64,000 bases of DNA from Janthinobacterium sp. 64 (GTDB lineage: Bacteria; Pseudomonadota; Gammaproteobacteria; Burkholderiales; Burkholderiaceae_D): the NCBI RefSeq assembly GCF_002813325.1, contig NZ_PHUG01000001.1:5704001-5768000 (forward strand), given 5' to 3'. Shown piece after piece: positions 1-64,000 of the stretch; within the stretch, counting starts at the first letter, position 1, and each line of letters opens with the position of its first letter. The translations under genes and the position numbers were made by a program. The notes under the pieces were generated by a model. It was not told where the DNA came from, searched no databases, and worked only from the letters and a program-made list of their open reading frames with translations.

Positions 1-818
<818 letters not shown>

Positions 819-883
819 CTATCCGAATTGGGGGCATACGCGCGAAGAACAAGGGCGTATTGCGCTTGCGCAAGCAATCCACG

Positions 884-913
884 ATTATAGACCAAGCCGC
901 CTGTAGCGACGAA
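884..913 (-). promoter_or_regulatory. Putative trxB promoter
   Basis: On the minus strand a perfect -10 box TATAAT (884-889) is preceded, with an 18-base spacer, by TTCGTC (908-913), a weak -35. It would start transcription about 80 bases before trxB. This is read from consensus only. Confidence 0.4.
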
Positions 914-1009
914 TCGTGGGGCCGTCCGGGGCATATATGGCTTAGAATACTTCCTTATTATGGGAAATTCCCTTTCAGAAACATTTTTCACCTTGCAGCG
1001 CTTCCCAGA

Positions 1010-3370
1010 ATGACTAAACCAGCCCAGGCCAATCAAAATAGCTACACCCGAAAACCGGTCGAACGCCGGCCCTTGCCGAACCGGCTGGTGCGGCTGCTGT
1101 CCGAGGCGCGCTGGTTCGCGCTGGCCGCGTTTGCCCTGTATTTCGTGCTGATACTGGCCAGCTTCAACAAGCTCGACCCGGGCTGGTCGCATGCGACCTC
1201 CGTCGACAAGGTGGCCAACCTGGGCGGCAAGCTCGGCGCGACCTTCTCCGATCTGTTGCTGTATATCTTCGGCTTTTCCGCCTGGTGGTGGTGTGTCTGG
1301 CTGCTGCGCACGGTGTGGAATGGCTATCGCCGCCTGAGTAAGCGCTTCCTGCTGGAAGAGGAAGAGGTGGAGCGCGAACACCATGTCGAGATGCTGATCC
1401 GCATCGTCGGCTTCTCCATCATGCTGATCGGCAGCATGGGCCTGGAATACCTGCGCATGGCGAAAAGCCTGCACGTGCAGCTGCCGCGCGATCCCGGTGG
1501 CGTGCTGGGCCAGCTGGTGGGCCACTCGGCCCACGTGGCCTTCGGTTTCACGGGCGCCACTTTATTACTGTTGCTGCTGTTCGGCCTGGGTTTTAGCCTG
1601 TTCTTCCACGTATCGTGGCTGCAAGTGGCCGAACGCATCGGCGGCGCCATCGAAGACGTTTTCAACTGGTTCGTGCTGCGCTACCAGGACCGCGAAGACC
1701 GCCGCCAGGGGGAAGTGGCCGCCGTGCGCCGCGACGAAGTGGTGGTCATCGAACGGGCCAAGCATGTGGAAAAGCACGTGGCCGCGCCGCCCGTGAAGAT
1801 CGAGCCGCAGGTGGTGACGGTGGTGAAATCGGAGCGCGTGGAAAAGGAACGCCAGGCGCATCTGTTTGAAACCCCCGGCGATGGCAAGCTGCCGCCGCTG
1901 TCCCTGCTCGATGAGGCGCCGCCCGTGGTGGAAACGGTGTCCGTGGAAACGCTGGAATTCACGAGCCGCCTGATCGAGAAGAAATTGTCTGACTTTGGCG
2001 TGGATGCCAAGGTAGTGGCCGCTTACCCCGGTCCCGTCGTGACGCGCTATGAAATCGAGCCGGCCACGGGCGTCAAGGGCAGCCAGATCGTCGGCCTGGC
2101 GCGCGACCTGGCCCGTTCGCTGTCGCTCACTTCCATCCGTGTGGTGGAAACCATTCCCGGCAAGAATTACATGGCCTTGGAGCTGCCGAACAGCAAGCGC
2201 CAGATCGTGCGCCTGACGGAAATCCTCGGCTCCAAGGTCTACAACGATGGCGTATCGAGTCTGACGATTGCGCTGGGCAAGGATATCGCCGGCAAGCCCG
2301 TCGTGGCCGACCTGGCCAAGATGCCCCATTTGCTGGTGGCCGGCACCACCGGTTCCGGTAAATCCGTGGGCATCAATGCGACGATTTTGTCGCTGCTGTA
2401 CAAATCCGACCCGCTCGACGTGCGTTTGATCCTGATCGATCCGAAGATGCTGGAAATGTCCGTCTACGAAGGCATTCCCCACTTGCTGGCGCCCGTCGTG
2501 ACCGACATGCGCCAGGCGGGCCACGCGCTGAACTGGGCCGTGAACGAGATGGAACGCCGCTACAAGCTGATGAGCAAGATGGGCGTGCGCAACCTGGCCG
2601 GCTACAACGCGAAGATTGCCGACGCGAAAAAGCGCGAAGAACACATCCCGAATCCGTTCAGCCTGACCCCGGATTCGCCCGAGCCGCTCGATAAACTGCC
2701 GACCATCGTCATCATCATCGACGAGCTGGCCGATTTGATGATGGTGGTGGGCAAAAAAGTCGAGGAATTGATCGCGCGTATCGCGCAAAAGGCGCGCGCC
2801 GCCGGTTTGCACTTGATTCTGGCCACGCAGCGCCCATCTGTAGACGTGATCACGGGCTTGATCAAGGCGAATATCCCCACGCGTATCGCTTTCCAGGTAT
2901 CGTCGAAGATCGACTCGCGCACCATTCTCGACCAGATGGGCGCGGAAACCCTGCTGGGCATGGGCGATATGCTGTACATGCCGCCCGGCACCGGTTTGCC
3001 GATGCGCGTGCACGGCGCGTTTGTGTCGGATGAAGAAGTCCACCGGGTCGTCAGCCACTTGAAGCTGCAGGGCGAACCGAATTACATCGAGGGCATCCTC
3101 GAAGGCGGCACCTTGGAAGGCGATGGCGCCGAAGGCGGCGCGCCGGGCGAGGGCGGCGGCGAGGCCGATGCCCTGTACGACCAGGCGGTGGCGGTGGTGC
3201 TGAAAAACCGCCGCGCCTCGATTTCGCTGGTGCAGCGTCATTTGCGCATCGGCTACAACCGCGCGGCCCGTCTGCTCGAGCAGATGGAGCAGAGCGGGGT
3301 GGTATCAACCATGCAATCCAATGGCAACCGGGAAATCCTGGTGCCGGCGGCGAGTAGTGAACAAGGGTAA
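1010..3370 (+). CDS. ftsK: DNA translocase FtsK
   Basis: Septum-anchored, ATP-driven DNA pump that clears chromosome termini and activates XerCD recombination at dif. The predicted protein has 786 residues: an N-terminal membrane domain with about four hydrophobic segments (residues about 25-190), a charged linker, a RecA-like motor with Walker A GTTGSGKS (445-452) and Walker B ending [11 protein letters not shown] (about 565-578), and a C-terminal winged-helix gamma domain (about 715-780) that reads KOPS sites. The frame is open back to 812, but the ATG at 1010 begins the conserved N-terminus, and the extension would overlap the divergent trxB promoter region. The stop lies four bases before lolA, so the two are probably co-transcribed. 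Confidence 0.96.
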
Positions 3371-3374
3371 CGGA

Positions 3375-4031
3375 ATGAAGAACACGACTTTCGCAACAAA
3401 AATGATCATCGGCGCGGCCAGCGTCGCCTGCAGTCTGCTGTTCGCGGCCAGCGCCTCGGCCAGCGCACTGGAACAGTTCAAGAGCTTTGCGGCCGGCACC
3501 AAGTCGGCCAAGGGCGAGTTCGTGCAGCGGCAAGTCAAGAAGGCGGACGCCAGCGGCAAGGCGAAAGTATCGACCCCCGCCAGCGGCACGTTCGAGTTTG
3601 CCCGCCCGGGCAAGTTCATCTGGACTTATCTGAAGCCATACGAGCAACTGCTGCAAGCCGATGGCGACAAGCTGTATATCTATGACAAGGACCTGAGCCA
3701 GGTGACGGTCAAGAAACTGGGCGACGCGCTCGGTTCCTCGCCAGCAGCCATCCTGTTCGGCAGCAACGACCTGGAAAAGAATTTCACCCTGGCCGAAGCG
3801 GGCACGCGCGATGGCCTGGAATGGCTGAAGGCGACGCCGAAAGCCAAGGACACGACGTTCGATGAAATCACCATCGGCCTGCGCAACGGCGTGCCCGAAG
3901 CGATGGAATTGCGCGATTCGTTCGGACAGACGTCGGTGCTGGCGTTCAAGAATTTCCAGAAGAATCCGGCGCTTTCGGCCAATCACTTTAAATTTGTCAT
4001 GCCCAAAGGCGCCGACGTCATCAACAATTAA
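3375..4031 (+). CDS. lolA: Outer-membrane lipoprotein carrier protein LolA
   Basis: Periplasmic chaperone that takes lipoproteins from LolCDE at the inner membrane and hands them to LolB. The 218-residue product opens with a signal peptide (basic start, hydrophobic core, Ala-Ser-Ala region near residues 24-32) and continues as a LolA-fold beta-barrel domain with the typical segments [15 protein letters not shown] and [16 protein letters not shown]. The ATG at 3375 is preferred over an open frame from 3321 because it directly precedes the signal peptide and starts five bases after the ftsK stop. The ftsK-lolA-rarA order is a common proteobacterial arrangement, which supports the call. Confidence 0.94.
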
Positions 4032-4057
4032 GACTGTCGCGCCTTGCGTATGAGCCG

Positions 4058-4083
4058 GCCTCGCAGCAATGCGGGGCTTTTGC
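4058..4083 (+). terminator. Terminator-like hairpin after lolA
   Basis: GCCTCGCA and TGCGGGGC pair (one G-T) around a GCAA-type loop and are followed by TTTT. It lies 27 bases after lolA and just before rarA, so it could lower or end ftsK-lolA transcription. Confidence 0.5.
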
Positions 4084-4104
4084 ATTCTTATTAGGTAACT
4101 CATT

Positions 4105-5424
4105 ATGGCGGATCTCTTTTCCACCGCACCGCGCCAGCCGCTGGCCGAAGCCTTGCGGCCGGCTACCCTTAACGAAGTCATCGGCCAGACGCATCTGCTG
4201 GGCGTGGGCAAGCCGCTGCGTTTGGCGTTCGAGGCGGGCAAGGCGCACTCGATGATCTTGTGGGGGCCGCCCGGCGTGGGCAAGACGACCCTGGCACGGC
4301 TGATGGCGAACGCTTTCGACAGCGAATTCATTGCCCTGTCCGCCGTGTTTGCGGGCGTAAAAGATATCCGCGCAGCCATGGACCAGGCGCGCCACAGCCT
4401 GGACCAGTTCGGCAAGCACACCTTGTTGTTCGTCGACGAGATCCACAGGTTCAATAAATCGCAGCAGGACGCCTTGCTGCCCTTCGTCGAATCGGGCCTG
4501 GTGACGTTTATTGGCGCCACCACCGAAAACCCCAGCTTTGAAGTCAATTCGGCGCTGCTGTCGCGCGCGCAAGTGTATGTATTAAAGTCGCTCAACGAAG
4601 ACGAGATGAAGCAGTTGCTGGCCAAGGCGCAATCGACGGCCCTGACGCATCTGACGTTTGACGAGGCCGCCGCCGACACCCTGATCGGCTACGCGGATGG
4701 CGATGCGCGGCGCTTCCTCAATTTGCTGGAACAGGCCGAGACGGCCGCCAGCTCGACGGGTACGACCAGGATCGACGCAGCCTTCGTCGACAATGCACTG
4801 ACCTTGAATTCACGCCGTTTCGACAAGGGCGGCGACAATTTCTATGACCAGATTTCCGCGCTGCATAAATCCGTGCGGGGATCGAACCCCGATGCGGCCC
4901 TGTACTGGTTTTGCCGCATGATCGATGGCGGCGCCGACCCGCGCTATCTGTCGCGGCGCATCGTACGCATGGCCTGGGAAGACATCGGCCTGGCCGACCC
5001 GCGTGCATTGACCATGGTCAATGACGCGGCGGAAACGTATGAACGGCTCGGTTCGCCCGAAGGCGAGCTGGCCTTGGGCCAGGCCGTGATTTATTTGGCC
5101 ATCGCCGCGAAAAGCAATGCCGGCTACAACGCGTTTAATACGGCGATGGCGTTTGTGAAGAAGGATAAATCGAAGGAAGTGCCCGTGCATTTGCGCAATG
5201 CGCCGACGAAGCTGATGAAGGAACTCGGCTACGGCCACGCCTACCGCTACGCGCACGACGAGCCCGATGCGTATGCGGCTGGCGAAACCTATTTCCCGGA
5301 TGGTATGGCCGAACCGGGCTGGTACCAGCCCGTGCCGCGCGGCCTGGAAAGCAAAATAGCCGACAAGCTGGCCTGGCTGCGCGAGCTGGACAGGAAAGCA
5401 GGAAAACCAGCAGGCAAGGGCTGA
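4105..5424 (+). CDS. rarA: Replication-associated recombination protein A (RarA/MgsA), AAA+ ATPase
   Basis: Clamp-loader-like AAA+ ATPase acting at stalled replication forks and single-strand gaps. The 439-residue product has Walker A GPPGVGKT (54-61), Walker B LLFVDEIH with D111-E112, sensor 1 GATTENP, and the C-terminal helical and MgsA oligomerisation domains (about 190-425). Length and order of motifs match E. coli RarA (447 residues). It follows ftsK-lolA as in E. coli, where rarA sits directly after lolA. The stop is one base from the convergent epimerase stop. Confidence 0.95.
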   Translation: MADLFSTAPRQPLAEALRPATLNEVIGQTHLLGVGKPLRLAFEAGKAHSMILWGPPGVGKTTLARLMANAFDSEFIALSAVFAGVKDIRAAMDQARHSLDQFGKHTLLFVDEIHRFNKSQQDALLPFVESGLVTFIGATTENPSFEVNSALLSRAQVYVLKSLNEDEMKQLLAKAQSTALTHLTFDEAAADTLIGYADGDARRFLNLLEQAETAASSTGTTRIDAAFVDNALTLNSRRFDKGGDNFYDQISALHKSVRGSNPDAALYWFCRMIDGGADPRYLSRRIVRMAWEDIGLADPRALTMVNDAAETYERLGSPEGELALGQAVIYLAIAAKSNAGYNAFNTAMAFVKKDKSKEVPVHLRNAPTKLMKELGYGHAYRYAHDEPDAYAAGETYFPDGMAEPGWYQPVPRGLESKIADKLAWLRELDRKAGKPAGKG

Positions 5425-5425
5425 A

Positions 5426-6163
5426 TTACAGTCCCAGCAAGCTAAAACCGTCATCCTGCGGCGCGTAGCCGACCAGCTGGCGCGTCGTTTCGATGGATAA
5501 CCGCTTGTAGCGGTTGTCCGAGACGCCATGCACGACGTGGTAGCCTGGCGCCACGTCCGCCGCCACGCAGCATGCCAGCAGCTGCACCACGTCGCGCTCG
5601 CTGATGAAGGCGGCGATGTCGCGCGTGCTGTGCTGTTGACCTGGCGCAAAGTGGGCCACGTTGGCGATGCGCACGGCAATCGCCGTCATGCCATGCTGGT
5701 GCGCGAACGCGGAGGCCACGCCTTCGCCAAAGGCCTTGCTGGCGCCATACATGTTGGCCGGCCGGGCCGGCATGTGCTCATGCACTTGCATGTCCAGCGG
5801 ATAGCCCTCGATGGCTTGCGCGCTGCTGGCAAACACCACTCTTTTTACTCCCTGCGCCTGTGCCGCGCGAAAGATGTTGTGCGTGCCGATGATGTTCGGC
5901 TGCAGCAGCTGCGCATCGAAATCGGCGCTGGCGTGCGGCACGCCGGCCAGGTGCAGCACCACGTCGATGTCCATGCAGGCGGCCAGGCAGGCGGCGTAGT
6001 CGCTCACGTCGAGCTGCATGGACGGGCAGGGCGCTTCGGCCAGCTTGCCTGTGTGCAGGTCGGCCAGGCGCAGGGAGAATTCCCCGTGCCGGCGCTTCCA
6101 GAAAGCGGTGCCGATGATGCCGGCGGCGCCCGTGACGAGGACGCGCAATGGTGCAGGTTTCAT
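5426..6163 (-). CDS. NAD-dependent epimerase/dehydratase (extended SDR)
   Basis: 245-residue Rossmann-fold enzyme. The nucleotide loop TGAAGIIG lies near residues 11-18, the VVLHLAGVPH strand near 70, the SSA segment near 113-115, and the YGASK catalytic Tyr-Lys pair near 139-143. Overall pattern and size resemble uronate dehydrogenase-type SDRs (oxidation of a sugar acid to its lactone), but substrate specificity cannot be read from the sequence. Its ATG overlaps the stop of the DUF2917 gene by four bases, so the two are translationally coupled and read toward rarA. Confidence 0.8.
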   Translation of the reverse strand: MKPAPLRVLVTGAAGIIGTAFWKRRHGEFSLRLADLHTGKLAEAPCPSMQLDVSDYAACLAACMDIDVVLHLAGVPHASADFDAQLLQPNIIGTHNIFRAAQAQGVKRVVFASSAQAIEGYPLDMQVHEHMPARPANMYGASKAFGEGVASAFAHQHGMTAIAVRIANVAHFAPGQQHSTRDIAAFISERDVVQLLACCVAADVAPGYHVVHGVSDNRYKRLSIETTRQLVGYAPQDDGFSLLGL

Positions 6164-6450
6164 GTATTCCTTGTGTTCAATGTGTGGGGCAGTGCCAGGT
6201 GTAGCCAGCGCAGCAGGGTGGGGCGCGGTGCGGCGGTCCCATGCACGCGGATGCGTCCGCTGCCCACGGCTTCGACCAGCACCAGGCCGTCATTCGGGAT
6301 CGTGTAGCGTTCGCCGCTGCGCAGCACGCAATCGTCGAATTGGGCGTAGGCCGTGATCCACGCCGTGCCGGACAGGCATTCGATGACACTGGCGTGCGCC
6401 TTTTCCAGGCGCAGAGGCCGTTCGCTGCGTAATTCGTGGTCGGTATGCAT
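6160..6450 (-). CDS. DUF2917 family protein
   Basis: Small cytoplasmic protein of 96 residues with the DUF2917 pattern: a 'G(T)AWIT...D(C)VL..GE' core (residues about 28-50) that looks like a cupin-type beta fold. Function is unknown. The ATG at 6450 begins a sensible N-terminus, while the open frame extends far upstream as antisense to the MocR gene and is ignored. It overlaps the epimerase start by four bases and is divergent from a MocR regulator, an association seen repeatedly in Burkholderiales, so it is probably controlled by that regulator. Confidence 0.75.
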   Translation of the reverse strand: MHTDHELRSERPLRLEKAHASVIECLSGTAWITAYAQFDDCVLRSGERYTIPNDGLVLVEAVGSGRIRVHGTAAPRPTLLRWLHLALPHTLNTRNT

Positions 6451-6536
6451 GGCATCGCTCCTGTTGTGCTGACAGGAACAGCTTAGGCGCTTGCGGTGAA
6501 GCATGACAGATGCAGGAAAACGAAATTGTAATGCAT

Positions 6537-6565
6537 ACAGTGTGCCTTGCCGTACACTGTGCTTG
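6537..6565. promoter_or_regulatory. Putative MocR operator (direct repeats)
   Basis: The 174-base gap between the divergent DUF2917 and MocR genes contains ACAGTGTGCCTTG (6537-6549) and ACACTGTGCTTG (6554-6565), near-direct repeats spaced 17 bases apart, which also give an AGTGT/ACACT inverted pair. MocR/PdxR-type proteins are known to bind direct repeats, so this is a likely operator; binding is inferred. Confidence 0.45.
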
Positions 6566-6624
6566 TCAAAAAATCGGGCAACTGTATCTGTGCCGGCGCC
6601 GCGCGGTAGCCGCATACTGAAGGG

Positions 6625-8052
6625 ATGAACATGAGCGCGCATTTGAATCTGTACGAGCACCTGGCCAACGAGCTGGGCGCCCTGATCGACTCGCGCGTGT
6701 TCGCGCCCGGCGACCGCCTGCCATCGATCCGCCACCTGGCGCAGCAAAAGCGCATTTCCGTCAGTACCGTGATGCAAGCGTTGCGCCTGATGGAAGACCG
6801 GGGGCAAGTCGATGCGCGGCCCCAGTCCGGCTATTTCGTGCGCCACCGGGCGCCGCGCCGCCCGTGCAGTGCCGATGCCCAGCATTTGAAGGAGCCGGCC
6901 TTTGTCGGCATCAACAATCTGCTGATGCGCGTGCTGAAGGAAAACGAGGCGCCCGATATCGTGCAGCTGGGCACGGCCTGGCCGCCCGACGAAATATTGC
7001 CGATCAAGCGCATGCAGCGCACCATCAGCGCGGTGGCGCGGCGCGAACCCGCTTTGTTGAGCAAGGTCAGCTGCTACGACGTCAGCGAAAGCAATTTCCT
7101 GCGCCAGGTGACGCGCCGCGCGCTGGATTGGGGCAAGCTGGACCCGCACGAGATCGTCGTGACGAATTCCTGCACGGAAGCGATCAGCCTGTGCCTGCGC
7201 GCCGTCGCCAGGCCGGGCGACACGATCGCCATCGAGTCGGCCACGTATTTCGTGCTGCTGCAGATGATAGAAAGCCTGGGCATGAAGGCGCTGGAAATTC
7301 CCACCGACCCGAAGACGGGGCCGTCGCTCGACGCGCTCGAGCTGGCCCTGCGCGCCGGCCTCGTGCAAGCGTGTCTGTTCGTGCCGAACGCAAATAATCC
7401 TTTGGGTTGCGTCATGCCGGAAGCCAACAAGAAGCGGCTGGCGGGCCTGCTGTCGGAATTCAATATTCCGCTGGTGGAAGATGATGTCTATGGCGACCTG
7501 TGCTTTGCGCCGCAGCGGCCCTGGCCTGTGAAAGCCTACGATACGAGCGGCAACGTCTTGCTGTGCTCCTCGTTTTCCAAGGCGATTACCCCTGCGTCGC
7601 GCGTCGGTTACGTGCTGGCCGGGCGTTTCGCGCAGGAAGTGGCCTTGCTGAAAACCGTGTCGAGCGGTGCCACCAGCCATTTCTTCCAGGCCGTGCTGGC
7701 CGATTTTCTGGAAGGCAGCAGCTACGACCAGCAGCTGCGCAAGATGCGGCGCACCCTGGTGCAGCGCATCGCCCGCATGTCCGACGCGGTGGCGGCCAGC
7801 TTTCCCGGGGACTGCATGCTGTCCGAGCCGCAGGGCGGTTTCGTGCTGTGGGTGCAGATGCCGCCGCAAGTCGATGCGCTGGCCCTGCATGGCCCGGCCA
7901 TCGCCGACGGCGTGGCGTACATGCCGGGCCAGCTGTTCTCGGCCTCGGGCAAGTTCAGCAATTATCTGCGCCTCAATTGCGGCAATGCGTGGACGCCGCG
8001 CATCGAGCAGGCGATTGGCCGCCTGGGCCGCCTGGTGCATGAGGCTTTGTAA
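6625..8052 (+). CDS. MocR-type transcription regulator (GntR wHTH plus fold-I aminotransferase domain)
   Basis: 475-residue fusion: a GntR-type winged helix-turn-helix (about 1-75, with SVSTVMQALRLMEDRG as recognition region) and a PLP-binding aminotransferase-like domain (about 100-470). The PLP lysine is K319 in SFSKAITP, and the NPLG segment and the aspartate in VEDDVYGD are present. Such proteins sense PLP or an amino-acid derivative and usually act as regulators, not enzymes. It is divergent from DUF2917/epimerase and is the obvious candidate to regulate them. The family is clear; the ligand is unknown. Confidence 0.88.
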   Translation: MNMSAHLNLYEHLANELGALIDSRVFAPGDRLPSIRHLAQQKRISVSTVMQALRLMEDRGQVDARPQSGYFVRHRAPRRPCSADAQHLKEPAFVGINNLLMRVLKENEAPDIVQLGTAWPPDEILPIKRMQRTISAVARREPALLSKVSCYDVSESNFLRQVTRRALDWGKLDPHEIVVTNSCTEAISLCLRAVARPGDTIAIESATYFVLLQMIESLGMKALEIPTDPKTGPSLDALELALRAGLVQACLFVPNANNPLGCVMPEANKKRLAGLLSEFNIPLVEDDVYGDLCFAPQRPWPVKAYDTSGNVLLCSSFSKAITPASRVGYVLAGRFAQEVALLKTVSSGATSHFFQAVLADFLEGSSYDQQLRKMRRTLVQRIARMSDAVAASFPGDCMLSEPQGGFVLWVQMPPQVDALALHGPAIADGVAYMPGQLFSASGKFSNYLRLNCGNAWTPRIEQAIGRLGRLVHEAL

Positions 8053-8070
8053 CTATTCTTTGCGTTTCAG

Positions 8071-8107
8071 TCCCTGTTTTTCACCGTTCGCTCCCTGTTT
8101 TTCGCCG
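8071..8107 (+). repeat. Short tandem direct repeat
   Basis: TCCCTGTTTTTCACCG (8071-8086) is repeated with one change at 8092-8107, immediately after the MocR gene. It forms no clear hairpin and has no known role. Confidence 0.5.
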
Positions 8108-8201
8108 CTGGTCGCAAGCCTGTGGCGTTGTTTGTGGCCGTTGGCTAAAGTAGCACCATACCAGCAGCAGTCAACGAAACAAACCAACCAGGAGTTACAT
8201 C

Positions 8202-8405
8202 ATGCACGCACTGAAAAACATGGAAATCACCTTTGTCGCCGCCGCCATCATCGCCATCGGCGCCAGCTTCGCCACTGCCGGCGCGAATACCGTGGAAGTG
8301 AGCGCCAGCAGCACCGTGATCGCCCAGGCTGCCGACAGCGCGATGCCAGTCGTCACCGTCAGTGCGCGCCGCCTGACCGCTGCCGAAAAAGCCGCGTTCA
8401 TTTAA
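8202..8405 (+). CDS. Small secreted or membrane-anchored protein, function unknown
   Basis: 67-residue product with a good ribosome-binding site (CAGGAGT about 8 bases before the ATG). Residues 8-27 form one hydrophobic, Ala-rich segment (VAAAIIAIGASFATAGA) that looks like a signal peptide or anchor, followed by a short Ser/Ala/Val-rich tail ending in the charged SARRLTAAEKAAFI. No known domain is recognised. It stands alone between the MocR gene and serS. Confidence 0.6.
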   Translation: MHALKNMEITFVAAAIIAIGASFATAGANTVEVSASSTVIAQAADSAMPVVTVSARRLTAAEKAAFI

Positions 8406-8517
8406 GCAATAAGCTGAGCGAAAAATGTAAAGCGGGCGCGAGTGCCCAGCCACACTGCCATGACGATGGTGGACGTGCGCAAAACTCATCGAAGTGAACA
8501 GGGTCTTGGTACAATGA

Positions 8518-9840
<1,323 letters not shown>

Positions 9841-9918
9841 AAATAGTCCTTTTCTTTTTGTCGCGGGCTGCTATAATCTTGCCTTCCCGCAGCAATGCAG
9901 GAAAAGACCGCAGCAAAT

Positions 9919-10010
<92 letters not shown>

Positions 10011-10021
10011 ACAAATAGAGA

Positions 10022-10046
10022 AAGCTCCCGCAAGGGAGCTTTTTTT
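10022..10046 (+). terminator. Rho-independent terminator of tRNA-Ser copy 1
   Basis: AAGCTCCC-GCAA-GGGAGCTT stem-loop followed by a T tract. The same hairpin follows the second tRNA-Ser gene. Confidence 0.9.
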
Positions 10047-10102
10047 ATTTGTGGCGGCGGAAAGGAGTACGCCCCCTGCGGGGCGTACGCGTGGGATTCG
10101 AA

Positions 10103-10219
10103 GACGAGCGCGTATTCGCGCGAGGCTCCCCGAATCGTCCAATGGGTTTTCACGCGTGCGCCAAGGCGGCGTCTACAAAGACGAGCCGCGTCTCGCGCGA
10201 GCCTCCCCGAATCGTCAAA
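10103..10219 (+). repeat. Imperfect 40-bp direct repeat between the tRNA genes
   Basis: The segment at 10103-10142 recurs at 10180-10219 (77-base period); both contain CTCCCCGAATCGTC preceded by GCGCGAG. The 334 bases between the two tRNA-Ser genes hold only these repeats, the first terminator and the second tRNA promoter region; no credible gene is seen. Similar arrays after tRNA genes are often remnants of repeated tRNA flanks. Confidence 0.5.
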
Positions 10220-10342
10220 TTGGATATTGCTTTTCCAAAGCAATATCAGCAACAAACCCCTACCCAACCCAACAACACCCATGCTAAAATAGCGCCTCGT
10301 TCAAACCGGCACGCCAGTTTGAATGAATAGACCGCAGTAAAC

Positions 10343-10434
<92 letters not shown>

Positions 10435-10445
10435 ATACATAAGAG

Positions 10446-10470
10446 AAGCTCCCGCAAGGGAGCTTTTTTT
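10446..10470 (+). terminator. Rho-independent terminator of tRNA-Ser copy 2
   Basis: Same AAGCTCCC-GCAA-GGGAGCTT stem-loop and T tract as after copy 1. Confidence 0.9.
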
Positions 10471-10596
10471 ATACCCATCACATATGCAAGCCACCAGCTC
10501 AAAGTCCAGGTAGAAAAACCGCCCAAAGCGCGCAGCGCAAGGCGTTTTTTCCTCCATTCAGGCATTGAACGTCAGCGCCGCCACTAACGAAACAAG

Positions 10597-10773
10597 CTAG
10601 TGCGCCAGCCTCGCCACCGCAAATGCCACGACCGACATGGCAATCATCGTCCCCACGCACCATAAAATCATGGCTGATCTGGCCGCAGCCAGATCGCTTT
10701 TTGTCGCGTAATCGGCATGCTCCATTTTCATATCCGCCGTATCCCGCTCCTGTGTATCACCCCGTCCGCTCAT
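10597..10773 (-). CDS. Small single-pass membrane protein, function unknown
   Basis: 58-residue reading frame with a GAGGAGA ribosome-binding site before its ATG (complement 10771-10773). The N-terminal half is hydrophilic and acidic (MSGRGDTQERDTADMKMEH), followed by an ATKSDLAAARSAM helix and one hydrophobic segment (about 35-55) ending RLAH. The helix-plus-TM pattern recalls small DUF1640-like or XhlA-like proteins, but no family is certain. It is the only credible gene in the roughly 490 bases between the second tRNA terminator and hisC. Confidence 0.5.
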   Translation of the reverse strand: MSGRGDTQERDTADMKMEHADYATKSDLAAARSAMILWCVGTMIAMSVVAFAVARLAH

Positions 10774-10964
10774 GACCGCATCTCCTCGTTGCCCACTCCA
10801 TGCTCCGCGCTTTTTTCAGCGCTGTCAAACCGTGTCCCGAGGGTATCGTGCACGGTCCGGCTATTGCGTTGTTGCATATCTGCCTTCGACACCTCCGCCC
10901 ACCTTGACCCCGCTCAGCCTATGGTAATCTACCCCCTCCCATCCCGACCCCACCCATAAAAGCA

Positions 10965-12020
10965 ATGAGCCGATTCTGGAGCAACATCGTCAGCGAGCTG
11001 ACCCCCTACGTCCCTGGCGAGCAGCCGAAACTGCCCGACCTGGTGAAACTCAACACCAACGAAAACCCCTACGGCCCGTCGCCGCAGGTGCTGGCCGCGT
11101 TGCGCGACGCCAGCAACGACAGCCTGCGCCTCTACCCCGATCCCACGGCGAGCGAACTGAAGCAAACCCTGGCCGACTACCACGGGCTGAGCAGCGCGCA
11201 AGTGTTCGTCGGCAATGGTTCCGACGAGGTGCTGGCGCTGGCCTTCATGGCCTTGCTCAAGCACGATGCGCCGCTGTTGTTCCCGGACATCAGCTACAGC
11301 TTCTATCCCGTGTATTGCAAACTGTATGGCATCGATTACCGTACGGTAGCGCTCGACGAGGCCATGCGCATCCGTCCGCAAGACTACCAGGGCCCGTGCG
11401 GCGCCATCATCTTCCCGAATCCCAACGCGCCCACGGGCGTGGACTTGCCGCTGGCCGGCGTGGAAGCGATGTTGCGCGCCCATCCCGACGCGGTGGTGGT
11501 GGTCGATGAAGCGTATGTGGATTTTGGCGGCGAGAGCGCCGTGGCGCTGGTCGAGCGGTATCCGAACTTGCTGGTGGTGCAGACGTTCTCGAAATCGCGC
11601 TCCTTGGCCGGCTTGCGCGTGGGTTGCGCCTTCGGTCATGCGGACCTGATCGAGGCGCTGGAAAGAGTCAAGAACAGTTTCAACTCGTATCCGCTGGACC
11701 GGTTGGCGCTGGCCGGCGCCGTCGCTTCGCTGCACGACGAAGCGTATTTCCAGCAGACGTGCCAGGCCGTCATCGCCAGCCGCGAACAGCTGGCGGCGGA
11801 CTTGACTGAGTTGGGCTTCCAGGTGCTGCCGTCGGTGGCCAACTTCGTCTTTGCCCGCCACCCGCAGCATGACGCGGCGCAACTGGCAGCCGGCTTGCGC
11901 GCCCGCTGCGTGATCGTGCGCCATTTCAATGCCCCGCGCATCAGCCAGTATTTGCGCATCAGCATCGGCAACCCGGCCGAGTGTGCAGCCTTGATGGCGG
12001 CCTTGCGCGCAATACTGTGA
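10965..12020 (+). CDS. hisC: Histidinol-phosphate aminotransferase
   Basis: PLP enzyme converting imidazole acetol phosphate to histidinol phosphate in histidine synthesis. The 351-residue fold-I aminotransferase has the HisC-typical opening [15 protein letters not shown], the NPNAPTG segment, DEAYVDF, and the PLP lysine K210 in [14 protein letters not shown]. It lies apart from any other his gene, as is common for one hisC copy in betaproteobacteria; a second hisC elsewhere is possible. A GNAT gene starts four bases after the stop. Confidence 0.92.
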
Positions 12021-12024
12021 CGCC

Positions 12025-12462
12025 GTGCTGACCTTCGTTCCTGCCAGCCTGGCCGATGGCGAGGCACTGGCCAGCCTGCGCGTGGCCGCCATGCGCGAAA
12101 GCCTCGAGCGCATCGGCCGCTATGATCCGCAGCGGGCGCGCCAGCGCTTCCTGGCCACGTTCGACCCCGACTGCACCTGGCAGTTGCGCCACGGCAGCGC
12201 GCTGGCAGGCTTTTATGTGTTGCGCCCGCAAGCGGAGTATTTGCTGCTCGACCACCTCTACCTGGATCCAGAATACCAGCGGCAAGGCATGGGTGCGGCC
12301 GTGCTGGCGCGCGTGTTTGCCGAGGCCGATGCGGGCCGCAAGAGCGTGCGCGTGGGCGCCTTGCGCGGCAGCGAGGCGAACCGCTTCTATGTGTGGCACG
12401 GCTTCGTGCCCGATGGCGAGGAAGCGTTCGACCTGTATTATCGGCGCGCACCCAAACCTTGA
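12025..12462 (+). CDS. GNAT family N-acetyltransferase
   Basis: 145-residue acetyl-CoA-dependent acetyltransferase with the pantetheine-binding pattern LYLDPEYQRQGMGAAVL (about 77-93) and the C-terminal NRFYVWHGF strand-helix. The acceptor cannot be predicted. It appears to use a GTG start right after hisC (4-base gap), so it is likely in the same transcript; the first in-frame ATG (12091) would remove the first beta strand. Confidence 0.8.
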   Translation: MLTFVPASLADGEALASLRVAAMRESLERIGRYDPQRARQRFLATFDPDCTWQLRHGSALAGFYVLRPQAEYLLLDHLYLDPEYQRQGMGAAVLARVFAEADAGRKSVRVGALRGSEANRFYVWHGFVPDGEEAFDLYYRRAPKP

Positions 12463-12525
12463 TGCTGCCGACGGCGACTGTTTGTGCAACAATAATCGGA
12501 TTCATACCTCGACAGGACGGACAAT

Positions 12526-13395
12526 ATGGCAAAAGTGGCATTCATCGGTTTGGGCGTCATGGGTTTCCCCATGGCAGGCCATCTGGCGGCGGGCGGGCAC
12601 GACGTCACCGTGTACAACCGCAACCCGGCCCGCGCGGCGGCCTGGCTGGAGCAGCACAAGGGCAACAGCGCCGCCACGCCGGCCGCCGCCGCTGCGGGCG
12701 CCGAGTTCGTCTTCACCTGCATCGGCAACGATAACGACCTGTACCAGGTGATCCTGGAAGAGGGCGGCTTGCTGTCCGCTATGGCGCCGGGCAGCATCCT
12801 GATCGACCATACGACGGCGTCGGCCGAAGCGGCGCGCACCATCCATGCGGCGGCTAAAGAGCAGGGCGTGTTCTTCCTCGACGCGCCCGTGTCCGGCGGC
12901 CAGGCGGGCGCGGAAAACGGCAAGCTGACGGTGATGGTGGGCGGTGATGCGCAAGCGTATGCGCGCGCCGAGCCCGTCATCGCGCTGTTCTCGCGCGCCG
13001 TCACCTACATGGGCGCTTCCGGTTCCGGCCAGCTGACGAAAATGGTCAACCAGATCTGCATCGCGGGCCTGGTGCAAGCCTTGAGCGAAGGCATCGCCTT
13101 TGCGGAAAACGCGGGCCTCGATGCGGCCCTGGTGGTCGACGTGATTTCGAAGGGTGCGGCGCAGTCGTGGCAGCTGGAAAACCGGGGCAAGACCATGATC
13201 GAGCGCAAGTTCGACTTCGGTTTCGCCGTCGACCTGATGCGCAAGGATCTGGGCATCTGCCTGGCCGAAGCCCAGCGCAACGGCAGCGACTTGCCCGTGA
13301 CGACCTTGACGGACCAGTTCTATGGCGAAGTGCAGCAGGCGGGCGGCAACCGTTTTGATACGTCCAGCCTGATCACCCGCTTGAACAAAAAGTAA
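12526..13395 (+). CDS. NAD(P)-dependent beta-hydroxyacid dehydrogenase (3-hydroxyisobutyrate dehydrogenase family)
   Basis: 289-residue two-domain dehydrogenase. The N-terminal Rossmann motif is FIGLGVMGFPMAGHL (5-19), the substrate-binding DAPVSGGQAGAENGKLTVMVGG segment lies at about 118-140, and the catalytic lysine is K172 in SGQLTKMVNQ. Members include 3-hydroxyisobutyrate dehydrogenase, tartronate semialdehyde reductase and succinic semialdehyde reductase; the NR dinucleotide following the second strand (VYNRNP) favours NADP. Exact substrate unknown; no pathway neighbours help. Confidence 0.85.
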   Translation: MAKVAFIGLGVMGFPMAGHLAAGGHDVTVYNRNPARAAAWLEQHKGNSAATPAAAAAGAEFVFTCIGNDNDLYQVILEEGGLLSAMAPGSILIDHTTASAEAARTIHAAAKEQGVFFLDAPVSGGQAGAENGKLTVMVGGDAQAYARAEPVIALFSRAVTYMGASGSGQLTKMVNQICIAGLVQALSEGIAFAENAGLDAALVVDVISKGAAQSWQLENRGKTMIERKFDFGFAVDLMRKDLGICLAEAQRNGSDLPVTTLTDQFYGEVQQAGGNRFDTSSLITRLNKK

Positions 13396-13601
13396 CTCTT
13401 TAACGCATCAGCAAACGGCGGCGCGTCCCTGCAAAGGGCCGCGCCGCTCGTCGTTTACGTCAGCATCAACCTTAAAACGTCAGTTTCCGGAACATCCGGT
13501 TTCGATTTTCATGGAAAAGCATGGACTTCGCTAGCTCATCGTGTATTATTAAAAAACGAGATGAAATGTCCCAATTTTTAAAACATTATGAGCGGACCCG
13601 C

Positions 13602-14666
13602 ATGAAAACCAACTCCTCAGCGATAACACGCGTTGTCGACAAGAACATTCCCTACCTGTCTTCCGCCGTTGCCATCTGGCGCCCCCGCGCCGTGCTGCGC
13701 AGCTGGCCCGGCGTGGCCATCGCGCTGGTGATCGCCCTGTCGGCCACCTTTATTTCCAGTAATTACGGCGGCCCGCAACTGCTGTACGCGCTGTTCTTCG
13801 GCCTGGCCTTCCACTTCCTCGCGTCGGACCCCACCTGCAAGCCCGGCATCGAATTTTGCAGCAAGATTCTGCTGCGCACGGGCGTGGCCCTGCTGGGCGC
13901 GCGCATCACCTTCAATCAGATCGCCTCGGTGGGTGTGACGCCCTTGCTGATCGTCGTCGGCGGCCTGGTGGCGACCTTGGGCTTTGGCTACCTGCTGGCC
14001 AAGTGGCTGAAACGGCCCATCACGGAAGGCATTTTGTCGGGCGGCTCGGTGGCCATCTGCGGCGCCTCGGCCGCGCTGGCCATCTCGGCCGTGCTGCCGC
14101 AAACCAAGGAAAACGAAAAATTCACGCTGCTGACGGTGGTGGGCGTGACGTCGCTGTCGACCCTGGCCATGATCGTCTATCCGCTGCTGGTCAAGCTGCT
14201 GGGCTTTGACCCGACGGAAGCGGGCGTGTTCATCGGCGGCACGATTCATGATGTGGCGCAAGTGGTGGGTGCCGGCTACCTGGTCAGCAACCACACGGGC
14301 GACGTGGCTACCTTCGTCAAGCTGACGCGCGTCGCCTGCCTCGTGCCCGTCGTGCTGGGCCTGTCGATCATGTTCAAGCGCAAGGATGGCAAGAGTGAAG
14401 TCGACGCGCCGCCGCTGGTGCCGTTTTTCCTGATCGGCTTTGTCTGGCTCGTCATCACGAACAGCCTGGGCCTGATCCCGCAGGAAGTCAATGGCTGGAT
14501 CAACAATGCCTCGCGCGCCTGTCTCGTCATCGCCATTGCCGCGCTGGGCGTGAAAACCTCGTTCCAGTCGCTGGCCTCGCTGGGCTGGCGTCCCGTCATC
14601 ATGCTGGTGATGGAAACGGTGTGGATCGCCGCCTTCGTCGCCATCGCCGTCCTGCTGACGCGCTAA
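13602..14666 (+). CDS. YeiH family (UPF0324) putative sulfate exporter, multi-pass membrane protein
   Basis: About 354 residues with eight or more hydrophobic segments and the family signatures GAALLGARITFNQI-like (here GVALLGARITFNQ), GGSVAICGASAALAIS and GGTIHDVAQVVGAG. The start is uncertain: ATGs at 13521, 13566 and 13602 are in frame. A TATTAT -10-like box at 13544-13549 would place transcription start near 13556, which favours 13602. YeiH proteins are annotated as putative sulfate exporters and often sit in sulfonate or cysteine loci; here the taurine genes start 3 kb downstream. Confidence 0.82.
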   Translation: MKTNSSAITRVVDKNIPYLSSAVAIWRPRAVLRSWPGVAIALVIALSATFISSNYGGPQLLYALFFGLAFHFLASDPTCKPGIEFCSKILLRTGVALLGARITFNQIASVGVTPLLIVVGGLVATLGFGYLLAKWLKRPITEGILSGGSVAICGASAALAISAVLPQTKENEKFTLLTVVGVTSLSTLAMIVYPLLVKLLGFDPTEAGVFIGGTIHDVAQVVGAGYLVSNHTGDVATFVKLTRVACLVPVVLGLSIMFKRKDGKSEVDAPPLVPFFLIGFVWLVITNSLGLIPQEVNGWINNASRACLVIAIAALGVKTSFQSLASLGWRPVIMLVMETVWIAAFVAIAVLLTR

Positions 14667-14682
14667 GCGAGCCGGGCCAGCC

Positions 14683-15987
14683 ATGAAGATCCTTGTCCTC
14701 GGCGCCGGCGTGGTCGGCACGGCATCGGCCTGGTACTTGCGCCAGGCGGGCCACGACGTGCGCGTGCTCGAGCGCCAGGCGGGCGCGGCGCAGGAAACCA
14801 GTTTTGCCAACGGCGGGCAGATTTCCGTTTCGCATGCGGAGCCGTGGGCCAATCCCGCCACCCTGCGCAAAGTCCTGACCTGGCTGGGCAAGGACGACGC
14901 GCCGCTGCTGTTCCGTCCCCGCCTCGATACGCTGCAATGGCAGTGGGCCCTGCATTACCTGCGTGAATGTTTGCCATCGAGGGTGTCGCGCAATATGCGC
15001 CAGATCGTCGCCCTGGCCGAATACAGCCGCCAGAGTTTGCAGGCGCTGCGGCGCGAGACGTGCATCGCCTACGACCACCTGGAACGGGGCATCCTGCATT
15101 TCTATACGGACCAGCAGGAGTTCGACAAATCGCAGTCGGGCGCCGCGCTGCTGCGCGAGCTGGGTTGCCCGCGCAACACCGTCAGCGCCGATGAAGTGAT
15201 CCGCATCGAGCCAGCTCTGGCCCATGCGCGCCAGCACATCGTCGGCGGCGACTTTACGGCCAGCGACGAGTCGGGCGACGTGCATCTGTTTACCACGGCG
15301 CTGGCGGCCCGCGCGGTGGCGGCCGGCGTGGATTTCTGCTTTGGCACGACAGTGACCCGCTTGCTGCTGGACGGCGAAAGAGTGACTGGCGTGGAATGCA
15401 TCGATGCGCAGGGCCGCCACCGCAGCGAGCGGGCGGACGCCGTCGTGGTGGCCATGGGCAGCTTTTCCGCGCCATTGCTGCAGCCGCTGGGCATCCGGTT
15501 GATGCTGTATCCGGGCAAGGGTTATTCGGCCACGTATCCGATCATCGACCCCGTCAGCGCGCCGTCTGTGTCGCTGACGGACGACGGCCACAAACTGGTG
15601 TTTTCACGCCTGGGCGAGCGCCTGCGCGTGGCGGGTACGTGCGAGCTGAACGGCTACACGCGCGAATTGAACCCCGTGCGCTGCGCCGCCATCACGCGCA
15701 GAGTGCAAGCGCTGTTCCCTGATGCCTGTGATTACAGCGACCCCGTCTACTGGGCCGGCTTGCGCCCGCTCACGCCATCGAACGTGCCCTACATCGGCGC
15801 CACGCGCTACCGCCAGCTTTACCTCAACACGGGCCACGGCACCCTGGGCTGGACCATGGGCTGCGGCGCGGGCAAGGCTATCGCCGAGCTCGTATCCAGG
15901 CGGCGGCCTGAAGTCGATTTTGCGTTTTGCGGCGAAGCCCCCCGGCATGAGGCCGCTTTGGTTCACCTTAGGAGAGTACCACGATGA
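14683..15987 (+). CDS. dadA: D-amino acid dehydrogenase-like FAD enzyme (DadA family)
   Basis: 434-residue FAD-dependent oxidase/dehydrogenase. It opens with [19 protein letters not shown] (FAD loop GAGVVG) and has DadA features [11 protein letters not shown], the [10 protein letters not shown] strand and the C-terminal [15 protein letters not shown]. DadA oxidises D-amino acids (mainly D-Ala) at the inner membrane. Notably its last four bases overlap the start of thiG, so the protein may serve as the imine-forming amino-acid oxidase of thiamine synthesis (the ThiO role); that is inference. It starts 16 bases after the yeiH-type gene. Confidence 0.82.
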
Positions 15988-16799
15988 GAGACGCCACCAC
16001 CCCCAGCCAGCCACCGACCGGCCTGACCCTGGCCGGCACCACTTACCAGTCGCGCCTGCTGGTGGGCACCGGCAAGTACAAGGATTTCGAGGAAACGCGC
16101 CTGGCCATCGAAGAGAGCGGTGCCGAGATCGTCACCGTCACGATCCGCAGGGTCAACATTGGCCAGGAAAAGGGCGAGCCGAACCTGCTCGACTTCATCC
16201 CGCCGTCGAAATACACGATTTTGCCCAACACGGGCGGCTGCTACAACGCGCGCGACGCCGTCTACACCTTGCAGCTGGCGCGCGAGCTGCTGGGCGGGCA
16301 CCCGCTGTGCAAGCTGGAAGTATTGGGCGACGAAAAGACCCTGTTCCCGAACATGCCGGAAACGTTAAAGGCGGCCGGGGAGCTGGTACGCGACGGCTTC
16401 CAGGTGATGGTGTATTGCAGCGACGACCCCATCCAGGCGCGCATGCTGGAAGACCTCGGCTGCATCGCCGTCATGCCGCTGGCGTCATTGATCGGCTCGG
16501 GCATGGGCATTCTGAATCCGTGGAATCTGTCGCTGATCATCGAGCAAGCCAGGGTCCCCGTGCTGGTCGATGCCGGTGTCGGCACGGCGTCGGACGCGGC
16601 CATCGCCATGGAACTCGGTTGCGACGGCATCCTGATGAATACCGCCATCGCGGCGGCGCGCGAACCGATCCGCATGGCGCGCGCCATGAAACTGGCAGTG
16701 CAGGGCGGACGCGAGGCCTATCTGGCCGGACGCATGCCCCGGAGAGCAGGCGCCATGAGCGCATCGCCCTCGTCGCCGATGGCCGGGCTGATCGCCTGA
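15984..16799 (+). CDS. thiG: Thiazole synthase ThiG
   Basis: TIM-barrel enzyme that joins deoxyxylulose 5-phosphate, dehydroglycine and ThiS thiocarboxylate into the thiazole of thiamine. The 271-residue protein shows family landmarks [32 protein letters not shown], the Schiff-base lysine region [14 protein letters not shown], and [13 protein letters not shown]. It overlaps the upstream dadA-like gene by ATGA. No thiS, thiO, thiE or thiC is adjacent, so the usual thi operon is split in this genome or replaced here. Confidence 0.94.
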
Positions 16800-16869
16800 G
16801 CCAGATTTGTAGCAAGGCAGTTGATTATCGTTTCAAGCGTTTATAAAAACCACAATACCTGGAGATGAC

Positions 16870-17880
16870 ATGAAACACACACTCGTAGCGGCAGCCGTCC
16901 TGGCCACCTTCTTCGCCGGCAACGCCAGCGCCCAATCGTCCGTCACCGTGTACGGTTTGCTCGACGCGGGCCTGACGTCCGAACACGGCGGCGCGGACGG
17001 TTCCGTCACCAAGCTGGCCACCGGCGTGCAGTCGGGCAGCCGCATCGGCTTCAAGGGCACGGAAGACCTGGGCAACAATCTGAAGGTCAACTTCTTGCTG
17101 GAAAATGGACTGGATCTTGACACGGGCGCCAACCGCCAGGGCGCGCTGTTTGGCCGCAAGGCCTATGTGGGCCTGTCCGGCGGCTTCGGTGCCGTCAACC
17201 TGGGCTTGCAACACAACCCGCTGTTTACCGCGCTGGACAATATCGACCCGTTCGAGACGGGCCTGACGGGCGCCTCGCTTAACCTGATGAGCGTGGCCAG
17301 CCTGCGCACGAAAAACGCCATTATGTACGAGACGCCGAAGGTGAAGGGCTTGTCGGCCGCCATCATGGTTGGCCTCGGTGAAAAACCGGAAAGCGCCAGC
17401 CTGGGCCGCACCATCGACTTTTCCATCGATTACGCCAACGGCCCGCTGGTGCTGACCCTGGCGCACGATAATCGCAAGGACACGCCGCTGAACACGGCCA
17501 AGGTCACCTTGCTGGGCGGCACCTACGACTTCGGCCCCGCCAAGCTGCACGCCGCGTATGAAACGGACAAGGACGATGCGGGCACGGATTTCCGCAGCTA
17601 CATGCTGGGCGTGTCGGCGCCGGTCAGCGCGGCGGGCAGCGTGATGGCGTCGTACATCAAGAAGGATGACCGCACGAATGCGCGCCGCGGCGGGCGCCAG
17701 CTGGCCATCGGCTACACCTATGCCTTGTCCAAGCGCACCAATCTGTACACCTCGTACGGGCGCATCAACAACGATGGCGCGGGCACCAACTTCGTTGGCG
17801 ATGCATCGAGCGGCGGCAGCGTGCCCTTGCCTGGGCATAACTCAAGCGCCTTCACGGCTGGCATGCGCCTGAAGTTCTAA
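16870..17880 (+). CDS. Gram-negative porin (Burkholderiales general porin family)
   Basis: Outer-membrane trimeric beta-barrel of 336 residues. A clear signal peptide (MKHTLVAAAVLATFFAGNASA) precedes the family hallmark QSSVTVYGLLDAGL. The body shows alternating beta strands, the SRIGFKGTEDLG turn, and a C-terminal aromatic residue (LKF) needed for BAM insertion. An RBS (CTGGAGATG) precedes the ATG. It lies upstream of xsc and could admit small anions such as taurine, but nothing in the sequence proves a specific role. Confidence 0.9.
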   Translation: MKHTLVAAAVLATFFAGNASAQSSVTVYGLLDAGLTSEHGGADGSVTKLATGVQSGSRIGFKGTEDLGNNLKVNFLLENGLDLDTGANRQGALFGRKAYVGLSGGFGAVNLGLQHNPLFTALDNIDPFETGLTGASLNLMSVASLRTKNAIMYETPKVKGLSAAIMVGLGEKPESASLGRTIDFSIDYANGPLVLTLAHDNRKDTPLNTAKVTLLGGTYDFGPAKLHAAYETDKDDAGTDFRSYMLGVSAPVSAAGSVMASYIKKDDRTNARRGGRQLAIGYTYALSKRTNLYTSYGRINNDGAGTNFVGDASSGGSVPLPGHNSSAFTAGMRLKF

Positions 17881-17901
17881 GACGCGGCGCAGGAGGAACC
17901 G

Positions 17902-18003
17902 ATGGCGGGCTGTCTGTTGCGGATAGCCCGCCATTGTTGTTTCAGCAGTGGGGCAAAGTCACGGATTCCGGATTCAGGAATGAAACAGTCCGATTTTTCA
18001 TGA
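17902..18003 (+). CDS. Possible 33-residue small protein with perfect Shine-Dalgarno
   Basis: An exact AGGAGG (17891-17896) lies five bases before an ATG that opens a 33-codon frame (MAGCLLRIARHCC... ending SDFS). The peptide has three Cys near its start. Its first third also encodes a strong hairpin (17904-17932), so the region may instead be the porin terminator, or a leader in front of xsc. Coding status is uncertain. Confidence 0.3.
   Translation: MAGCLLRIARHCCFSSGAKSRIPDSGMKQSDFS
17904..17941 (+). terminator. Hairpin after the porin gene
   Basis: GGCGGGCT (17904-17911) pairs perfectly with AGCCCGCC (17925-17932), followed by ATTGTTGTTT, a weak T-rich tail. It lies 24 bases after the porin stop, so it could terminate the porin transcript. 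Confidence 0.5.
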
Positions 18004-18075
18004 ATTTTCATTGACAGCGCATTTCGCAACCGTTAAATTGAATACGTATTTCAAATATCGGAACAAAATATACCG
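17990..18075 (+). promoter_or_regulatory. xsc copy 1 promoter and putative IclR-type operator
   Basis: TTGACA (18011-18016), a 17-base spacer and TAAATT (18034-18039) make a good sigma-70 promoter. It is flanked by CCGATTTTTCA (17990-18000; 44 bases before the -10) and CGGAACAAAATATACCG (18059-18075). The same layout occurs before xsc copy 2 and tauX, which implies a shared regulator. Confidence 0.7.
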
Positions 18076-18106
18076 ATTTTTTATAAAACTGTAAGGAGAC
18101 TGAGCC

Positions 18107-19936
18107 ATGACCGATTTGTCCGACCAAAAAGCCGCCGCCGCTGCCGCAGTGAATCCACCCGCTTCAGTGGGCCCGCAAAAGATGACGCCGTCCGAAGCGT
18201 TCGTGGAAACCCTGGCCGCCAATGGCGTGACCGACATGTTCGGCATCATGGGCTCGGCCTTCATGGACCCGATGGACATTTTCGCGCCCGCCGGCATCCG
18301 GCTGATCCCCGTCGTGCACGAGCAGGGCGCCGGCCACATGGCCGACGGCTATGCCCGCGTTTCGGGCCGCCATGGCGTCGTCATCGGCCAGAACGGCCCC
18401 GGCATCAGCAATTGCGTGACCGCCATCGCCGCCGCCTACTGGGCGCATACGCCCGTCGTCATCATCACGCCGGAAACGGGCACGATGAGCATGGGCCTGG
18501 GCGGCTTCCAGGAAGCGAACCAGTTGCCGATGTTCGAGGAATTCACGAAATACCAGGGCCACGTGACCCATCCCGCCCGCATGGCGGAATTTACGGGCCG
18601 CTGCTTCGACCGCGCCATGTCGGAAATGGGCCCGACGCAACTGAACATCCCGCGCGATTATTTCTATGGTGAAATCAAGGCGGAAATCCCCAAGCCGAAC
18701 CGCCTGGACCGTGGCGCCGGCGGCGAACACAGCCTCAATGAGGCGGCCGAACTGCTGGCGAAAGCCAAGTTCCCCGTGATCATTTCGGGCGGCGGCGTCG
18801 TCATGGGCGAAGCCATCGAGGAATGCAAGGCGCTGGCCGAGCGCCTCGGCGCACCCGTCGTCAACAGCTACCTGCACAACGACTCGTTTCCTGCCAGCCA
18901 TCCGCTGTGGTGCGGCCCGCTCGGCTACCAGGGTTCCAAGGCGGCCATGAAACTGATCGCCCAGGCCGACGTCGTCGTCGCTCTCGGTTCGCGCCTGGGC
19001 CCGTTCGGCACCTTGCCGCAGCACGGCATGGATTACTGGCCGAAGAATGCCAAGATCATCCAGATCGATGCGGATAACAAGATGCTGGGCCTGGTGAAAA
19101 AGATTTCGGTGGGCATCTGCGGCGACGCCAAGGCGGCCGCCAAAGCGATTCTTTCCCGCCTGGATGGCAAGAGCCTCGATTGCGACGCGACGCGCGAGGA
19201 GCGCTTTGCCACCGTGCAAGCCGAGAAGGCCGCGTGGGAAGACGAACTGGACAACTGGACGCACGAAAAAGATGCGTACAGCCTGGACATGATCGAAGAG
19301 CAAAAGAAAGAGCCGGGCAATTACTTGCACCCGCGCCAGGTCTTGCGCGAGCTGGAAAAAGCCATGCCGGAAGACGTGATGGTGTCGACCGACATCGGCA
19401 ACATCAACTCGGTGGCCAATAGCTATCTGCGCTTCGAAAAGCCGCGCAGCTTCTTTGCGGCGATGAGCTTTGGTAACTGCGGCTATGCGTTCCCGACCAT
19501 CATCGGCGCCAAGGTGGCCGCACCGCACCGTCCAGCCGTGTCGTATGCGGGCGACGGCGCCTGGGGCATGAGCTTGATGGAAACGATGACCTGCGTGCGC
19601 CACAACATCCCGGTGACGGCCGTGGTCTTCCACAACCGCCAGTGGGGCGCGGAAAAGAAAAACCAGGTCGATTTCTACAACCGCCGCTTTGTCGCCGGTG
19701 AGCTCGACAACCAGAGCTTTGCCGAGATTGCGCGGGCCATGGGCGCCGAAGGCATCACGGTCGACAAGCTGGAAGACGTGGGTCCAGCCTTGAAGAAAGC
19801 GATCGACATGCAAATGAATGAAGGCAAGACCACCATCATCGAAATCATGTGCACGCGCGAACTGGGCGACCCGTTCCGCCGCGATGCGCTGAGTAAACCT
19901 GTGCGGCATTTGGACAAGTATAAAGACTACGTTTGA
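18107..19936 (+). CDS. xsc: Sulfoacetaldehyde acetyltransferase, copy 1
   Basis: ThDP-dependent enzyme that converts sulfoacetaldehyde and phosphate to acetyl phosphate and sulfite, the C-S cleavage step of taurine and isethionate breakdown. The 609-residue product has the three-domain ThDP fold: PYR domain with the activating glutamate E72 in HEQGAGHMADGYAR, a central Rossmann-like domain (about 210-350), and the PP domain with GDGAW (482-486) and the distal Asn in VVFHN. Length fits Xsc (about 600). The start is supported by AAGGAG eight bases upstream. A nearly identical copy lies at 28059. Neighbours pta and tauE complete the pathway. Confidence 0.95.
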   Translation: MTDLSDQKAAAAAAVNPPASVGPQKMTPSEAFVETLAANGVTDMFGIMGSAFMDPMDIFAPAGIRLIPVVHEQGAGHMADGYARVSGRHGVVIGQNGPGISNCVTAIAAAYWAHTPVVIITPETGTMSMGLGGFQEANQLPMFEEFTKYQGHVTHPARMAEFTGRCFDRAMSEMGPTQLNIPRDYFYGEIKAEIPKPNRLDRGAGGEHSLNEAAELLAKAKFPVIISGGGVVMGEAIEECKALAERLGAPVVNSYLHNDSFPASHPLWCGPLGYQGSKAAMKLIAQADVVVALGSRLGPFGTLPQHGMDYWPKNAKIIQIDADNKMLGLVKKISVGICGDAKAAAKAILSRLDGKSLDCDATREERFATVQAEKAAWEDELDNWTHEKDAYSLDMIEEQKKEPGNYLHPRQVLRELEKAMPEDVMVSTDIGNINSVANSYLRFEKPRSFFAAMSFGNCGYAFPTIIGAKVAAPHRPAVSYAGDGAWGMSLMETMTCVRHNIPVTAVVFHNRQWGAEKKNQVDFYNRRFVAGELDNQSFAEIARAMGAEGITVDKLEDVGPALKKAIDMQMNEGKTTIIEIMCTRELGDPFRRDALSKPVRHLDKYKDYV

Positions 19937-19942
19937 TGTGCT

Positions 19943-20050
19943 GGTGTTGTTGGATTACGCCCTGGCGGGCTAATCCAACCTACGTGTAGCACGTATCGAA
20001 TGTGTAGGTCGGATTAGCCGGGCGCAAGCCCGGCGTAATCCGACACCACC
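19943..20050. repeat. REP-like paired palindromic element
   Basis: Two inverted copies of a roughly 45-base unit: 19943-19983 (GGTGTTGTTGGATTACGCC ... CTAATCCAACCTAC) and 20004-20050 (GTAGGTCGGATTAGCC ... GGCGTAATCCGACACCACC), each itself palindromic (GGATTA/TAATCC) and separated by about 20 bases. This is the layout of REP/BIME elements spread by RAYT transposases in many proteobacteria. It lies in the xsc-pta gap. Confidence 0.7.
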
Positions 20051-20119
20051 CGAACAAACGCTTGCGAGTAAAGCAACAAGCCCGATCCTTGTATGACCCC
20101 GGCAATCGCCGGGTTTTAT

Positions 20120-20164
20120 GTGCCGGAGCCATCTTTGTGCTTCCATGGTTCCGGCACTTTTTTT
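20120..20164 (+). terminator. Rho-independent terminator between xsc copy 1 and pta
   Basis: GTGCCGGAGCCA (20120-20131) pairs with TGGTTCCGGCAC (20146-20157), with one G-T pair, followed by seven T. A smaller CCCGGCAATCGCCGGG hairpin with TTTT precedes it. It ends 17 bases before pta, so pta must depend on readthrough or on a promoter inside this gap. Confidence 0.8.
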
Positions 20165-20181
20165 ACCGAATTGGAGTCGCC

Positions 20182-21183
20182 ATGAAAGCCCTGCACCGCA
20201 TCATCGCGCAAGCCCGCGCCGTGCCGAAAAACATCGTCTTGTGCGAGGGCGACGATGCGCGCGTATTGCAGGCGGCCGCGCGGGCGGCAAGCGAAGGCCT
20301 GGCGCACATCACCATCGTCGGCAAGCCGGCCGCCATCCTGGCCCTGGCGCGGGAACACGCGCTGGACCTGGACGCCGTGCGCCTGGTCGATCCGGCAACG
20401 TCCGACGAGTCGGAACATTACGCCCAGCAATTGTTCGTGCTGCGCCAGGCCAAGGGCATGACGGTGGAGCAGGCGAGGATCGCCGTGCAGGAACCCTTGT
20501 GCTATGCCAACCTGATGGTGCGCCTGGGCGACGCGGACGGCTGCGTGGCGGGGGCCGTGCACACGACGGCCGACGTGGTGCGCAGCGCCATCCAGATCAT
20601 CGGCGTCGATCCGGCCTTCAAGCTCGTGTCCAGCTTTTTCCTGATGATGCTGTGCGAACCATTCCACAGCCTCAAGGGCGGCTTCATCTTTTCCGACTGC
20701 GCCCTCGTGGTCGACCCGAAAGCCGAGGAACTGGCTGACATCGCCATGGCCGCCGCCGACAGCGCGCAAGCCTTGCTGATGGAAGAACCGCGCGTGGCCA
20801 TGCTGTCGTTTTCCACCAGCGGCAGCGCCCACCACGCGGCCGTCGACAAGGTGCATGCGGCAACAGACCGGGTCAAGGCCCAGCGTCCGCTGCTGGCCAT
20901 CGATGGCGACGTGCAGCTCGACGCGGCCATTGTGGCCGAAATTTCGCAGAGAAAAGTCAAGGATTCCGTCGTGAATGGACGCGCGAATGTGCTGGTGTTC
21001 CCGAACCTGGACGCGGGCAATATCGGCTACAAATTGGCCGAACGCATGGGCGGCGCCGTCGCCATCGGCCCCTTGCTGCAAGGCTTGAAGAAACCGGCCA
21101 ACGATCTGTCGCGCGGTTGCAGCGCCGATGACGTGTACAACGTGATCGCGGTCACGTCCGTGCAGGCCCAGGGTGGCCGCTGA
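20182..21183 (+). CDS. pta: Phosphate acetyltransferase
   Basis: Converts acetyl phosphate from Xsc to acetyl-CoA. The 333-residue product is the short Pta form (single PTA_PTB domain, no N-terminal DRTGG region), with landmarks NIVLCEGDDARVLQAA, GAVHTTADVVRSAIQIIG and FPNLDAGNIGYKLAERMGG. The ATG at 20182 follows TTGGAGTC; an upstream frame to 20062 runs through the terminator and is rejected. Placement just after xsc and before tauE matches known taurine clusters, where the short Pta serves Xsc. Confidence 0.94.
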   Translation: MKALHRIIAQARAVPKNIVLCEGDDARVLQAAARAASEGLAHITIVGKPAAILALAREHALDLDAVRLVDPATSDESEHYAQQLFVLRQAKGMTVEQARIAVQEPLCYANLMVRLGDADGCVAGAVHTTADVVRSAIQIIGVDPAFKLVSSFFLMMLCEPFHSLKGGFIFSDCALVVDPKAEELADIAMAAADSAQALLMEEPRVAMLSFSTSGSAHHAAVDKVHAATDRVKAQRPLLAIDGDVQLDAAIVAEISQRKVKDSVVNGRANVLVFPNLDAGNIGYKLAERMGGAVAIGPLLQGLKKPANDLSRGCSADDVYNVIAVTSVQAQGGR

Positions 21184-21946
21184 ATTGTTCAGCCTTCCCG
21201 TACTGGCGCTGCTGGGCGTGGTGGCGGCGGGCACGTATTTCCAGACCGTCACGGGTTTTGGCCTGGGCATGATCGTCATGGGCGTGGCCAGCGGGTTGGG
21301 CCTGGCGCCCGTGCCAGCGCTGGCGGCCCTCGTCAGTTTGCTGTCGCTGGCCAATTGCCTCGTGGCCTTGCCGGGCGCCTTGCACCACCTGGACTGGCGC
21401 GCCATCCGCGCCGCCAGCATCGGTTTGCTGCCAGCCATGGCGGCCGGCGTGTTGCTGTTGGGATACCTGGACCAGGCGTATGCGTCCCTGCTGCATCTCT
21501 TGCTGGGCGCGGCCATCGTGTATGGCGGTGTCAGCATCCTGCTGCAAGCGCCGCCGGGACCGGGCGCGGCGGATAAACGCAGCTTTTTCATCAGCGGCGT
21601 GTGCGGCGGCCTGTTCTCGGGCCTGTTTTCGCTGGCCGGGCCACCGCTCGTGTACCAGTTTTATCGCCAGGAAATGAGTTTAAAGACCATCCGCTACAGC
21701 CTGATCTTCCTGTTCGCCATCAGCGCGGGCGGGCGCTCGCTGATGGCGGGTAGCCAGGGCCAGCTGGACGCAAAAGTGCTGTTGCTGTGCTCGCTGGCCT
21801 TGCCCGTGGGCGTGCTGGCCACGATGGCTGGCAAGCGCTATCCGCCGCCCATCGCCCAGCGCGGCATGCGCCGCATCGCGTTTGCCGTGCTGACCTTGAT
21901 CGGCATTTCGCTGATGGCGGCGGCCGTGCCGCAACTGCTCGGCTAG
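21173..21946 (+). CDS. tauE: TauE/SafE family sulfite exporter
   Basis: Inner-membrane protein of about 257 residues with seven or eight hydrophobic segments and the family repeats TYFQTVTGFGLGMIVMG near the N-terminus and SGVCGGLFSGLFSLAGPPLVYQFYRQ in the second half. It most likely exports sulfite made by Xsc. A GTG at 21173 inside the end of pta (11-base overlap) gives the first plausible start; TTG 21185 is an alternative. Overlap implies translational coupling to pta. Confidence 0.85.
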   Translation: MAAELFSLPVLALLGVVAAGTYFQTVTGFGLGMIVMGVASGLGLAPVPALAALVSLLSLANCLVALPGALHHLDWRAIRAASIGLLPAMAAGVLLLGYLDQAYASLLHLLLGAAIVYGGVSILLQAPPGPGAADKRSFFISGVCGGLFSGLFSLAGPPLVYQFYRQEMSLKTIRYSLIFLFAISAGGRSLMAGSQGQLDAKVLLLCSLALPVGVLATMAGKRYPPPIAQRGMRRIAFAVLTLIGISLMAAAVPQLLG

Positions 21947-21964
21947 TCTCCAAGCGTGCGGCGC

Positions 21965-21993
21965 TTGCAAAATAAATAAACTGCCGTTATATT
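21965..21993 (+). promoter_or_regulatory. Strong sigma-70-type promoter of the RNA repair genes
   Basis: TTGCAA (21965-21970), exactly 17 bases, TATATT (21988-21993). Transcription would begin near 22000, about 245 bases before the RNA ligase ATG, giving a long leader. Confidence 0.65.
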
Positions 21994-21996
21994 CCC

Positions 21997-22244
21997 GGTT
22001 CTTTCTAGAACCTCTTCCTTATTGGAGCCAAAAGTGCCTCGCTACTTCGCCATCACCTGCTAACGCTGACGAAATGCTCTTGCAGCATCGTTCGGCGCGT
22101 TGACGCCCCCGATTGCTGCGGCACTGTTTTTGTTCCATCCGCACACGTCTCCAAGACTCTGCTCTTGATCGTCCACGCCCGAACACGTCGTCAGCACCCC
22201 TGACCCTGTATGGACACGCCCCGGTGAACGCGGCGTGGGACGCT
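21997..22244 (+). promoter_or_regulatory. Long structured 5' leader of the RNA ligase gene
   Basis: The predicted transcript opens with a GGTTCT-TTCT-AGAACC hairpin (21997-22012). A TTGGAG Shine-Dalgarno then precedes a nine-codon frame GTG..TAA (22034-22063; peptide VPRYFAITC). A second nine-codon frame follows at 22074-22103 (MLLQHRSAR). Further stems are GTCAG/CTGAC (about 22188-22202) and CACGCC/GGCGTG (about 22215-22237) just before the ligase ATG. This looks like a regulatory leader (attenuation or RNA sensing). No known riboswitch or tRNA-like fold was recognised. Confidence 0.45.
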
Positions 22245-23132
22245 ATGTTTTTACAATCTTTGCCCTTATTCAAATACCCGCGCACGCCGCATCTGGAAGG
22301 CTCGCGCCTGCAGGACGGCGACGACGGCTCGGACCAGATGCCCCTGAAAAAGCTGGCCGGCCAGTACGTCGTCATCGAGGAAAAAATCGATGGCGCCAAC
22401 TCCGCCGTGTCGTTCAGCGATGCGGGCGAAGTGCTGCTGCAGTCGCGCGGCCACTATCTGGCGGGCGGCGGCAGCGAACGCCAGTTCAACCTGTTGAAAC
22501 CGTGGGCGCATGCGCACGAACCCGCCTTGCTGGGCTTGCTGGAAGACCAGTATGTGCTGTTTGGCGAATGGTCGTACAGCAAGCATTCCGTGTTTTACGA
22601 CCGGCTGCCCCATTACTTCAACGAGTTCGACGTGTATTGCCGCCGCCGCCAGATGTTCTTGTCGACGGCGCGCCGCCACGCCATGCTGGCCGGTTCGCCC
22701 GTGTTATCGGTTCCCGTGCTGTACGCGGGATTGATGCCCACGTCTCCCAAGCAGTTGTGGCAGCTGCTGCGCCATTCGCTGGCCAAGTCCCGCTTGTGGC
22801 GCGACGCTTTTGAAACCGCGGTGGCGCGCGAACGCTTGCCGCTGGACCTGTGCTGGAAGCAGACGGACAAGTCCGACCACGCGGAAGGCCTGTATCTGAA
22901 AGTGGAAGACGACGAGCAAGTGCTGGCCCGCTACAAGCTGGTGCGCCATGACTTTACGCAAACCATCCTCGACAGCGGCTCGCACCACAGCACGCGGCCC
23001 CTGATCCCGAACCAGCTGGCCGAGGGCGTCGACCTGTACGCGCCGCAGCCGCTGGTCACGTGGGAAAGCCTGGGTTTGCACACCTGCCGCTCGCTCGACG
23101 AACTGGCAGTATTTTCAAGGAGTACAAGATGA
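22245..23132 (+). CDS. ATP-dependent RNA ligase family protein
   Basis: 295-residue covalent nucleotidyltransferase of the RNA ligase superfamily. Motif I is EEKIDGANS with the AMP-accepting K47. The FGEW segment (near 102) fits motif III/IIIa, EGLYLKVED motif IV, and ARYKLVR motif V (paired lysine). It would seal 3'-OH/5'-PO4 RNA ends. The ATG at 22245 starts a conserved-looking N-terminus (FKYPRTPHLEGS); the longer frame to 22113 lies in the leader and is rejected. It overlaps the end-healing enzyme gene by ATGA, so the two form one repair unit. Confidence 0.85.
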   Translation: MFLQSLPLFKYPRTPHLEGSRLQDGDDGSDQMPLKKLAGQYVVIEEKIDGANSAVSFSDAGEVLLQSRGHYLAGGGSERQFNLLKPWAHAHEPALLGLLEDQYVLFGEWSYSKHSVFYDRLPHYFNEFDVYCRRRQMFLSTARRHAMLAGSPVLSVPVLYAGLMPTSPKQLWQLLRHSLAKSRLWRDAFETAVARERLPLDLCWKQTDKSDHAEGLYLKVEDDEQVLARYKLVRHDFTQTILDSGSHHSTRPLIPNQLAEGVDLYAPQPLVTWESLGLHTCRSLDELAVFSRSTR

Positions 23133-24268
23133 ACTGGAAAACCCTGCAGCAACTGGTGCCGCAAGCGGGCCAGTCGCCCGATTTCAGCGCCTGCCTGGCC
23201 GCTTTCCCGCAGCTGGAACTGGCCAAGACGACGCCGCAAAACCCTGTGTATCACGCGGAAGGCGATGTGTGGACGCATACGATGATGGTGGTCGAATCCC
23301 TGCTGGCCATGCCCGACTATCAGCAAGCCACGCGCGCGGAACAGGAAATCGTGTTTCTCGCCGCCTTGCTGCACGACGTGGCCAAGTGCAGCACCACGGT
23401 GATCGACCCCATCACGGGCGCCATCGGCCAGCCCGGCCACTCGCGCAAGGGCGCCCTCGATGCGCGCATCGCCCTGTGGGATTGCGACGTGCCGTTTGCC
23501 GCGCGCGAGGAAATCTGTCGCCTGATCAATGTGCACCAGGTGCCGTTCTTTGCGCTGGAAACGTCGCGGCGCGGCGTCACGCCCGAGTTCACCGTGCGCG
23601 AGTTGTCGTGGCAGGTGGATATCCGCCTGCTGGCCATGCTGGCCGAAGCCGATATTCGCGGGCGCATCTGCCCCGATCCGCAGCGCATTCTGGATGCCAT
23701 CGAGCTGTTCCGCGAACTGGCGCGCGAGGAAGGCTGTTATGGCCAGCGCAGGGTCTTTGTCGACGATCACACGCGCGTCAAATATTTTCGCGGTGCCGAG
23801 GCGCATCCCGATTACTCGCTGTTCCAGGAGCCGGGTTCGCGCGTGATCGTCATGTCGGGCTTGCCCGCGTCGGGCAAGAACACGTGGGTGGACAAGCACC
23901 ATCCGCGCCTGCCCGTCGTGTCGTTTGACGATGCGCGGACGGCCTTGGGCTTGAAGCACGGCAAGAACGAGGGGCAGGTGGGCGACTATGCGGAAGAGCG
24001 GGCGCGCGAACTGTTGCGCCGTGGCGAGCCGTTCGTGTGGAACGCCACGCATCTGTCCAAGCTGATGCGCGAAAAGACGCTCAACCTGCTTTACAAGTAC
24101 AACGCGCAGGTGGAGCTTGTGTACCTGGAACAGCCGCGCAAGGAGTTACTGCGGCGCAACGGCCAGCGCGACACGTCGCTCAGCAACAAAAAGCTGCAGG
24201 GCATGCTGTGGAACTGGGAAATTCCGCTGCCGATGGAAGCGCACGCCGTGCGCTACGAGGTGAGTTGA
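23129..24268 (+). CDS. HD-Pnk type RNA end-healing enzyme (HD phosphohydrolase plus polynucleotide 5'-kinase)
   Basis: 379-residue bifunctional protein. The N-terminal HD domain (about 20-185) has the first His in DVWTHTMMV (near 52), the H82-D83 pair in LLHDVAK, and later His residues at GHSRKG and INVHQVPF. The C-terminal P-loop kinase (about 235-375) has GLPASGKNT (244-252, K250) and a D-D-A-R segment typical of polynucleotide kinases. The architecture matches Runella HD-Pnk, which removes 2',3'-cyclic or 2'-phosphates and phosphorylates 5'-OH ends. It overlaps the ligase gene by four bases; a TCAAGGAG site precedes its ATG. The stop is four bases from the convergent VWA gene. Confidence 0.88.
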   Translation: MNWKTLQQLVPQAGQSPDFSACLAAFPQLELAKTTPQNPVYHAEGDVWTHTMMVVESLLAMPDYQQATRAEQEIVFLAALLHDVAKCSTTVIDPITGAIGQPGHSRKGALDARIALWDCDVPFAAREEICRLINVHQVPFFALETSRRGVTPEFTVRELSWQVDIRLLAMLAEADIRGRICPDPQRILDAIELFRELAREEGCYGQRRVFVDDHTRVKYFRGAEAHPDYSLFQEPGSRVIVMSGLPASGKNTWVDKHHPRLPVVSFDDARTALGLKHGKNEGQVGDYAEERARELLRRGEPFVWNATHLSKLMREKTLNLLYKYNAQVELVYLEQPRKELLRRNGQRDTSLSNKKLQGMLWNWEIPLPMEAHAVRYEVS

Positions 24269-24272
24269 ACCG

Positions 24273-26003
24273 CTAGCGTTTGCGTCCACCCAGCAACTGC
24301 GCGATCTCGCTGAACAGCTCATTGTTCAGCGAGGCGGGCAGGGTGGTGGCCAGGCTGCGGCTGTAGTAGGCGCCCAGGTCCAGGCCCAGTCCCAGTCCGC
24401 AGATTTCCACGGCACCCTGCGCTTCGCGGCGCGCCACCACTTGTTTCAGATGCTGGGCCAGGTAAAACTCGTCGTTGGCCAGATTCGTGGCCGTATCCAT
24501 CGGGCAACCGTCGGAGACGACGAGCAGGATGCGCCGCCGTTCCGGGCGCGCCAGCATACGGCTGCACGCCCAGTCCACGGCTTCGCCATCGACGCCTTCG
24601 CGGTACAAATCCGCCTTCAGCAGGGCCGCGATGTCTGGCCGCGCGCGGCGCCAGCTCGTGTCGCCATCCTTGAAGACCATGTGCACGAGTTCGTTCAAGC
24701 GGCCCGGATTGGCGGGAGAACGGGCGCGCATCCAGTCACGTTTGACTCTGCCCCCATTCCACGCGCCCGTCGTAAAGCCCAGCAACTCGGTGGCAACGCC
24801 GGCCTGGTCCAGCGCGCGCAGCAAAATGTCGAGCAGCACGGCCACGGATTGCGCGTGCGTCTTCATGGAACCGGAGCAATCGACGAGAAAGGACACCAGG
24901 CAATCGGATTGCGGCAGGAATTGTTCCTTGCGAAACAGCCTGCGCTCGGACGGCGAACTGATCAGCTGCGCCAGCCGCCGGCCATCGATATACCCCTCTT
25001 CTTCGCCAAACGACCAGCCGTCGCGCTGGGGCACGGCCAGCAATTGCGTGAACCGCCGCGCCAGGCGGGCCGTGTTGATGCCCAGGCTGGCGATGCGGGC
25101 ATCCATGCGTTCGCGGTAGTCGAGCAGCAGGGCGCGGCGCACGAGATCGCCCGCTTTTTCCTCGCGGTCATATGCCGTGGAGTAAGCCTTGTAGCCGCCA
25201 TCGCCATCGCTGAAGGCGCGGCTCTCGCCCAGCGGGGCGGCGTCTGGAATATTGTCGTTATCGCTGTCGAAATCGAGCAGCAGCTTGAAGGCCGCCTGCG
25301 CCTTGGCGTCGCCCCCATCGTCCTGGCTACCGTCGCGTGCCGTTTGCGCGTCTTTCAGCATGGCATCGACTGCGTGGGCGATGGCCAGAGAGTGGCGCGC
25401 AAAGGCCGCCTGGTCGGCACGGTGGCGGCGCAATCCGGCCAGGTCGCCGCTCAGTGTTGAGGACACCGACCAGCGCGTGGCTTCAATAAAATCTTCCGTT
25501 TTTTCCAGCACGGGCCTGGCCGTCAGGCGCGACCAGCACATCTGGAACACTGTATACAAGAGCAAGCCCGATGCGCCTTCCGCCAGGCCGGAATCGTAGA
25601 ACGCGTGCGACCAGGCCGTGAAACGGTGGCGCAGGTTGGCGATCACGCCGGCATGTTGATCGGGCGCAAGCGTTTCCACCCTGAACTGCTCCAGCAGCTC
25701 GAAGACCAGGCGCGCCACGGGGTCAAGCGGACACAGGGACTTGTGCAGGGCGGCATCCGTATGCAGCAGGCGCAGGGCCACGCTGTCGGCCGCGCCGCGC
25801 AAGGATGGCAAATCCTGCAGCGCCGCATCGGGCTGCAGATGGGCCGCGTGGATGGGTAGCGGGCGGTGGCCGTCGTGCAAACGCCGGCCACGGTAGCGTA
25901 TCGAGGGAGAGGCGCTGAGTGCGCGGATGGCGCCCGCGCACAGCTCATCCGTTTCCTGCTGCTCGCGCGTGTAGGCGGCAGGAACGATGGCTTCGGCGCT
26001 CAT
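24273..26003 (-). CDS. CobT-like VWA-domain protein
   Basis: 576-residue soluble protein. The N-terminal two-thirds is helical and charged, with an acidic stretch around LDFDSDNDNIPDAA (about 245-260), as in CobT. The C-terminal von Willebrand A domain (about 365-570) has the metal-site motif D375-C-S-G-S379 and a later IAALL/VSDG pattern (ILLVVSDGCP). CobT proteins work with a CobS-type AAA+ ATPase in cobalt insertion, but homologous pairs serve other remodelling tasks. It overlaps the upstream MoxR/CobS-like gene by four bases. No cobalamin genes are nearby, so a cobaltochelatase role is unsupported. Confidence 0.82.
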   Translation of the reverse strand: MSAEAIVPAAYTREQQETDELCAGAIRALSASPSIRYRGRRLHDGHRPLPIHAAHLQPDAALQDLPSLRGAADSVALRLLHTDAALHKSLCPLDPVARLVFELLEQFRVETLAPDQHAGVIANLRHRFTAWSHAFYDSGLAEGASGLLLYTVFQMCWSRLTARPVLEKTEDFIEATRWSVSSTLSGDLAGLRRHRADQAAFARHSLAIAHAVDAMLKDAQTARDGSQDDGGDAKAQAAFKLLLDFDSDNDNIPDAAPLGESRAFSDGDGGYKAYSTAYDREEKAGDLVRRALLLDYRERMDARIASLGINTARLARRFTQLLAVPQRDGWSFGEEEGYIDGRRLAQLISSPSERRLFRKEQFLPQSDCLVSFLVDCSGSMKTHAQSVAVLLDILLRALDQAGVATELLGFTTGAWNGGRVKRDWMRARSPANPGRLNELVHMVFKDGDTSWRRARPDIAALLKADLYREGVDGEAVDWACSRMLARPERRRILLVVSDGCPMDTATNLANDEFYLAQHLKQVVARREAQGAVEICGLGLGLDLGAYYSRSLATTLPASLNNELFSEIAQLLGGRKR

Positions 26004-26974
26004 GCCTGGCTCGCCAGCAATTCCTCATTGAAACAGCGCTGGTAATACTCGGCCACCATGGGCCGCTCGGCCTCGTCGCATTTGTTGAGGAAGGACAGGC
26101 GGAAGGCCAGGGCCGGGTCGCGGAAGATCTGGCAGTTTTCCGCCCACGTGATCACCGTGCGCGGCGACATCAGGCAGGCCAGGTCGCCCGCCGCATAGCC
26201 GTGGCGCGTGAGGCTGGCCACGGCCACCATGCTGGCGGCCAGCTGGCGGCCCGCCGCGTCGTTCAGGGCGGGAACACGCGCCAGGACGATTTCCGTTTCC
26301 TCGTCCTGCGGCAAATAGTTCAGGGTGGCAACGATGTTCCAGCGGTCGATCTGTGCGTGATTGAGCACTTGGGTGCCATGGTACATGCCGTTCAGGTTGC
26401 CCAGGCCCACCGTATTCGAGGTGGCGAACAAACGGAAGTGGGGATGCGGCGTGATGACGCGGTTCTGGTCGAGCAAAGTAAATTTGCCGTCGCGTTCGAG
26501 GATGCGCTGGATGACGAACATCACGTCGGGGCGGCCCGCATCGTATTCGTCGAAGATCAGGGCCACGGGGCGCTGCAAGGACCAGGGCACGATGCCTTCC
26601 TGGAATTCGGTGACTTGCTGCTGCTCGCGCAGCACGATGGCGTCCTTGCCGACCAGATCCAGGCGGCTGATGTGGCCGTCCAGATTGACCCGCACGCAAG
26701 GCCAGTTCAGGCGCGCCGCCACTTGCTCGATGTGCGTGGACTTGCCCGTGCCGTGCAAGCCCTGCACCATCACCCTGCGGTTGTGGGTGAAACCGGCCAG
26801 TATCGCCAGGGTCACATCCTTGTTGAAGCGGTAGGCGGGATCGATGTCGGGCACGTGCGGGTCGCGCTCCGTGAAGACGGGCACGAGCAGGTCGCTGTCG
26901 ATAGCGAACAGGCCGCGCACGGACTGCATGGTTTGCGCCGCTGCGGCGGGGGGATGTTGGCGTGAATCTGGCAC
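26000..26974 (-). CDS. CobS/MoxR-like AAA+ ATPase
   Basis: 324-residue AAA+ protein with an N-terminal CobS-like segment (VPVFTERDPHVPDIDPAY), Walker A GLHGTGKST (72-80, K78), Walker B VALIFDEYDAG, and sensor-1 FRLFATSNTVGLGN. It starts with GTG, supported by AGGAGAACAAG directly upstream. It partners with the VWA protein (ATGA overlap) as a remodelling ATPase/substrate adaptor pair like CobST, NorQD or CbbQO. It begins 40 bases after the iclR stop on the same strand, so iclR-moxR-vwa is a likely operon. Confidence 0.84.
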   Translation of the reverse strand: MPDSRQHPPAAAAQTMQSVRGLFAIDSDLLVPVFTERDPHVPDIDPAYRFNKDVTLAILAGFTHNRRVMVQGLHGTGKSTHIEQVAARLNWPCVRVNLDGHISRLDLVGKDAIVLREQQQVTEFQEGIVPWSLQRPVALIFDEYDAGRPDVMFVIQRILERDGKFTLLDQNRVITPHPHFRLFATSNTVGLGNLNGMYHGTQVLNHAQIDRWNIVATLNYLPQDEETEIVLARVPALNDAAGRQLAASMVAVASLTRHGYAAGDLACLMSPRTVITWAENCQIFRDPALAFRLSFLNKCDEAERPMVAEYYQRCFNEELLASQA

Positions 26975-27014
26975 CTTGTTCTCCTGTGAAGCCGCAGCGG
27001 GGACGCTACGGCGG

Positions 27015-27872
27015 TTATGTGTGAGCTGTGGAATGACCGGTTTGTGATGCGTCGTCGTCGTCCCCGCCCGTCGTCGGCATGGTTTCCGATTCGATGGCGG
27101 CCAGGGCTTGCGCGGCGCGTTGCAATGCAGGCAAGAAATGTAAAGCCTTGTCGTGCGTCAAACGGATGATGGGCGCCTGGATGGCCACGGCCAGGTTCGA
27201 GCGTCCGTTCGGGTTCGGCACCAGCACGGCCACGCACAGCAGGCCGGGCAGGAATTCCTCGTCGTCCAGCGCATAGCCGTTACGGCGCACCAGTTCCAGT
27301 TCGCGCTCGAGCTTGACGGGGTCCGTTTCCGTCTTGTCCGTAAAGCGCGTCAATTCCATGTGGCCCAGCAGGCGGCGCCGTTGCACGGGCGTCATTTGCG
27401 CCAGGAACAGCTTGCCGCTCGACGAACAGTGGGCCGGCACGCGCGAACCGGGATGCAGGTAGAAGCGCAGCGGCGCCGCCGTTTCCACGCGGTCCAGGTA
27501 CACCACTTCGCTGCCGCTGAAGGCCGTCAGGTTGCAGCTTTCGCCCACTTCCTCGACCAGCTGGCGCAAGACCATGCGGCGGGCGCCATGGAAGGTATTG
27601 TTAATCAAGAGGTTCGACGCCAGGCGGCGCAGGCGCACGCCCGTGCTGTAGTGGCGGCCATCGCTTTCGCGCTGCAGCACGCCCACGCTTTCCAGCTGTT
27701 GCAGCATGCGGTGCAAGGTGGGCTTTGGTAGTCCCGTTTCTTCCACCAGCGCCTGCAGCGACAGCAACTGGTCTTTTTCGGCAATCACTTCCAGCAAAGC
27801 AAACAAACGCATCGTGGGCGTGTCGCCTTCCAGTTTTTCCGGCTCAAGTTTTGGGGATGAAATCATGTCCAT
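27015..27872 (-). CDS. IclR family transcriptional regulator, probable taurine-pathway regulator
   Basis: 285-residue regulator with an N-terminal winged helix-turn-helix (about 20-80; LPKPTLHRMLQQLESVGVL as recognition region) and a C-terminal IclR effector domain (about 95-265; the SSSGKLFLAQ and LLCVAVLVPNPNGR segments). It ends in an acidic tail (GGDDDDASQTG). The start ATG is at 27872; the frame stays open far upstream antisense to xsc, which is a codon-bias shadow. It is divergent from xsc copy 2, whose promoter carries the shared CGG-type boxes, making it the best candidate regulator of xsc, tauXY and the rest. Confidence 0.87.
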   Translation of the reverse strand: MDMISSPKLEPEKLEGDTPTMRLFALLEVIAEKDQLLSLQALVEETGLPKPTLHRMLQQLESVGVLQRESDGRHYSTGVRLRRLASNLLINNTFHGARRMVLRQLVEEVGESCNLTAFSGSEVVYLDRVETAAPLRFYLHPGSRVPAHCSSSGKLFLAQMTPVQRRRLLGHMELTRFTDKTETDPVKLERELELVRRNGYALDDEEFLPGLLCVAVLVPNPNGRSNLAVAIQAPIIRLTHDKALHFLPALQRAAQALAAIESETMPTTGGDDDDASQTGHSTAHT

Positions 27873-27925
27873 GGTGGCCTCGGTTGTCTGTCTGAGTGTT
27901 ATTTCATTTTCGAACTCAAATTGTA

Positions 27926-28009
27926 CCGTTTCCTCGAAATTCTGTTTGACTTTTGATTGCTGAACGCTTAAATTGAATTGTATATCAAATTTCGGAACAA
28001 AATATACCG
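27926..28009 (+). promoter_or_regulatory. xsc copy 2 promoter and putative IclR-type operator
   Basis: TTGACT (27946-27951), 17 bases, TAAATT (27969-27974), flanked by CCGTTTCCTCG (from 27926) upstream and CGGAACAAAATATACCG (27993-28009) downstream. The 17-base downstream box is identical to that before xsc copy 1. The upstream box lies 54 bases before the iclR ATG, so it could also autoregulate iclR. Confidence 0.7.
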
Positions 28010-28058
28010 TTTTTTGATAATTCGAACGAAGCTTATCACCACAGACCAGGAGACACCC

Positions 28059-29885
28059 ATGAATGACATGACCGAGCAAAAAGCCGCCGCCGCAGTGGCC
28101 ACCGCAGCCGCCCCTAGCGGCCCGCAAAAGATGACGCCTTCCGAAGCGTTCGTGGAAACCCTGGCCGCCAATGGCGTGACCGACATGTTCGGCATTATGG
28201 GCTCGGCCTTCATGGACCCGATGGATATCTTCGCCCCCGCCGGCATCCGGCTGATCCCCGTCGTGCACGAGCAGGGCGCCGGCCACATGGCTGACGGCTA
28301 TGCCCGCGTTTCGGGCCGCCATGGCGTCGTCATCGGCCAGAATGGCCCCGGCATCAGCAATTGCGTCACGGCCATTGCCGCCGCCTACTGGGCGCACACG
28401 CCCGTCGTGATCATCACGCCGGAGACGGGCACGATGAGCATGGGCCTGGGCGGCTTCCAGGAAGCGAACCAGTTGCCGATGTTCGAGGAATTTACGAAAT
28501 ATCAAGGTCACGTCACCAATCCCGCCCGCATGGCGGAATTCACGGGCCGCTGCTTTGACCGCGCCATGTCGGAAATGGGTCCGACGCAATTGAACATCCC
28601 GCGCGACTATTTTTATGGCGAAATCAAGGCGGAAATCCCCAAGCCGAACCGCCTGGACCGTGGCGCCGGCGGCGAGCAAAGCCTCAATGACGCGGCCGAA
28701 CTGCTGGCGAAAGCCAAGTTCCCCGTCATCATCTCGGGCGGCGGCGTCGTCATGGGCGAAGCGATCGAGGAATGCAAGGCCCTGGCCGAGCGCCTCGGTG
28801 CGCCCGTGGTGAACAGCTATCTGCACAACGACTCGTTTCCCGCCAGCCACCCGCTGTGGTGCGGCCCGCTCGGCTACCAGGGTTCGAAAGCTGCCATGAA
28901 ACTGATCGCCCAGGCCGACGTCGTCGTCGCGCTCGGCTCGCGTCTGGGACCGTTCGGCACCTTGCCGCAGCACGGCATGGATTACTGGCCGAAGAATGCG
29001 AAGATCATCCAGATCGACGCGGACAACAAGATGCTGGGCCTGGTGAAAAAGATTTCGGTGGGCATCTGCGGCGACGCCAAGGCGGCCGCCAAAGCCATCC
29101 TGGCACGCCTGGACGGCAAGACGCTCGATTGCGACGCGACGCGCGACGAGCGCTTTGCCACCGTGCAAGCAGAAAAAGCCGCGTGGGAAAACGAACTGGA
29201 CAACTGGACGCACGAAAAAGATGCGTACAGCCTGGACATGATCGAAGAGCAAAAGAAAGAGCCGGGCAATTATCTGCACCCGCGCCAGGTCTTGCGCGAG
29301 CTGGAAAAAGCCATGCCGGAAGATGTGATGGTGTCGACCGACATCGGCAACATCAACTCGGTGGCCAATAGCTATCTGCGCTTCGACAAGCCGCGCAGCT
29401 TCTTTGCGGCGATGAGCTTTGGTAACTGCGGCTATGCGTTCCCGACCATCATCGGCGCCAAGGTGGCCGCACCGCACCGTCCAGCCGTGTCGTATGCGGG
29501 CGACGGCGCCTGGGGCATGAGCCTGATGGAAACGATGACCTGCGTGCGCCACAACATTCCCGTCACGGCCGTGGTGTTCCACAACCGCCAGTGGGGCGCG
29601 GAAAAGAAAAACCAGGTCGATTTCTACAACCGCCGCTTCGTGGCCGGTGAGCTCGACAACCAGAGCTTTGCCGAGATTGCGCGGGCCATGGGCGCCGAAG
29701 GCATCACGGTCGACAAGCTGGAAGATGTGGGTCCGGCCTTGAAGAAAGCGATCGACATGCAAATGAATGAAGGCAAGACGACCATCATTGAAATCATGTG
29801 CACACGCGAATTGGGCGACCCGTTCCGCCGCGATGCGTTGAGCAAGCCTGTGCGGCATCTGGACAAATATAAAGATTACGTTTGA
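28059..29885 (+). CDS. xsc: Sulfoacetaldehyde acetyltransferase, copy 2
   Basis: 608-residue paralogue of the enzyme at 18107. Apart from the first 20 residues, only about ten substitutions are visible, mostly conservative (for example HVTH to HVTN, E to D, S to A), and all ThDP and active-site motifs are kept. Third-base differences are scattered throughout, so the copies diverged slightly or were homogenised by gene conversion. The ATG at 28059 follows CAGGAGACACCC; the upstream frame to 27978 covers the operator and is rejected. It is followed by tauX and tauY, whereas copy 1 is followed by pta and tauE. Confidence 0.95.
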   Translation: MNDMTEQKAAAAVATAAAPSGPQKMTPSEAFVETLAANGVTDMFGIMGSAFMDPMDIFAPAGIRLIPVVHEQGAGHMADGYARVSGRHGVVIGQNGPGISNCVTAIAAAYWAHTPVVIITPETGTMSMGLGGFQEANQLPMFEEFTKYQGHVTNPARMAEFTGRCFDRAMSEMGPTQLNIPRDYFYGEIKAEIPKPNRLDRGAGGEQSLNDAAELLAKAKFPVIISGGGVVMGEAIEECKALAERLGAPVVNSYLHNDSFPASHPLWCGPLGYQGSKAAMKLIAQADVVVALGSRLGPFGTLPQHGMDYWPKNAKIIQIDADNKMLGLVKKISVGICGDAKAAAKAILARLDGKTLDCDATRDERFATVQAEKAAWENELDNWTHEKDAYSLDMIEEQKKEPGNYLHPRQVLRELEKAMPEDVMVSTDIGNINSVANSYLRFDKPRSFFAAMSFGNCGYAFPTIIGAKVAAPHRPAVSYAGDGAWGMSLMETMTCVRHNIPVTAVVFHNRQWGAEKKNQVDFYNRRFVAGELDNQSFAEIARAMGAEGITVDKLEDVGPALKKAIDMQMNEGKTTIIEIMCTRELGDPFRRDALSKPVRHLDKYKDYV

Positions 29886-29910
29886 TTGCTTGAGCCAGCG
29901 GCCAAAAGCT

Positions 29911-29937
29911 GGGGTCAGACCCGGCGGGTCTGACCCC
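29911..29937. repeat. Dispersed 27-bp palindrome, copy 1
   Basis: GGGGTCAGACCC and GGGTCTGACCCC form a perfect 12-bp inverted repeat around GGC. Related copies are at 54921 and 57939, all in intergenic gaps right after genes. It may act as a REP-like element or a bidirectional terminator, but it lacks a T tract. Confidence 0.75.
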
Positions 29938-30021
29938 GGAATTTGCGACTGTGGTGTTGTGACCAAATTCTCACAGATTGTCACGAAAACATCATGATTT
30001 CATTAAAGAATACAAGGCGTC

Positions 30022-30094
30022 CCGTTTTTTGGATTATTTGATTTGACAAGGCCATGCTTAAGGCTTAAATTCAATAAAAGACAAAAAACGGAAC
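30022..30094 (+). promoter_or_regulatory. tauX promoter and putative IclR-type operator
   Basis: TTGACA (30043-30048), 17 bases, TAAATT (30066-30071). A perfect 10-bp inverted repeat brackets it: CCGTTTTTTG (30022-30031) and CAAAAAACGG (30082-30091), the latter continuing to CGGAAC. Spacing of the upstream box to the -10 (44 bases) equals that before xsc copy 1. Confidence 0.72.
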
Positions 30095-30127
30095 GTAGCG
30101 TATCAAAAACGATTTACGGAGACCACC

Positions 30128-30547
30128 ATGAACCACCCTGTACCGCACACCGACGCCGTCACCACCGCTGTCACTACTGATTTCCTGCAAGCGTTCGGCG
30201 ATGCCTGGAACCGCCACGATATCGATGCCCTGATGGCGGCCATGGCCGATGACTGCGAATTCCACGCCGTGGCCGGCCCTGACTTGCTGGGCAAGAGTTT
30301 TATTGGCCGCGACGCCGTGCGCGCCGGCTTTGAGCTGGCCTGGCAAACCTTTCCCGACGCCGCCTGGCTCAATCCCGAACACTTCGTCAGCGGCGAGCGC
30401 GGCGTGACGGAGTCGACCTTTGCCGGCACCAAGGCGGACGGCACGCGCATCGAGGCGCGCATGGTCGACATCTTCACTTTCCGCGACGGCAAGATCGCCG
30501 TGAAGAACGCCTTCCGCAAGGATCGCCCACCGGTCGTCAAAGCTTAA
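30128..30547 (+). CDS. tauX: SnoaL-like/NTF2-fold protein, probable taurine dehydrogenase small subunit
   Basis: 139-residue NTF2-like protein (FLQAFGDAWNRHDIDALMAAMADDCEFHA, then a cone-shaped beta sheet ending MVDIFTFRDGKIAVKNAFRKDRPP). Size and position directly before the TauY-like flavoprotein fit TauX, the small subunit of cytochrome c-linked taurine dehydrogenase. The fold is clear; the specific role rests on gene order. It has its own promoter with the shared operator and lies 26 bases before tauY. Confidence 0.72.
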   Translation: MNHPVPHTDAVTTAVTTDFLQAFGDAWNRHDIDALMAAMADDCEFHAVAGPDLLGKSFIGRDAVRAGFELAWQTFPDAAWLNPEHFVSGERGVTESTFAGTKADGTRIEARMVDIFTFRDGKIAVKNAFRKDRPPVVKA

Positions 30548-30572
30548 GCCAGCACGTTCACCAGGAATGATC

Positions 30573-32015
30573 ATGAACAAACCTGTCGACACCCCATCTG
30601 ACGTACTGGGCAGCAACAGCACCGCCGCCCGCACGCCCTACGATCCCGCCTTCGATCCGCTGGTGGCCCAGCGCCCCGGCCACGGCAACGCCTACGCGCC
30701 CACCTACTGGATCGGCACGGCCGGCGAGCCGCCCGCCGACGACGGCCCCATCACGCATGACATCGACGTTGACGTGGCCATCATCGGCTCGGGTTTTACC
30801 GGTCTCTCCTGCGCCATCTTCCTGGCCCAGAAACACGGCATCAAGGCCACCGTGCTGGAAGCGAACCGTGTCAGCTGGGGCTGCAGCACGCGCAACGGCG
30901 GCCAGGCGCAATGCACGACGGGCCGCCTGAAGCGCTCGCAGTGGATAGACCGCTATGGGCTGGACACGGCCCTGAAACTGCACACGGAAGTGTGCGACGC
31001 GATGGAAACGTTCAAGAAGATCACGGCTGACATCGATTGCGACCCGCAGCCGGGCGGCCACCTGTACATCGCCCACAAGGCGAAAGCCATGCCCGCGCTG
31101 GAAAAAGAAGCCAAGATCATGCGCGAGATATTCAAGTACGACGCGCGCATCCTCGACGCCGATACCGTCAAGCGCGAGTATGTGGACGACAAGGAAGCGG
31201 CCGGCGCGCTGCACGAGCCTGAAGGCATCGGCATCCACGCGGGCAAGCTGGCCTTCGGCTACCTGCGCAAGGCGCGCGCGCTGGGCGCCAAGGTGCACCC
31301 GTCGAGCCCCGTGATGGGCTGGGAAACGCGCAATGGCGTGCATTATCTGCAAACACCAGGCGGCGTGGTGCGCGCCCGCTCCGTGGCCGTGGCCACGGGC
31401 GGCTACACCTCGCCCCATTTGCATCCGCAAGTCAAAAACCGCTTGCTGCCGATTTTGTCGAACTCGCTCGTCACGCGCCCGCTGACCCCGGCGGAAATCG
31501 CGGCGTGCAATTTCCGCACCCACCAGGTGATCACCGATACGCGCATCCTGCGCCACTACTACCGCTTGATGCCGGACAACCGCGTGCAGATCGGCAGCCG
31601 CAGCGCCATCACGGGCGCCGACGCGCCGGACGAGAAATACAAACAGTTTTTGATCAACGATCTGCACCGCAAGTTCCCCGCGCTGACCGGTATCGCCATC
31701 GATTATTCGTGGTGGGGCTGGGTCGACGTCAGCCACGACATGATGCCGCGCATCGTGCAACCGGACCCGAAGCAATCGATCTTCTATTCGCTCGGTTACG
31801 GCGGCAACGGCGTCATGTATTCGGCGCAGGCGGGCCGGCGCATGGCCGAGCGCATCGCGGGCAAGGCCAGCGACACGGGCTTGCCGATCTTCAATTCGAA
31901 ACTGCCGTATCCCAACATGATGGAACTGGTCGAGTCGCAAGCGTTCGCCCCGTTCCGCCGCCTGGGCCAGCGCTTCCTGTACCGCTGGTATCACTTGAAG
32001 GATGAAGTTTTCTAA
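30573..32015 (+). CDS. tauY: Taurine dehydrogenase large subunit (FAD-dependent, DadA-like)
   Basis: 480-residue FAD enzyme. The dinucleotide loop GSGFTG is at 72-77 (VAIIGSGFTGLSCA), followed by a DAO-family domain with SWGCSTRNGGQAQ (FAD contacts), AVATGGYTSPHL and the C-terminal YSLGYGGNGVMYSAQAGRRMAE. It oxidatively deaminates taurine to sulfoacetaldehyde, feeding Xsc. The family alone includes other amine oxidases, but xsc, tauX and tauABC next to it make taurine the likely substrate. The ATG at 30573 has CCAGGA in place; an ATG two codons earlier overlaps that site. Confidence 0.85.
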   Translation: MNKPVDTPSDVLGSNSTAARTPYDPAFDPLVAQRPGHGNAYAPTYWIGTAGEPPADDGPITHDIDVDVAIIGSGFTGLSCAIFLAQKHGIKATVLEANRVSWGCSTRNGGQAQCTTGRLKRSQWIDRYGLDTALKLHTEVCDAMETFKKITADIDCDPQPGGHLYIAHKAKAMPALEKEAKIMREIFKYDARILDADTVKREYVDDKEAAGALHEPEGIGIHAGKLAFGYLRKARALGAKVHPSSPVMGWETRNGVHYLQTPGGVVRARSVAVATGGYTSPHLHPQVKNRLLPILSNSLVTRPLTPAEIAACNFRTHQVITDTRILRHYYRLMPDNRVQIGSRSAITGADAPDEKYKQFLINDLHRKFPALTGIAIDYSWWGWVDVSHDMMPRIVQPDPKQSIFYSLGYGGNGVMYSAQAGRRMAERIAGKASDTGLPIFNSKLPYPNMMELVESQAFAPFRRLGQRFLYRWYHLKDEVF

Positions 32016-32111
32016 AAGCAGCACTGCAGTTCAAGTCGTCGCATGAGCTGGCATAGACCGGCCAGCGGCGCTGCCCGCACGTTCACACATAACAATAACT
32101 TGGAGTGAGAC

Positions 32112-33173
32112 ATGAACACATACACGAGCAAAACCCCGAGCAAAACGGTTTTTTCAACGATGCGCCGCGCCGTCCTCGGCACCCTGGCGCTGGGCGTCGC
32201 CCTGGCTTCCAGCGGTACCGCCTTTGCGCAAAGCAAGGAAGTGACGATTGCCTACCAGGAAATCAACGGTCCCTTCCTCGTGGCGATTGCCAGCGGCGAA
32301 GTGGAAAAAACCACGGGCTATAAAATCAACTGGCGCAAGTTCGATTCGGGCGCCAAGGTAGCCACCGGCATGGCGTCCGGCGACGTGCAGATCGGCGTCA
32401 TCGGTTCGAGTCCCCTGACGGCGGCCGTCAGCCGCGGTGTCGATCTGCAGCTGTTCTGGATTATCGACGACATCAACGAAGCCGAAGCGATGGTGGCCCG
32501 CAATGGCGCCGGCATCAGCAAGCCGACCGACTTGCGCGGCAAGAAGATCGCCGTGCCTTTCGTTTCCACCACACACTTTCACACCATGTTCGCGCTGGAA
32601 ACGTGGGGCATCAAGCCCACGGAAGTGAAATTGCTCAACATGCAGCCGAACCAGATCGCCGCCGCCTGGGAACGCGGCGACATCGATGCCGCCTTCGTGT
32701 GGGATCCGGCCTTGAGCAAACTCAAGCAAAACGGCAAGGTGCTCGTCACGTCCGGCGAGCTGAGCAAGAAGGGCAAGGCCACGTTTGACGGCATGGCCGT
32801 CGAGCGCGCCTGGGGCGAAGCGAACGCGGACTTCATGGCCAAGTTCGTCAAGGTGATGGCCGCCGCCGATGCCGACTACCGCGCCAATCCGAAGGCGTGG
32901 ACCATCGATTCCCCGCAAGTCAAAGCCAACGTCAAGCATTCGGGCGCGGCCGCCAAGGACGTGGCCGCCTCCGTGGCCCTGTACGCCTATCCATCGCTGC
33001 AGGAGCAGGCGTCGCCGGCCTGGCTCGGCGGTGGCGCGAAGGGCGGCGTGGCGCAAGCCTTGCTGGCTACGGCGCAATTTTTGAAGGGCGAAGGCAAGAT
33101 CGACACCCTGGCAACAGATTACGCCAAGTATGTGACACCCAGGTATGCACAGGCCGCCGGCCTGCTGAAGTAA
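32112..33173 (+). CDS. tauA: Taurine ABC transporter, periplasmic binding protein
   Basis: 353-residue solute-binding protein. A long signal peptide (about 1-40, ending SSGTAFAQS) precedes the SsuA/TauA-type fold: EVTIAYQEINGPFLVAIASG, the GSSPLTAAVSRGVDLQLFWI segment and AAWERGDIDAAFVWDPALSKL, all characteristic of TauA. It delivers taurine to TauBC. CTTGGAGTG precedes the ATG. First gene of tauABC, about 95 bases after tauY. Confidence 0.92.
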   Translation: MNTYTSKTPSKTVFSTMRRAVLGTLALGVALASSGTAFAQSKEVTIAYQEINGPFLVAIASGEVEKTTGYKINWRKFDSGAKVATGMASGDVQIGVIGSSPLTAAVSRGVDLQLFWIIDDINEAEAMVARNGAGISKPTDLRGKKIAVPFVSTTHFHTMFALETWGIKPTEVKLLNMQPNQIAAAWERGDIDAAFVWDPALSKLKQNGKVLVTSGELSKKGKATFDGMAVERAWGEANADFMAKFVKVMAAADADYRANPKAWTIDSPQVKANVKHSGAAAKDVAASVALYAYPSLQEQASPAWLGGGAKGGVAQALLATAQFLKGEGKIDTLATDYAKYVTPRYAQAAGLLK

Positions 33174-33254
33174 ACGTTGTGCGATGGCGCGCCTGCGGGC
33201 GCGCTGACTGAACAGAATGCGTTGAACTGAAGTGACTACACCTATGCGGGGCAC

Positions 33255-34073
33255 ATGATGGAAAATCTCTACGTCAAGGATGTCAGCGTGATTTATCCGG
33301 GCAAGACGGCCGGTGAACGCGTACATGCCTTAAATAATATCAATCTCACCATCAATAGCGGCGACTTCGTCGTCGCGCTCGGTGCCTCGGGTTGCGGCAA
33401 GACAACCTTGCTGAGCCTGATGGCGGGCTTTATCGCCCCCTCCAAGGGCGAAATCATGCTCGGGGACAATAAAGTCGAAGGGCCGGGCGCCGACCGTGGC
33501 GTCGTGTTCCAGAAACATGCCTTGCTGCCATGGCTGAACGTGATGGAAAACGTGGAATTCGGCCTCAAGCTGCAAGGCGTGGCGAAAGCCGTGCGGCGCG
33601 AACAGGCGGCGAAAAACCTGGCGCTGGTCGGTTTGAAGGACTTTCACGACAATATGATTTATCAGTTGTCGGGCGGCATGCAACAGCGCGTGGGCATCGC
33701 CCGCGCCCTGACCAGCAATCCCGCCATGCTGCTGATGGATGAACCGATGGCGGCGCTCGACGCGCTGACGCGCGAAACCATCCAGGAATTGCTGCTCGAT
33801 ATCTGGGCCAAGTCCAGTACCATGTTTTTCTTCATTACCCACAGCGTCGACGAGGCGCTGTTCCTGGCGAACCGGCTGATCGTCATGTCGCCCCGTCCGG
33901 GCCGCATCACGCATACCTATGAACTCGATTTCAACAAGCGCTTTCTCGAATGCCGCGATGCGCGCGCCGTGAAATCGAGCCCGGACTTCATCGCCATGCG
34001 CGAAACAGTGCTCAACATCATTTATGGCGACGAGCGCGCAGTCAACAAAGAGCTGGAGGTGTCCCATGCATAG
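33255..34073 (+). CDS. tauB: Taurine ABC transporter, ATP-binding protein
   Basis: 272-residue ABC ATPase with Walker [10 protein letters not shown] (43-51, K49), signature [15 protein letters not shown], Walker [13 protein letters not shown], and the H-loop His in [10 protein letters not shown]. It energises taurine import with TauA and TauC. Start is ATG 33255 or the adjacent ATG 33258. Its last eight bases overlap tauC. Confidence 0.92.
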
Positions 34074-34947
34074 CCCATCCGTCGTGGGATTTCCTCCCAC
34101 CACCGCCAAGCGCGCCGGCTTTTTTGGCCGCCTGTTCGCTCCCCGCTGCGCCATGCCCGGCGAAGCGTTCGGCGCGCCGGGGCAGGGCAATTCCAGCCGC
34201 ATCGCCAGCGTCACCGTCATCGCCGTGCTGTTGCTGTGGTTTGGCGTGACGGCCAGCGGCATGGTGAAACCCTTGTTTTTACCTTCGCCGCAAGCCGTGT
34301 ACGAGAAATTCATCATGGCGGCCACCACCGGCTTCGGCGGCGCCACTTTGTGGGAACACACAGTCGCCAGTCTGGTGCGTGTGTTCGGCGCCTTCGGCCT
34401 GGCTTGCCTGTTCGCCATTCCCATCGGCGTGATGATGGGCGTCAACCGCGTGGCACGCGGCATCTTCGATCCCTTGATCGAGTTCTACCGCCCGCTGCCG
34501 CCGCTCGCTTACTTGCCACTGGTTATCATCTGGTTCGGCATCGGCGAGTTTTCGAAGGTCTACCTGATCTTCCTGGCCATCTTCGCGCCGATGGCGATCG
34601 CCGCCCGCGCCGGCGTCAGCTCCGTGTCGCTGGAGCAAATCCACGCGGCGTACTCGATGGGCGCCACGCGTTTCCAGGTCATCGTGCACGTGATTTTGCG
34701 CGCCGCGATACCGGAAATTCTCACCGGCATGCGCATCGGCATCGGCGTGGGCTGGACCACCCTGGTGGCGGGCGAGATGGTGGCAGCCACGCGCGGCCTC
34801 GGCTATATGGTGCTGAGCGCCTCCGAGTTCCTGGCCAGCGATGTGGTGATCATGGGCATTATCGTGATCGGTTTCTTTGCTTTCCTGTTTGATTTGATGA
34901 TGCGCTACCTCGAACGTACCCTCGTGCCATGGAAGGGCAAGGTGTAA
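34066..34947 (+). CDS. tauC: Taurine ABC transporter, permease
   Basis: 293-residue inner-membrane permease of the BPD/SsuC-TauC family with about six membrane segments and the EAA-loop region [35 protein letters not shown], which contacts TauB. GCTGGAGGTG supports the ATG at 34066, which overlaps the tauB end by eight bases. The N-terminus (about 45 residues) is cytoplasmic and Pro/Gly-rich. Confidence 0.91.
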
Positions 34948-34956
34948 GACGTTCCC

Positions 34957-35003
34957 GGGAGTGGCGCGCACGCCACAAGTGTTGCCGCCGCTCCCTTTTT
35001 TTT
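34957..35003 (+). terminator. Rho-independent terminator of tauABC
   Basis: GGGAGTGGCG (34957-34966) pairs with CGCCGCTCCC (34986-34995; one G-T), followed by eight T. It lies 9 bases after tauC. The remaining bases to the permease gene hold its leader and an AG-rich ribosome site (CTAGGAGACAAAA). Confidence 0.85.
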
Positions 35004-35226
35004 AGCAACCCTCACCGTACGTAACCTCCAGCGCGCTTGCCCCTTGGCTGCCGCGCCGGGCCGCTGCATTTCCAGATTGACTTATGGAATGCGGCCAACC
35101 AGACTGATTCACACGATGTATCGATGCTGCTTGACGGTGTTGCCCAAATAAAACAAAGCCGCGCGGCAAGAACAAGCCGCAGCAGGCCAGGGCGCACCGA
35201 GCTTCAGATATTACTAGGAGACAAAA

Positions 35227-36660
35227 ATGATTAGCGACAACCACAACACCACGGGCTTGCAGCATTCGCTCAAGCAACGCCACATGAGCATGATCGCCAT
35301 CGGCGGCGTGATCGGCGCCGGCCTCTTTGTCGGCAGCGGCGTGATCGCCAAGGCCGCCGGCCCGGCCGCCATCCTTTCCTTCCTGCTCACGGGCGGCCTG
35401 GTCGTCCTGATCATGCGCATGCTGGGCGAGCTGGCTTCGTCCCTGCCCGTGGTCGGCTCCTTTTACGAATATGCGCGCCTGGCCTTCGACGACAAGCCGA
35501 AGGTCTCGAAATTCCTCGGCTTCATGAGCGGCTGGATGTACTGGTATTTCTGGGTCGTCGTCGTGGCGCTGGAAGCCATCGCCGGCGCCAAGCTCGTCAA
35601 CTTCTGGCTGCCCGACGTGCCATCGTGGGCTATCAGCCTGGTGCTGCTTGTCTCGATGACGGTGCTCAATCTGTTCTCCGTGAAAGCGTTTGGCGAATTC
35701 GAATTCTGGTTCGCCTCGATCAAGGTCGTTGCCATCATCGTCTTCCTGTTCGTCGGCGCCCTGTTCATCACGGGCAGCTTGCCCAACAGCATCCCAAGCC
35801 TGGGCTTTTTGACCAGCAACGGCGGCTTCATGCCCCATGGCTGGGGACCGGTGCTCAGTGGCGCCGTCGCCGCCACCGCCTTTTATTCGGGCGCCGAAAT
35901 CGTCACCATCGCCGCCGCCGAAACGTCGGACCCGGCCAAGGCCATCGCCCGCGCCACCAATTCCGTCATCACGCGCGTGCTGATGTTCTATGTGGGGTCC
36001 ATGTTCGTCGTCGTCTGCATCGTGCCCTGGGATTCGCCGGCCATCGCCACGCCCTTCGTCAGCGCCCTGAAAGTCATGAATATCCCGTACGCGGCCCACA
36101 TCATGAACGCCATCATTCTGACGGCCGTGCTGTCGGCCCTGAATTCGAGCTTGTACGCCTCCTCGCGCATGATCTTTGCGCTGACGCGCCGCGGCGATGC
36201 GCCGACCGGCCTGGTGAAATTGAGCAAGAACGGCGTGCCGATCCGCGCCATCCTGTTCAGCACCTTGTTCGCCTACTTTGCCATTGCCGTGTCGTATGTG
36301 TCGGCCGACCTCGTGTTCCCCTTCATCGTCAATTCCTACGGCATCCTGATCCTGTTCGTCTACCTGCTCATTGCGATATCTCAATTGCGTTTGCGCCGCC
36401 GCCTGGAACGCGAATGCCCCGAACGCATCAAGGTGCGCATGTGGCTGTTCCCCTACCTGACGTATTTCACCATCATCGCCATGCTGGTGATCCTCGGCGC
36501 CATGAGCGTGTCGTCCGATACGGAACAGCGCGTGTCGTTCTGGTTCGGCCTGCTGAGCGTGGTCATCATGAGCGTCATGTACTACATCAAGAAACTCGTC
36601 AATGACGACCGCAACGGCGGTGAAGCGGCCGACACCAAAGTGGAGCTCAAGCATGTCTGA
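35227..36660 (+). CDS. APC-family amino-acid permease (GabP/AnsP-like)
   Basis: 477-residue secondary transporter with about 12 membrane segments. It starts with the AAT-family pattern LKQRHMSMIAIGGVIGAGLFVGSG and has the MRMLGELASSLPVVGSFYEYA and RGDAPTGLVKLSKNGVPIRAI segments. It should import an amino acid or amine by proton symport; substrate is not readable. It overlaps the sulfite dehydrogenase gene by eight bases, which ties it to this block: candidates are taurine itself, beta-alanine or an amino donor such as alanine. Confidence 0.85.
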   Translation: MISDNHNTTGLQHSLKQRHMSMIAIGGVIGAGLFVGSGVIAKAAGPAAILSFLLTGGLVVLIMRMLGELASSLPVVGSFYEYARLAFDDKPKVSKFLGFMSGWMYWYFWVVVVALEAIAGAKLVNFWLPDVPSWAISLVLLVSMTVLNLFSVKAFGEFEFWFASIKVVAIIVFLFVGALFITGSLPNSIPSLGFLTSNGGFMPHGWGPVLSGAVAATAFYSGAEIVTIAAAETSDPAKAIARATNSVITRVLMFYVGSMFVVVCIVPWDSPAIATPFVSALKVMNIPYAAHIMNAIILTAVLSALNSSLYASSRMIFALTRRGDAPTGLVKLSKNGVPIRAILFSTLFAYFAIAVSYVSADLVFPFIVNSYGILILFVYLLIAISQLRLRRRLERECPERIKVRMWLFPYLTYFTIIAMLVILGAMSVSSDTEQRVSFWFGLLSVVIMSVMYYIKKLVNDDRNGGEAADTKVELKHV

Positions 36661-37879
36661 CACGACCTTCTTGCCTGCAAGCCGGCGCCGTTTCCTGTGC
36701 AATACGGCGGCCCTGGGCGCCGCCGTCGTGGCGGGGCCTGGGTCAGCCTTGGCCGCTGCCGTCACTTTGCCGTTTGAAAACGGCGAGCGCGAACTGGTGG
36801 CGTTTCCGCAAAAGCGCCCGTTGATCCTGCTGACCAGCCGACCACCCCAGCTGGAAACGCCGTTCAGCGTGTTCAGCGAGGGCGCGATCACGCCCAATGA
36901 CGCGTTTTTCGTGCGCTACCACTGGAGCGGCTTGCCTGCCAGCATAGATGGCGGCAGCTACCGGCTGCGCATAGCCGGCCTCGTCAAAACGCCTTTGGAA
37001 CTGTCGATGGCCGAGCTGAAACAGCTGGCCGAGCCCGTCGAGGTGGTGGCCGTGACGCAATGCTCGGGCAATAGCCGGGGCTTTTTCGCCCCACGCGCGA
37101 ATGGCGGGCAGCTGGGTAACGGCGCCATGGGCAATGCCCGCTGGACCGGCATCCCCCTGAAAACCGTGCTGGAAAAGGCCGGTATCGCCGCTGGCGCCGT
37201 GCAAGTGGCTTTCAATGGGCTGGAAACGCCGCCCGTGGGCAACGGCCCGGACTTCCAGAAGGCCTTGTCCGTCGAGCACATCATGGCCGGCGACGTGCTG
37301 CTGGCCTGGGCCATGAATGGCGAAGACATTCCTTTCCTCAACGGCTACCCGCTGCGCCTGATCGTGCCCGGCTATTACGGCACATACTGGGTCAAGCACC
37401 TGAGCGACATCACCGTGCTCGACAAGCCCTTCGACGGCTTCTGGATGAGCACGGGCTATCGCATCCCCGACAACGGTTCCGGCTTTATCGAACCGGGTAC
37501 ACCGGTGGGCAAGACGACGCCCATCAGCCGCCTCAACGTGCGCTCCTTCATCACCAGCGTGCACGATGGCGCGCAGGTGAAGGCCGGGCGCGACCTGGCC
37601 TTGCGCGGCATCGCCTTCGACGGGGGCCAGGGCATCAGCGAAGTGACCGTGTCGGTGGACGGCGGGCAGACGTGGCAGGAAGCGAAGCTGGGCCAGGACC
37701 TGGGGCGCTTTTCGTTCCGCGAGTGGACGATGGTCATGAAGGCGCCACGCAAGGGCAAGCACGTGCTGATGGTGCGCGCCGTCAACCGCATCGGCCAGAG
37801 CCAACCGATGAAAGCCCTGTGGAATCCCATGGGTTATATGCGCAACGTGGTGGAAACCACGCGCATCCAGGCAGTGTAA
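36653..37879 (+). CDS. sorA: Sulfite dehydrogenase molybdopterin subunit (SorA-like)
   Basis: 408-residue periplasmic sulfite-oxidase-family enzyme. A twin-arginine signal (SRRRFLCNTAALGAA) implies folded export with its Moco cofactor. The Oxidored_molyb domain (about 60-260) has the molybdenum-ligating cysteine C137 in TQCSGNSRG and the FNGLETPP and NGYPLRLIVPGYYG segments, and a C-terminal Mo-co dimerisation domain follows (about 285-395). It oxidises sulfite released by Xsc to sulfate. The start at 36653 lies in the permease end (8-base overlap), and sorB follows after 10 bases. Confidence 0.9.
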   Translation: MSDTTFLPASRRRFLCNTAALGAAVVAGPGSALAAAVTLPFENGERELVAFPQKRPLILLTSRPPQLETPFSVFSEGAITPNDAFFVRYHWSGLPASIDGGSYRLRIAGLVKTPLELSMAELKQLAEPVEVVAVTQCSGNSRGFFAPRANGGQLGNGAMGNARWTGIPLKTVLEKAGIAAGAVQVAFNGLETPPVGNGPDFQKALSVEHIMAGDVLLAWAMNGEDIPFLNGYPLRLIVPGYYGTYWVKHLSDITVLDKPFDGFWMSTGYRIPDNGSGFIEPGTPVGKTTPISRLNVRSFITSVHDGAQVKAGRDLALRGIAFDGGQGISEVTVSVDGGQTWQEAKLGQDLGRFSFREWTMVMKAPRKGKHVLMVRAVNRIGQSQPMKALWNPMGYMRNVVETTRIQAV

Positions 37880-37889
37880 GGAGAACCAT

Positions 37890-38510
37890 ATGAAGCTCTT
37901 GTTTGCCGCGCTGGCACTGTCGGCGGCGGGCAGCGCCTGCGCGCTGGAAATCCATTTACCGCCGGAAACGGCGACTTACAAAGCCAGCGAATTGCCCGGC
38001 TACCAGCTGGTGCAGCGCAACTGTATGACCTGCCACGCGGCCCAGTATGCATCGAGCCAGCCGCCCGCTTCGCCGCGCGCCTACTGGGAAGCGACCGTCA
38101 AGAAGATGAAGAAGCCGTTCGGCGCCCAGTTTGACGATGCGGACATGCCGGCCATGGTCGACTACCTGGTGAAAACCTATGGCGCGGAGCGGGGCGCCGC
38201 CGCACCTGCTGCGGCCGTGGCCAGGCCAGCCGCAGCCGCAGCCGCAGTCCCGGCCGCCAGCGGCAAGGATGCCAAAACCTTGCTGGCGGCGAATGGCTGC
38301 ATGGCGTGCCACGCCCTCGACCAGAAGGTGGTCGGCCCCGGTTTTGCCGAGGTGGCAGCCAGGTACAAGGGCAAGGACGGTGTCGCGGCCGTGGCGGCGA
38401 ACATCCGCAGCGGCGGCGCCGGAAAATGGGGCCCCGTGCCCATGCCGCCATTCAGCCAGCTCAGTGTCGCCGATGCGGCGGCCCTGGCGAAATACGTGCT
38501 GTCCAGGTAG
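37890..38510 (+). CDS. sorB: Diheme cytochrome c, electron acceptor of SorA (SorB-like)
   Basis: 206-residue periplasmic protein with a signal peptide (cleavage near 18-20, SACALE). It has two c-heme sites: CMTCH (45-49) in a SorB-like first domain, and CMACH (137-141) in a second class I cytochrome c domain with the methionine ligand likely in PMPPFSQL. An Ala/Pro-rich linker (about 100-128) joins them. Described SorB proteins are small monoheme cytochromes, so the second domain is an added module that could pass electrons onward to an oxidase. Confidence 0.86.
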   Translation: MKLLFAALALSAAGSACALEIHLPPETATYKASELPGYQLVQRNCMTCHAAQYASSQPPASPRAYWEATVKKMKKPFGAQFDDADMPAMVDYLVKTYGAERGAAAPAAAVARPAAAAAAVPAASGKDAKTLLAANGCMACHALDQKVVGPGFAEVAARYKGKDGVAAVAANIRSGGAGKWGPVPMPPFSQLSVADAAALAKYVLSR

Positions 38511-38560
38511 CGCCTGGGCAGCACGGTACGCTAGCGCACGTCAACCTCCCTTCCTCCGCG

Positions 38561-38606
38561 CAGCGAGCCGGTACGTCAGCCTTGTGCCCGACATGCCGGC
38601 TCGCTG
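38561..38606. terminator. Inverted repeat after sorB
   Basis: CAGCGAGCCGG (38561-38571) and CCGGCTCGCTG (38596-38606) are perfect 11-bp arms with a 24-base loop, 50 bases after sorB. There is no T tract, so termination is only possible, not clear. Confidence 0.4.
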
Positions 38607-38610
38607 TCAC

Positions 38611-39129
38611 GCCAGTATCTCTCAGCATTCCATGACGGGCATTAATTCATTGGTAATTCATTTTTGCAAGAGTGTTACATGCTCTTATAGCGCAGGAAAT
38701 TGTGTCACAGAAAGAGAATCACTGTATGTAAAATAATAACATTGTTTTATCTTGCAACAATATCAATCAGTCGCCATTGGAGCAACTATTTGCGTTGCGT
38801 AAAATTGCATGTCGATAGTCATGTTGCGGGAATTTTGTTGCATCAGGACAACGAATTTCTCGGCGGAAAGGTGCATTTTCAGGCGACTTTGGCGATTTTC
38901 CCGATGCTCGTGTTTGGCCTGCACCAATGTAGTGAATCAGTCCCTCAGGTAAGTATTTTCTGGTCTCCTGACGCGCTAAAATAGATCAATGTTGCTGTTG
39001 AGAATTTTATTCTCCCGTTGCTATTCTATTTAACATTGGTGGCAAAAGAATATCTCTCTTAGCGCTCTTGTATTCCCCGCCATTGCAGCCGGAAACGGCG
39101 TGCCTGGCGCGGGCGCGCCGCCTGAAAGG
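38611..39129. other. AT-rich intergenic region before the two-partner secretion genes
   Basis: About 400 bases (38640-39060) are clearly richer in A/T than anything else in the window. The GTTGC/GCAAC motif recurs several times (about 38752, 38793, 38823, 38838). A 94-codon frame (38700-38984) has no ribosome site or recognisable domain and is probably chance. The stretch most likely holds the tpsB promoter and regulator or H-NS-type binding sites. Confidence 0.5.
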
Positions 39130-40794
39130 ATGACCTTGAATACTAAATTACTGCCCCTGACCCTGCTGCTGTTGATCCAGAACGCGTACGCTGTCGATCC
39201 CCCCAGCGCTGGCAGCCAGCTGCAGCAGATTCCCGTCGCGCCCCAGTTGCCGAAGGCGCCGCCGGCCATCCGCGTGCAGCAGGGCAATGTACCGGCCACC
39301 GCGGTGGGCGATACCACGCGCATCACGGTGCAGCGCCTGCAGGTGACGGCGCCGCCCGTCTTTACCGAGAGCGAACTGATCGCCAGCACGGGTTTCGTGC
39401 CGGGCAGCGAGCTGACCCTGGGCGAGCTGCGCGCCATGGCGTCAAAAATTGCCAGCTATTACCAGCAGCGTGGCTATTTCCTGGCGCAGGCGTATCTGCC
39501 CGCGCAGGATATCGAGGATGGCGTGGTGCACATCAGCGTGCTGCCAGGCCAGTATGGGCAAGTGCAGCTGCGCAACCAGAGCAAGCTGTCCGACGGCCTG
39601 GCCGGCACGATATTGGCCGGTCTCGACGGGCAAGTGATTTCCACGCCGCCACTGGAGCGGCGCTTGCTGCTGCTGTCGGACTTGCCGGGCGTGCAGGTCA
39701 GCTCGACCCTGGCGCCGGGGGCTTCCCTGGGCGCGTCCGACCTGATCGTCGAGGTGCAGCCGGGATCGCGTTTCAACGGCAGCGTCGACGTCGATAACCA
39801 GGGCAACCGCTACACGGGCCGCAACCGCATCGGCGCCACCCTGAACATCAATGAACTGGCCGGCATCGGCGACGTGGCCACGCTACGCGCCTTCACCTCG
39901 GCCGACGGACTCAATTACGTGCGTGGCGCGTACCAGGGGCAGGCCGGTTTGCTGCGCCTGGGCGGCGCCTACACGTATATGGATTACAAGCTGGGCAAGG
40001 AATTTGCCGTGCTTGACGCCAAGGGCACGGCGAAGATCGCCAGCGCGTATGGCAGTTATCCGCTGATCCGCTCGCGCAGCAGCAACCTGTATGCGCAGCT
40101 CAGCTACGACGACAAGACCTTCCAGGACCGCACGGAATCGACGGGCACGGTCAACGACAAGACGGCCGGGGTGTGGATGCTGAACCTGAACGGCGACGCC
40201 AAGGATGGCTGGGGCGGCGGTGGCGCGAGCACGTATTCGCTGACCTACACCACCGGCAAGATCGATATCGCAACGCCGGTGGCGCGCCTGATCGATCAGC
40301 TGACGGTGAAGAGCAACGGCCACTTCAACAAGCTCGCGTTCAATGCGGCGCGCGTGCAAAGCCTGGGTAGCGAGACGAGCCTGTTCGGCACCGTCAGCGG
40401 CCAGGCGGCGTCGAAAAATCTCGACGTCTCGGAAAAGATGGGTATCGGCGGCGTGGGCGGCGTGCGCGCCTATCCGGGCGGCGAGGCGTATGGCGACCAG
40501 GGCTACGTGCTGAATCTGGAACTGCGCCAGAACCTTACGGCGTTTACTGCGTTTCCCGGCCAGCTGCAGGTGCTGGCCTTTGCCGACACGGGCAGCGTCA
40601 AGCTGAACCGCGACGCCTGGAGCGCCGGCGAAAACCGCCGCACCCTGAGCGGCGCCGGCGTGGGCGTGACGTGGACGGGCGCCAATGCGCTCGTGCTGAA
40701 GGCGTATTACGCACACAAGCTGGGCAATGCCAAGGCGACCTCGGCACCGGATGCGGCAGGCCGCTTCTGGCTGCAAGCAGTCAAGTACTTCTAA
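39130..40794 (+). CDS. TpsB outer-membrane transporter (ShlB/FhaC/HecB family)
   Basis: 554-residue two-partner-secretion pore. A signal peptide (about 1-20, LLLLIQNAYA) is followed by a Pro/Gln-rich stretch, POTRA domains (about 65-215; VQRLQVTAPPVFTESELIA), and a 16-strand ShlB-type barrel (about 215-554) carrying the conserved VRAYPGGEAYGDQG loop (the family VRGY/F motif) and a C-terminal Phe. It should secrete the adjacent TpsA protein. Start ATG 39130 is chosen because it directly begins the signal peptide; the ribosome site is poor. It lies 31 bases before tpsA. Confidence 0.9.
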   Translation: MTLNTKLLPLTLLLLIQNAYAVDPPSAGSQLQQIPVAPQLPKAPPAIRVQQGNVPATAVGDTTRITVQRLQVTAPPVFTESELIASTGFVPGSELTLGELRAMASKIASYYQQRGYFLAQAYLPAQDIEDGVVHISVLPGQYGQVQLRNQSKLSDGLAGTILAGLDGQVISTPPLERRLLLLSDLPGVQVSSTLAPGASLGASDLIVEVQPGSRFNGSVDVDNQGNRYTGRNRIGATLNINELAGIGDVATLRAFTSADGLNYVRGAYQGQAGLLRLGGAYTYMDYKLGKEFAVLDAKGTAKIASAYGSYPLIRSRSSNLYAQLSYDDKTFQDRTESTGTVNDKTAGVWMLNLNGDAKDGWGGGGASTYSLTYTTGKIDIATPVARLIDQLTVKSNGHFNKLAFNAARVQSLGSETSLFGTVSGQAASKNLDVSEKMGIGGVGGVRAYPGGEAYGDQGYVLNLELRQNLTAFTAFPGQLQVLAFADTGSVKLNRDAWSAGENRRTLSGAGVGVTWTGANALVLKAYYAHKLGNAKATSAPDAAGRFWLQAVKYF

Positions 40795-40825
40795 TTAATA
40801 CAAGCTAAAAAATCAGGACACCGCC

Positions 40826-43800
40826 ATGAACCGCATCTACCGCTCCATCTGGAACCAGGCCACGGGCGCTTACGCCGCCGTTTCCGAAAACGTCAAATCC
40901 GCCGGCAAGCGCTCGATGCCAGGATGCAGCGGGGGCGGGGCGCATTTCGCCTTGACCAGCATGGCGGCGGCGCTGATGCTCGGCTATGGCTCACTGGCGC
41001 TGGCCGGGCCGGCGGGCGGCACGGTGGTGGCAGGCCAGGCCAGCATCACCGGCGCACCGGGCGCCACGGTGATCCGGCAGGGCAGCCAGAATGCCGTCAT
41101 CAACTGGGCCAATTTCAATATCAACAAGTGCGAGTCGGTGCAATTCGTGCAGCCGAACAGCAATGCGGTAGCCCTGAACCGCGTGCTGGGCAGCGATGGC
41201 ACGACCATCCTGGGCAACTTGTCGGCCAACGGCAAGGTGTTTATCGTCAACCCGAATGGTGTGCTGTTCGGCCAGGGAGCCTCGGTCAACACGGCCGGCC
41301 TGGTGGCCTCCACCCTGGATATTTCCAACGCCGACTTCATGGCCGGCAAGTACCAGTTTGCCGGCAATGGCACGGGTAAAGTCCTGAACCAGGGCTCGAT
41401 CAGCGCGCCAGGCGGCTATGTGGCCTTGCTGGGCGCCAACGTGTCGAACGAGGGCACGATCCAGGCACGCCTGGGCTCGGTTGCCCTGGCGGCGGGCAGG
41501 GCCATCACGCTGGACGTGGCCGGCGACGGCTTGCTCAATGTCGCCGTCAACGCGGGCGCCGTGGGCGCTTTGGTCAGCAATGGCGGCATGATCAAGGCTG
41601 ACGGCGGCAGCGTCGTATTGACGGCGCAGGCGGCCGGCGACTTGCTGAAAACAGTGGTCAACAACACGGGCGTGATCGAGGCGCAGACGATAGACACGCG
41701 CAGCGGCACGATCAAGTTGCTGGGCGACATGCAGACCGGTACTGTCAACGCGGGCGGCACGCTGGACGCCAGCGCGCCTGGCGGTGGTAACGGCGGTTTT
41801 ATTGACACCTCGGCTGCGCATGTAAAAATCGATGATGCGCTGAAAGTGACGACGGCCGCGCCGAAGGGCTTGGCCGGCACCTGGCTGATCGACCCAAGCG
41901 ACTTCAATATCGCCGTTTCGGGCGGCGACATGACGGGCGCCTTCCTCAGCAATTCCTTGAAATCGGGCAATGTGCGGATCCAGAGCGTGTCCGGCGGCAG
42001 CGGTACGCAAGGCAACATCAACGTCAACGACAACATCAACTGGATCGCCAACAAGCTGACCCTGACGGCGCAGAACAATATCAACATCAACAAGGCCATG
42101 CGTGGCGCGGGCACGGCCAGCCTGGCGCTCGAATATGGCCAGAGTGGGGTCGCCGCCGGCAATCTGGCCACGTACAACGTCAAGGCGGAAGTGGATCTGC
42201 CATCGGGTAATAACTTCAGCACCAAACTGGGCAGCGATGGCGGCGTGACCGTGTATCAGGTCATTAACAGTTTGGGCGCCTTCAACAGCAGCAGCGGCAG
42301 CGATGTGCAGGGCATGCAGGGCAATTTGTCCGGTAATTATGTGCTGGGCAGTAATATCGATGCCAGCGTCACGGGCAGCTGGGACAGCGGCCAGGGATTT
42401 GTGCCGATCGGTAACGCAGGTACGCCATTCACGGGCAAGTTTGACGGCCTGGGCCATGAGCTGTATGGCTTGACCATCAACCGCGCCGAGACGCCGGCTG
42501 CGATGTTCGGCAATATTGGCCTGGCCGGCAGCGTGCACAACTTGAGCTTGAGAAATGTCAACATCACGGGTTCGCAAGCGATGTATGGCGCCGCTTATAC
42601 CGACATCGGCGCGCTGGCTGGCTACAATGCGGGCACGATCAACAATGTGAGCAGCAGCGGCGCCGTGCATGGTTCTGGCTATATCAACATGGGCGCGCTG
42701 GTGGGCACCAATGCGGGCACGATCAGCAACAGCCGCGCGGCAGGCACGGTCGTTGCCGGTGGTTTTGGCGCGGCAGGCGGCCTGGTGGGCGTGAATGCGG
42801 CCGGCGGCTTGATCAAGAACAGTTCCAGCGCCGTGGCTGCCACATCCACCAATTATTTCGCTGGCGGCCTTGCCGTCTACAACAGAGGCACGATCAGCGA
42901 CAGCTATGCCACGGGCGCCGTCAGCGTTGGCAGCACGGGCGGCAGCTATGGCGGCGGCCTGGCGGCCATTAACACGGGCGAAGGCACGGTCACGAACAGC
43001 TATGCGACGGGCAATGTCACGGGAACTTCCGGCCTGGGCGGCTTGCTGGGCCGGATAGAAAGCGGCGCGGTCACGAACAGCTATGCCACCGGCAATGTGA
43101 CTGGTAGCGGCAATGGTATCGGCGGCCTGGTCGGGGTGTCCGCCGGTCCGATAAGCAACAGCTATGCCACCGGCAATGTGACGGGCAACTCCACCGTGGG
43201 CGGCGTGGTGGGCTACAACATTGGTGTTGCCCTCACCAATGTATATTATTCGGGCAAGCTCACGACGACAGGCATTAATAACGGTGCTATTGTTGGCGAT
43301 CACAATGGTGGTTCCATCGTTAATGCTTACTTCGACAGTTCCCTGAATCCGGGGCTAACCGCCGTTGGCGTGGCAAGCATTGACGCCAGCACCATTGCCC
43401 AGGGCTTGAGCGCGGCGCAGATGTTGGTACGGAGCAACTATGCGGGATTCAATTTCACCGGCACGGCCGGCGCGGCAGGCAACAACTGGGTGATCGTCAG
43501 CGGCGACGGTTCCATCAATGGCGCCAGCGCCGGCACGCGCCCCATGCTGGCGTCGGAATGGTCGAATACCATCAATTCCACGCACCAGTTGCAATTGATG
43601 GCGATGAGCAAGGCCGCCAGCTATACGCTGGGCAGCAGCTTCAGCGCAGCCAGCACGGCCGCGAACGGTAACGATGTGTGGGGCAGTACGGGCTTCATCC
43701 CGGTCGGCACGGCAGGGTCGGCCTTCACGGGTAGCCTCGACGGCAGCGGGCATATTGTTTCCAACCTCAATATTATCAAGTCGGGCGTGGCGGGCGTGGG

Positions 43801-46800
43801 CTTGTTTGGCGTCGTCGGCAGCGGCGGCGTGATCGCCAATGTGGGCTTGTCTGGCGGCACGATCAGCGGCGGCGACAACACGGGCGCCCTGGTCGGCACG
43901 AATGGCGGCAGCGTCAGCGGCAGCTTTGCCACCAGTGCCGTCACGGGCGCCAACAATGTCGGCGGCCTGGTGGGCACGAGTACGGGCACGCTCAAGGATA
44001 GCTATGCCAGCGGCGCGGTGACTGGCAGCAGCGGCACAGGCGGCTTGCTGGGCAGCAACAGCGGCACCGTCACCACCAGCTATGCGAATGGCAGCGTGAG
44101 CGGCGCCGGCGGCGGCCTGGTTGGCACGGGCGCAGGCAGCGTCACGGGCAGTTACTGGGATAGCACGGCCAGCGGCAAGGCAACGAGCGCCGGCGGCACG
44201 AGCGTGACCACGAGCGGACTCAATACGCTGACGAACTACACGGGCGCAGGCTGGGATCTGGACCAGATGTGGGTCGCCTACGATGGCCAGAGTGCGCCTT
44301 TCCTGCGTTCGTTCATGCAGCAGATCGCCGTGCGCGTTTCTTACGACAGCAAGGTGTATGACGGCGTCGCCTATGCTGGCGGCAGCAATAGCGTCACGTA
44401 TTCGAACACGGTGGCAGGCGCCAGCTTGCTCGGTACGGTCGCTTATGCGGGCAATGCCGCTGGCGCCGTGAATGCGGGTACGTATGGGGTGATGGCCAGC
44501 GGCTTGTACTCTTCGGGCGGGCAGTCCGGCTATGCGCTCAGCTATATCGATGGCGGACTGGTGATCACGCAGCGCCAGCTCAGCCTGAACGGCGCCGGCG
44601 CCGGCAACAAGGTCTATGACGGCAACACCACCGCCATCATCAGTGGCGGCACGTTGGCGGGCCTGTTGGCTGGGGATCTTGGCAATGTCAACCTGCTCTC
44701 CTTGCTGGGGACCTATGCCAGCAAGAATGTCGGCAATGGCATCGCCGTGAATGCGACTGCCACCCTCGGCGGCAGCGCAGCCGGCAACTATATCTTGGCG
44801 CCGCTGACTGGCGTGAGTGGCAACATCACGCCGGCGACGATTAGCAGCATCAGCGGCATCCTGGCCGGCAGCAAGGTCTACGACGGCTTGACTGGCGCTG
44901 CGCTCGACACCAGCGCGGCTGTATTAGCCGGCAAGATCGGCAGTGACGCGCTGACGTTGAGCGGCACGGGCACTTTCGACAACAAGAATGCCGGCACCGG
45001 AAAAACAGTCAGCATCAGCGGTTTGTTCCTGGGCGGCGCCGATGCAGGCAACTATATCCTTGCTGGCACGACGGGTAGCGCGCTGGCCGATATCACGGCC
45101 AAGGCCCTGACCATCACGGGTGTCACCACCAGCAACCGCGTGTATGACGGCACGCGCAATGCGGCCTTGTCGGGCGGAACATTGAGTGGCCTGGTAGGTG
45201 GAGAAACCCTGGGCCTGTCCGGCTTGTCGGGGGTGTTTGACGACAAGAACGTGGGCACGGGCAAGAGCGTGACCGTGAGCGGCGCCACGCTGGCCGATGG
45301 CACTGGGCTGGCCAGCAACTATACGGTCAGCAATCCGGGCGCCCTGACGGCCGATATCAGCAAGGCAACCATCAGCAGCGTGACGAACATCACGGCAAAC
45401 AGCAAGGTGTATGACGCGAACACCAAGGCCACCATCAATGCGGGCGGCGCCACGTTCAACGGCATGTTCAGCGGCGACAGCCTGTCGTTCAGCGCGACGA
45501 CGGCCACGTTTGCCGACAAGAACGTCGGCAACGGCAAGACGGTGGCTGTGAGCGGCATCGCCCTGGCCGGCACGGATGCGGGCAATTACAATCTGACGCT
45601 CAGCACCGGCAGCGGCAGCGGCGATATCACGCCGAAGGCGCTGACGATCACCGGCATGTCGGCGGTCAATAAAGTCTACGACGGCAACACCAAGGCGACC
45701 TTGTCGGGCGGTTCGATCAGCGGCCTGGTCGGTTCGGAAACGCTGGGCGTGACGGGACTTTCAGCAAGTTTTTCCGACAAGAATGCCGGCGCCGGCAAAA
45801 CCGTCATCGCCAGCGGCTCGACCCTGGTCAATGGCGGCAATGGTGGCCTCGCCAGCAACTATACGATCAGCAACCCAAGCGGACTGAGCGCAAACATCAC
45901 GCCCAAGGCGCTGACGGTGACGGGTATGACGGCTGGCAACAAAGTCTATGACGGCCTGCTCGACGCGACCTTGTCCGGTGGAAGCCTGTCGGGTCTGGTC
46001 AGCGGTGAAACGCTGCTGCTGTCCGGTGCAACGGGCGTGTTCAGCGACAAGAACGCAGGCAGCAACAAAACCATCGTCGTCAGCGGCAGCAGCCTGGCCG
46101 ACGGCACGGGGCTGGCCAGCAATTACACGGTCAGCAACCCGACCACCGTGAAGGCCGGCATCACGCAAAAAGCCTTGACGGTAAGCGGCGTGCTGGCCAG
46201 CGACAAGACCTACGACGGCAATACCAAAGCCAGCCTGTCGGGCGGCACTCTGGATGGCCTGGTGGGCGGTGAAACACTGGGATTGACAGGGCAGGTGGGC
46301 AGTTTCAGTGACCAGAACGCGGGCACGGGCAAGGCCGTCGCGGTGACGGGCGCGACCCTGGTCGATGGCACTGGGCTGGCCAGCAATTATTCGGTCAGCA
46401 ACGCCACCGGCGTGACGGCCACTATTGCGCAAAAGGCGTTGACCGTCAGCGGCGTGAGCGCGAGCAACCGCATGTATGACGGCACGCTCGATGCAACCCT
46501 GTCGGGCGGTACCTTGAGCGGCTTGGTGGGCGCGGAAACCCTGGGCCTGTCCGGTTTGAGCGGCGTGTTCGCCGACAAGAACGTGGGCACGGGCAAGAGC
46601 GTGACGGTGAGCGGCGCCACGCTGACCGATGGCACTGGGCTGGCCAGCAACTATACGGTCAGCAATCCGGGCGCCCTGACGGCCGATATCAGCAAGGCAA
46701 CCATCAGCAGCGTGACGAACATCACGGCAAACAGCAAGGTGTATGACGCGAACACCAAGGCCACCATCAATGCAGGCGGCGCCACGTTCAATGGCATGTT

Positions 46801-49645
46801 CAGCGGCGACAGCCTGTCGTTCAGCGCGACGACGGCCACGTTTTCCGACAAGAACGTCGGCAACGGCAAGACGGTGGCTGTGAGCGGCATCGCCCTGGCC
46901 GGCACGGATGCGGGCAATTACAATCTGACGCTCAGCACCGGCAGCGGCAGCGGCGATATCACGCCGAAGGCGCTGACGATCGTCGGCATGTCGGCGGTCA
47001 ATAAAGTCTACGACGGCAACACCAAGGCGACCTTGTCGGGCGGTTCGATCAGCGGCCTGGTCGGTTCGGAAACGCTGGGCGTGACGGGACTGGTGGCCAC
47101 TTTCGACGACAAGAACGCCGGCACCGGCAAAACCGTCATCGCCAGCGGTTCGACCCTGGTCAATGGCGGCAATGGTGGCCTCGCCAGCAACTATACGATC
47201 AGCAACCCAAGCGGACTGAGCGCAAACATCACGCCCAAGGCGCTGACGGTGACGGGTATGACGGCCAGCAACAAAGTCTATGACGGCCTGCTCGACGCGA
47301 CCTTGTCCGGTGGAAGCCTGTCGGGTCTGGTCAGCGGTGAAACGCTGCTGCTGTCCGGTGCAACGGGCGTGTTCAGCGACAAAAACGTGGGCAGCAACAT
47401 AACCATCGTCGTCAGCGGCAGCAGCCTGGCCGACGGCACGGGACTGGCCAGCAATTACACGGTCAGCAACCCGACCACCGTGAAGGCCGGCATCACGCAA
47501 AAAGCCTTGACGGTAAGCGGCGTGCTGGCCAGCGACAAGACCTACGACGGCAATACCAAGGCCAGCCTGTCGGGCGGCACTCTGGATGGCCTGGTGGGCG
47601 GTGAAACACTGGGATTGACAGGGCAGGTGGGCAGTTTCAGTGACCAGAACGCGGGCACGGGCAAGGCCGTCGCGGTGACGGGCGCGACCCTGGTCGATGG
47701 CACTGGGCTGGCCAGCAATTATTCGGTCAGCAACGCCACCGGCGTGACGGCCACTATTGCGCAAAAGGCGTTGACCGTCAGCGGCGTGAGCGCGAGCAAC
47801 CGCGTGTATGACGGCACGCTCGATGCGGTCTTGTCGGGCGGCGTCTTGAGCGGTTTGGTCGGCATGGAAACGCTGAGCTTGAATCTGGCGAACCAGGCAG
47901 GCGCTTTCAGTGACAAGAACGCGGGCAGCAACAAGGTGGTCAATGTCACGGGCGCGACGGTCACGGACGGCACTGGCCTGGCCAGCAACTATGCCTTCAG
48001 CAATGCCAGCGGAGTGACGGCCACTATCACGCCGAAAGCGTTGACGGTGACGGGCGTGACGGCGGCGAGCCGGGACTATGACGGCACGCAGCAGGCTGCA
48101 CTGTCGGGCGGCGTCTTGAGCGGCTTGGTCGGCATGGAAACGCTGAGCTTGAATCTGGCGAACCAGACAGGCGCCTTCAGCGACAAGAACGCGGGCAGCA
48201 ACAAAGTGGTCAATGTCACGGGCGCGACGGTCACGGACGGCACTGGCCTGGCCAGCAACTATGCCTTCAGCAATGCCAGCGGCGTGACGGCCACTATCAC
48301 GCCGAAAGCGTTGACGGTGACGGGCGTGACGGCGGCGAGCCGGGACTATGACGGCACGCAGCAGGCTGCGCTGTCGGGCGGCGTCCTGAGCGGCTTGGTC
48401 GGTATGGAAACGCTGAACTTGAATCTGGCGAACCAGACAGGCGTCTTCAGCGACAAGAACGCGGGCAGCAACAAGGTGGTCAATGTCACGGGTGCGACGG
48501 TCACGGACGGCACTGGCCTGGTCAGCAACTATGCCTTCAGCAATGCCAGCGGGGTGCGGGCCGATATCGGCAAGGCGTCCATCAGCGCCATTGCCGGTAT
48601 CGTGGCGGCGAACAAGGTGTATGACGGTGGCACGGCGGCCAGCCTGAACCTGGCGGGCGCCACTTTCAATGGTTTGGTGGCCGGCGACGTCCTGAGCCTG
48701 GGCAGCGGCCCCGTTCTTGGCGCCTTCAGCGACAAGAATGCGGCGCTGGGCAAGACCGTGGCCATCAGCGGTTTGGGCCTGGCCGGTGCCGATGCGGGCA
48801 ACTATGTACTGGCCAGCAGCCAGGCCAGCACTACGGCCGATATCACGCCAGCCGCCCTGACGGTCAGCACCAGCGGCATCAACAAGGTGTACGACGCCAC
48901 CACGACTGCCACCGTCTCCTTGCGCGACAACCGCATCGGCAATGACCAGCTGAGTATTGCCAGCAATGGCGCCAGTTTCAGCGACAAGAATGCGGGCGTG
49001 GGCAAGACGGTGACGGTGGCAGGCATACGCCTGAGCGGCACGGATGCGGGCAATTACGTGGTCAACACCAGCGCCAGCACCACGGCCACGATCTCGCAGG
49101 CAGCGCTGACGGTCAAAGTCGATAACGCTGAAAAAGACCAGGGACGCGCCAACCCCGACTTCAGCGCCGGCTACAGCGGCCTGCTCGGTGGCGACACGGT
49201 GGCCGCCGAAGTGAGCGGCAACCTGGCGTTCAGCACGCCGGCTACGACGGCATCCGCGGCCGGCAATTATCTGGTCTCGGCATCGGGCCAGGCGTCGAAC
49301 AACTACGCCTTGAACTATGTGGAAGGCGTGCTGAAGGTCAAGCCGACGGAAGCGCTGCAAAGTGCGGTCGCCAGCGTGATCGCGGCCGTTGCCGTGGCGC
49401 CATCGCAGGGCAATATGGTGCAGGCCGACATGATCGTCAGTGGCGAGACGGCACCAGGCAAGCCCGCCACCACGCAGGAAGCGCCGCGTGAGGGAGAGAA
49501 GGGTAACGCAGGCAGCGCGCCAGTGGTGCAACTGGCCAGCAACGTCGTCAGCAATGTCCTGCCAGGCCTGCGCTTGAACGTGATCGATAGCGGCCTGCGC
49601 CTGCCGACCGAAGCTGGCGGCAACACGCGCCAGGACAGCCAGTAA
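40826..49645 (+). CDS. TpsA-type giant exoprotein/adhesin with GLUG and YDG repeats
   Basis: 2939-residue secreted protein. Residues 1-60 form an extended signal peptide (MNRIYRSIWNQATGAYAAVSE, then a hydrophobic core ending LALAGP). The TPS secretion domain (about 60-330) has NPNGVLFGQGASVNTAGLVAS, a haemagglutination-activity hallmark. Residues about 540-1130 carry many GLUG motifs (GGLVG...SYATG). From about 1170 there are 18 YDG-type repeats (NKVYDG...LSGLV..ETL...FSDKNAG...GLASNYTVSN), then an MBG-like domain (about 2760-2840) and a low-complexity tail. Expected to form a surface beta-helix/fibre used in adhesion or biofilm. Its pore is encoded just upstream. Confidence 0.92.
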   Translation: MNRIYRSIWNQATGAYAAVSENVKSAGKRSMPGCSGGGAHFALTSMAAALMLGYGSLALAGPAGGTVVAGQASITGAPGATVIRQGSQNAVINWANFNINKCESVQFVQPNSNAVALNRVLGSDGTTILGNLSANGKVFIVNPNGVLFGQGASVNTAGLVASTLDISNADFMAGKYQFAGNGTGKVLNQGSISAPGGYVALLGANVSNEGTIQARLGSVALAAGRAITLDVAGDGLLNVAVNAGAVGALVSNGGMIKADGGSVVLTAQAAGDLLKTVVNNTGVIEAQTIDTRSGTIKLLGDMQTGTVNAGGTLDASAPGGGNGGFIDTSAAHVKIDDALKVTTAAPKGLAGTWLIDPSDFNIAVSGGDMTGAFLSNSLKSGNVRIQSVSGGSGTQGNINVNDNINWIANKLTLTAQNNININKAMRGAGTASLALEYGQSGVAAGNLATYNVKAEVDLPSGNNFSTKLGSDGGVTVYQVINSLGAFNSSSGSDVQGMQGNLSGNYVLGSNIDASVTGSWDSGQGFVPIGNAGTPFTGKFDGLGHELYGLTINRAETPAAMFGNIGLAGSVHNLSLRNVNITGSQAMYGAAYTDIGALAGYNAGTINNVSSSGAVHGSGYINMGALVGTNAGTISNSRAAGTVVAGGFGAAGGLVGVNAAGGLIKNSSSAVAATSTNYFAGGLAVYNRGTISDSYATGAVSVGSTGGSYGGGLAAINTGEGTVTNSYATGNVTGTSGLGGLLGRIESGAVTNSYATGNVTGSGNGIGGLVGVSAGPISNSYATGNVTGNSTVGGVVGYNIGVALTNVYYSGKLTTTGINNGAIVGDHNGGSIVNAYFDSSLNPGLTAVGVASIDASTIAQGLSAAQMLVRSNYAGFNFTGTAGAAGNNWVIVSGDGSINGASAGTRPMLASEWSNTINSTHQLQLMAMSKAASYTLGSSFSAASTAANGNDVWGSTGFIPVGTAGSAFTGSLDGSGHIVSNLNIIKSGVAGVGLFGVVGSGGVIANVGLSGGTISGGDNTGALVGTNGGSVSGSFATSAVTGANNVGGLVGTSTGTLKDSYASGAVTGSSGTGGLLGSNSGTVTTSYANGSVSGAGGGLVGTGAGSVTGSYWDSTASGKATSAGGTSVTTSGLNTLTNYTGAGWDLDQMWVAYDGQSAPFLRSFMQQIAVRVSYDSKVYDGVAYAGGSNSVTYSNTVAGASLLGTVAYAGNAAGAVNAGTYGVMASGLYSSGGQSGYALSYIDGGLVITQRQLSLNGAGAGNKVYDGNTTAIISGGTLAGLLAGDLGNVNLLSLLGTYASKNVGNGIAVNATATLGGSAAGNYILAPLTGVSGNITPATISSISGILAGSKVYDGLTGAALDTSAAVLAGKIGSDALTLSGTGTFDNKNAGTGKTVSISGLFLGGADAGNYILAGTTGSALADITAKALTITGVTTSNRVYDGTRNAALSGGTLSGLVGGETLGLSGLSGVFDDKNVGTGKSVTVSGATLADGTGLASNYTVSNPGALTADISKATISSVTNITANSKVYDANTKATINAGGATFNGMFSGDSLSFSATTATFADKNVGNGKTVAVSGIALAGTDAGNYNLTLSTGSGSGDITPKALTITGMSAVNKVYDGNTKATLSGGSISGLVGSETLGVTGLSASFSDKNAGAGKTVIASGSTLVNGGNGGLASNYTISNPSGLSANITPKALTVTGMTAGNKVYDGLLDATLSGGSLSGLVSGETLLLSGATGVFSDKNAGSNKTIVVSGSSLADGTGLASNYTVSNPTTVKAGITQKALTVSGVLASDKTYDGNTKASLSGGTLDGLVGGETLGLTGQVGSFSDQNAGTGKAVAVTGATLVDGTGLASNYSVSNATGVTATIAQKALTVSGVSASNRMYDGTLDATLSGGTLSGLVGAETLGLSGLSGVFADKNVGTGKSVTVSGATLTDGTGLASNYTVSNPGALTADISKATISSVTNITANSKVYDANTKATINAGGATFNGMFSGDSLSFSATTATFSDKNVGNGKTVAVSGIALAGTDAGNYNLTLSTGSGSGDITPKALTIVGMSAVNKVYDGNTKATLSGGSISGLVGSETLGVTGLVATFDDKNAGTGKTVIASGSTLVNGGNGGLASNYTISNPSGLSANITPKALTVTGMTASNKVYDGLLDATLSGGSLSGLVSGETLLLSGATGVFSDKNVGSNITIVVSGSSLADGTGLASNYTVSNPTTVKAGITQKALTVSGVLASDKTYDGNTKASLSGGTLDGLVGGETLGLTGQVGSFSDQNAGTGKAVAVTGATLVDGTGLASNYSVSNATGVTATIAQKALTVSGVSASNRVYDGTLDAVLSGGVLSGLVGMETLSLNLANQAGAFSDKNAGSNKVVNVTGATVTDGTGLASNYAFSNASGVTATITPKALTVTGVTAASRDYDGTQQAALSGGVLSGLVGMETLSLNLANQTGAFSDKNAGSNKVVNVTGATVTDGTGLASNYAFSNASGVTATITPKALTVTGVTAASRDYDGTQQAALSGGVLSGLVGMETLNLNLANQTGVFSDKNAGSNKVVNVTGATVTDGTGLVSNYAFSNASGVRADIGKASISAIAGIVAANKVYDGGTAASLNLAGATFNGLVAGDVLSLGSGPVLGAFSDKNAALGKTVAISGLGLAGADAGNYVLASSQASTTADITPAALTVSTSGINKVYDATTTATVSLRDNRIGNDQLSIASNGASFSDKNAGVGKTVTVAGIRLSGTDAGNYVVNTSASTTATISQAALTVKVDNAEKDQGRANPDFSAGYSGLLGGDTVAAEVSGNLAFSTPATTASAAGNYLVSASGQASNNYALNYVEGVLKVKPTEALQSAVASVIAAVAVAPSQGNMVQADMIVSGETAPGKPATTQEAPREGEKGNAGSAPVVQLASNVVSNVLPGLRLNVIDSGLRLPTEAGGNTRQDSQ
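45103..47766 (+). repeat. Two tandem 1332-bp repeats inside tpsA
   Basis: Five consecutive YDG repeats are duplicated as a block (45103-46434 and 46435-47766) with exactly 1332-base (444-codon) offset; for example the segment at 45361 recurs at 46693. Long stretches match base for base, with only short differing patches (near 45755 versus 47087), which implies recent duplication or gene conversion. The frame is preserved. Confidence 0.9.
47767..48577 (+). repeat. Three tandem 270-bp repeats inside tpsA
   Basis: Three 90-codon YDG units with 270-base period; the TATGACGGCACG segment of each unit starts about 47808, 48078 and 48348. Units two and three are nearly identical. Slippage or unequal crossing-over here would change protein length in frame. 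Confidence 0.88.
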
Positions 49646-49678
49646 AGCCCGCTACTTCACCATAGGGTGGCGTCGGAG

Positions 49679-49710
49679 TGCCGCTTCGTGTTTCGAAGCG
49701 GCATTTTTTT
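49679..49710 (+). terminator. Rho-independent terminator of tpsBA
   Basis: TGCCGCTTCG and CGAAGCGGCA form a perfect stem with a short loop, followed by seven T, 34 bases after the tpsA stop. Confidence 0.92.
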
Positions 49711-49800
49711 ATGCCGTCGCATCGTCGCAACACTCTTATAATGGCTGCACTATCCTTGTTTTCCGTCAGAAGAGCAGCGCTGAACAGAAAGTACCATCGC

Positions 49801-50643
49801 ATGACATCCCATTTCATCGGCGTGGCTGGCTTGCCACGCGCTGGCTCCACCTTGCTGTGCCAGTTGCTGGCGCAGCATCCCGACCTGCATTGCGAAGGCA
49901 ATAGCTCCCCCCTGTGCAACACCTTGCTGGGCATGCGGCGCATGATCAGCGACGATACTTTTTTCCTGTCGCAGCTCGACAGCACCTTCGACGCCAGTTA
50001 CGGCCACCTGAAGACGGCCATGCAGGGCTTCCTGCGCGGCTGGTATCAGGATTGCGGCAAGCAGGGCGTGGTGGACAAGAACCGCGCCTGGCTGCATTGC
50101 GTGGAGATGCTGCTGCAGCTGGCGCCGGAAGCGAAAGTCATCGTTTGCGTGCGCGAACTGGGCCAGGTCTACGGCTCCATCGAAGCGCAGCACCAGCGCA
50201 CCATTCTTGTCGATTTTATCGACCACCTGGCCGATTTCGACCGCATGGGCCGTGCCGACATGCTGTTTGCCAAGGATCGCACCATAGGTGCCCCCTTGAG
50301 TTCCCTGCACGCCGTGCTGGACCTGCCGCTCGAAGTGCAGCACAAGCTGTATTTCGTGCGCTTTGAAGACTTGATGGCGCGGCCGGTGGAATGCATGTCG
50401 CACCTGTATGCGTGGCTGGGCCTGGCGCCGTTCCAGATCGACCCGCACGATCTTGCCGTGGGTATCCAGGAAAGCGACAGCCATTACCGCATGAAGTATA
50501 CGCACCGCCAGCAGGCGACGATCAGCGCGCCCAGGCCGCATGCGATACCACCGCGCATCCAGGCGCAGATCGAAAGCGCGTATGACTGGTTTTATGACCT
50601 GTACTATCCGCAACACCAACGCGCGGCAACGCCCTCGGCCTGA
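49801..50643 (+). CDS. Sulfotransferase family protein
   Basis: 280-residue cytoplasmic protein with the 5'-phosphosulfate-binding loop GLPRAGSTLL (10-19) and a VRFEDLMARP-like strand typical of PAPS-dependent sulfotransferases (about 192-201, FVRFEDLMARPVECM). It would transfer sulfate from PAPS to a peptide, lipid or sugar; acceptor unknown. The ATG at 49801 starts just before the first beta strand; upstream in-frame starts (49741, 49678) lie in or near the tpsA terminator. It stands alone between tpsA and the chitinases. Confidence 0.78.
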   Translation: MTSHFIGVAGLPRAGSTLLCQLLAQHPDLHCEGNSSPLCNTLLGMRRMISDDTFFLSQLDSTFDASYGHLKTAMQGFLRGWYQDCGKQGVVDKNRAWLHCVEMLLQLAPEAKVIVCVRELGQVYGSIEAQHQRTILVDFIDHLADFDRMGRADMLFAKDRTIGAPLSSLHAVLDLPLEVQHKLYFVRFEDLMARPVECMSHLYAWLGLAPFQIDPHDLAVGIQESDSHYRMKYTHRQQATISAPRPHAIPPRIQAQIESAYDWFYDLYYPQHQRAATPSA

Positions 50644-50933
50644 CAATACCTGCGGCAGTGCTAATACCACTTGCCGCGGCGCTGCCGGCGCGGTATTGCC
50701 GGAAGTTGCTGCAAATTGGGCTTTTTTTCTTCCCCTCACTCTTCGCCTGCTGCACCGTGGCCGTACCGCCTGATGGAACTGGTATTGTAAAAACCCCCGT
50801 TGTATAAAACCACTTGACTACCAATTTTCGGCGTCGCATTCTCTGTGCAGAAAGCCGATGCTTCGCTGTGCTTTCTTTACGTACAACATAAAAAGCTACT
50901 TCGATAGTTTTCGTATAACGTTCAGGAGACAAT
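50644..50933. other. Intergenic region before the chitinase genes
   Basis: It begins with nested inverted repeats right after the sulfotransferase stop: CAATACC...GGTATTG outer arms and GCGGCA/TGCCGC inner arms (about 50644-50694), then a T-rich run (50733-50739), so the first part may terminate the sulfotransferase. A TTGACT near 50814 could be a -35 box for the chitinase. No gene is seen. Confidence 0.4.
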
Positions 50934-52397
<1,464 letters not shown>

Positions 52398-52499
52398 CAG
52401 CAAGCGCAGGAAAGCCGGCCAGGGATCACAGTTGACAAGAGCCCCACAAGGGGCCTGCAACAGCTTTCGATGTAAAACCATAACGGAGACCAATACAAC

Positions 52500-54851
<2,352 letters not shown>

Positions 54852-54872
54852 GTTGGTGATGCCGTAAAGTAA

Positions 54873-54902
54873 AAGGGCGGAACCGAGGTTCCGCCCTTCT
54901 TT
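54873..54902. terminator. Terminator hairpin between the convergent chitinase and porin genes
   Basis: AAGGGCGGAAC and GTTCCGCCCTT form a perfect 11-bp stem around a CGAG loop, followed by CTTT. It lies 21 bases after the GH18 stop and could also act on lamB-side transcripts. Confidence 0.8.
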
Positions 54903-54920
54903 GACCCGAATGCAAGTACT

Positions 54921-54947
54921 GGGGTCGGACCCTGAGGGTCCGACCCC
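54921..54947. repeat. Dispersed 27-bp palindrome, copy 2
   Basis: GGGGTCGGACCC / GGGTCCGACCCC perfect 12-bp arms around TGA. The flanks CTGGGG- and -CCCCGG, and a downstream GGGTTTA, are shared with the copy at 57939. Confidence 0.75.
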
Positions 54948-54967
54948 GGCGTGCTTTTGGGTTTAGC

Positions 54968-56236
54968 TTAAAACCAGGTTTCCACTTGGAAACCGTAGGA
55001 AGTGCCGCTGGTATTGTTGTTGTAGATCGGGCCGCCGTTGTTCGACGCATTGACCGATGCGGTGGCCGCATCGTTCCATTTGCCATAGGTAACAAAAGCG
55101 CGCAGTTCAGGACGCGACCACAAGCCAGGACCGGCCGAGATCGTCGGCGCGATGGTCAGCTTGGTCAGGCGCTTGGCTGGCTGGCCGCCCGCTTGCGTCA
55201 CTCTGTCCGTGCCCAGTTCGCCCACCAGCTTGAAGTTGTCGGTGAACGCGTACACGGGACGCACGCCGACCGAAGTCCAGGTCGATGAACCTTTGGCGTT
55301 CGACTCGTCTTTTTGCCACAGGGCGACGAATTCCATGCCGAAATTGGCCATCGGCTGGATCGCCATGTCATTGAAGATGCGCGTGCGTTTCACGTCGGAA
55401 CCGAAATTGGTGTCGCCCGAAGCGCCGAACTGCGCGCCATTGCCGGTGCCAGGACCGACGCCGTACTGCACGCCAAAGGTGTTGCCGCCGCCGAACACTT
55501 TACCTTGACGGTGGAAGGCCGACAGTTGCCAGCCGTTATTGCGCTTGCCAGTGGCGACATCATCCTTGCCTTCGCCGATGATGTAGGTCGCGGCCAGGTC
55601 CAGGGTGCCGTTTTCATTGACGGGAATCTCGCCAAAGATGAAGTTCTGGCGCACCGCCGATTTGGTGTTGACGCCGCCGTTCGGCAACGCGATCTTGATG
55701 TCGTTGTCCTTGAAGAAGGCATACGAGAATTTACCCGGTCCTGCAGGAATGCGGTCCAGGCCGGCGCCCGTGCCGTTCATGTTGATGTATTGCAGATCCA
55801 GCATGTGGATGTCAGGACGGTAGTAGAAGCGTTTACCGATCCAGGCCGTGCCGCCGTTCAGGAAATCGAGTCCCTGCGCTTCGACGTAGGCCTTGACGAT
55901 GCCCAGTTTGTTGTCGCCGAAATCGGAGTTTGGCGCGTAGGCGTTGACCCAGATGGTGGCCAGGTAGTTCACGCCGCCGGACTTGGCGACGGACTTGGTG
56001 TAGCCGAATTCCGTGTAGGCGTCGCACTCATTGCCCAGACGGTATTTCATGGTATTGCCACCCAGGCCGAAGCAGCCTTGCGAACCACCGCCGCCCGAGG
56101 TATTGCTGCCGGCGCCAGCGCGCAGGTAGCCATGGAAGCCTTCGGCGTCGGATGGGTACATGGGGTCGGCCATGGCGGAAGCGCTGGCGATGGCCAGGAG
56201 CAGGGCAGGCAAGGTTTTCAATGCAATGCGGTTCAT
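54968..56236 (-). CDS. lamB: LamB-like carbohydrate porin (maltoporin family)
   Basis: 422-residue outer-membrane porin. The signal peptide (MNRIALKTLPALLLAIASASAMA) precedes FHGYLRAGAGSNTSGGGGSQGCFGLGG, the maltoporin opening with its N-terminal disulfide loop; later segments include WIGKRFYYRPDIHMLDLQYIN and NFGMEFVALWQKDES, and the chain ends in VETWF with a C-terminal Phe. Length is near E. coli LamB (446). It is divergent from a polyol ABC transporter and shares its regulatory region, so here it probably admits mannitol or sorbitol rather than maltodextrin. The start is set by TCTGGAGACC before the ATG. Confidence 0.88.
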   Translation of the reverse strand: MNRIALKTLPALLLAIASASAMADPMYPSDAEGFHGYLRAGAGSNTSGGGGSQGCFGLGGNTMKYRLGNECDAYTEFGYTKSVAKSGGVNYLATIWVNAYAPNSDFGDNKLGIVKAYVEAQGLDFLNGGTAWIGKRFYYRPDIHMLDLQYINMNGTGAGLDRIPAGPGKFSYAFFKDNDIKIALPNGGVNTKSAVRQNFIFGEIPVNENGTLDLAATYIIGEGKDDVATGKRNNGWQLSAFHRQGKVFGGGNTFGVQYGVGPGTGNGAQFGASGDTNFGSDVKRTRIFNDMAIQPMANFGMEFVALWQKDESNAKGSSTWTSVGVRPVYAFTDNFKLVGELGTDRVTQAGGQPAKRLTKLTIAPTISAGPGLWSRPELRAFVTYGKWNDAATASVNASNNGGPIYNNNTSGTSYGFQVETWF

Positions 56237-56344
56237 GCGGTCTCCAGAAAGATGTAGGTGGTAGCGCTGGCGTCCCGTAAGGACGGCCAGCGCATACGGT
56301 CTAATGCCGAAAACCAAGTCTAGCAGCGCTTTTTTAACCAGACC

Positions 56345-56488
56345 GATACAAAACGTACAAGTGACGATACTTTCTTTCAAAGTGTTGTTTTTACTCAATG
56401 TTGATACTCTGGTGCATGGCGGGTCTGCAAAAGAGTATCGAATTGCGGTTTTGGAGTATCAGAAAGTATCAAAGTCCGGTGCTACATT
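56345..56488. promoter_or_regulatory. Symmetric GATAC-type operator cluster in the lamB/mtlE region
   Basis: The 311-base gap between lamB and mtlE holds six GATAC/GTATC pentamers: 56345, 56366, 56403, 56435, 56456, 56466. GATACTTTCT (56366-56375) is the exact inverse of AGAAAGTATC (56461-56470), and GATACTCT (56403-56410) the inverse of AGAGTATC (56432-56439), nested around about 56420. The last two sites sit next to the -35 position of a TACATT -10 box (56483-56488) for mtlE, the layout expected for an AraC-type activator such as MtlR. Confidence 0.7.
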
Positions 56489-56547
56489 GTGGTCGTGGTG
56501 CCAAGCATGCCGGCATTGCCAACGACAAAAAACACTGGAGACACACA

Positions 56548-57858
56548 ATGAAACGTTCCGCCATTGCCGCGCTGTGCGCCGGCGCCTTCTGCTTCGCTTC
56601 GTCCGCGATTGCCGCCACCGACCTGGTCATCGCCACCGTCAACAACGGCCACATGATCGAAATGCAAAAGCTCAGCAAGTTCTTCGAGCAAGCCAATCCC
56701 GACATCAAGCTCAAATGGGTGACCCTGGAAGAGGGCGTCTTGCGCCAGCGCATGACCACCGATATCGCCACCAAGGGCGGCCAGTTTGACGTGATGACCA
56801 TCGGCCTGTACGAAACGCCCATCTGGGGCAAGAAAAACTGGCTGATCCCCATCAAGCCGGACGCCAGGTACGATATCGACGACTTGCTGCCCGCCATCCG
56901 CGAAGGCCTCTCTGGCGACGGCAAACTGTACGCGTCGCCGTTCTATGGCGAAAGCTCGATGATCATGTACCGCAGCGACCTGGTCAAAAAAGCGGGCGTG
57001 ACGATCGAAGACCGTCCCAGCTGGAACCAGTTGCGCGACGTGGCGGCCAAGCTGCACGATCCGGCCAACGGCGTGTACGGCATCTGCCTGCGCGGCAAGC
57101 CGGGCTGGGGCGACAACATGGCGCTGATCACCACCATGGCCAATTCCTATGGCGGCCAGCTGTTCGACATGCAGTGGAAACCGCAATTTACCAGCAAGCC
57201 CTGGAAGGACGCCGTCAATATGTACGTCGAGCTGATGAAGAAATACGGCCCGCCGGGCGCGGCCGCCAACAGCTTCAATGAAAATCTGGCGCTGTTCAAC
57301 CAGGGCAAGTGCGGCATCTGGATCGACGCGACGATTGCCGCCTCCTTCATCACGGATCCCAAGCAAAGCAAGGTGGCCGACAAGGTGGCGTTTGCCCAGT
57401 CGCCCATCGGCGTGACGGAGCGCGGTGCCAACTGGCTGTGGATCTGGTCGCTGGCGATTCCTGCAAGCTCGAAGCACCCGAACGAGGCGCAGCGCTTCAT
57501 CAACTGGGCTACGTCGCCCGATTACGTGAAACTGGTGGCCAAGGAAACGAGCTGGGCCAACGTGCCGACGGGCACGCGCAAGTCGACGTATGCGAGCGCC
57601 GAGTTCCAGAAAGTGGCGAAATTTGCCGCCGCCGAAGGCAAGGCCCTGGCCACCACGCGCGCCGTGCAAAGCACCATGCTGCCGTCGCCCTATGTTGGCG
57701 TGCAATTCGCCTCCATTCCCGAATTCCAGGTGATCGGCGTGGCCGCCGGCCAGCAGATGGCGGCGGCGCTGCTGGGCAAGGTGACGGTGGAGCAGGCGCT
57801 GGAATTGTCGCAGCAGACGGCTGAGCGGGAGATGCGTAAAGGCGGGTACTACAAGTAG
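56548..57858 (+). CDS. mtlE: Polyol ABC transporter, periplasmic binding protein (MtlE/SmoE-like)
   Basis: 436-residue family 1 solute-binding protein. The signal peptide (about 1-25, ending SSAIAATD) precedes a two-lobed fold with ATVNNGHMIEMQKLSKFFEQANPDIKLKW, FDVMTIGLYETPIWGKKNW and LFNQGKCGIWIDATIAASF, typical of sorbitol/mannitol binding proteins. The ATG at 56548 follows ACTGGAGACACACA; the longer frame runs through the operator. First gene of mtlEFGKD; a palindromic element lies between it and mtlF. Confidence 0.85.
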   Translation: MKRSAIAALCAGAFCFASSAIAATDLVIATVNNGHMIEMQKLSKFFEQANPDIKLKWVTLEEGVLRQRMTTDIATKGGQFDVMTIGLYETPIWGKKNWLIPIKPDARYDIDDLLPAIREGLSGDGKLYASPFYGESSMIMYRSDLVKKAGVTIEDRPSWNQLRDVAAKLHDPANGVYGICLRGKPGWGDNMALITTMANSYGGQLFDMQWKPQFTSKPWKDAVNMYVELMKKYGPPGAAANSFNENLALFNQGKCGIWIDATIAASFITDPKQSKVADKVAFAQSPIGVTERGANWLWIWSLAIPASSKHPNEAQRFINWATSPDYVKLVAKETSWANVPTGTRKSTYASAEFQKVAKFAAAEGKALATTRAVQSTMLPSPYVGVQFASIPEFQVIGVAAGQQMAAALLGKVTVEQALELSQQTAEREMRKGGYYK

Positions 57859-57873
57859 GAAGATAGCCTGACC

Positions 57874-57888
57874 AAACCTACTGCGCGG
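57874..57888 (+). repeat. 15-base intergenic repeat, copy 1
   Basis: AAACCTACTGCGCGG, found again at 59721. Both copies follow directly after mtl genes (mtlE and mtlG). Function unknown. Confidence 0.6.
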
Positions 57889-57938
57889 TTTGTAGTTTGC
57901 AAACAGGTGACGCTGTTGTAACCCGAATGGCGAAAGCT

Positions 57939-57965
57939 GGGGTCGGACCCTCAGGGTCCGACCCC
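57939..57965. repeat. Dispersed 27-bp palindrome, copy 3
   Basis: GGGGTCGGACCC / GGGTCCGACCCC arms around TCA, in the mtlE-mtlF gap. A stem like this after the binding-protein gene could stabilise the mtlE mRNA relative to the permease genes. Confidence 0.75.
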
Positions 57966-58017
57966 GGTACTTCAGCCTTGCGGGTTTAAAAGATACCTCA
58001 CGCCCCAAGAGAACATT

Positions 58018-58878
58018 ATGAAACGCATTATCCCCCGGACTTTGCTGACGCCGGCCGTGCTTGCCGTCTCCGTCATTTCCGTGATCCCGCTGCTGATCAC
58101 CCTGTATTACGCGTTCGTGCGCTATTCCATGCTCGATCCGAGCGGCCATCCATTCCATGGGCTGGCCAATTTCCACTTTTTCTTTACCGATGCCTCGTTC
58201 CTGCCAGCCTTGCAGAATACGTTTACTTTGCTGTTTTCCGTCATGCTGATCACGGTGGTGCTGGGTACGGCGCTGGGACTGCTGATCAATGAAGCGTTCC
58301 CCGGGCGCGCCATCGTGCGCGTGCTCTTGATCTCGCCGTTCCTCGTCATGCCGGCCGTGAACGCCCTGATGTGGAAGAACATGCTGCTCAACCCGATCTA
58401 CGGCCTGTTCGCGCAGATCAGCATCTTCTTTGGCGCCACGCCCGTCGACTGGCTGTCGGCCCACCCGCTGTTTTCCATCATCATGATGGTCTCGTGGCAA
58501 TGGCTGCCGTTCGCTTGCCTGATCTTCATGACGGCCCTGCAATCGATGGACCGGGAACAGCTGGAAGCGGCGCGCATGGATGGCGCCACGTATCTGCAGC
58601 AGTTGCGCTACCTCTACATCCCCCACCTGGGCCGCGCCGTCTCGGTGGTGCTGATGATCGAGATGATCTTTTTGCTGTCGATCTTTGCGGAAATTTTTAC
58701 CACGACGGGCGGCGGTCCCGGCTTCGACACGACCACCATCACCTTCATGATCTATCAGCAGGCACTGCTGTCGTATGACGTGGGAGCGGCCTCGGCCGGC
58801 GCCCTGTTCGCCGTGCTCATCGCCAACATCGCCGCCTTCTTCCTGATGCGCGTCATCGGCAAGAATCTGTCGAAATAA
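58018..58878 (+). CDS. mtlF: Polyol ABC transporter permease 1 (MtlF/SmoF-like)
   Basis: 286-residue MalF-type inner-membrane permease with about six membrane segments and the EAA-loop EQLEAARMDGATYLQQLRYLYIPHL. It forms the channel with MtlG. It starts 160 bases after mtlE, across the palindrome, and ends 10 bases before mtlG. Confidence 0.86.
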   Translation: MKRIIPRTLLTPAVLAVSVISVIPLLITLYYAFVRYSMLDPSGHPFHGLANFHFFFTDASFLPALQNTFTLLFSVMLITVVLGTALGLLINEAFPGRAIVRVLLISPFLVMPAVNALMWKNMLLNPIYGLFAQISIFFGATPVDWLSAHPLFSIIMMVSWQWLPFACLIFMTALQSMDREQLEAARMDGATYLQQLRYLYIPHLGRAVSVVLMIEMIFLLSIFAEIFTTTGGGPGFDTTTITFMIYQQALLSYDVGAASAGALFAVLIANIAAFFLMRVIGKNLSK

Positions 58879-58888
58879 GGAGACCTTG

Positions 58889-59707
58889 ATGCATAGCAAA
58901 CTCAATCTGTACGGCCGCACGGCCGCCGCCTGGCTGTGCGCGCTGCTGCTGTTCTTCCCCATCTTCTGGCTGGGCCTGATGGCTTTCAAGACGGAAGGGC
59001 AAGCCATTTCCACGCCGCCGCTGCTGTTCTTCACGCCCACGCTCGACAGCTTCCGCGAAGTGCTGGCGCGCGACAATTACTTCGGCTACGCGTGGAACTC
59101 GCTGTTGACCAGCGTGCTGTCGACGGCCATTGGCCTCTCGATCGCCATTCCGGCCGCGTATTCGATGGCTTTCTTTCCCACGGGCGGCACCATCGGCTTG
59201 CTGAAATTCATGCTCAGTTCGCGCTACATGCCCGGTGTGGGCGCGCTGATGCCCATCTATATCTGCTACCAGTATTTCGGCCTGCTCGATACGCGCATCG
59301 GCCTGACCATCATGTTCATGCTGATGAATTTGCCCATCATGATCTGGCTGCTGTACACGAGCATGAAGGAGCTGCCGCGCGAAATTTTAGAGGCGTCGCG
59401 CATGGATGGCGCCACCGTGTGGGATGAATTCCGCCACGTCGTGCTGCCCCTGTCCGTGGGCGGCATCGCTTCCACGGCGCTGGTCTGCATGGTGTGGTCG
59501 TGGAATGAATCGTTCTGGTCGCTGAACCTGGGCGCTTCCAACGCGGGCACCCTGGCCTGGCTCATCGCCTCGTATTCGAGCCCGGAAGGCTTGTTCTGGG
59601 CCAAATTGTCGGCCGCTTCCCTGATGGCGATTGCGCCCATCATGGCGCTGGGCTGGTTCTGCCAGAAGCAACTGGTCCAGGGTATGACCTTCGGCGCAGT
59701 CAAGTAA
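58889..59707 (+). CDS. mtlG: Polyol ABC transporter permease 2 (MtlG/SmoG-like)
   Basis: 272-residue MalG-type permease with about six membrane segments and the EAA-loop LPREILEASRMDGATVWDEFRHVVLPL. The ATG at 58889 follows AAGGAGACCTT; a TTG one codon earlier is less likely. Second half of the channel. Confidence 0.86.
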   Translation: MHSKLNLYGRTAAAWLCALLLFFPIFWLGLMAFKTEGQAISTPPLLFFTPTLDSFREVLARDNYFGYAWNSLLTSVLSTAIGLSIAIPAAYSMAFFPTGGTIGLLKFMLSSRYMPGVGALMPIYICYQYFGLLDTRIGLTIMFMLMNLPIMIWLLYTSMKELPREILEASRMDGATVWDEFRHVVLPLSVGGIASTALVCMVWSWNESFWSLNLGASNAGTLAWLIASYSSPEGLFWAKLSAASLMAIAPIMALGWFCQKQLVQGMTFGAVK

Positions 59708-59720
59708 ATGATGCCTCCAT

Positions 59721-59735
59721 AAACCTACTGCGCGG
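59721..59735 (+). repeat. 15-base intergenic repeat, copy 2
   Basis: AAACCTACTGCGCGG, identical to 57874-57888, 13 bases after mtlG. The rest of the 149-base gap to mtlK has no clear gene or terminator. Confidence 0.6.
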
Positions 59736-59856
59736 CCCAATTTCGGCTCTCCGTTGCTCACTGTGCATCCGCACAGCTCCGCTACTCAAACCGAACTTGA
59801 ACCGCTCGCTACGGTTTCTGAAAACATCGAAAAACAAATCAGAATTGAGACAAATC

Positions 59857-60903
59857 ATGGCTTACCTTCAACTGAGCAATATCGAAAAATTCTTTGGCGA
59901 ACACCGCGCCATCAAGGGCATCGACCTGGAGATCCAGCAGGGCGAATTCGTCGTCTTCGTCGGGCCGTCCGGCTGCGGCAAATCCACCTTGCTGCGCCTG
60001 ATCGCGGGCCTGGAGCCGATCGACGGCGGCAAGCTGTCGCTCGATGGGCGCGACATCACCAGCGTGCCATCGTCCAAGCGCGACCTGGCGATGGTGTTCC
60101 AGTCGTATGCGCTGTATCCGCACATGACGGTGTTCCAGAACATGTCGTTCGCGCTGAAGCTGGCCGGCGTCGATTCGGCCATCATCCGCGAGAAAGTCGA
60201 CAAGGCGGCCGCCATCCTCGACCTGGGAAAATACCTGGAGCGCACGCCGAAGGAGCTGTCGGGCGGCCAGCGCCAGAGGGTGGCCATCGGCCGCGCCATC
60301 GTGCGCGATCCGAAAGTGTTCCTGTTCGACGAGCCGCTGTCGAACCTCGACGCGGCCCTGCGCGTGCAGACGCGCATCGAGATCGCCAAGCTGCACCGCG
60401 AACTGGGCGCCACCACGATTTACGTCACGCATGACCAGGTCGAAGCGATGACCCTGGCCGACCGGGTCGTGGTGCTGCGCGATGGGCAGATCGAGCAGCA
60501 TGGCTCGCCATTGGAATTGTATGACCGTCCCGCGAACCGCTTTGTCGCCCAATTCATCGGCACGCCCAGCATGAACGTGGTGCCGGCCGATGCGGCGCCG
60601 CAGTTGCTGGCGCATGCGGGCAGCGCGGCGCAGGCGGACGGCTTTGTCGGCATCCGCCCGGAACACGTGCACCTGGGCGCGGCGCAGCCGGGCAGCTTGC
60701 CCGTCACCGTCGACCTGGTGGAATCCTTGGGCGTGGAAACCCTGACCTATGTGCGCCTGCCGAACAATGTGCAGGTGGTGTCGCGCGGCGCGGAACGCAG
60801 CAGCCTGCAGCCGGGCCAGCAGACGCACCTGACGTTCGAGCCGGGCTTCGTCCATTATTTTGACCGCGCCGGCAAGACCTATGCCGCCGCCAAGGGAGTT
60901 TGA
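59857..60903 (+). CDS. mtlK: Polyol ABC transporter ATP-binding protein (MtlK/SmoK, UgpC-MalK type)
   Basis: 348-residue ABC ATPase of the carbohydrate (CUT1) class. Walker A GPSGCGKST (36-44, K42), signature LSGGQRQRVAIGRAI, Walker B VFLFDEPLSNLDA, H-loop YVTHDQVEAMT, and a C-terminal OB-like TOBE domain (about 240-348; FVGIRPEHVHLG). The ATG 59857 starts the conserved MAYLQLSNI; the earlier in-frame ATG (59797) adds a low-quality leader. Energises MtlEFG import. The mtlD ATG follows the stop by one base. Confidence 0.88.
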   Translation: MAYLQLSNIEKFFGEHRAIKGIDLEIQQGEFVVFVGPSGCGKSTLLRLIAGLEPIDGGKLSLDGRDITSVPSSKRDLAMVFQSYALYPHMTVFQNMSFALKLAGVDSAIIREKVDKAAAILDLGKYLERTPKELSGGQRQRVAIGRAIVRDPKVFLFDEPLSNLDAALRVQTRIEIAKLHRELGATTIYVTHDQVEAMTLADRVVVLRDGQIEQHGSPLELYDRPANRFVAQFIGTPSMNVVPADAAPQLLAHAGSAAQADGFVGIRPEHVHLGAAQPGSLPVTVDLVESLGVETLTYVRLPNNVQVVSRGAERSSLQPGQQTHLTFEPGFVHYFDRAGKTYAAAKGV

Positions 60904-60904
60904 A

Positions 60905-62380
<1,476 letters not shown>

Positions 62381-62395
62381 CGGGGAGGGTGCGCC

Positions 62396-63313
62396 ATGCC
62401 ACGCAAAGCCGATGGCGGATTGCCGCAGATGGAGCTGGAACAGCAGCGCGACGCCACGCCGGGCTTCGAGCCGAAAGGCAGTTTCGGTTTCATCCGCTAC
62501 CTCGAGCACGGCTTTCCGAATGCGCTGGTGCGCTGGCATTATCACGACGAGTACGAACTGCACCTGATCGTCGCGACGAGCGGCAAGGTGTTTGTCGGCG
62601 ACTATATCGGCCAGTTTGCGCCCGGTCATTTGGTGCTGACGGGGCCGCGCGTGCCGCACAACTGGGTCTCGCTCGACACGCCGGCCGAGGGCGTGGCCTT
62701 GCGCGACATGGTGCTCCAGTTCGGCCATGCGCCGCTGGCGTCGATGGCCGCCGCCATCCCGGAACTGAAAGGGATTTTCCCGCTGCTGCAGCGCGCCTTG
62801 CACGGCGTGGAATTTTTCGGTGTCAGCGAGCAGTCGCTGCGGCGCTTTCGGCGTATCCGCGACACGAGCGGCCTGCCGCGCTTCATCGAGTTTATGACAC
62901 TGCTGGGCGAACTGGCGCAGATCAGCGACTACCAGCTGCTGTCGACGGTGCCGATGCAGTCGAGCGACGACGACGTGGCGCTGGCGCGCATCAGTTCTGC
63001 CATCAATTTCATCGTGCACAATTACAGCAGCCAGTTTTCGCTGAAACAGCTGGCCGAGCAGGTGGACATGCCCGAGCGGACGTTTTCGCGCTTCTTTCGC
63101 AGCGCCACAGGCAACAGCTTCACGGACTTCGTCAACCGTCTGCGCATCAACAAGGCGTGCCAGCTGCTGATGGAGACGGAGCGCTACGTCAGCAACATCT
63201 GCTACGAAGCAGGATTCAATAATGTGGCCAATTTCAACCGGCGCTTCCTGGAATTGAAGGGCATGACGCCGAAGGATTTTCGCCAGCAGGCGCAGGGCCG
63301 TTTTGGCGCCTGA
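62396..63313 (+). CDS. mtlR: AraC family regulator (MtlR-like), first of two tandem paralogues
   Basis: 305-residue activator with an N-terminal cupin sensor domain (about 40-130; WHYHDEYELHLIVATSG, GDYIGQFAPGHLVLTGPRVPHNW) and a C-terminal double helix-turn-helix (about 200-300; LKQLAEQVDMPERTFSRFFRS and ICYEAGFNNVANFNRRFLELKGMTPKDFR). Size and context match P. fluorescens MtlR. It follows mtlD by 15 bases and probably controls the lamB/mtlE GATAC sites. Confidence 0.86.
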   Translation: MPRKADGGLPQMELEQQRDATPGFEPKGSFGFIRYLEHGFPNALVRWHYHDEYELHLIVATSGKVFVGDYIGQFAPGHLVLTGPRVPHNWVSLDTPAEGVALRDMVLQFGHAPLASMAAAIPELKGIFPLLQRALHGVEFFGVSEQSLRRFRRIRDTSGLPRFIEFMTLLGELAQISDYQLLSTVPMQSSDDDVALARISSAINFIVHNYSSQFSLKQLAEQVDMPERTFSRFFRSATGNSFTDFVNRLRINKACQLLMETERYVSNICYEAGFNNVANFNRRFLELKGMTPKDFRQQAQGRFGA

Positions 63314-63368
63314 GGTTTTTTAAGGTACATTCGATGGCACGGGCGGGGACCGCCTGGGAGAGACAAGC

Positions 63369-64000
63369 ATGGAATACCTGTGGCAGAAGGACAGCGAGCG
63401 CAAGGCGCCCGAACTGGAGCGCGAAAGCTACGACGGCATCATCAATTACCTGGAACACGGCTATCCCAGTTCGCGCGTGCGCTGGCACTGCCACGAAGAA
63501 TACGAGCTGCACCTGATCGTCGCCACCAGCGGGCGCTTGTTCGTGGGCGACTATATCGGCGAATTCTCGCCCGGCCACCTGGTGCTGACGGGCCCGCGCC
63601 TGCCGCACAACTGGATATCCAACGTGATGCCGGAAGGGGGCGTGGCCTTGCGCGACATGATCGTGCAGTTTGCCCACGCGCCGCTGGCCGGTGCCGCGCG
63701 CGTCATTCCCGAACTGCGCGAGCTGCTGCCGCTGCTGGAGCGCTCCAGCTATGGCGTGGAATTTTTCGACATGGGCCTTGAGGCCGAGCAGCACCTGGCG
63801 CGCATCCGCGCCACGCATGGCGCCGAACGTTTCGCCGCATTCGTGCAGTTAATGAGCAAGCTGGCGCGCACGGCCAACTATCGCTTGCTGTCGAGCGCTT
63901 CGCTGCGTTCCTACGACGATGACGCCACCCTGGCCAAGGTGAATGCCGTCCTCAATTACATTACGGACAATTACCGCGAGCCGATTTCGGCGGAAATGCT
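63369..64000 (+). CDS. AraC family regulator, second tandem paralogue, cut by the right edge
   Basis: At least 210 residues are visible. The cupin half closely parallels the preceding regulator (WHCHEEYELHLIVATSG, GDYIGEFSPGHLVLTGPRLPHNW), and the first helix-turn-helix is just starting (NYREPISAEML). GGGAGAGACAAGC precedes the ATG. It starts 55 bases after the first regulator. Sensor surfaces differ (for example MPEGG for DTPAEG), so the two may respond to different ligands or form heterodimers. Confidence 0.82.
   Translation, partial: MEYLWQKDSERKAPELERESYDGIINYLEHGYPSSRVRWHCHEEYELHLIVATSGRLFVGDYIGEFSPGHLVLTGPRLPHNWISNVMPEGGVALRDMIVQFAHAPLAGAARVIPELRELLPLLERSSYGVEFFDMGLEAEQHLARIRATHGAERFAAFVQLMSKLARTANYRLLSSASLRSYDDDATLAKVNAVLNYITDNYREPISAEM

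Follow-up and report, generated by a model that had tools for sequence, protein, structure and literature searches.

Results

A ligase gene and an HD-Pnk gene overlap by four bases

We analyzed a stretch of 64,000 nucleotides from the genome of Janthinobacterium sp. 64 (hereafter, the window). Positions 22245-23132 of its forward strand encode an ATP-dependent RNA ligase of 295 amino acids (PF09414, nucleotidyl-lysine K47). A preliminary description of this DNA had recognized an RNA ligase with K47 in the motif EEKIDG, and profile search and alignment confirmed this reading: the PF09414 RNA_ligase profile scored 111.4 bits against a cut-off of 27, and K47, D49, G50, R68, E108, E214, K219 and K231 are invariant in 23 aligned sequences. 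We take the lysine of KxDG and the accompanying residues to be the nucleotidyl-transferase motifs. A sequence search of solved structures returned no ligase matches. The structure prediction reached a pLDDT of 89, and the top fold matches of the model were the Naegleria RNA ligase and T4 Rnl2 (E 3e-7 to 2e-6, with a TM of only about 0.45); DNA ligases ranked lower than RNA ligases. The predicted fold is thus nearest to nick-sealing RNA ligases.

The ligase gene overlaps the next gene on the same strand by the 4 nucleotides ATGA (23129-23132), as had been described, and an AAGGAG site for this second gene sits within the 3' end of the first. The downstream gene (23129-24268, 379 amino acids) encodes an HD-Pnk, with an N-terminal HD phosphohydrolase domain and a C-terminal polynucleotide kinase domain with P-loop lysine K250. 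This domain assignment, too, agreed with the preliminary description. Both Pfam profiles exceeded their cut-offs (AAA_33, 66.1 bits, residues 239-350; HD, 24.9 bits, residues 47-140), and the P-loop K250, the HD pair H82/D83, H42, H50, H104, H136 and D175 are invariant in 14 sequences. The protein matches Deinococcus proteins at about 30% over 94-95% of its length. The nearest fold to its model, which is of moderate confidence, is an HD-containing tRNA-processing enzyme; the Clostridium thermocellum polynucleotide kinase is a lower-ranked fold match, and the sequence search of solved structures gave only weak matches for the kinase.

These fold relationships support the proposed role of the pair in end healing and sealing. 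By family homology, the HD domain would strip a 3'-phosphate or 2',3'-cyclic phosphate, the kinase domain would add phosphate to 5'-OH ends, and the ligase would join the healed RNA ends; it is from this that we infer the function of the pair in vivo.

The pair is conserved across loci

A neighborhood survey, suggested with the preliminary description, found the two genes conserved together. At all 80 named loci, those ranked best among at least 544, HD-Pnk directly follows the ligase in the same direction, and because the pair is kept in every one of these loci, a chance association is excluded. Of 244 family genomes, 28 contain the ligase, and the same 28 contain HD-Pnk, adjacent to it each time; some species are represented both among these genomes and among the named loci. 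Sampling across the class proved too coarse for the ligase, which occurred in 4 of 140 genomes: that of the window, and three others with partial matches. In our trees, Achromobacter and Ralstonia combine the ligase of one clade with the HD-Pnk of another, the genes still being adjacent. For this conflict, AU tests of clades chosen after the trees had been seen gave p values of 0.0005 and 0.0019, and the controls 0.09 and 0.39. We rejected a phage origin of the pair, as 50,697 phage records yielded one HD-Pnk and four weak ligase matches.

Clustering of the ORFs that surround these 80 best of at least 544 loci revealed no third conserved protein partner in more than 13 loci, once the clusters of HD-Pnk, of the ligase and of one ORF antisense to HD-Pnk had been set aside. 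Weak partners of the pair may have escaped this analysis, since the ORF caller was a simple one that picks antisense ORFs. Some clusters of low count (up to 9 of these 80 loci) do cross genera.

The CobS/CobT-like neighbors belong with a taurine block

The taurine gene block that had been noted around the pair is indeed present: TauA and two copies of Xsc score above NCBIfam cut-offs, and TauE is found as well. The block also contains CobS-like (AAA+) and CobT-like (VWA) genes, both of which score below the equivalog cut-offs. The aerobic cobaltochelatase consists of CobN, CobS and CobT; here CobS-like and CobT-like sequences occur, but a search with PF02514 found no CobN in this genome, which is rated 100% complete. 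The same search finds CobN in 87 of the 244 family genomes.

The preliminary description had coupled the ligase and HD-Pnk to these ATPase/VWA genes, as if all four formed one system. Consistent with that idea, the four genes are neighbors in all but one of the 14 named Janthinobacterium loci (which fall among the 80 best of at least 544), and the two pairs co-occur in 16 family genomes. However, the pairs face each other, and CobS/CobT genes lie near the ligase in Janthinobacterium only: of the 80 ligase loci, ranked best among at least 544, 67 are without them in the DNA examined. Conversely, none of 24 CobS/CobT regions outside Janthinobacterium contains the ligase or HD-Pnk, while IclR is found in 14 of them and xsc in 11. 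Moreover, the CobS/CobT genes adjoin IclR in all 20 strong family loci, whether or not the ligase is present. A four-gene system is thus largely refuted and, in our judgment, highly improbable: the CobS/CobT-like genes belong with the taurine (IclR/xsc) block and not with the RNA-repair pair. This corrects the annotation, in that the neighboring "cobaltochelatase" genes are associated with taurine catabolism and have no CobN partner.

A conserved leader with a short uORF precedes the ligase

The 298-nucleotide gap 5' of the ligase, overlooked in the preliminary description, is a conserved, structured leader. It contains a putative sigma-70 promoter (21965-21993, forward strand), composed of a -35 box TTGCAA (21965-21970), a 17-bp spacer and a -10 box TATATT (21988-21993), both boxes being within the conserved leader. 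The first base of TTGCAA, 21965, is also where the region described earlier began, and it is at 21964 that 7 of 14 Janthinobacterium loci begin to show local homology, their DNA differing further upstream. The leader is kept in J. psychrotolerans as well, in which the locus is without taurine genes.

Downstream of the promoter, a Shine-Dalgarno sequence, GGAG (22024-22027, forward strand), is identical in 14 aligned Janthinobacterium loci and leads a putative uORF (22034-22063, forward strand) with a GTG start, a TAA stop and 9 codons (fM-P-R-Y-F-A-I-T-C). A strict rule for such a uORF is satisfied in 60 of 81 leaders, compared with 52 of 17506 random genomic windows (0.3%), 9 of 735 regions upstream of other ORFs, and 0.5% of dinucleotide shuffles. 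With one leader per genus label, 18 of 28 satisfy the rule; shuffles averaged 0.19 and never exceeded 2. The uORFs are 7-9 codons long, mostly 8-9. From one lineage to another, ATG and GTG alternate as the start, any of the three stop codons may be used, and the length shifts between 24 and 27 nt. Their peptide sequences vary greatly, with hardly any conservation between genera. No codon is common to all of them; hence, there is no one tRNA that the uORFs of all lineages read.

The leader with uORF and helix P1 (below) was not found at distant pairs in Deinococcus, Alphaproteobacteria and a cyanobacterium, nor on one Variovorax plasmid. Rfam covariance models gave no match at gathering in the window between 17 and 33 kb or in 7 relatives, and none on the leader itself at E up to 10. 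A LexA box was considered and rejected, as the leader showed no excess over shuffles. A sigma-54-like site, CGGCAC-N5-TTGCT, occurs in 8 of 14 Janthinobacterium leaders; the window's own copy deviates.

Two mutually exclusive helices are predicted in the leader

The 5' arm of a predicted helix, P1, lies one nucleotide after the uORF stop (22065-22072, forward strand, GCTGACGA), and its 3' arm at 22188-22195 (forward strand, TCGTCAGC). Both P1 anchors were found in 70 of 81 leaders; 7 lacked an anchor (the Pelomonas group, Acidovorax, Ideonella and one Burkholderiales), and 4 had no uORF call. In leaders with both elements, 0-4 nt separate the uORF stop from the P1 base that follows it or, in further loci, the stop overlaps P1. 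The helix shows compensatory changes between lineages, and it recurs in further loci added after the pattern had been defined, one of which (G359) appears by eye to carry a compensated change. Two of these further genome loci, L150 and L160, lie on contigs equal in length to those of L026 and L019, probably are identical to them, and were left out of the count of new loci, which had stood at 13. On its own, the covariation of P1 is modest, its score being reached by 11 of 500 shuffles, which do not control for relatedness. Within P1, RNAalifold on 15 leaders predicts a small hairpin, P2 (22074-22088, forward strand, ATGCT/AGCAT); since P2 hardly varies, the evidence for it is weak.

Part of the P1 3' arm doubles as the 5' arm of a second predicted helix, B, whose 3' arm, GGACG (22238-22242, forward strand), directly precedes the ligase start codon. 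P1 and B share columns 369-374 of alignment A3 and are therefore mutually exclusive, and B covers the ligase start. Each helix emerges unguided in RNAalifold, B when the start region alone is given. Across 15 sequences, 5 of 8 pairs of helix B change on both sides, and its covariation score was reached by none of 500 shuffles, a comparison that again does not control for relatedness. Below E = 0.03, a covariance model of the B region, run on 690 kb, matched nothing but ligase starts. The RNAalifold energy of the B region is weak, with no overall bonus from covariation. In Janthinobacterium, the window's own genus, this helix is weak: it has about 4 bp in the window versus 7-8 bp in, for example, Bordetella and Comamonas. 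In Janthinobacterium, Achromobacter, Ralstonia and Hydrogenophaga, the local hairpin at the start scarcely outperforms shuffled sequence, if at all.

At the level of sequence, then, the locus consists of two genes whose linkage is conserved, preceded by a conserved leader comprising a translatable short uORF with its ribosome binding site and two predicted, exclusive helices. These are the elements of a leader-peptide attenuator, although the helix that masks the start is weak in some genera, including that of the window.

A model for control of the pair by ribosome position

We favor, by a modest degree, the hypothesis that promoter, leader, ligase and HD-Pnk form a self-contained cassette in which a leader-peptide translational attenuator couples the synthesis of RNA-repair enzymes to ribosome progress. 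A ribosome at the uORF stop would sit over the P1 5' arm, and the freed 3' arm would pair with the ligase start (as helix B, or in other lineages as an anti-Shine-Dalgarno hairpin), turning the ligase off. An early stall in the uORF, or a scarcity of ribosomes, such as might follow the cutting of tRNA or rRNA, would allow P1 to fold; the ligase start would then be released and the repair enzymes made. In a folding proxy, an early stall was predicted to leave the ligase start more accessible than an occupied stop would in 65 of 77 leaders. The difference in mean predicted access was small (0.371 vs 0.291); in the control, blocking random inner stretches gave 0.33 versus 0.337 for the free leader. 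Bordetella, Massilia, Undibacterium and Rhizobacter show no such predicted change, and Pelomonas, Roseateles, Ideonella and Chitinimonas show a slight one in the opposite direction.

Other readings of the leader account for part of this evidence. The conservation of P1 and P2, together with the great variation of the uORF peptide, could point to a leader that binds a protein, for example the ligase or HD-Pnk in autoregulation, with the short ORF being incidental or just keeping ribosomes off. We consider this unlikely, as the Shine-Dalgarno sequence, the interchange of starts and stops, the codon-multiple length, and the near-fixed spacing from stop to P1 all indicate that the uORF is translated. 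If it is, a ribosome might end the uORF at the P1 base and be carried over the folded domain to the ligase start in a shunt-like re-initiation, for which both uORF translation and P1 would be needed. The closeness of the uORF stop to P1 fits such a mechanism, as does the finding that in several genera the ligase has no recognizable Shine-Dalgarno site. Yet helix B, which shares P1 bases and covaries, is left unexplained, and the literature searched held no bacterial precedent; the known precedents are viral RNAs in eukaryotic cells. A shunt thus seems to us quite unlikely.

Very unlikely, in our estimation, is control of transcription, in which the uORF would select an antiterminator (P2) or a terminator, as in amino-acid operons. 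This was our first idea of the leader, and it drew on the window itself, where P2 overlaps a longer possible stem with a T-run within a few bases (read by eye). By eye, however, the T-run is absent from the other, GC-rich leaders shown, and because it is not general, we demoted this reading. In addition, the covarying element is helix B, which masks the start codon.

If translational attenuation is correct, it permits a broader proposal, which we offer tentatively as a possibility. The cell's own ribosomes would be the damage detector: when tRNA, rRNA or mRNA is cut, they would stall on the leader ORF or be missing from it, the leader would refold, and the repair enzymes would be turned on. 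Such a protein-free sensor of RNA damage would be common to Beta- and Gammaproteobacteria and would travel with the mobile repair cassette.

Discussion

The control leader could be the new part of this system, as we found neither it nor leader-peptide attenuation of any RNA-repair genes described in the literature searched. To our knowledge, what triggers ATP-dependent RNA repair in bacteria is largely an open question. If the state of the leader follows the ribosome, the signal for ligase/HD-Pnk operons becomes directly testable; the model, if true, would join leader-peptide attenuation with the repair of RNA cut by toxins or defense nucleases.

The ligase/HD-Pnk pair itself is already known in bacteria and is not new. 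Munir and Shuman reportedly studied the HD-Pnk of Runella slithyformis, which has the same architecture of HD phosphatase and polynucleotide kinase as the protein that we here read from sequence alone. The Pnkp1-Rnl-Hen1 complex uses healing domains different from those of HD-Pnk. That complex is likewise a bacterial system of end healing and sealing, in its case of ribotoxin-cut RNA (PMC4411300). It includes a methylase, while we recognized no Hen1-like gene beside the window's pair. The coupling of HD-Pnk to this ligase had been called not commonly described in the preliminary description, but an operon of Deinococcus radiodurans, DRB0100 (ligase)-DRB0099 (macro-like)-DRB0098 (HD-Pnk), was published in 2007 and similarly unites an ATP-dependent ligase and an HD/kinase protein; that paper presents it as DNA repair after irradiation (PMC1997131). 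No DRB0099-like macro gene separates the window's pair, as the 4-nt overlap leaves no room for one. On two other Deinococcus plasmids the RNA ligase also overlaps HD-Pnk by 4 nt with no macro gene between them (Pfam-checked for one); unlike the window's cassette, these loci are without the uORF/P1 leader.

In attenuators of the erm and trp type, a short uORF precedes two exclusive RNA folds, and ribosome position is the switch. The same combination of short uORF and exclusive folds is predicted here, with the difference that our uORF peptide is hardly conserved between genera. Control of RNA repair has been described for the rtcBA operon, where RtcR responds to a signal from broken tRNA (PMC7790460). 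RtcR is a CARF/AAA+ protein that acts at transcription (PMC7790460), whereas the control predicted for the ligase/HD-Pnk cassette would lie in a leader uORF and its competing helices.

Protein assignments

The preliminary description assigned the cassette at 21965-24268 an RNA ligase with K47 and an HD-Pnk enzyme with K250, encoded by genes overlapping by four bases, and profile matches, invariant residues and an ATGA overlap bear this out. The ligase (22245-23132) scores 111 bits against PF09414, and its catalytic residues, K47 among them, are kept across 23 aligned sequences; the closest folds to its predicted model (pLDDT 89) are Naegleria RNA ligase and T4 Rnl2, at a moderate TM of ~0.45. 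The HD-Pnk (23129-24268), which has an AAGGAG site inside the ligase gene, matches both HD and AAA_33; in 14 aligned sequences the HD and P-loop residues, including K250, are invariant. Its predicted model (pLDDT 68, C-terminus poor) matches an HD-containing tRNA-processing enzyme and, further down the list, the Clostridium thermocellum polynucleotide kinase.

A short ORF in the ligase leader

Homology upstream of the ligase starts at 21964, at a putative promoter, in 7 of 14 Janthinobacterium loci, and spans the whole 298-nt gap. J. psychrotolerans retains this leader (78% identity, from 21981) though its locus lacks taurine genes. A sigma-54-like CGGCAC-N5-TTGCT occurs ~126 nt before the ligase in 8 of the 14 Janthinobacterium leaders; the window copy (~22119-22134) deviates.

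The leader contains a uORF of 9 codons (22034-22063) with a Shine-Dalgarno (SD) site. Other genera carry at the corresponding position a short ORF that is usually 8 or 9 codons long and encodes another peptide: VPRFAVITL in Variovorax, MSRLFVTC in Comamonas, MPVVNTLS in Gilliamella, VPRLFVIR in Bordetella and VSAIRQFA, with a weak SD site, in Achromobacter. Under a strict rule (SD site, 6-13 codons, stop beginning at most 12 nt before CYGAC), 60 of 81 leaders, window included, contained a uORF, and 76 did so under a relaxed rule; 0.5% of dinucleotide shuffles passed the strict rule. With one leader per genus label, 18 of 28 passed, versus a shuffle mean of 0.19 and a maximum of 2 in 100 rounds; the window was counted separately among these labels, some of which are vaguer than genus. 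Among controls from real DNA, 52 of 17,506 windows placed at random passed the strict rule, as did 9 of the 735 regions preceding other ORFs. When a 7-bp helix was also demanded, 56 of 81 leaders passed, versus 10 of 17,506 and 2 of 735, respectively. Lineages differ in the start codon of the uORF (ATG or GTG), in which of the three stops it uses and in its length (24 or 27 nt, and 21 nt in two), an interchange that would be expected if it is translated. Rfam gave no match for the leader, and no description of a leader peptide with RNA repair was found among the open-licence papers listed; as far as checked there, the leader is undescribed.

Two alternative helices

Directly 3' of the uORF stop, GCYGACRA pairs with TYGTCRGY 64-246 nt downstream to form helix P1 (window arms 22065-22072 and 22188-22195), and both anchors are present in 70 of 81 leaders. 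The arms change in a compensated way: they are GCTGACGA/TCGTCAGC in Janthinobacterium, GCCGACGA/TCGTCGGY in many other lineages and GCCGACAAC/GTTGTCGGT in Variovorax. Pairing was better than under permutation (p 0.001; 21 genus representatives, relatedness not controlled), and RNAalifold recovered P1 unguided. Across 15 leaders, P1 was formed in 98% of cells, and 11 of 500 shuffles were equally good.

The 3' arm of P1 can alternatively pair with bases immediately 5' of the ligase ATG (22238-22242), giving helix B. This helix was formed in 87% of cells, with five of eight pairs changed on both sides, and its covariation was 0.214 versus 0.120, none of 500 shuffles being as good; RNAalifold recovered it unguided from the start region alone, at low energy. 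A covariance model built on the B region, run against 690 kb, gave no match at E < 0.03 outside ligase starts; the matches came from 20 of 32 sources, 13 of them training rows and the other 7 closely related to those. Helix B is reduced to ~4 bp in the window. Variovorax, Gilliamella and Achromobacter have in its place a hairpin that covers the ligase SD site; the Achromobacter hairpin does not exceed shuffled sequence in strength. Together, these comparisons make a conserved leader element with uORF and P1 well supported, and likewise the predicted helix B in a subset of genera.

After the pattern had been defined, 13 genome loci were added, of which L150 and L160 are probably the already included L026 and L019, so 11 were counted. 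The uORF and P1 were found in 10 of the 11 (seven from one further genus, one from genome G359 and two from Janthinobacterium); genome G122 had no uORF with P1. Over the 13 loci the coded rule gave 4 uORFs and 11 helices, and the remainder were assigned by eye, since the stop runs into the P1 arm or, in G359, the arm is altered, to GCCAACGA with TCGTTGGC as its matching partner. In two cassettes on Pseudomonas aeruginosa plasmids the rule detected the helix, and inspection by eye the uORF. No leader was found in one Variovorax, three alphaproteobacterial, one cyanobacterial and two Deinococcus plasmids, or at a reversed Pseudomonas HD-Pnk/ligase pair. Because the distant and reversed pairs examined lack the uORF and P1, the leader belongs to the main Beta/Gamma lineage and not to every ligase/HD-Pnk pair.

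A proposed switch

P1 and B are mutually exclusive because they have bases in common. We propose that a ribosome positioned on the uORF stop would occlude the P1 5' arm, such that B would mask the ligase start; an early stall, or absence of the ribosome, would allow P1 to form and release that start. Damage to tRNA or ribosomes could in this way increase synthesis of the RNA repair enzymes. When leaders were folded with the matching bases blocked, 65 of 77 responded in the expected direction. Mean predicted access to the ligase start was 0.371 with an early stall versus 0.291 with the stop occupied (0.337 free; 0.33 with a random inner block), a small effect that several genera do not show and that runs slightly the other way in four. 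Sensing of a single tRNA is unlikely, as no codon is common to all uORFs. From sequence and predicted folding, the best reading is that the leader may act as an attenuator.

The ATPase/VWA neighbours belong to the taurine block

Adjoining the cassette is a CobT-like and CobS-like (AAA+/VWA) pair, CobST (24273-26974; below equivalog cut-offs). The preliminary description coupled these genes to the RNA repair genes, and we considered them as part of that system. CobST lies near the ligase at 13 of 80 ligase loci, every one Janthinobacterium. We assembled 24 CobST regions outside Janthinobacterium: 13 from a 300-genome order sample (further genomes carrying CobT at E up to 1e-30), seven from a class sample (nine genomes matched, the window's own and one weak match being left out) and four from the family. 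None contained the ligase, 14 had IclR and 11 had xsc; among the 13 order regions, IclR was nearby in 10, xsc in nine and the ligase in none. IclR adjoins CobS in all 20 strong family loci, four of them in genomes without any ligase match; a twenty-first locus, a weak match in G278, lacks IclR. One of the four genomes with no ligase match, G295 (L114), keeps the window's order of xsc, pta, CobT, CobS, IclR, xsc, SnoaL, oxidoreductase and ABC genes and carries different genes at the position of the ligase pair: a taurine block without the cassette. Because CobST often recurs with IclR and xsc in the 24 regions, and in none of them with the ligase, it is a frequent part of taurine blocks; its link to the cassette is a neighbourhood accident, and the claimed coupling is rejected.

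CobN had no match anywhere in the window's genome (6.3 Mb, completeness rated 100%). Among family genomes with CobT, CobN is present in 4 of 5 outside Janthinobacterium and 0 of 16 inside. No paper treating taurine, xsc and cobaltochelatase together was found among the open-licence papers searched; our guess is that CobST is possibly a chaperone for some taurine-block enzyme. Two xsc copies (18107-19936 and 28056-29885; 1708 of 1830 bases identical), both above the Xsc equivalog cut-off, lie on either side of the cassette and CobST. Elsewhere, the window has two identical tRNA-Ser(CGA) genes ~330 bp apart (9919-10008 and 10343-10432; 90/90 bases) and a single ORF of 2939 codons (40826-49645).

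Distribution and exchange of the ligase/HD-Pnk pair

Scanning from the ligase found at least 544 relatives. The 80 top-ranking ones come from Beta- and Gammaproteobacteria, and every one has HD-Pnk downstream on the same strand. Between the ligase stop and the aligned start of HD-Pnk lie at most 63 nt in 78 loci (141 and 504 in the others); in 33 the distance is -4, as in the window. Of 244 family genomes, 28 have the ligase and the same 28 have HD-Pnk, adjacent by coordinates; their species overlap in part with those of the 80 loci. The pair is thus conserved together in both surveys. One cassette of these 28 genomes (G292:C1:2747819-2749020) is apparently decayed, its ligase match being in two fragments and its HD-Pnk match having an in-frame stop.

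Ligase and HD-Pnk trees were built from 47 of the 80 loci. Achromobacter/Ralstonia ligases group with Pseudoduganella and Gilliamella; their HD-Pnks group with Janthinobacterium and Massilia, so that five cassettes (L069, L071, L072, L074 and L079) have partners from different clades. The AU test rejected forced agreement of the trees (p 0.0005 for ligase and 0.0019 for HD-Pnk) and no longer did so once these five rows were removed (0.09 and 0.39), the clades for these tests having been named after inspection of the trees. Since adjacency survives partner exchange, these data argue that the two products would work together. Related cassettes occur in Gilliamella, Frischella and Snodgrassella (L050, L053, L057, L058, L059, L060, L062, L063, L066, L067, L075 and L085), some sharing the uORF peptide MPVVNTLS. 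Gilliamella and Frischella are bee-gut symbionts of a different class from Snodgrassella, another such symbiont; this distribution suggests that the cassette may be transferred inside the bee-gut community.

Among plasmid records, 26 have HD-Pnk, 20 the ligase and 11 both, close together in 9 of the 11; in the Variovorax plasmid examined, a small gene lies between the two. A Pseudomonas sp. FeN3W plasmid (L168:2495-4791) has the reversed order, HD-Pnk first and an annotated RNA ligase second, with a 4-nt overlap. In two Deinococcus plasmids an annotated RNA ligase, PF09414 being confirmed for one, overlaps HD-Pnk by 4 nt. Operons with a ligase were reportedly described as frequent in the Runella HD-Pnk paper. 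The view that coupling of HD-Pnk to a ligase is uncommon is not supported by the named loci, the family genomes and the Deinococcus plasmids, nor by a ligase/HD-Pnk operon of D. radiodurans described in 2007 (PMC1997131). The window's pair represents an already known, ordinary and widespread kind of RNA-repair cassette.
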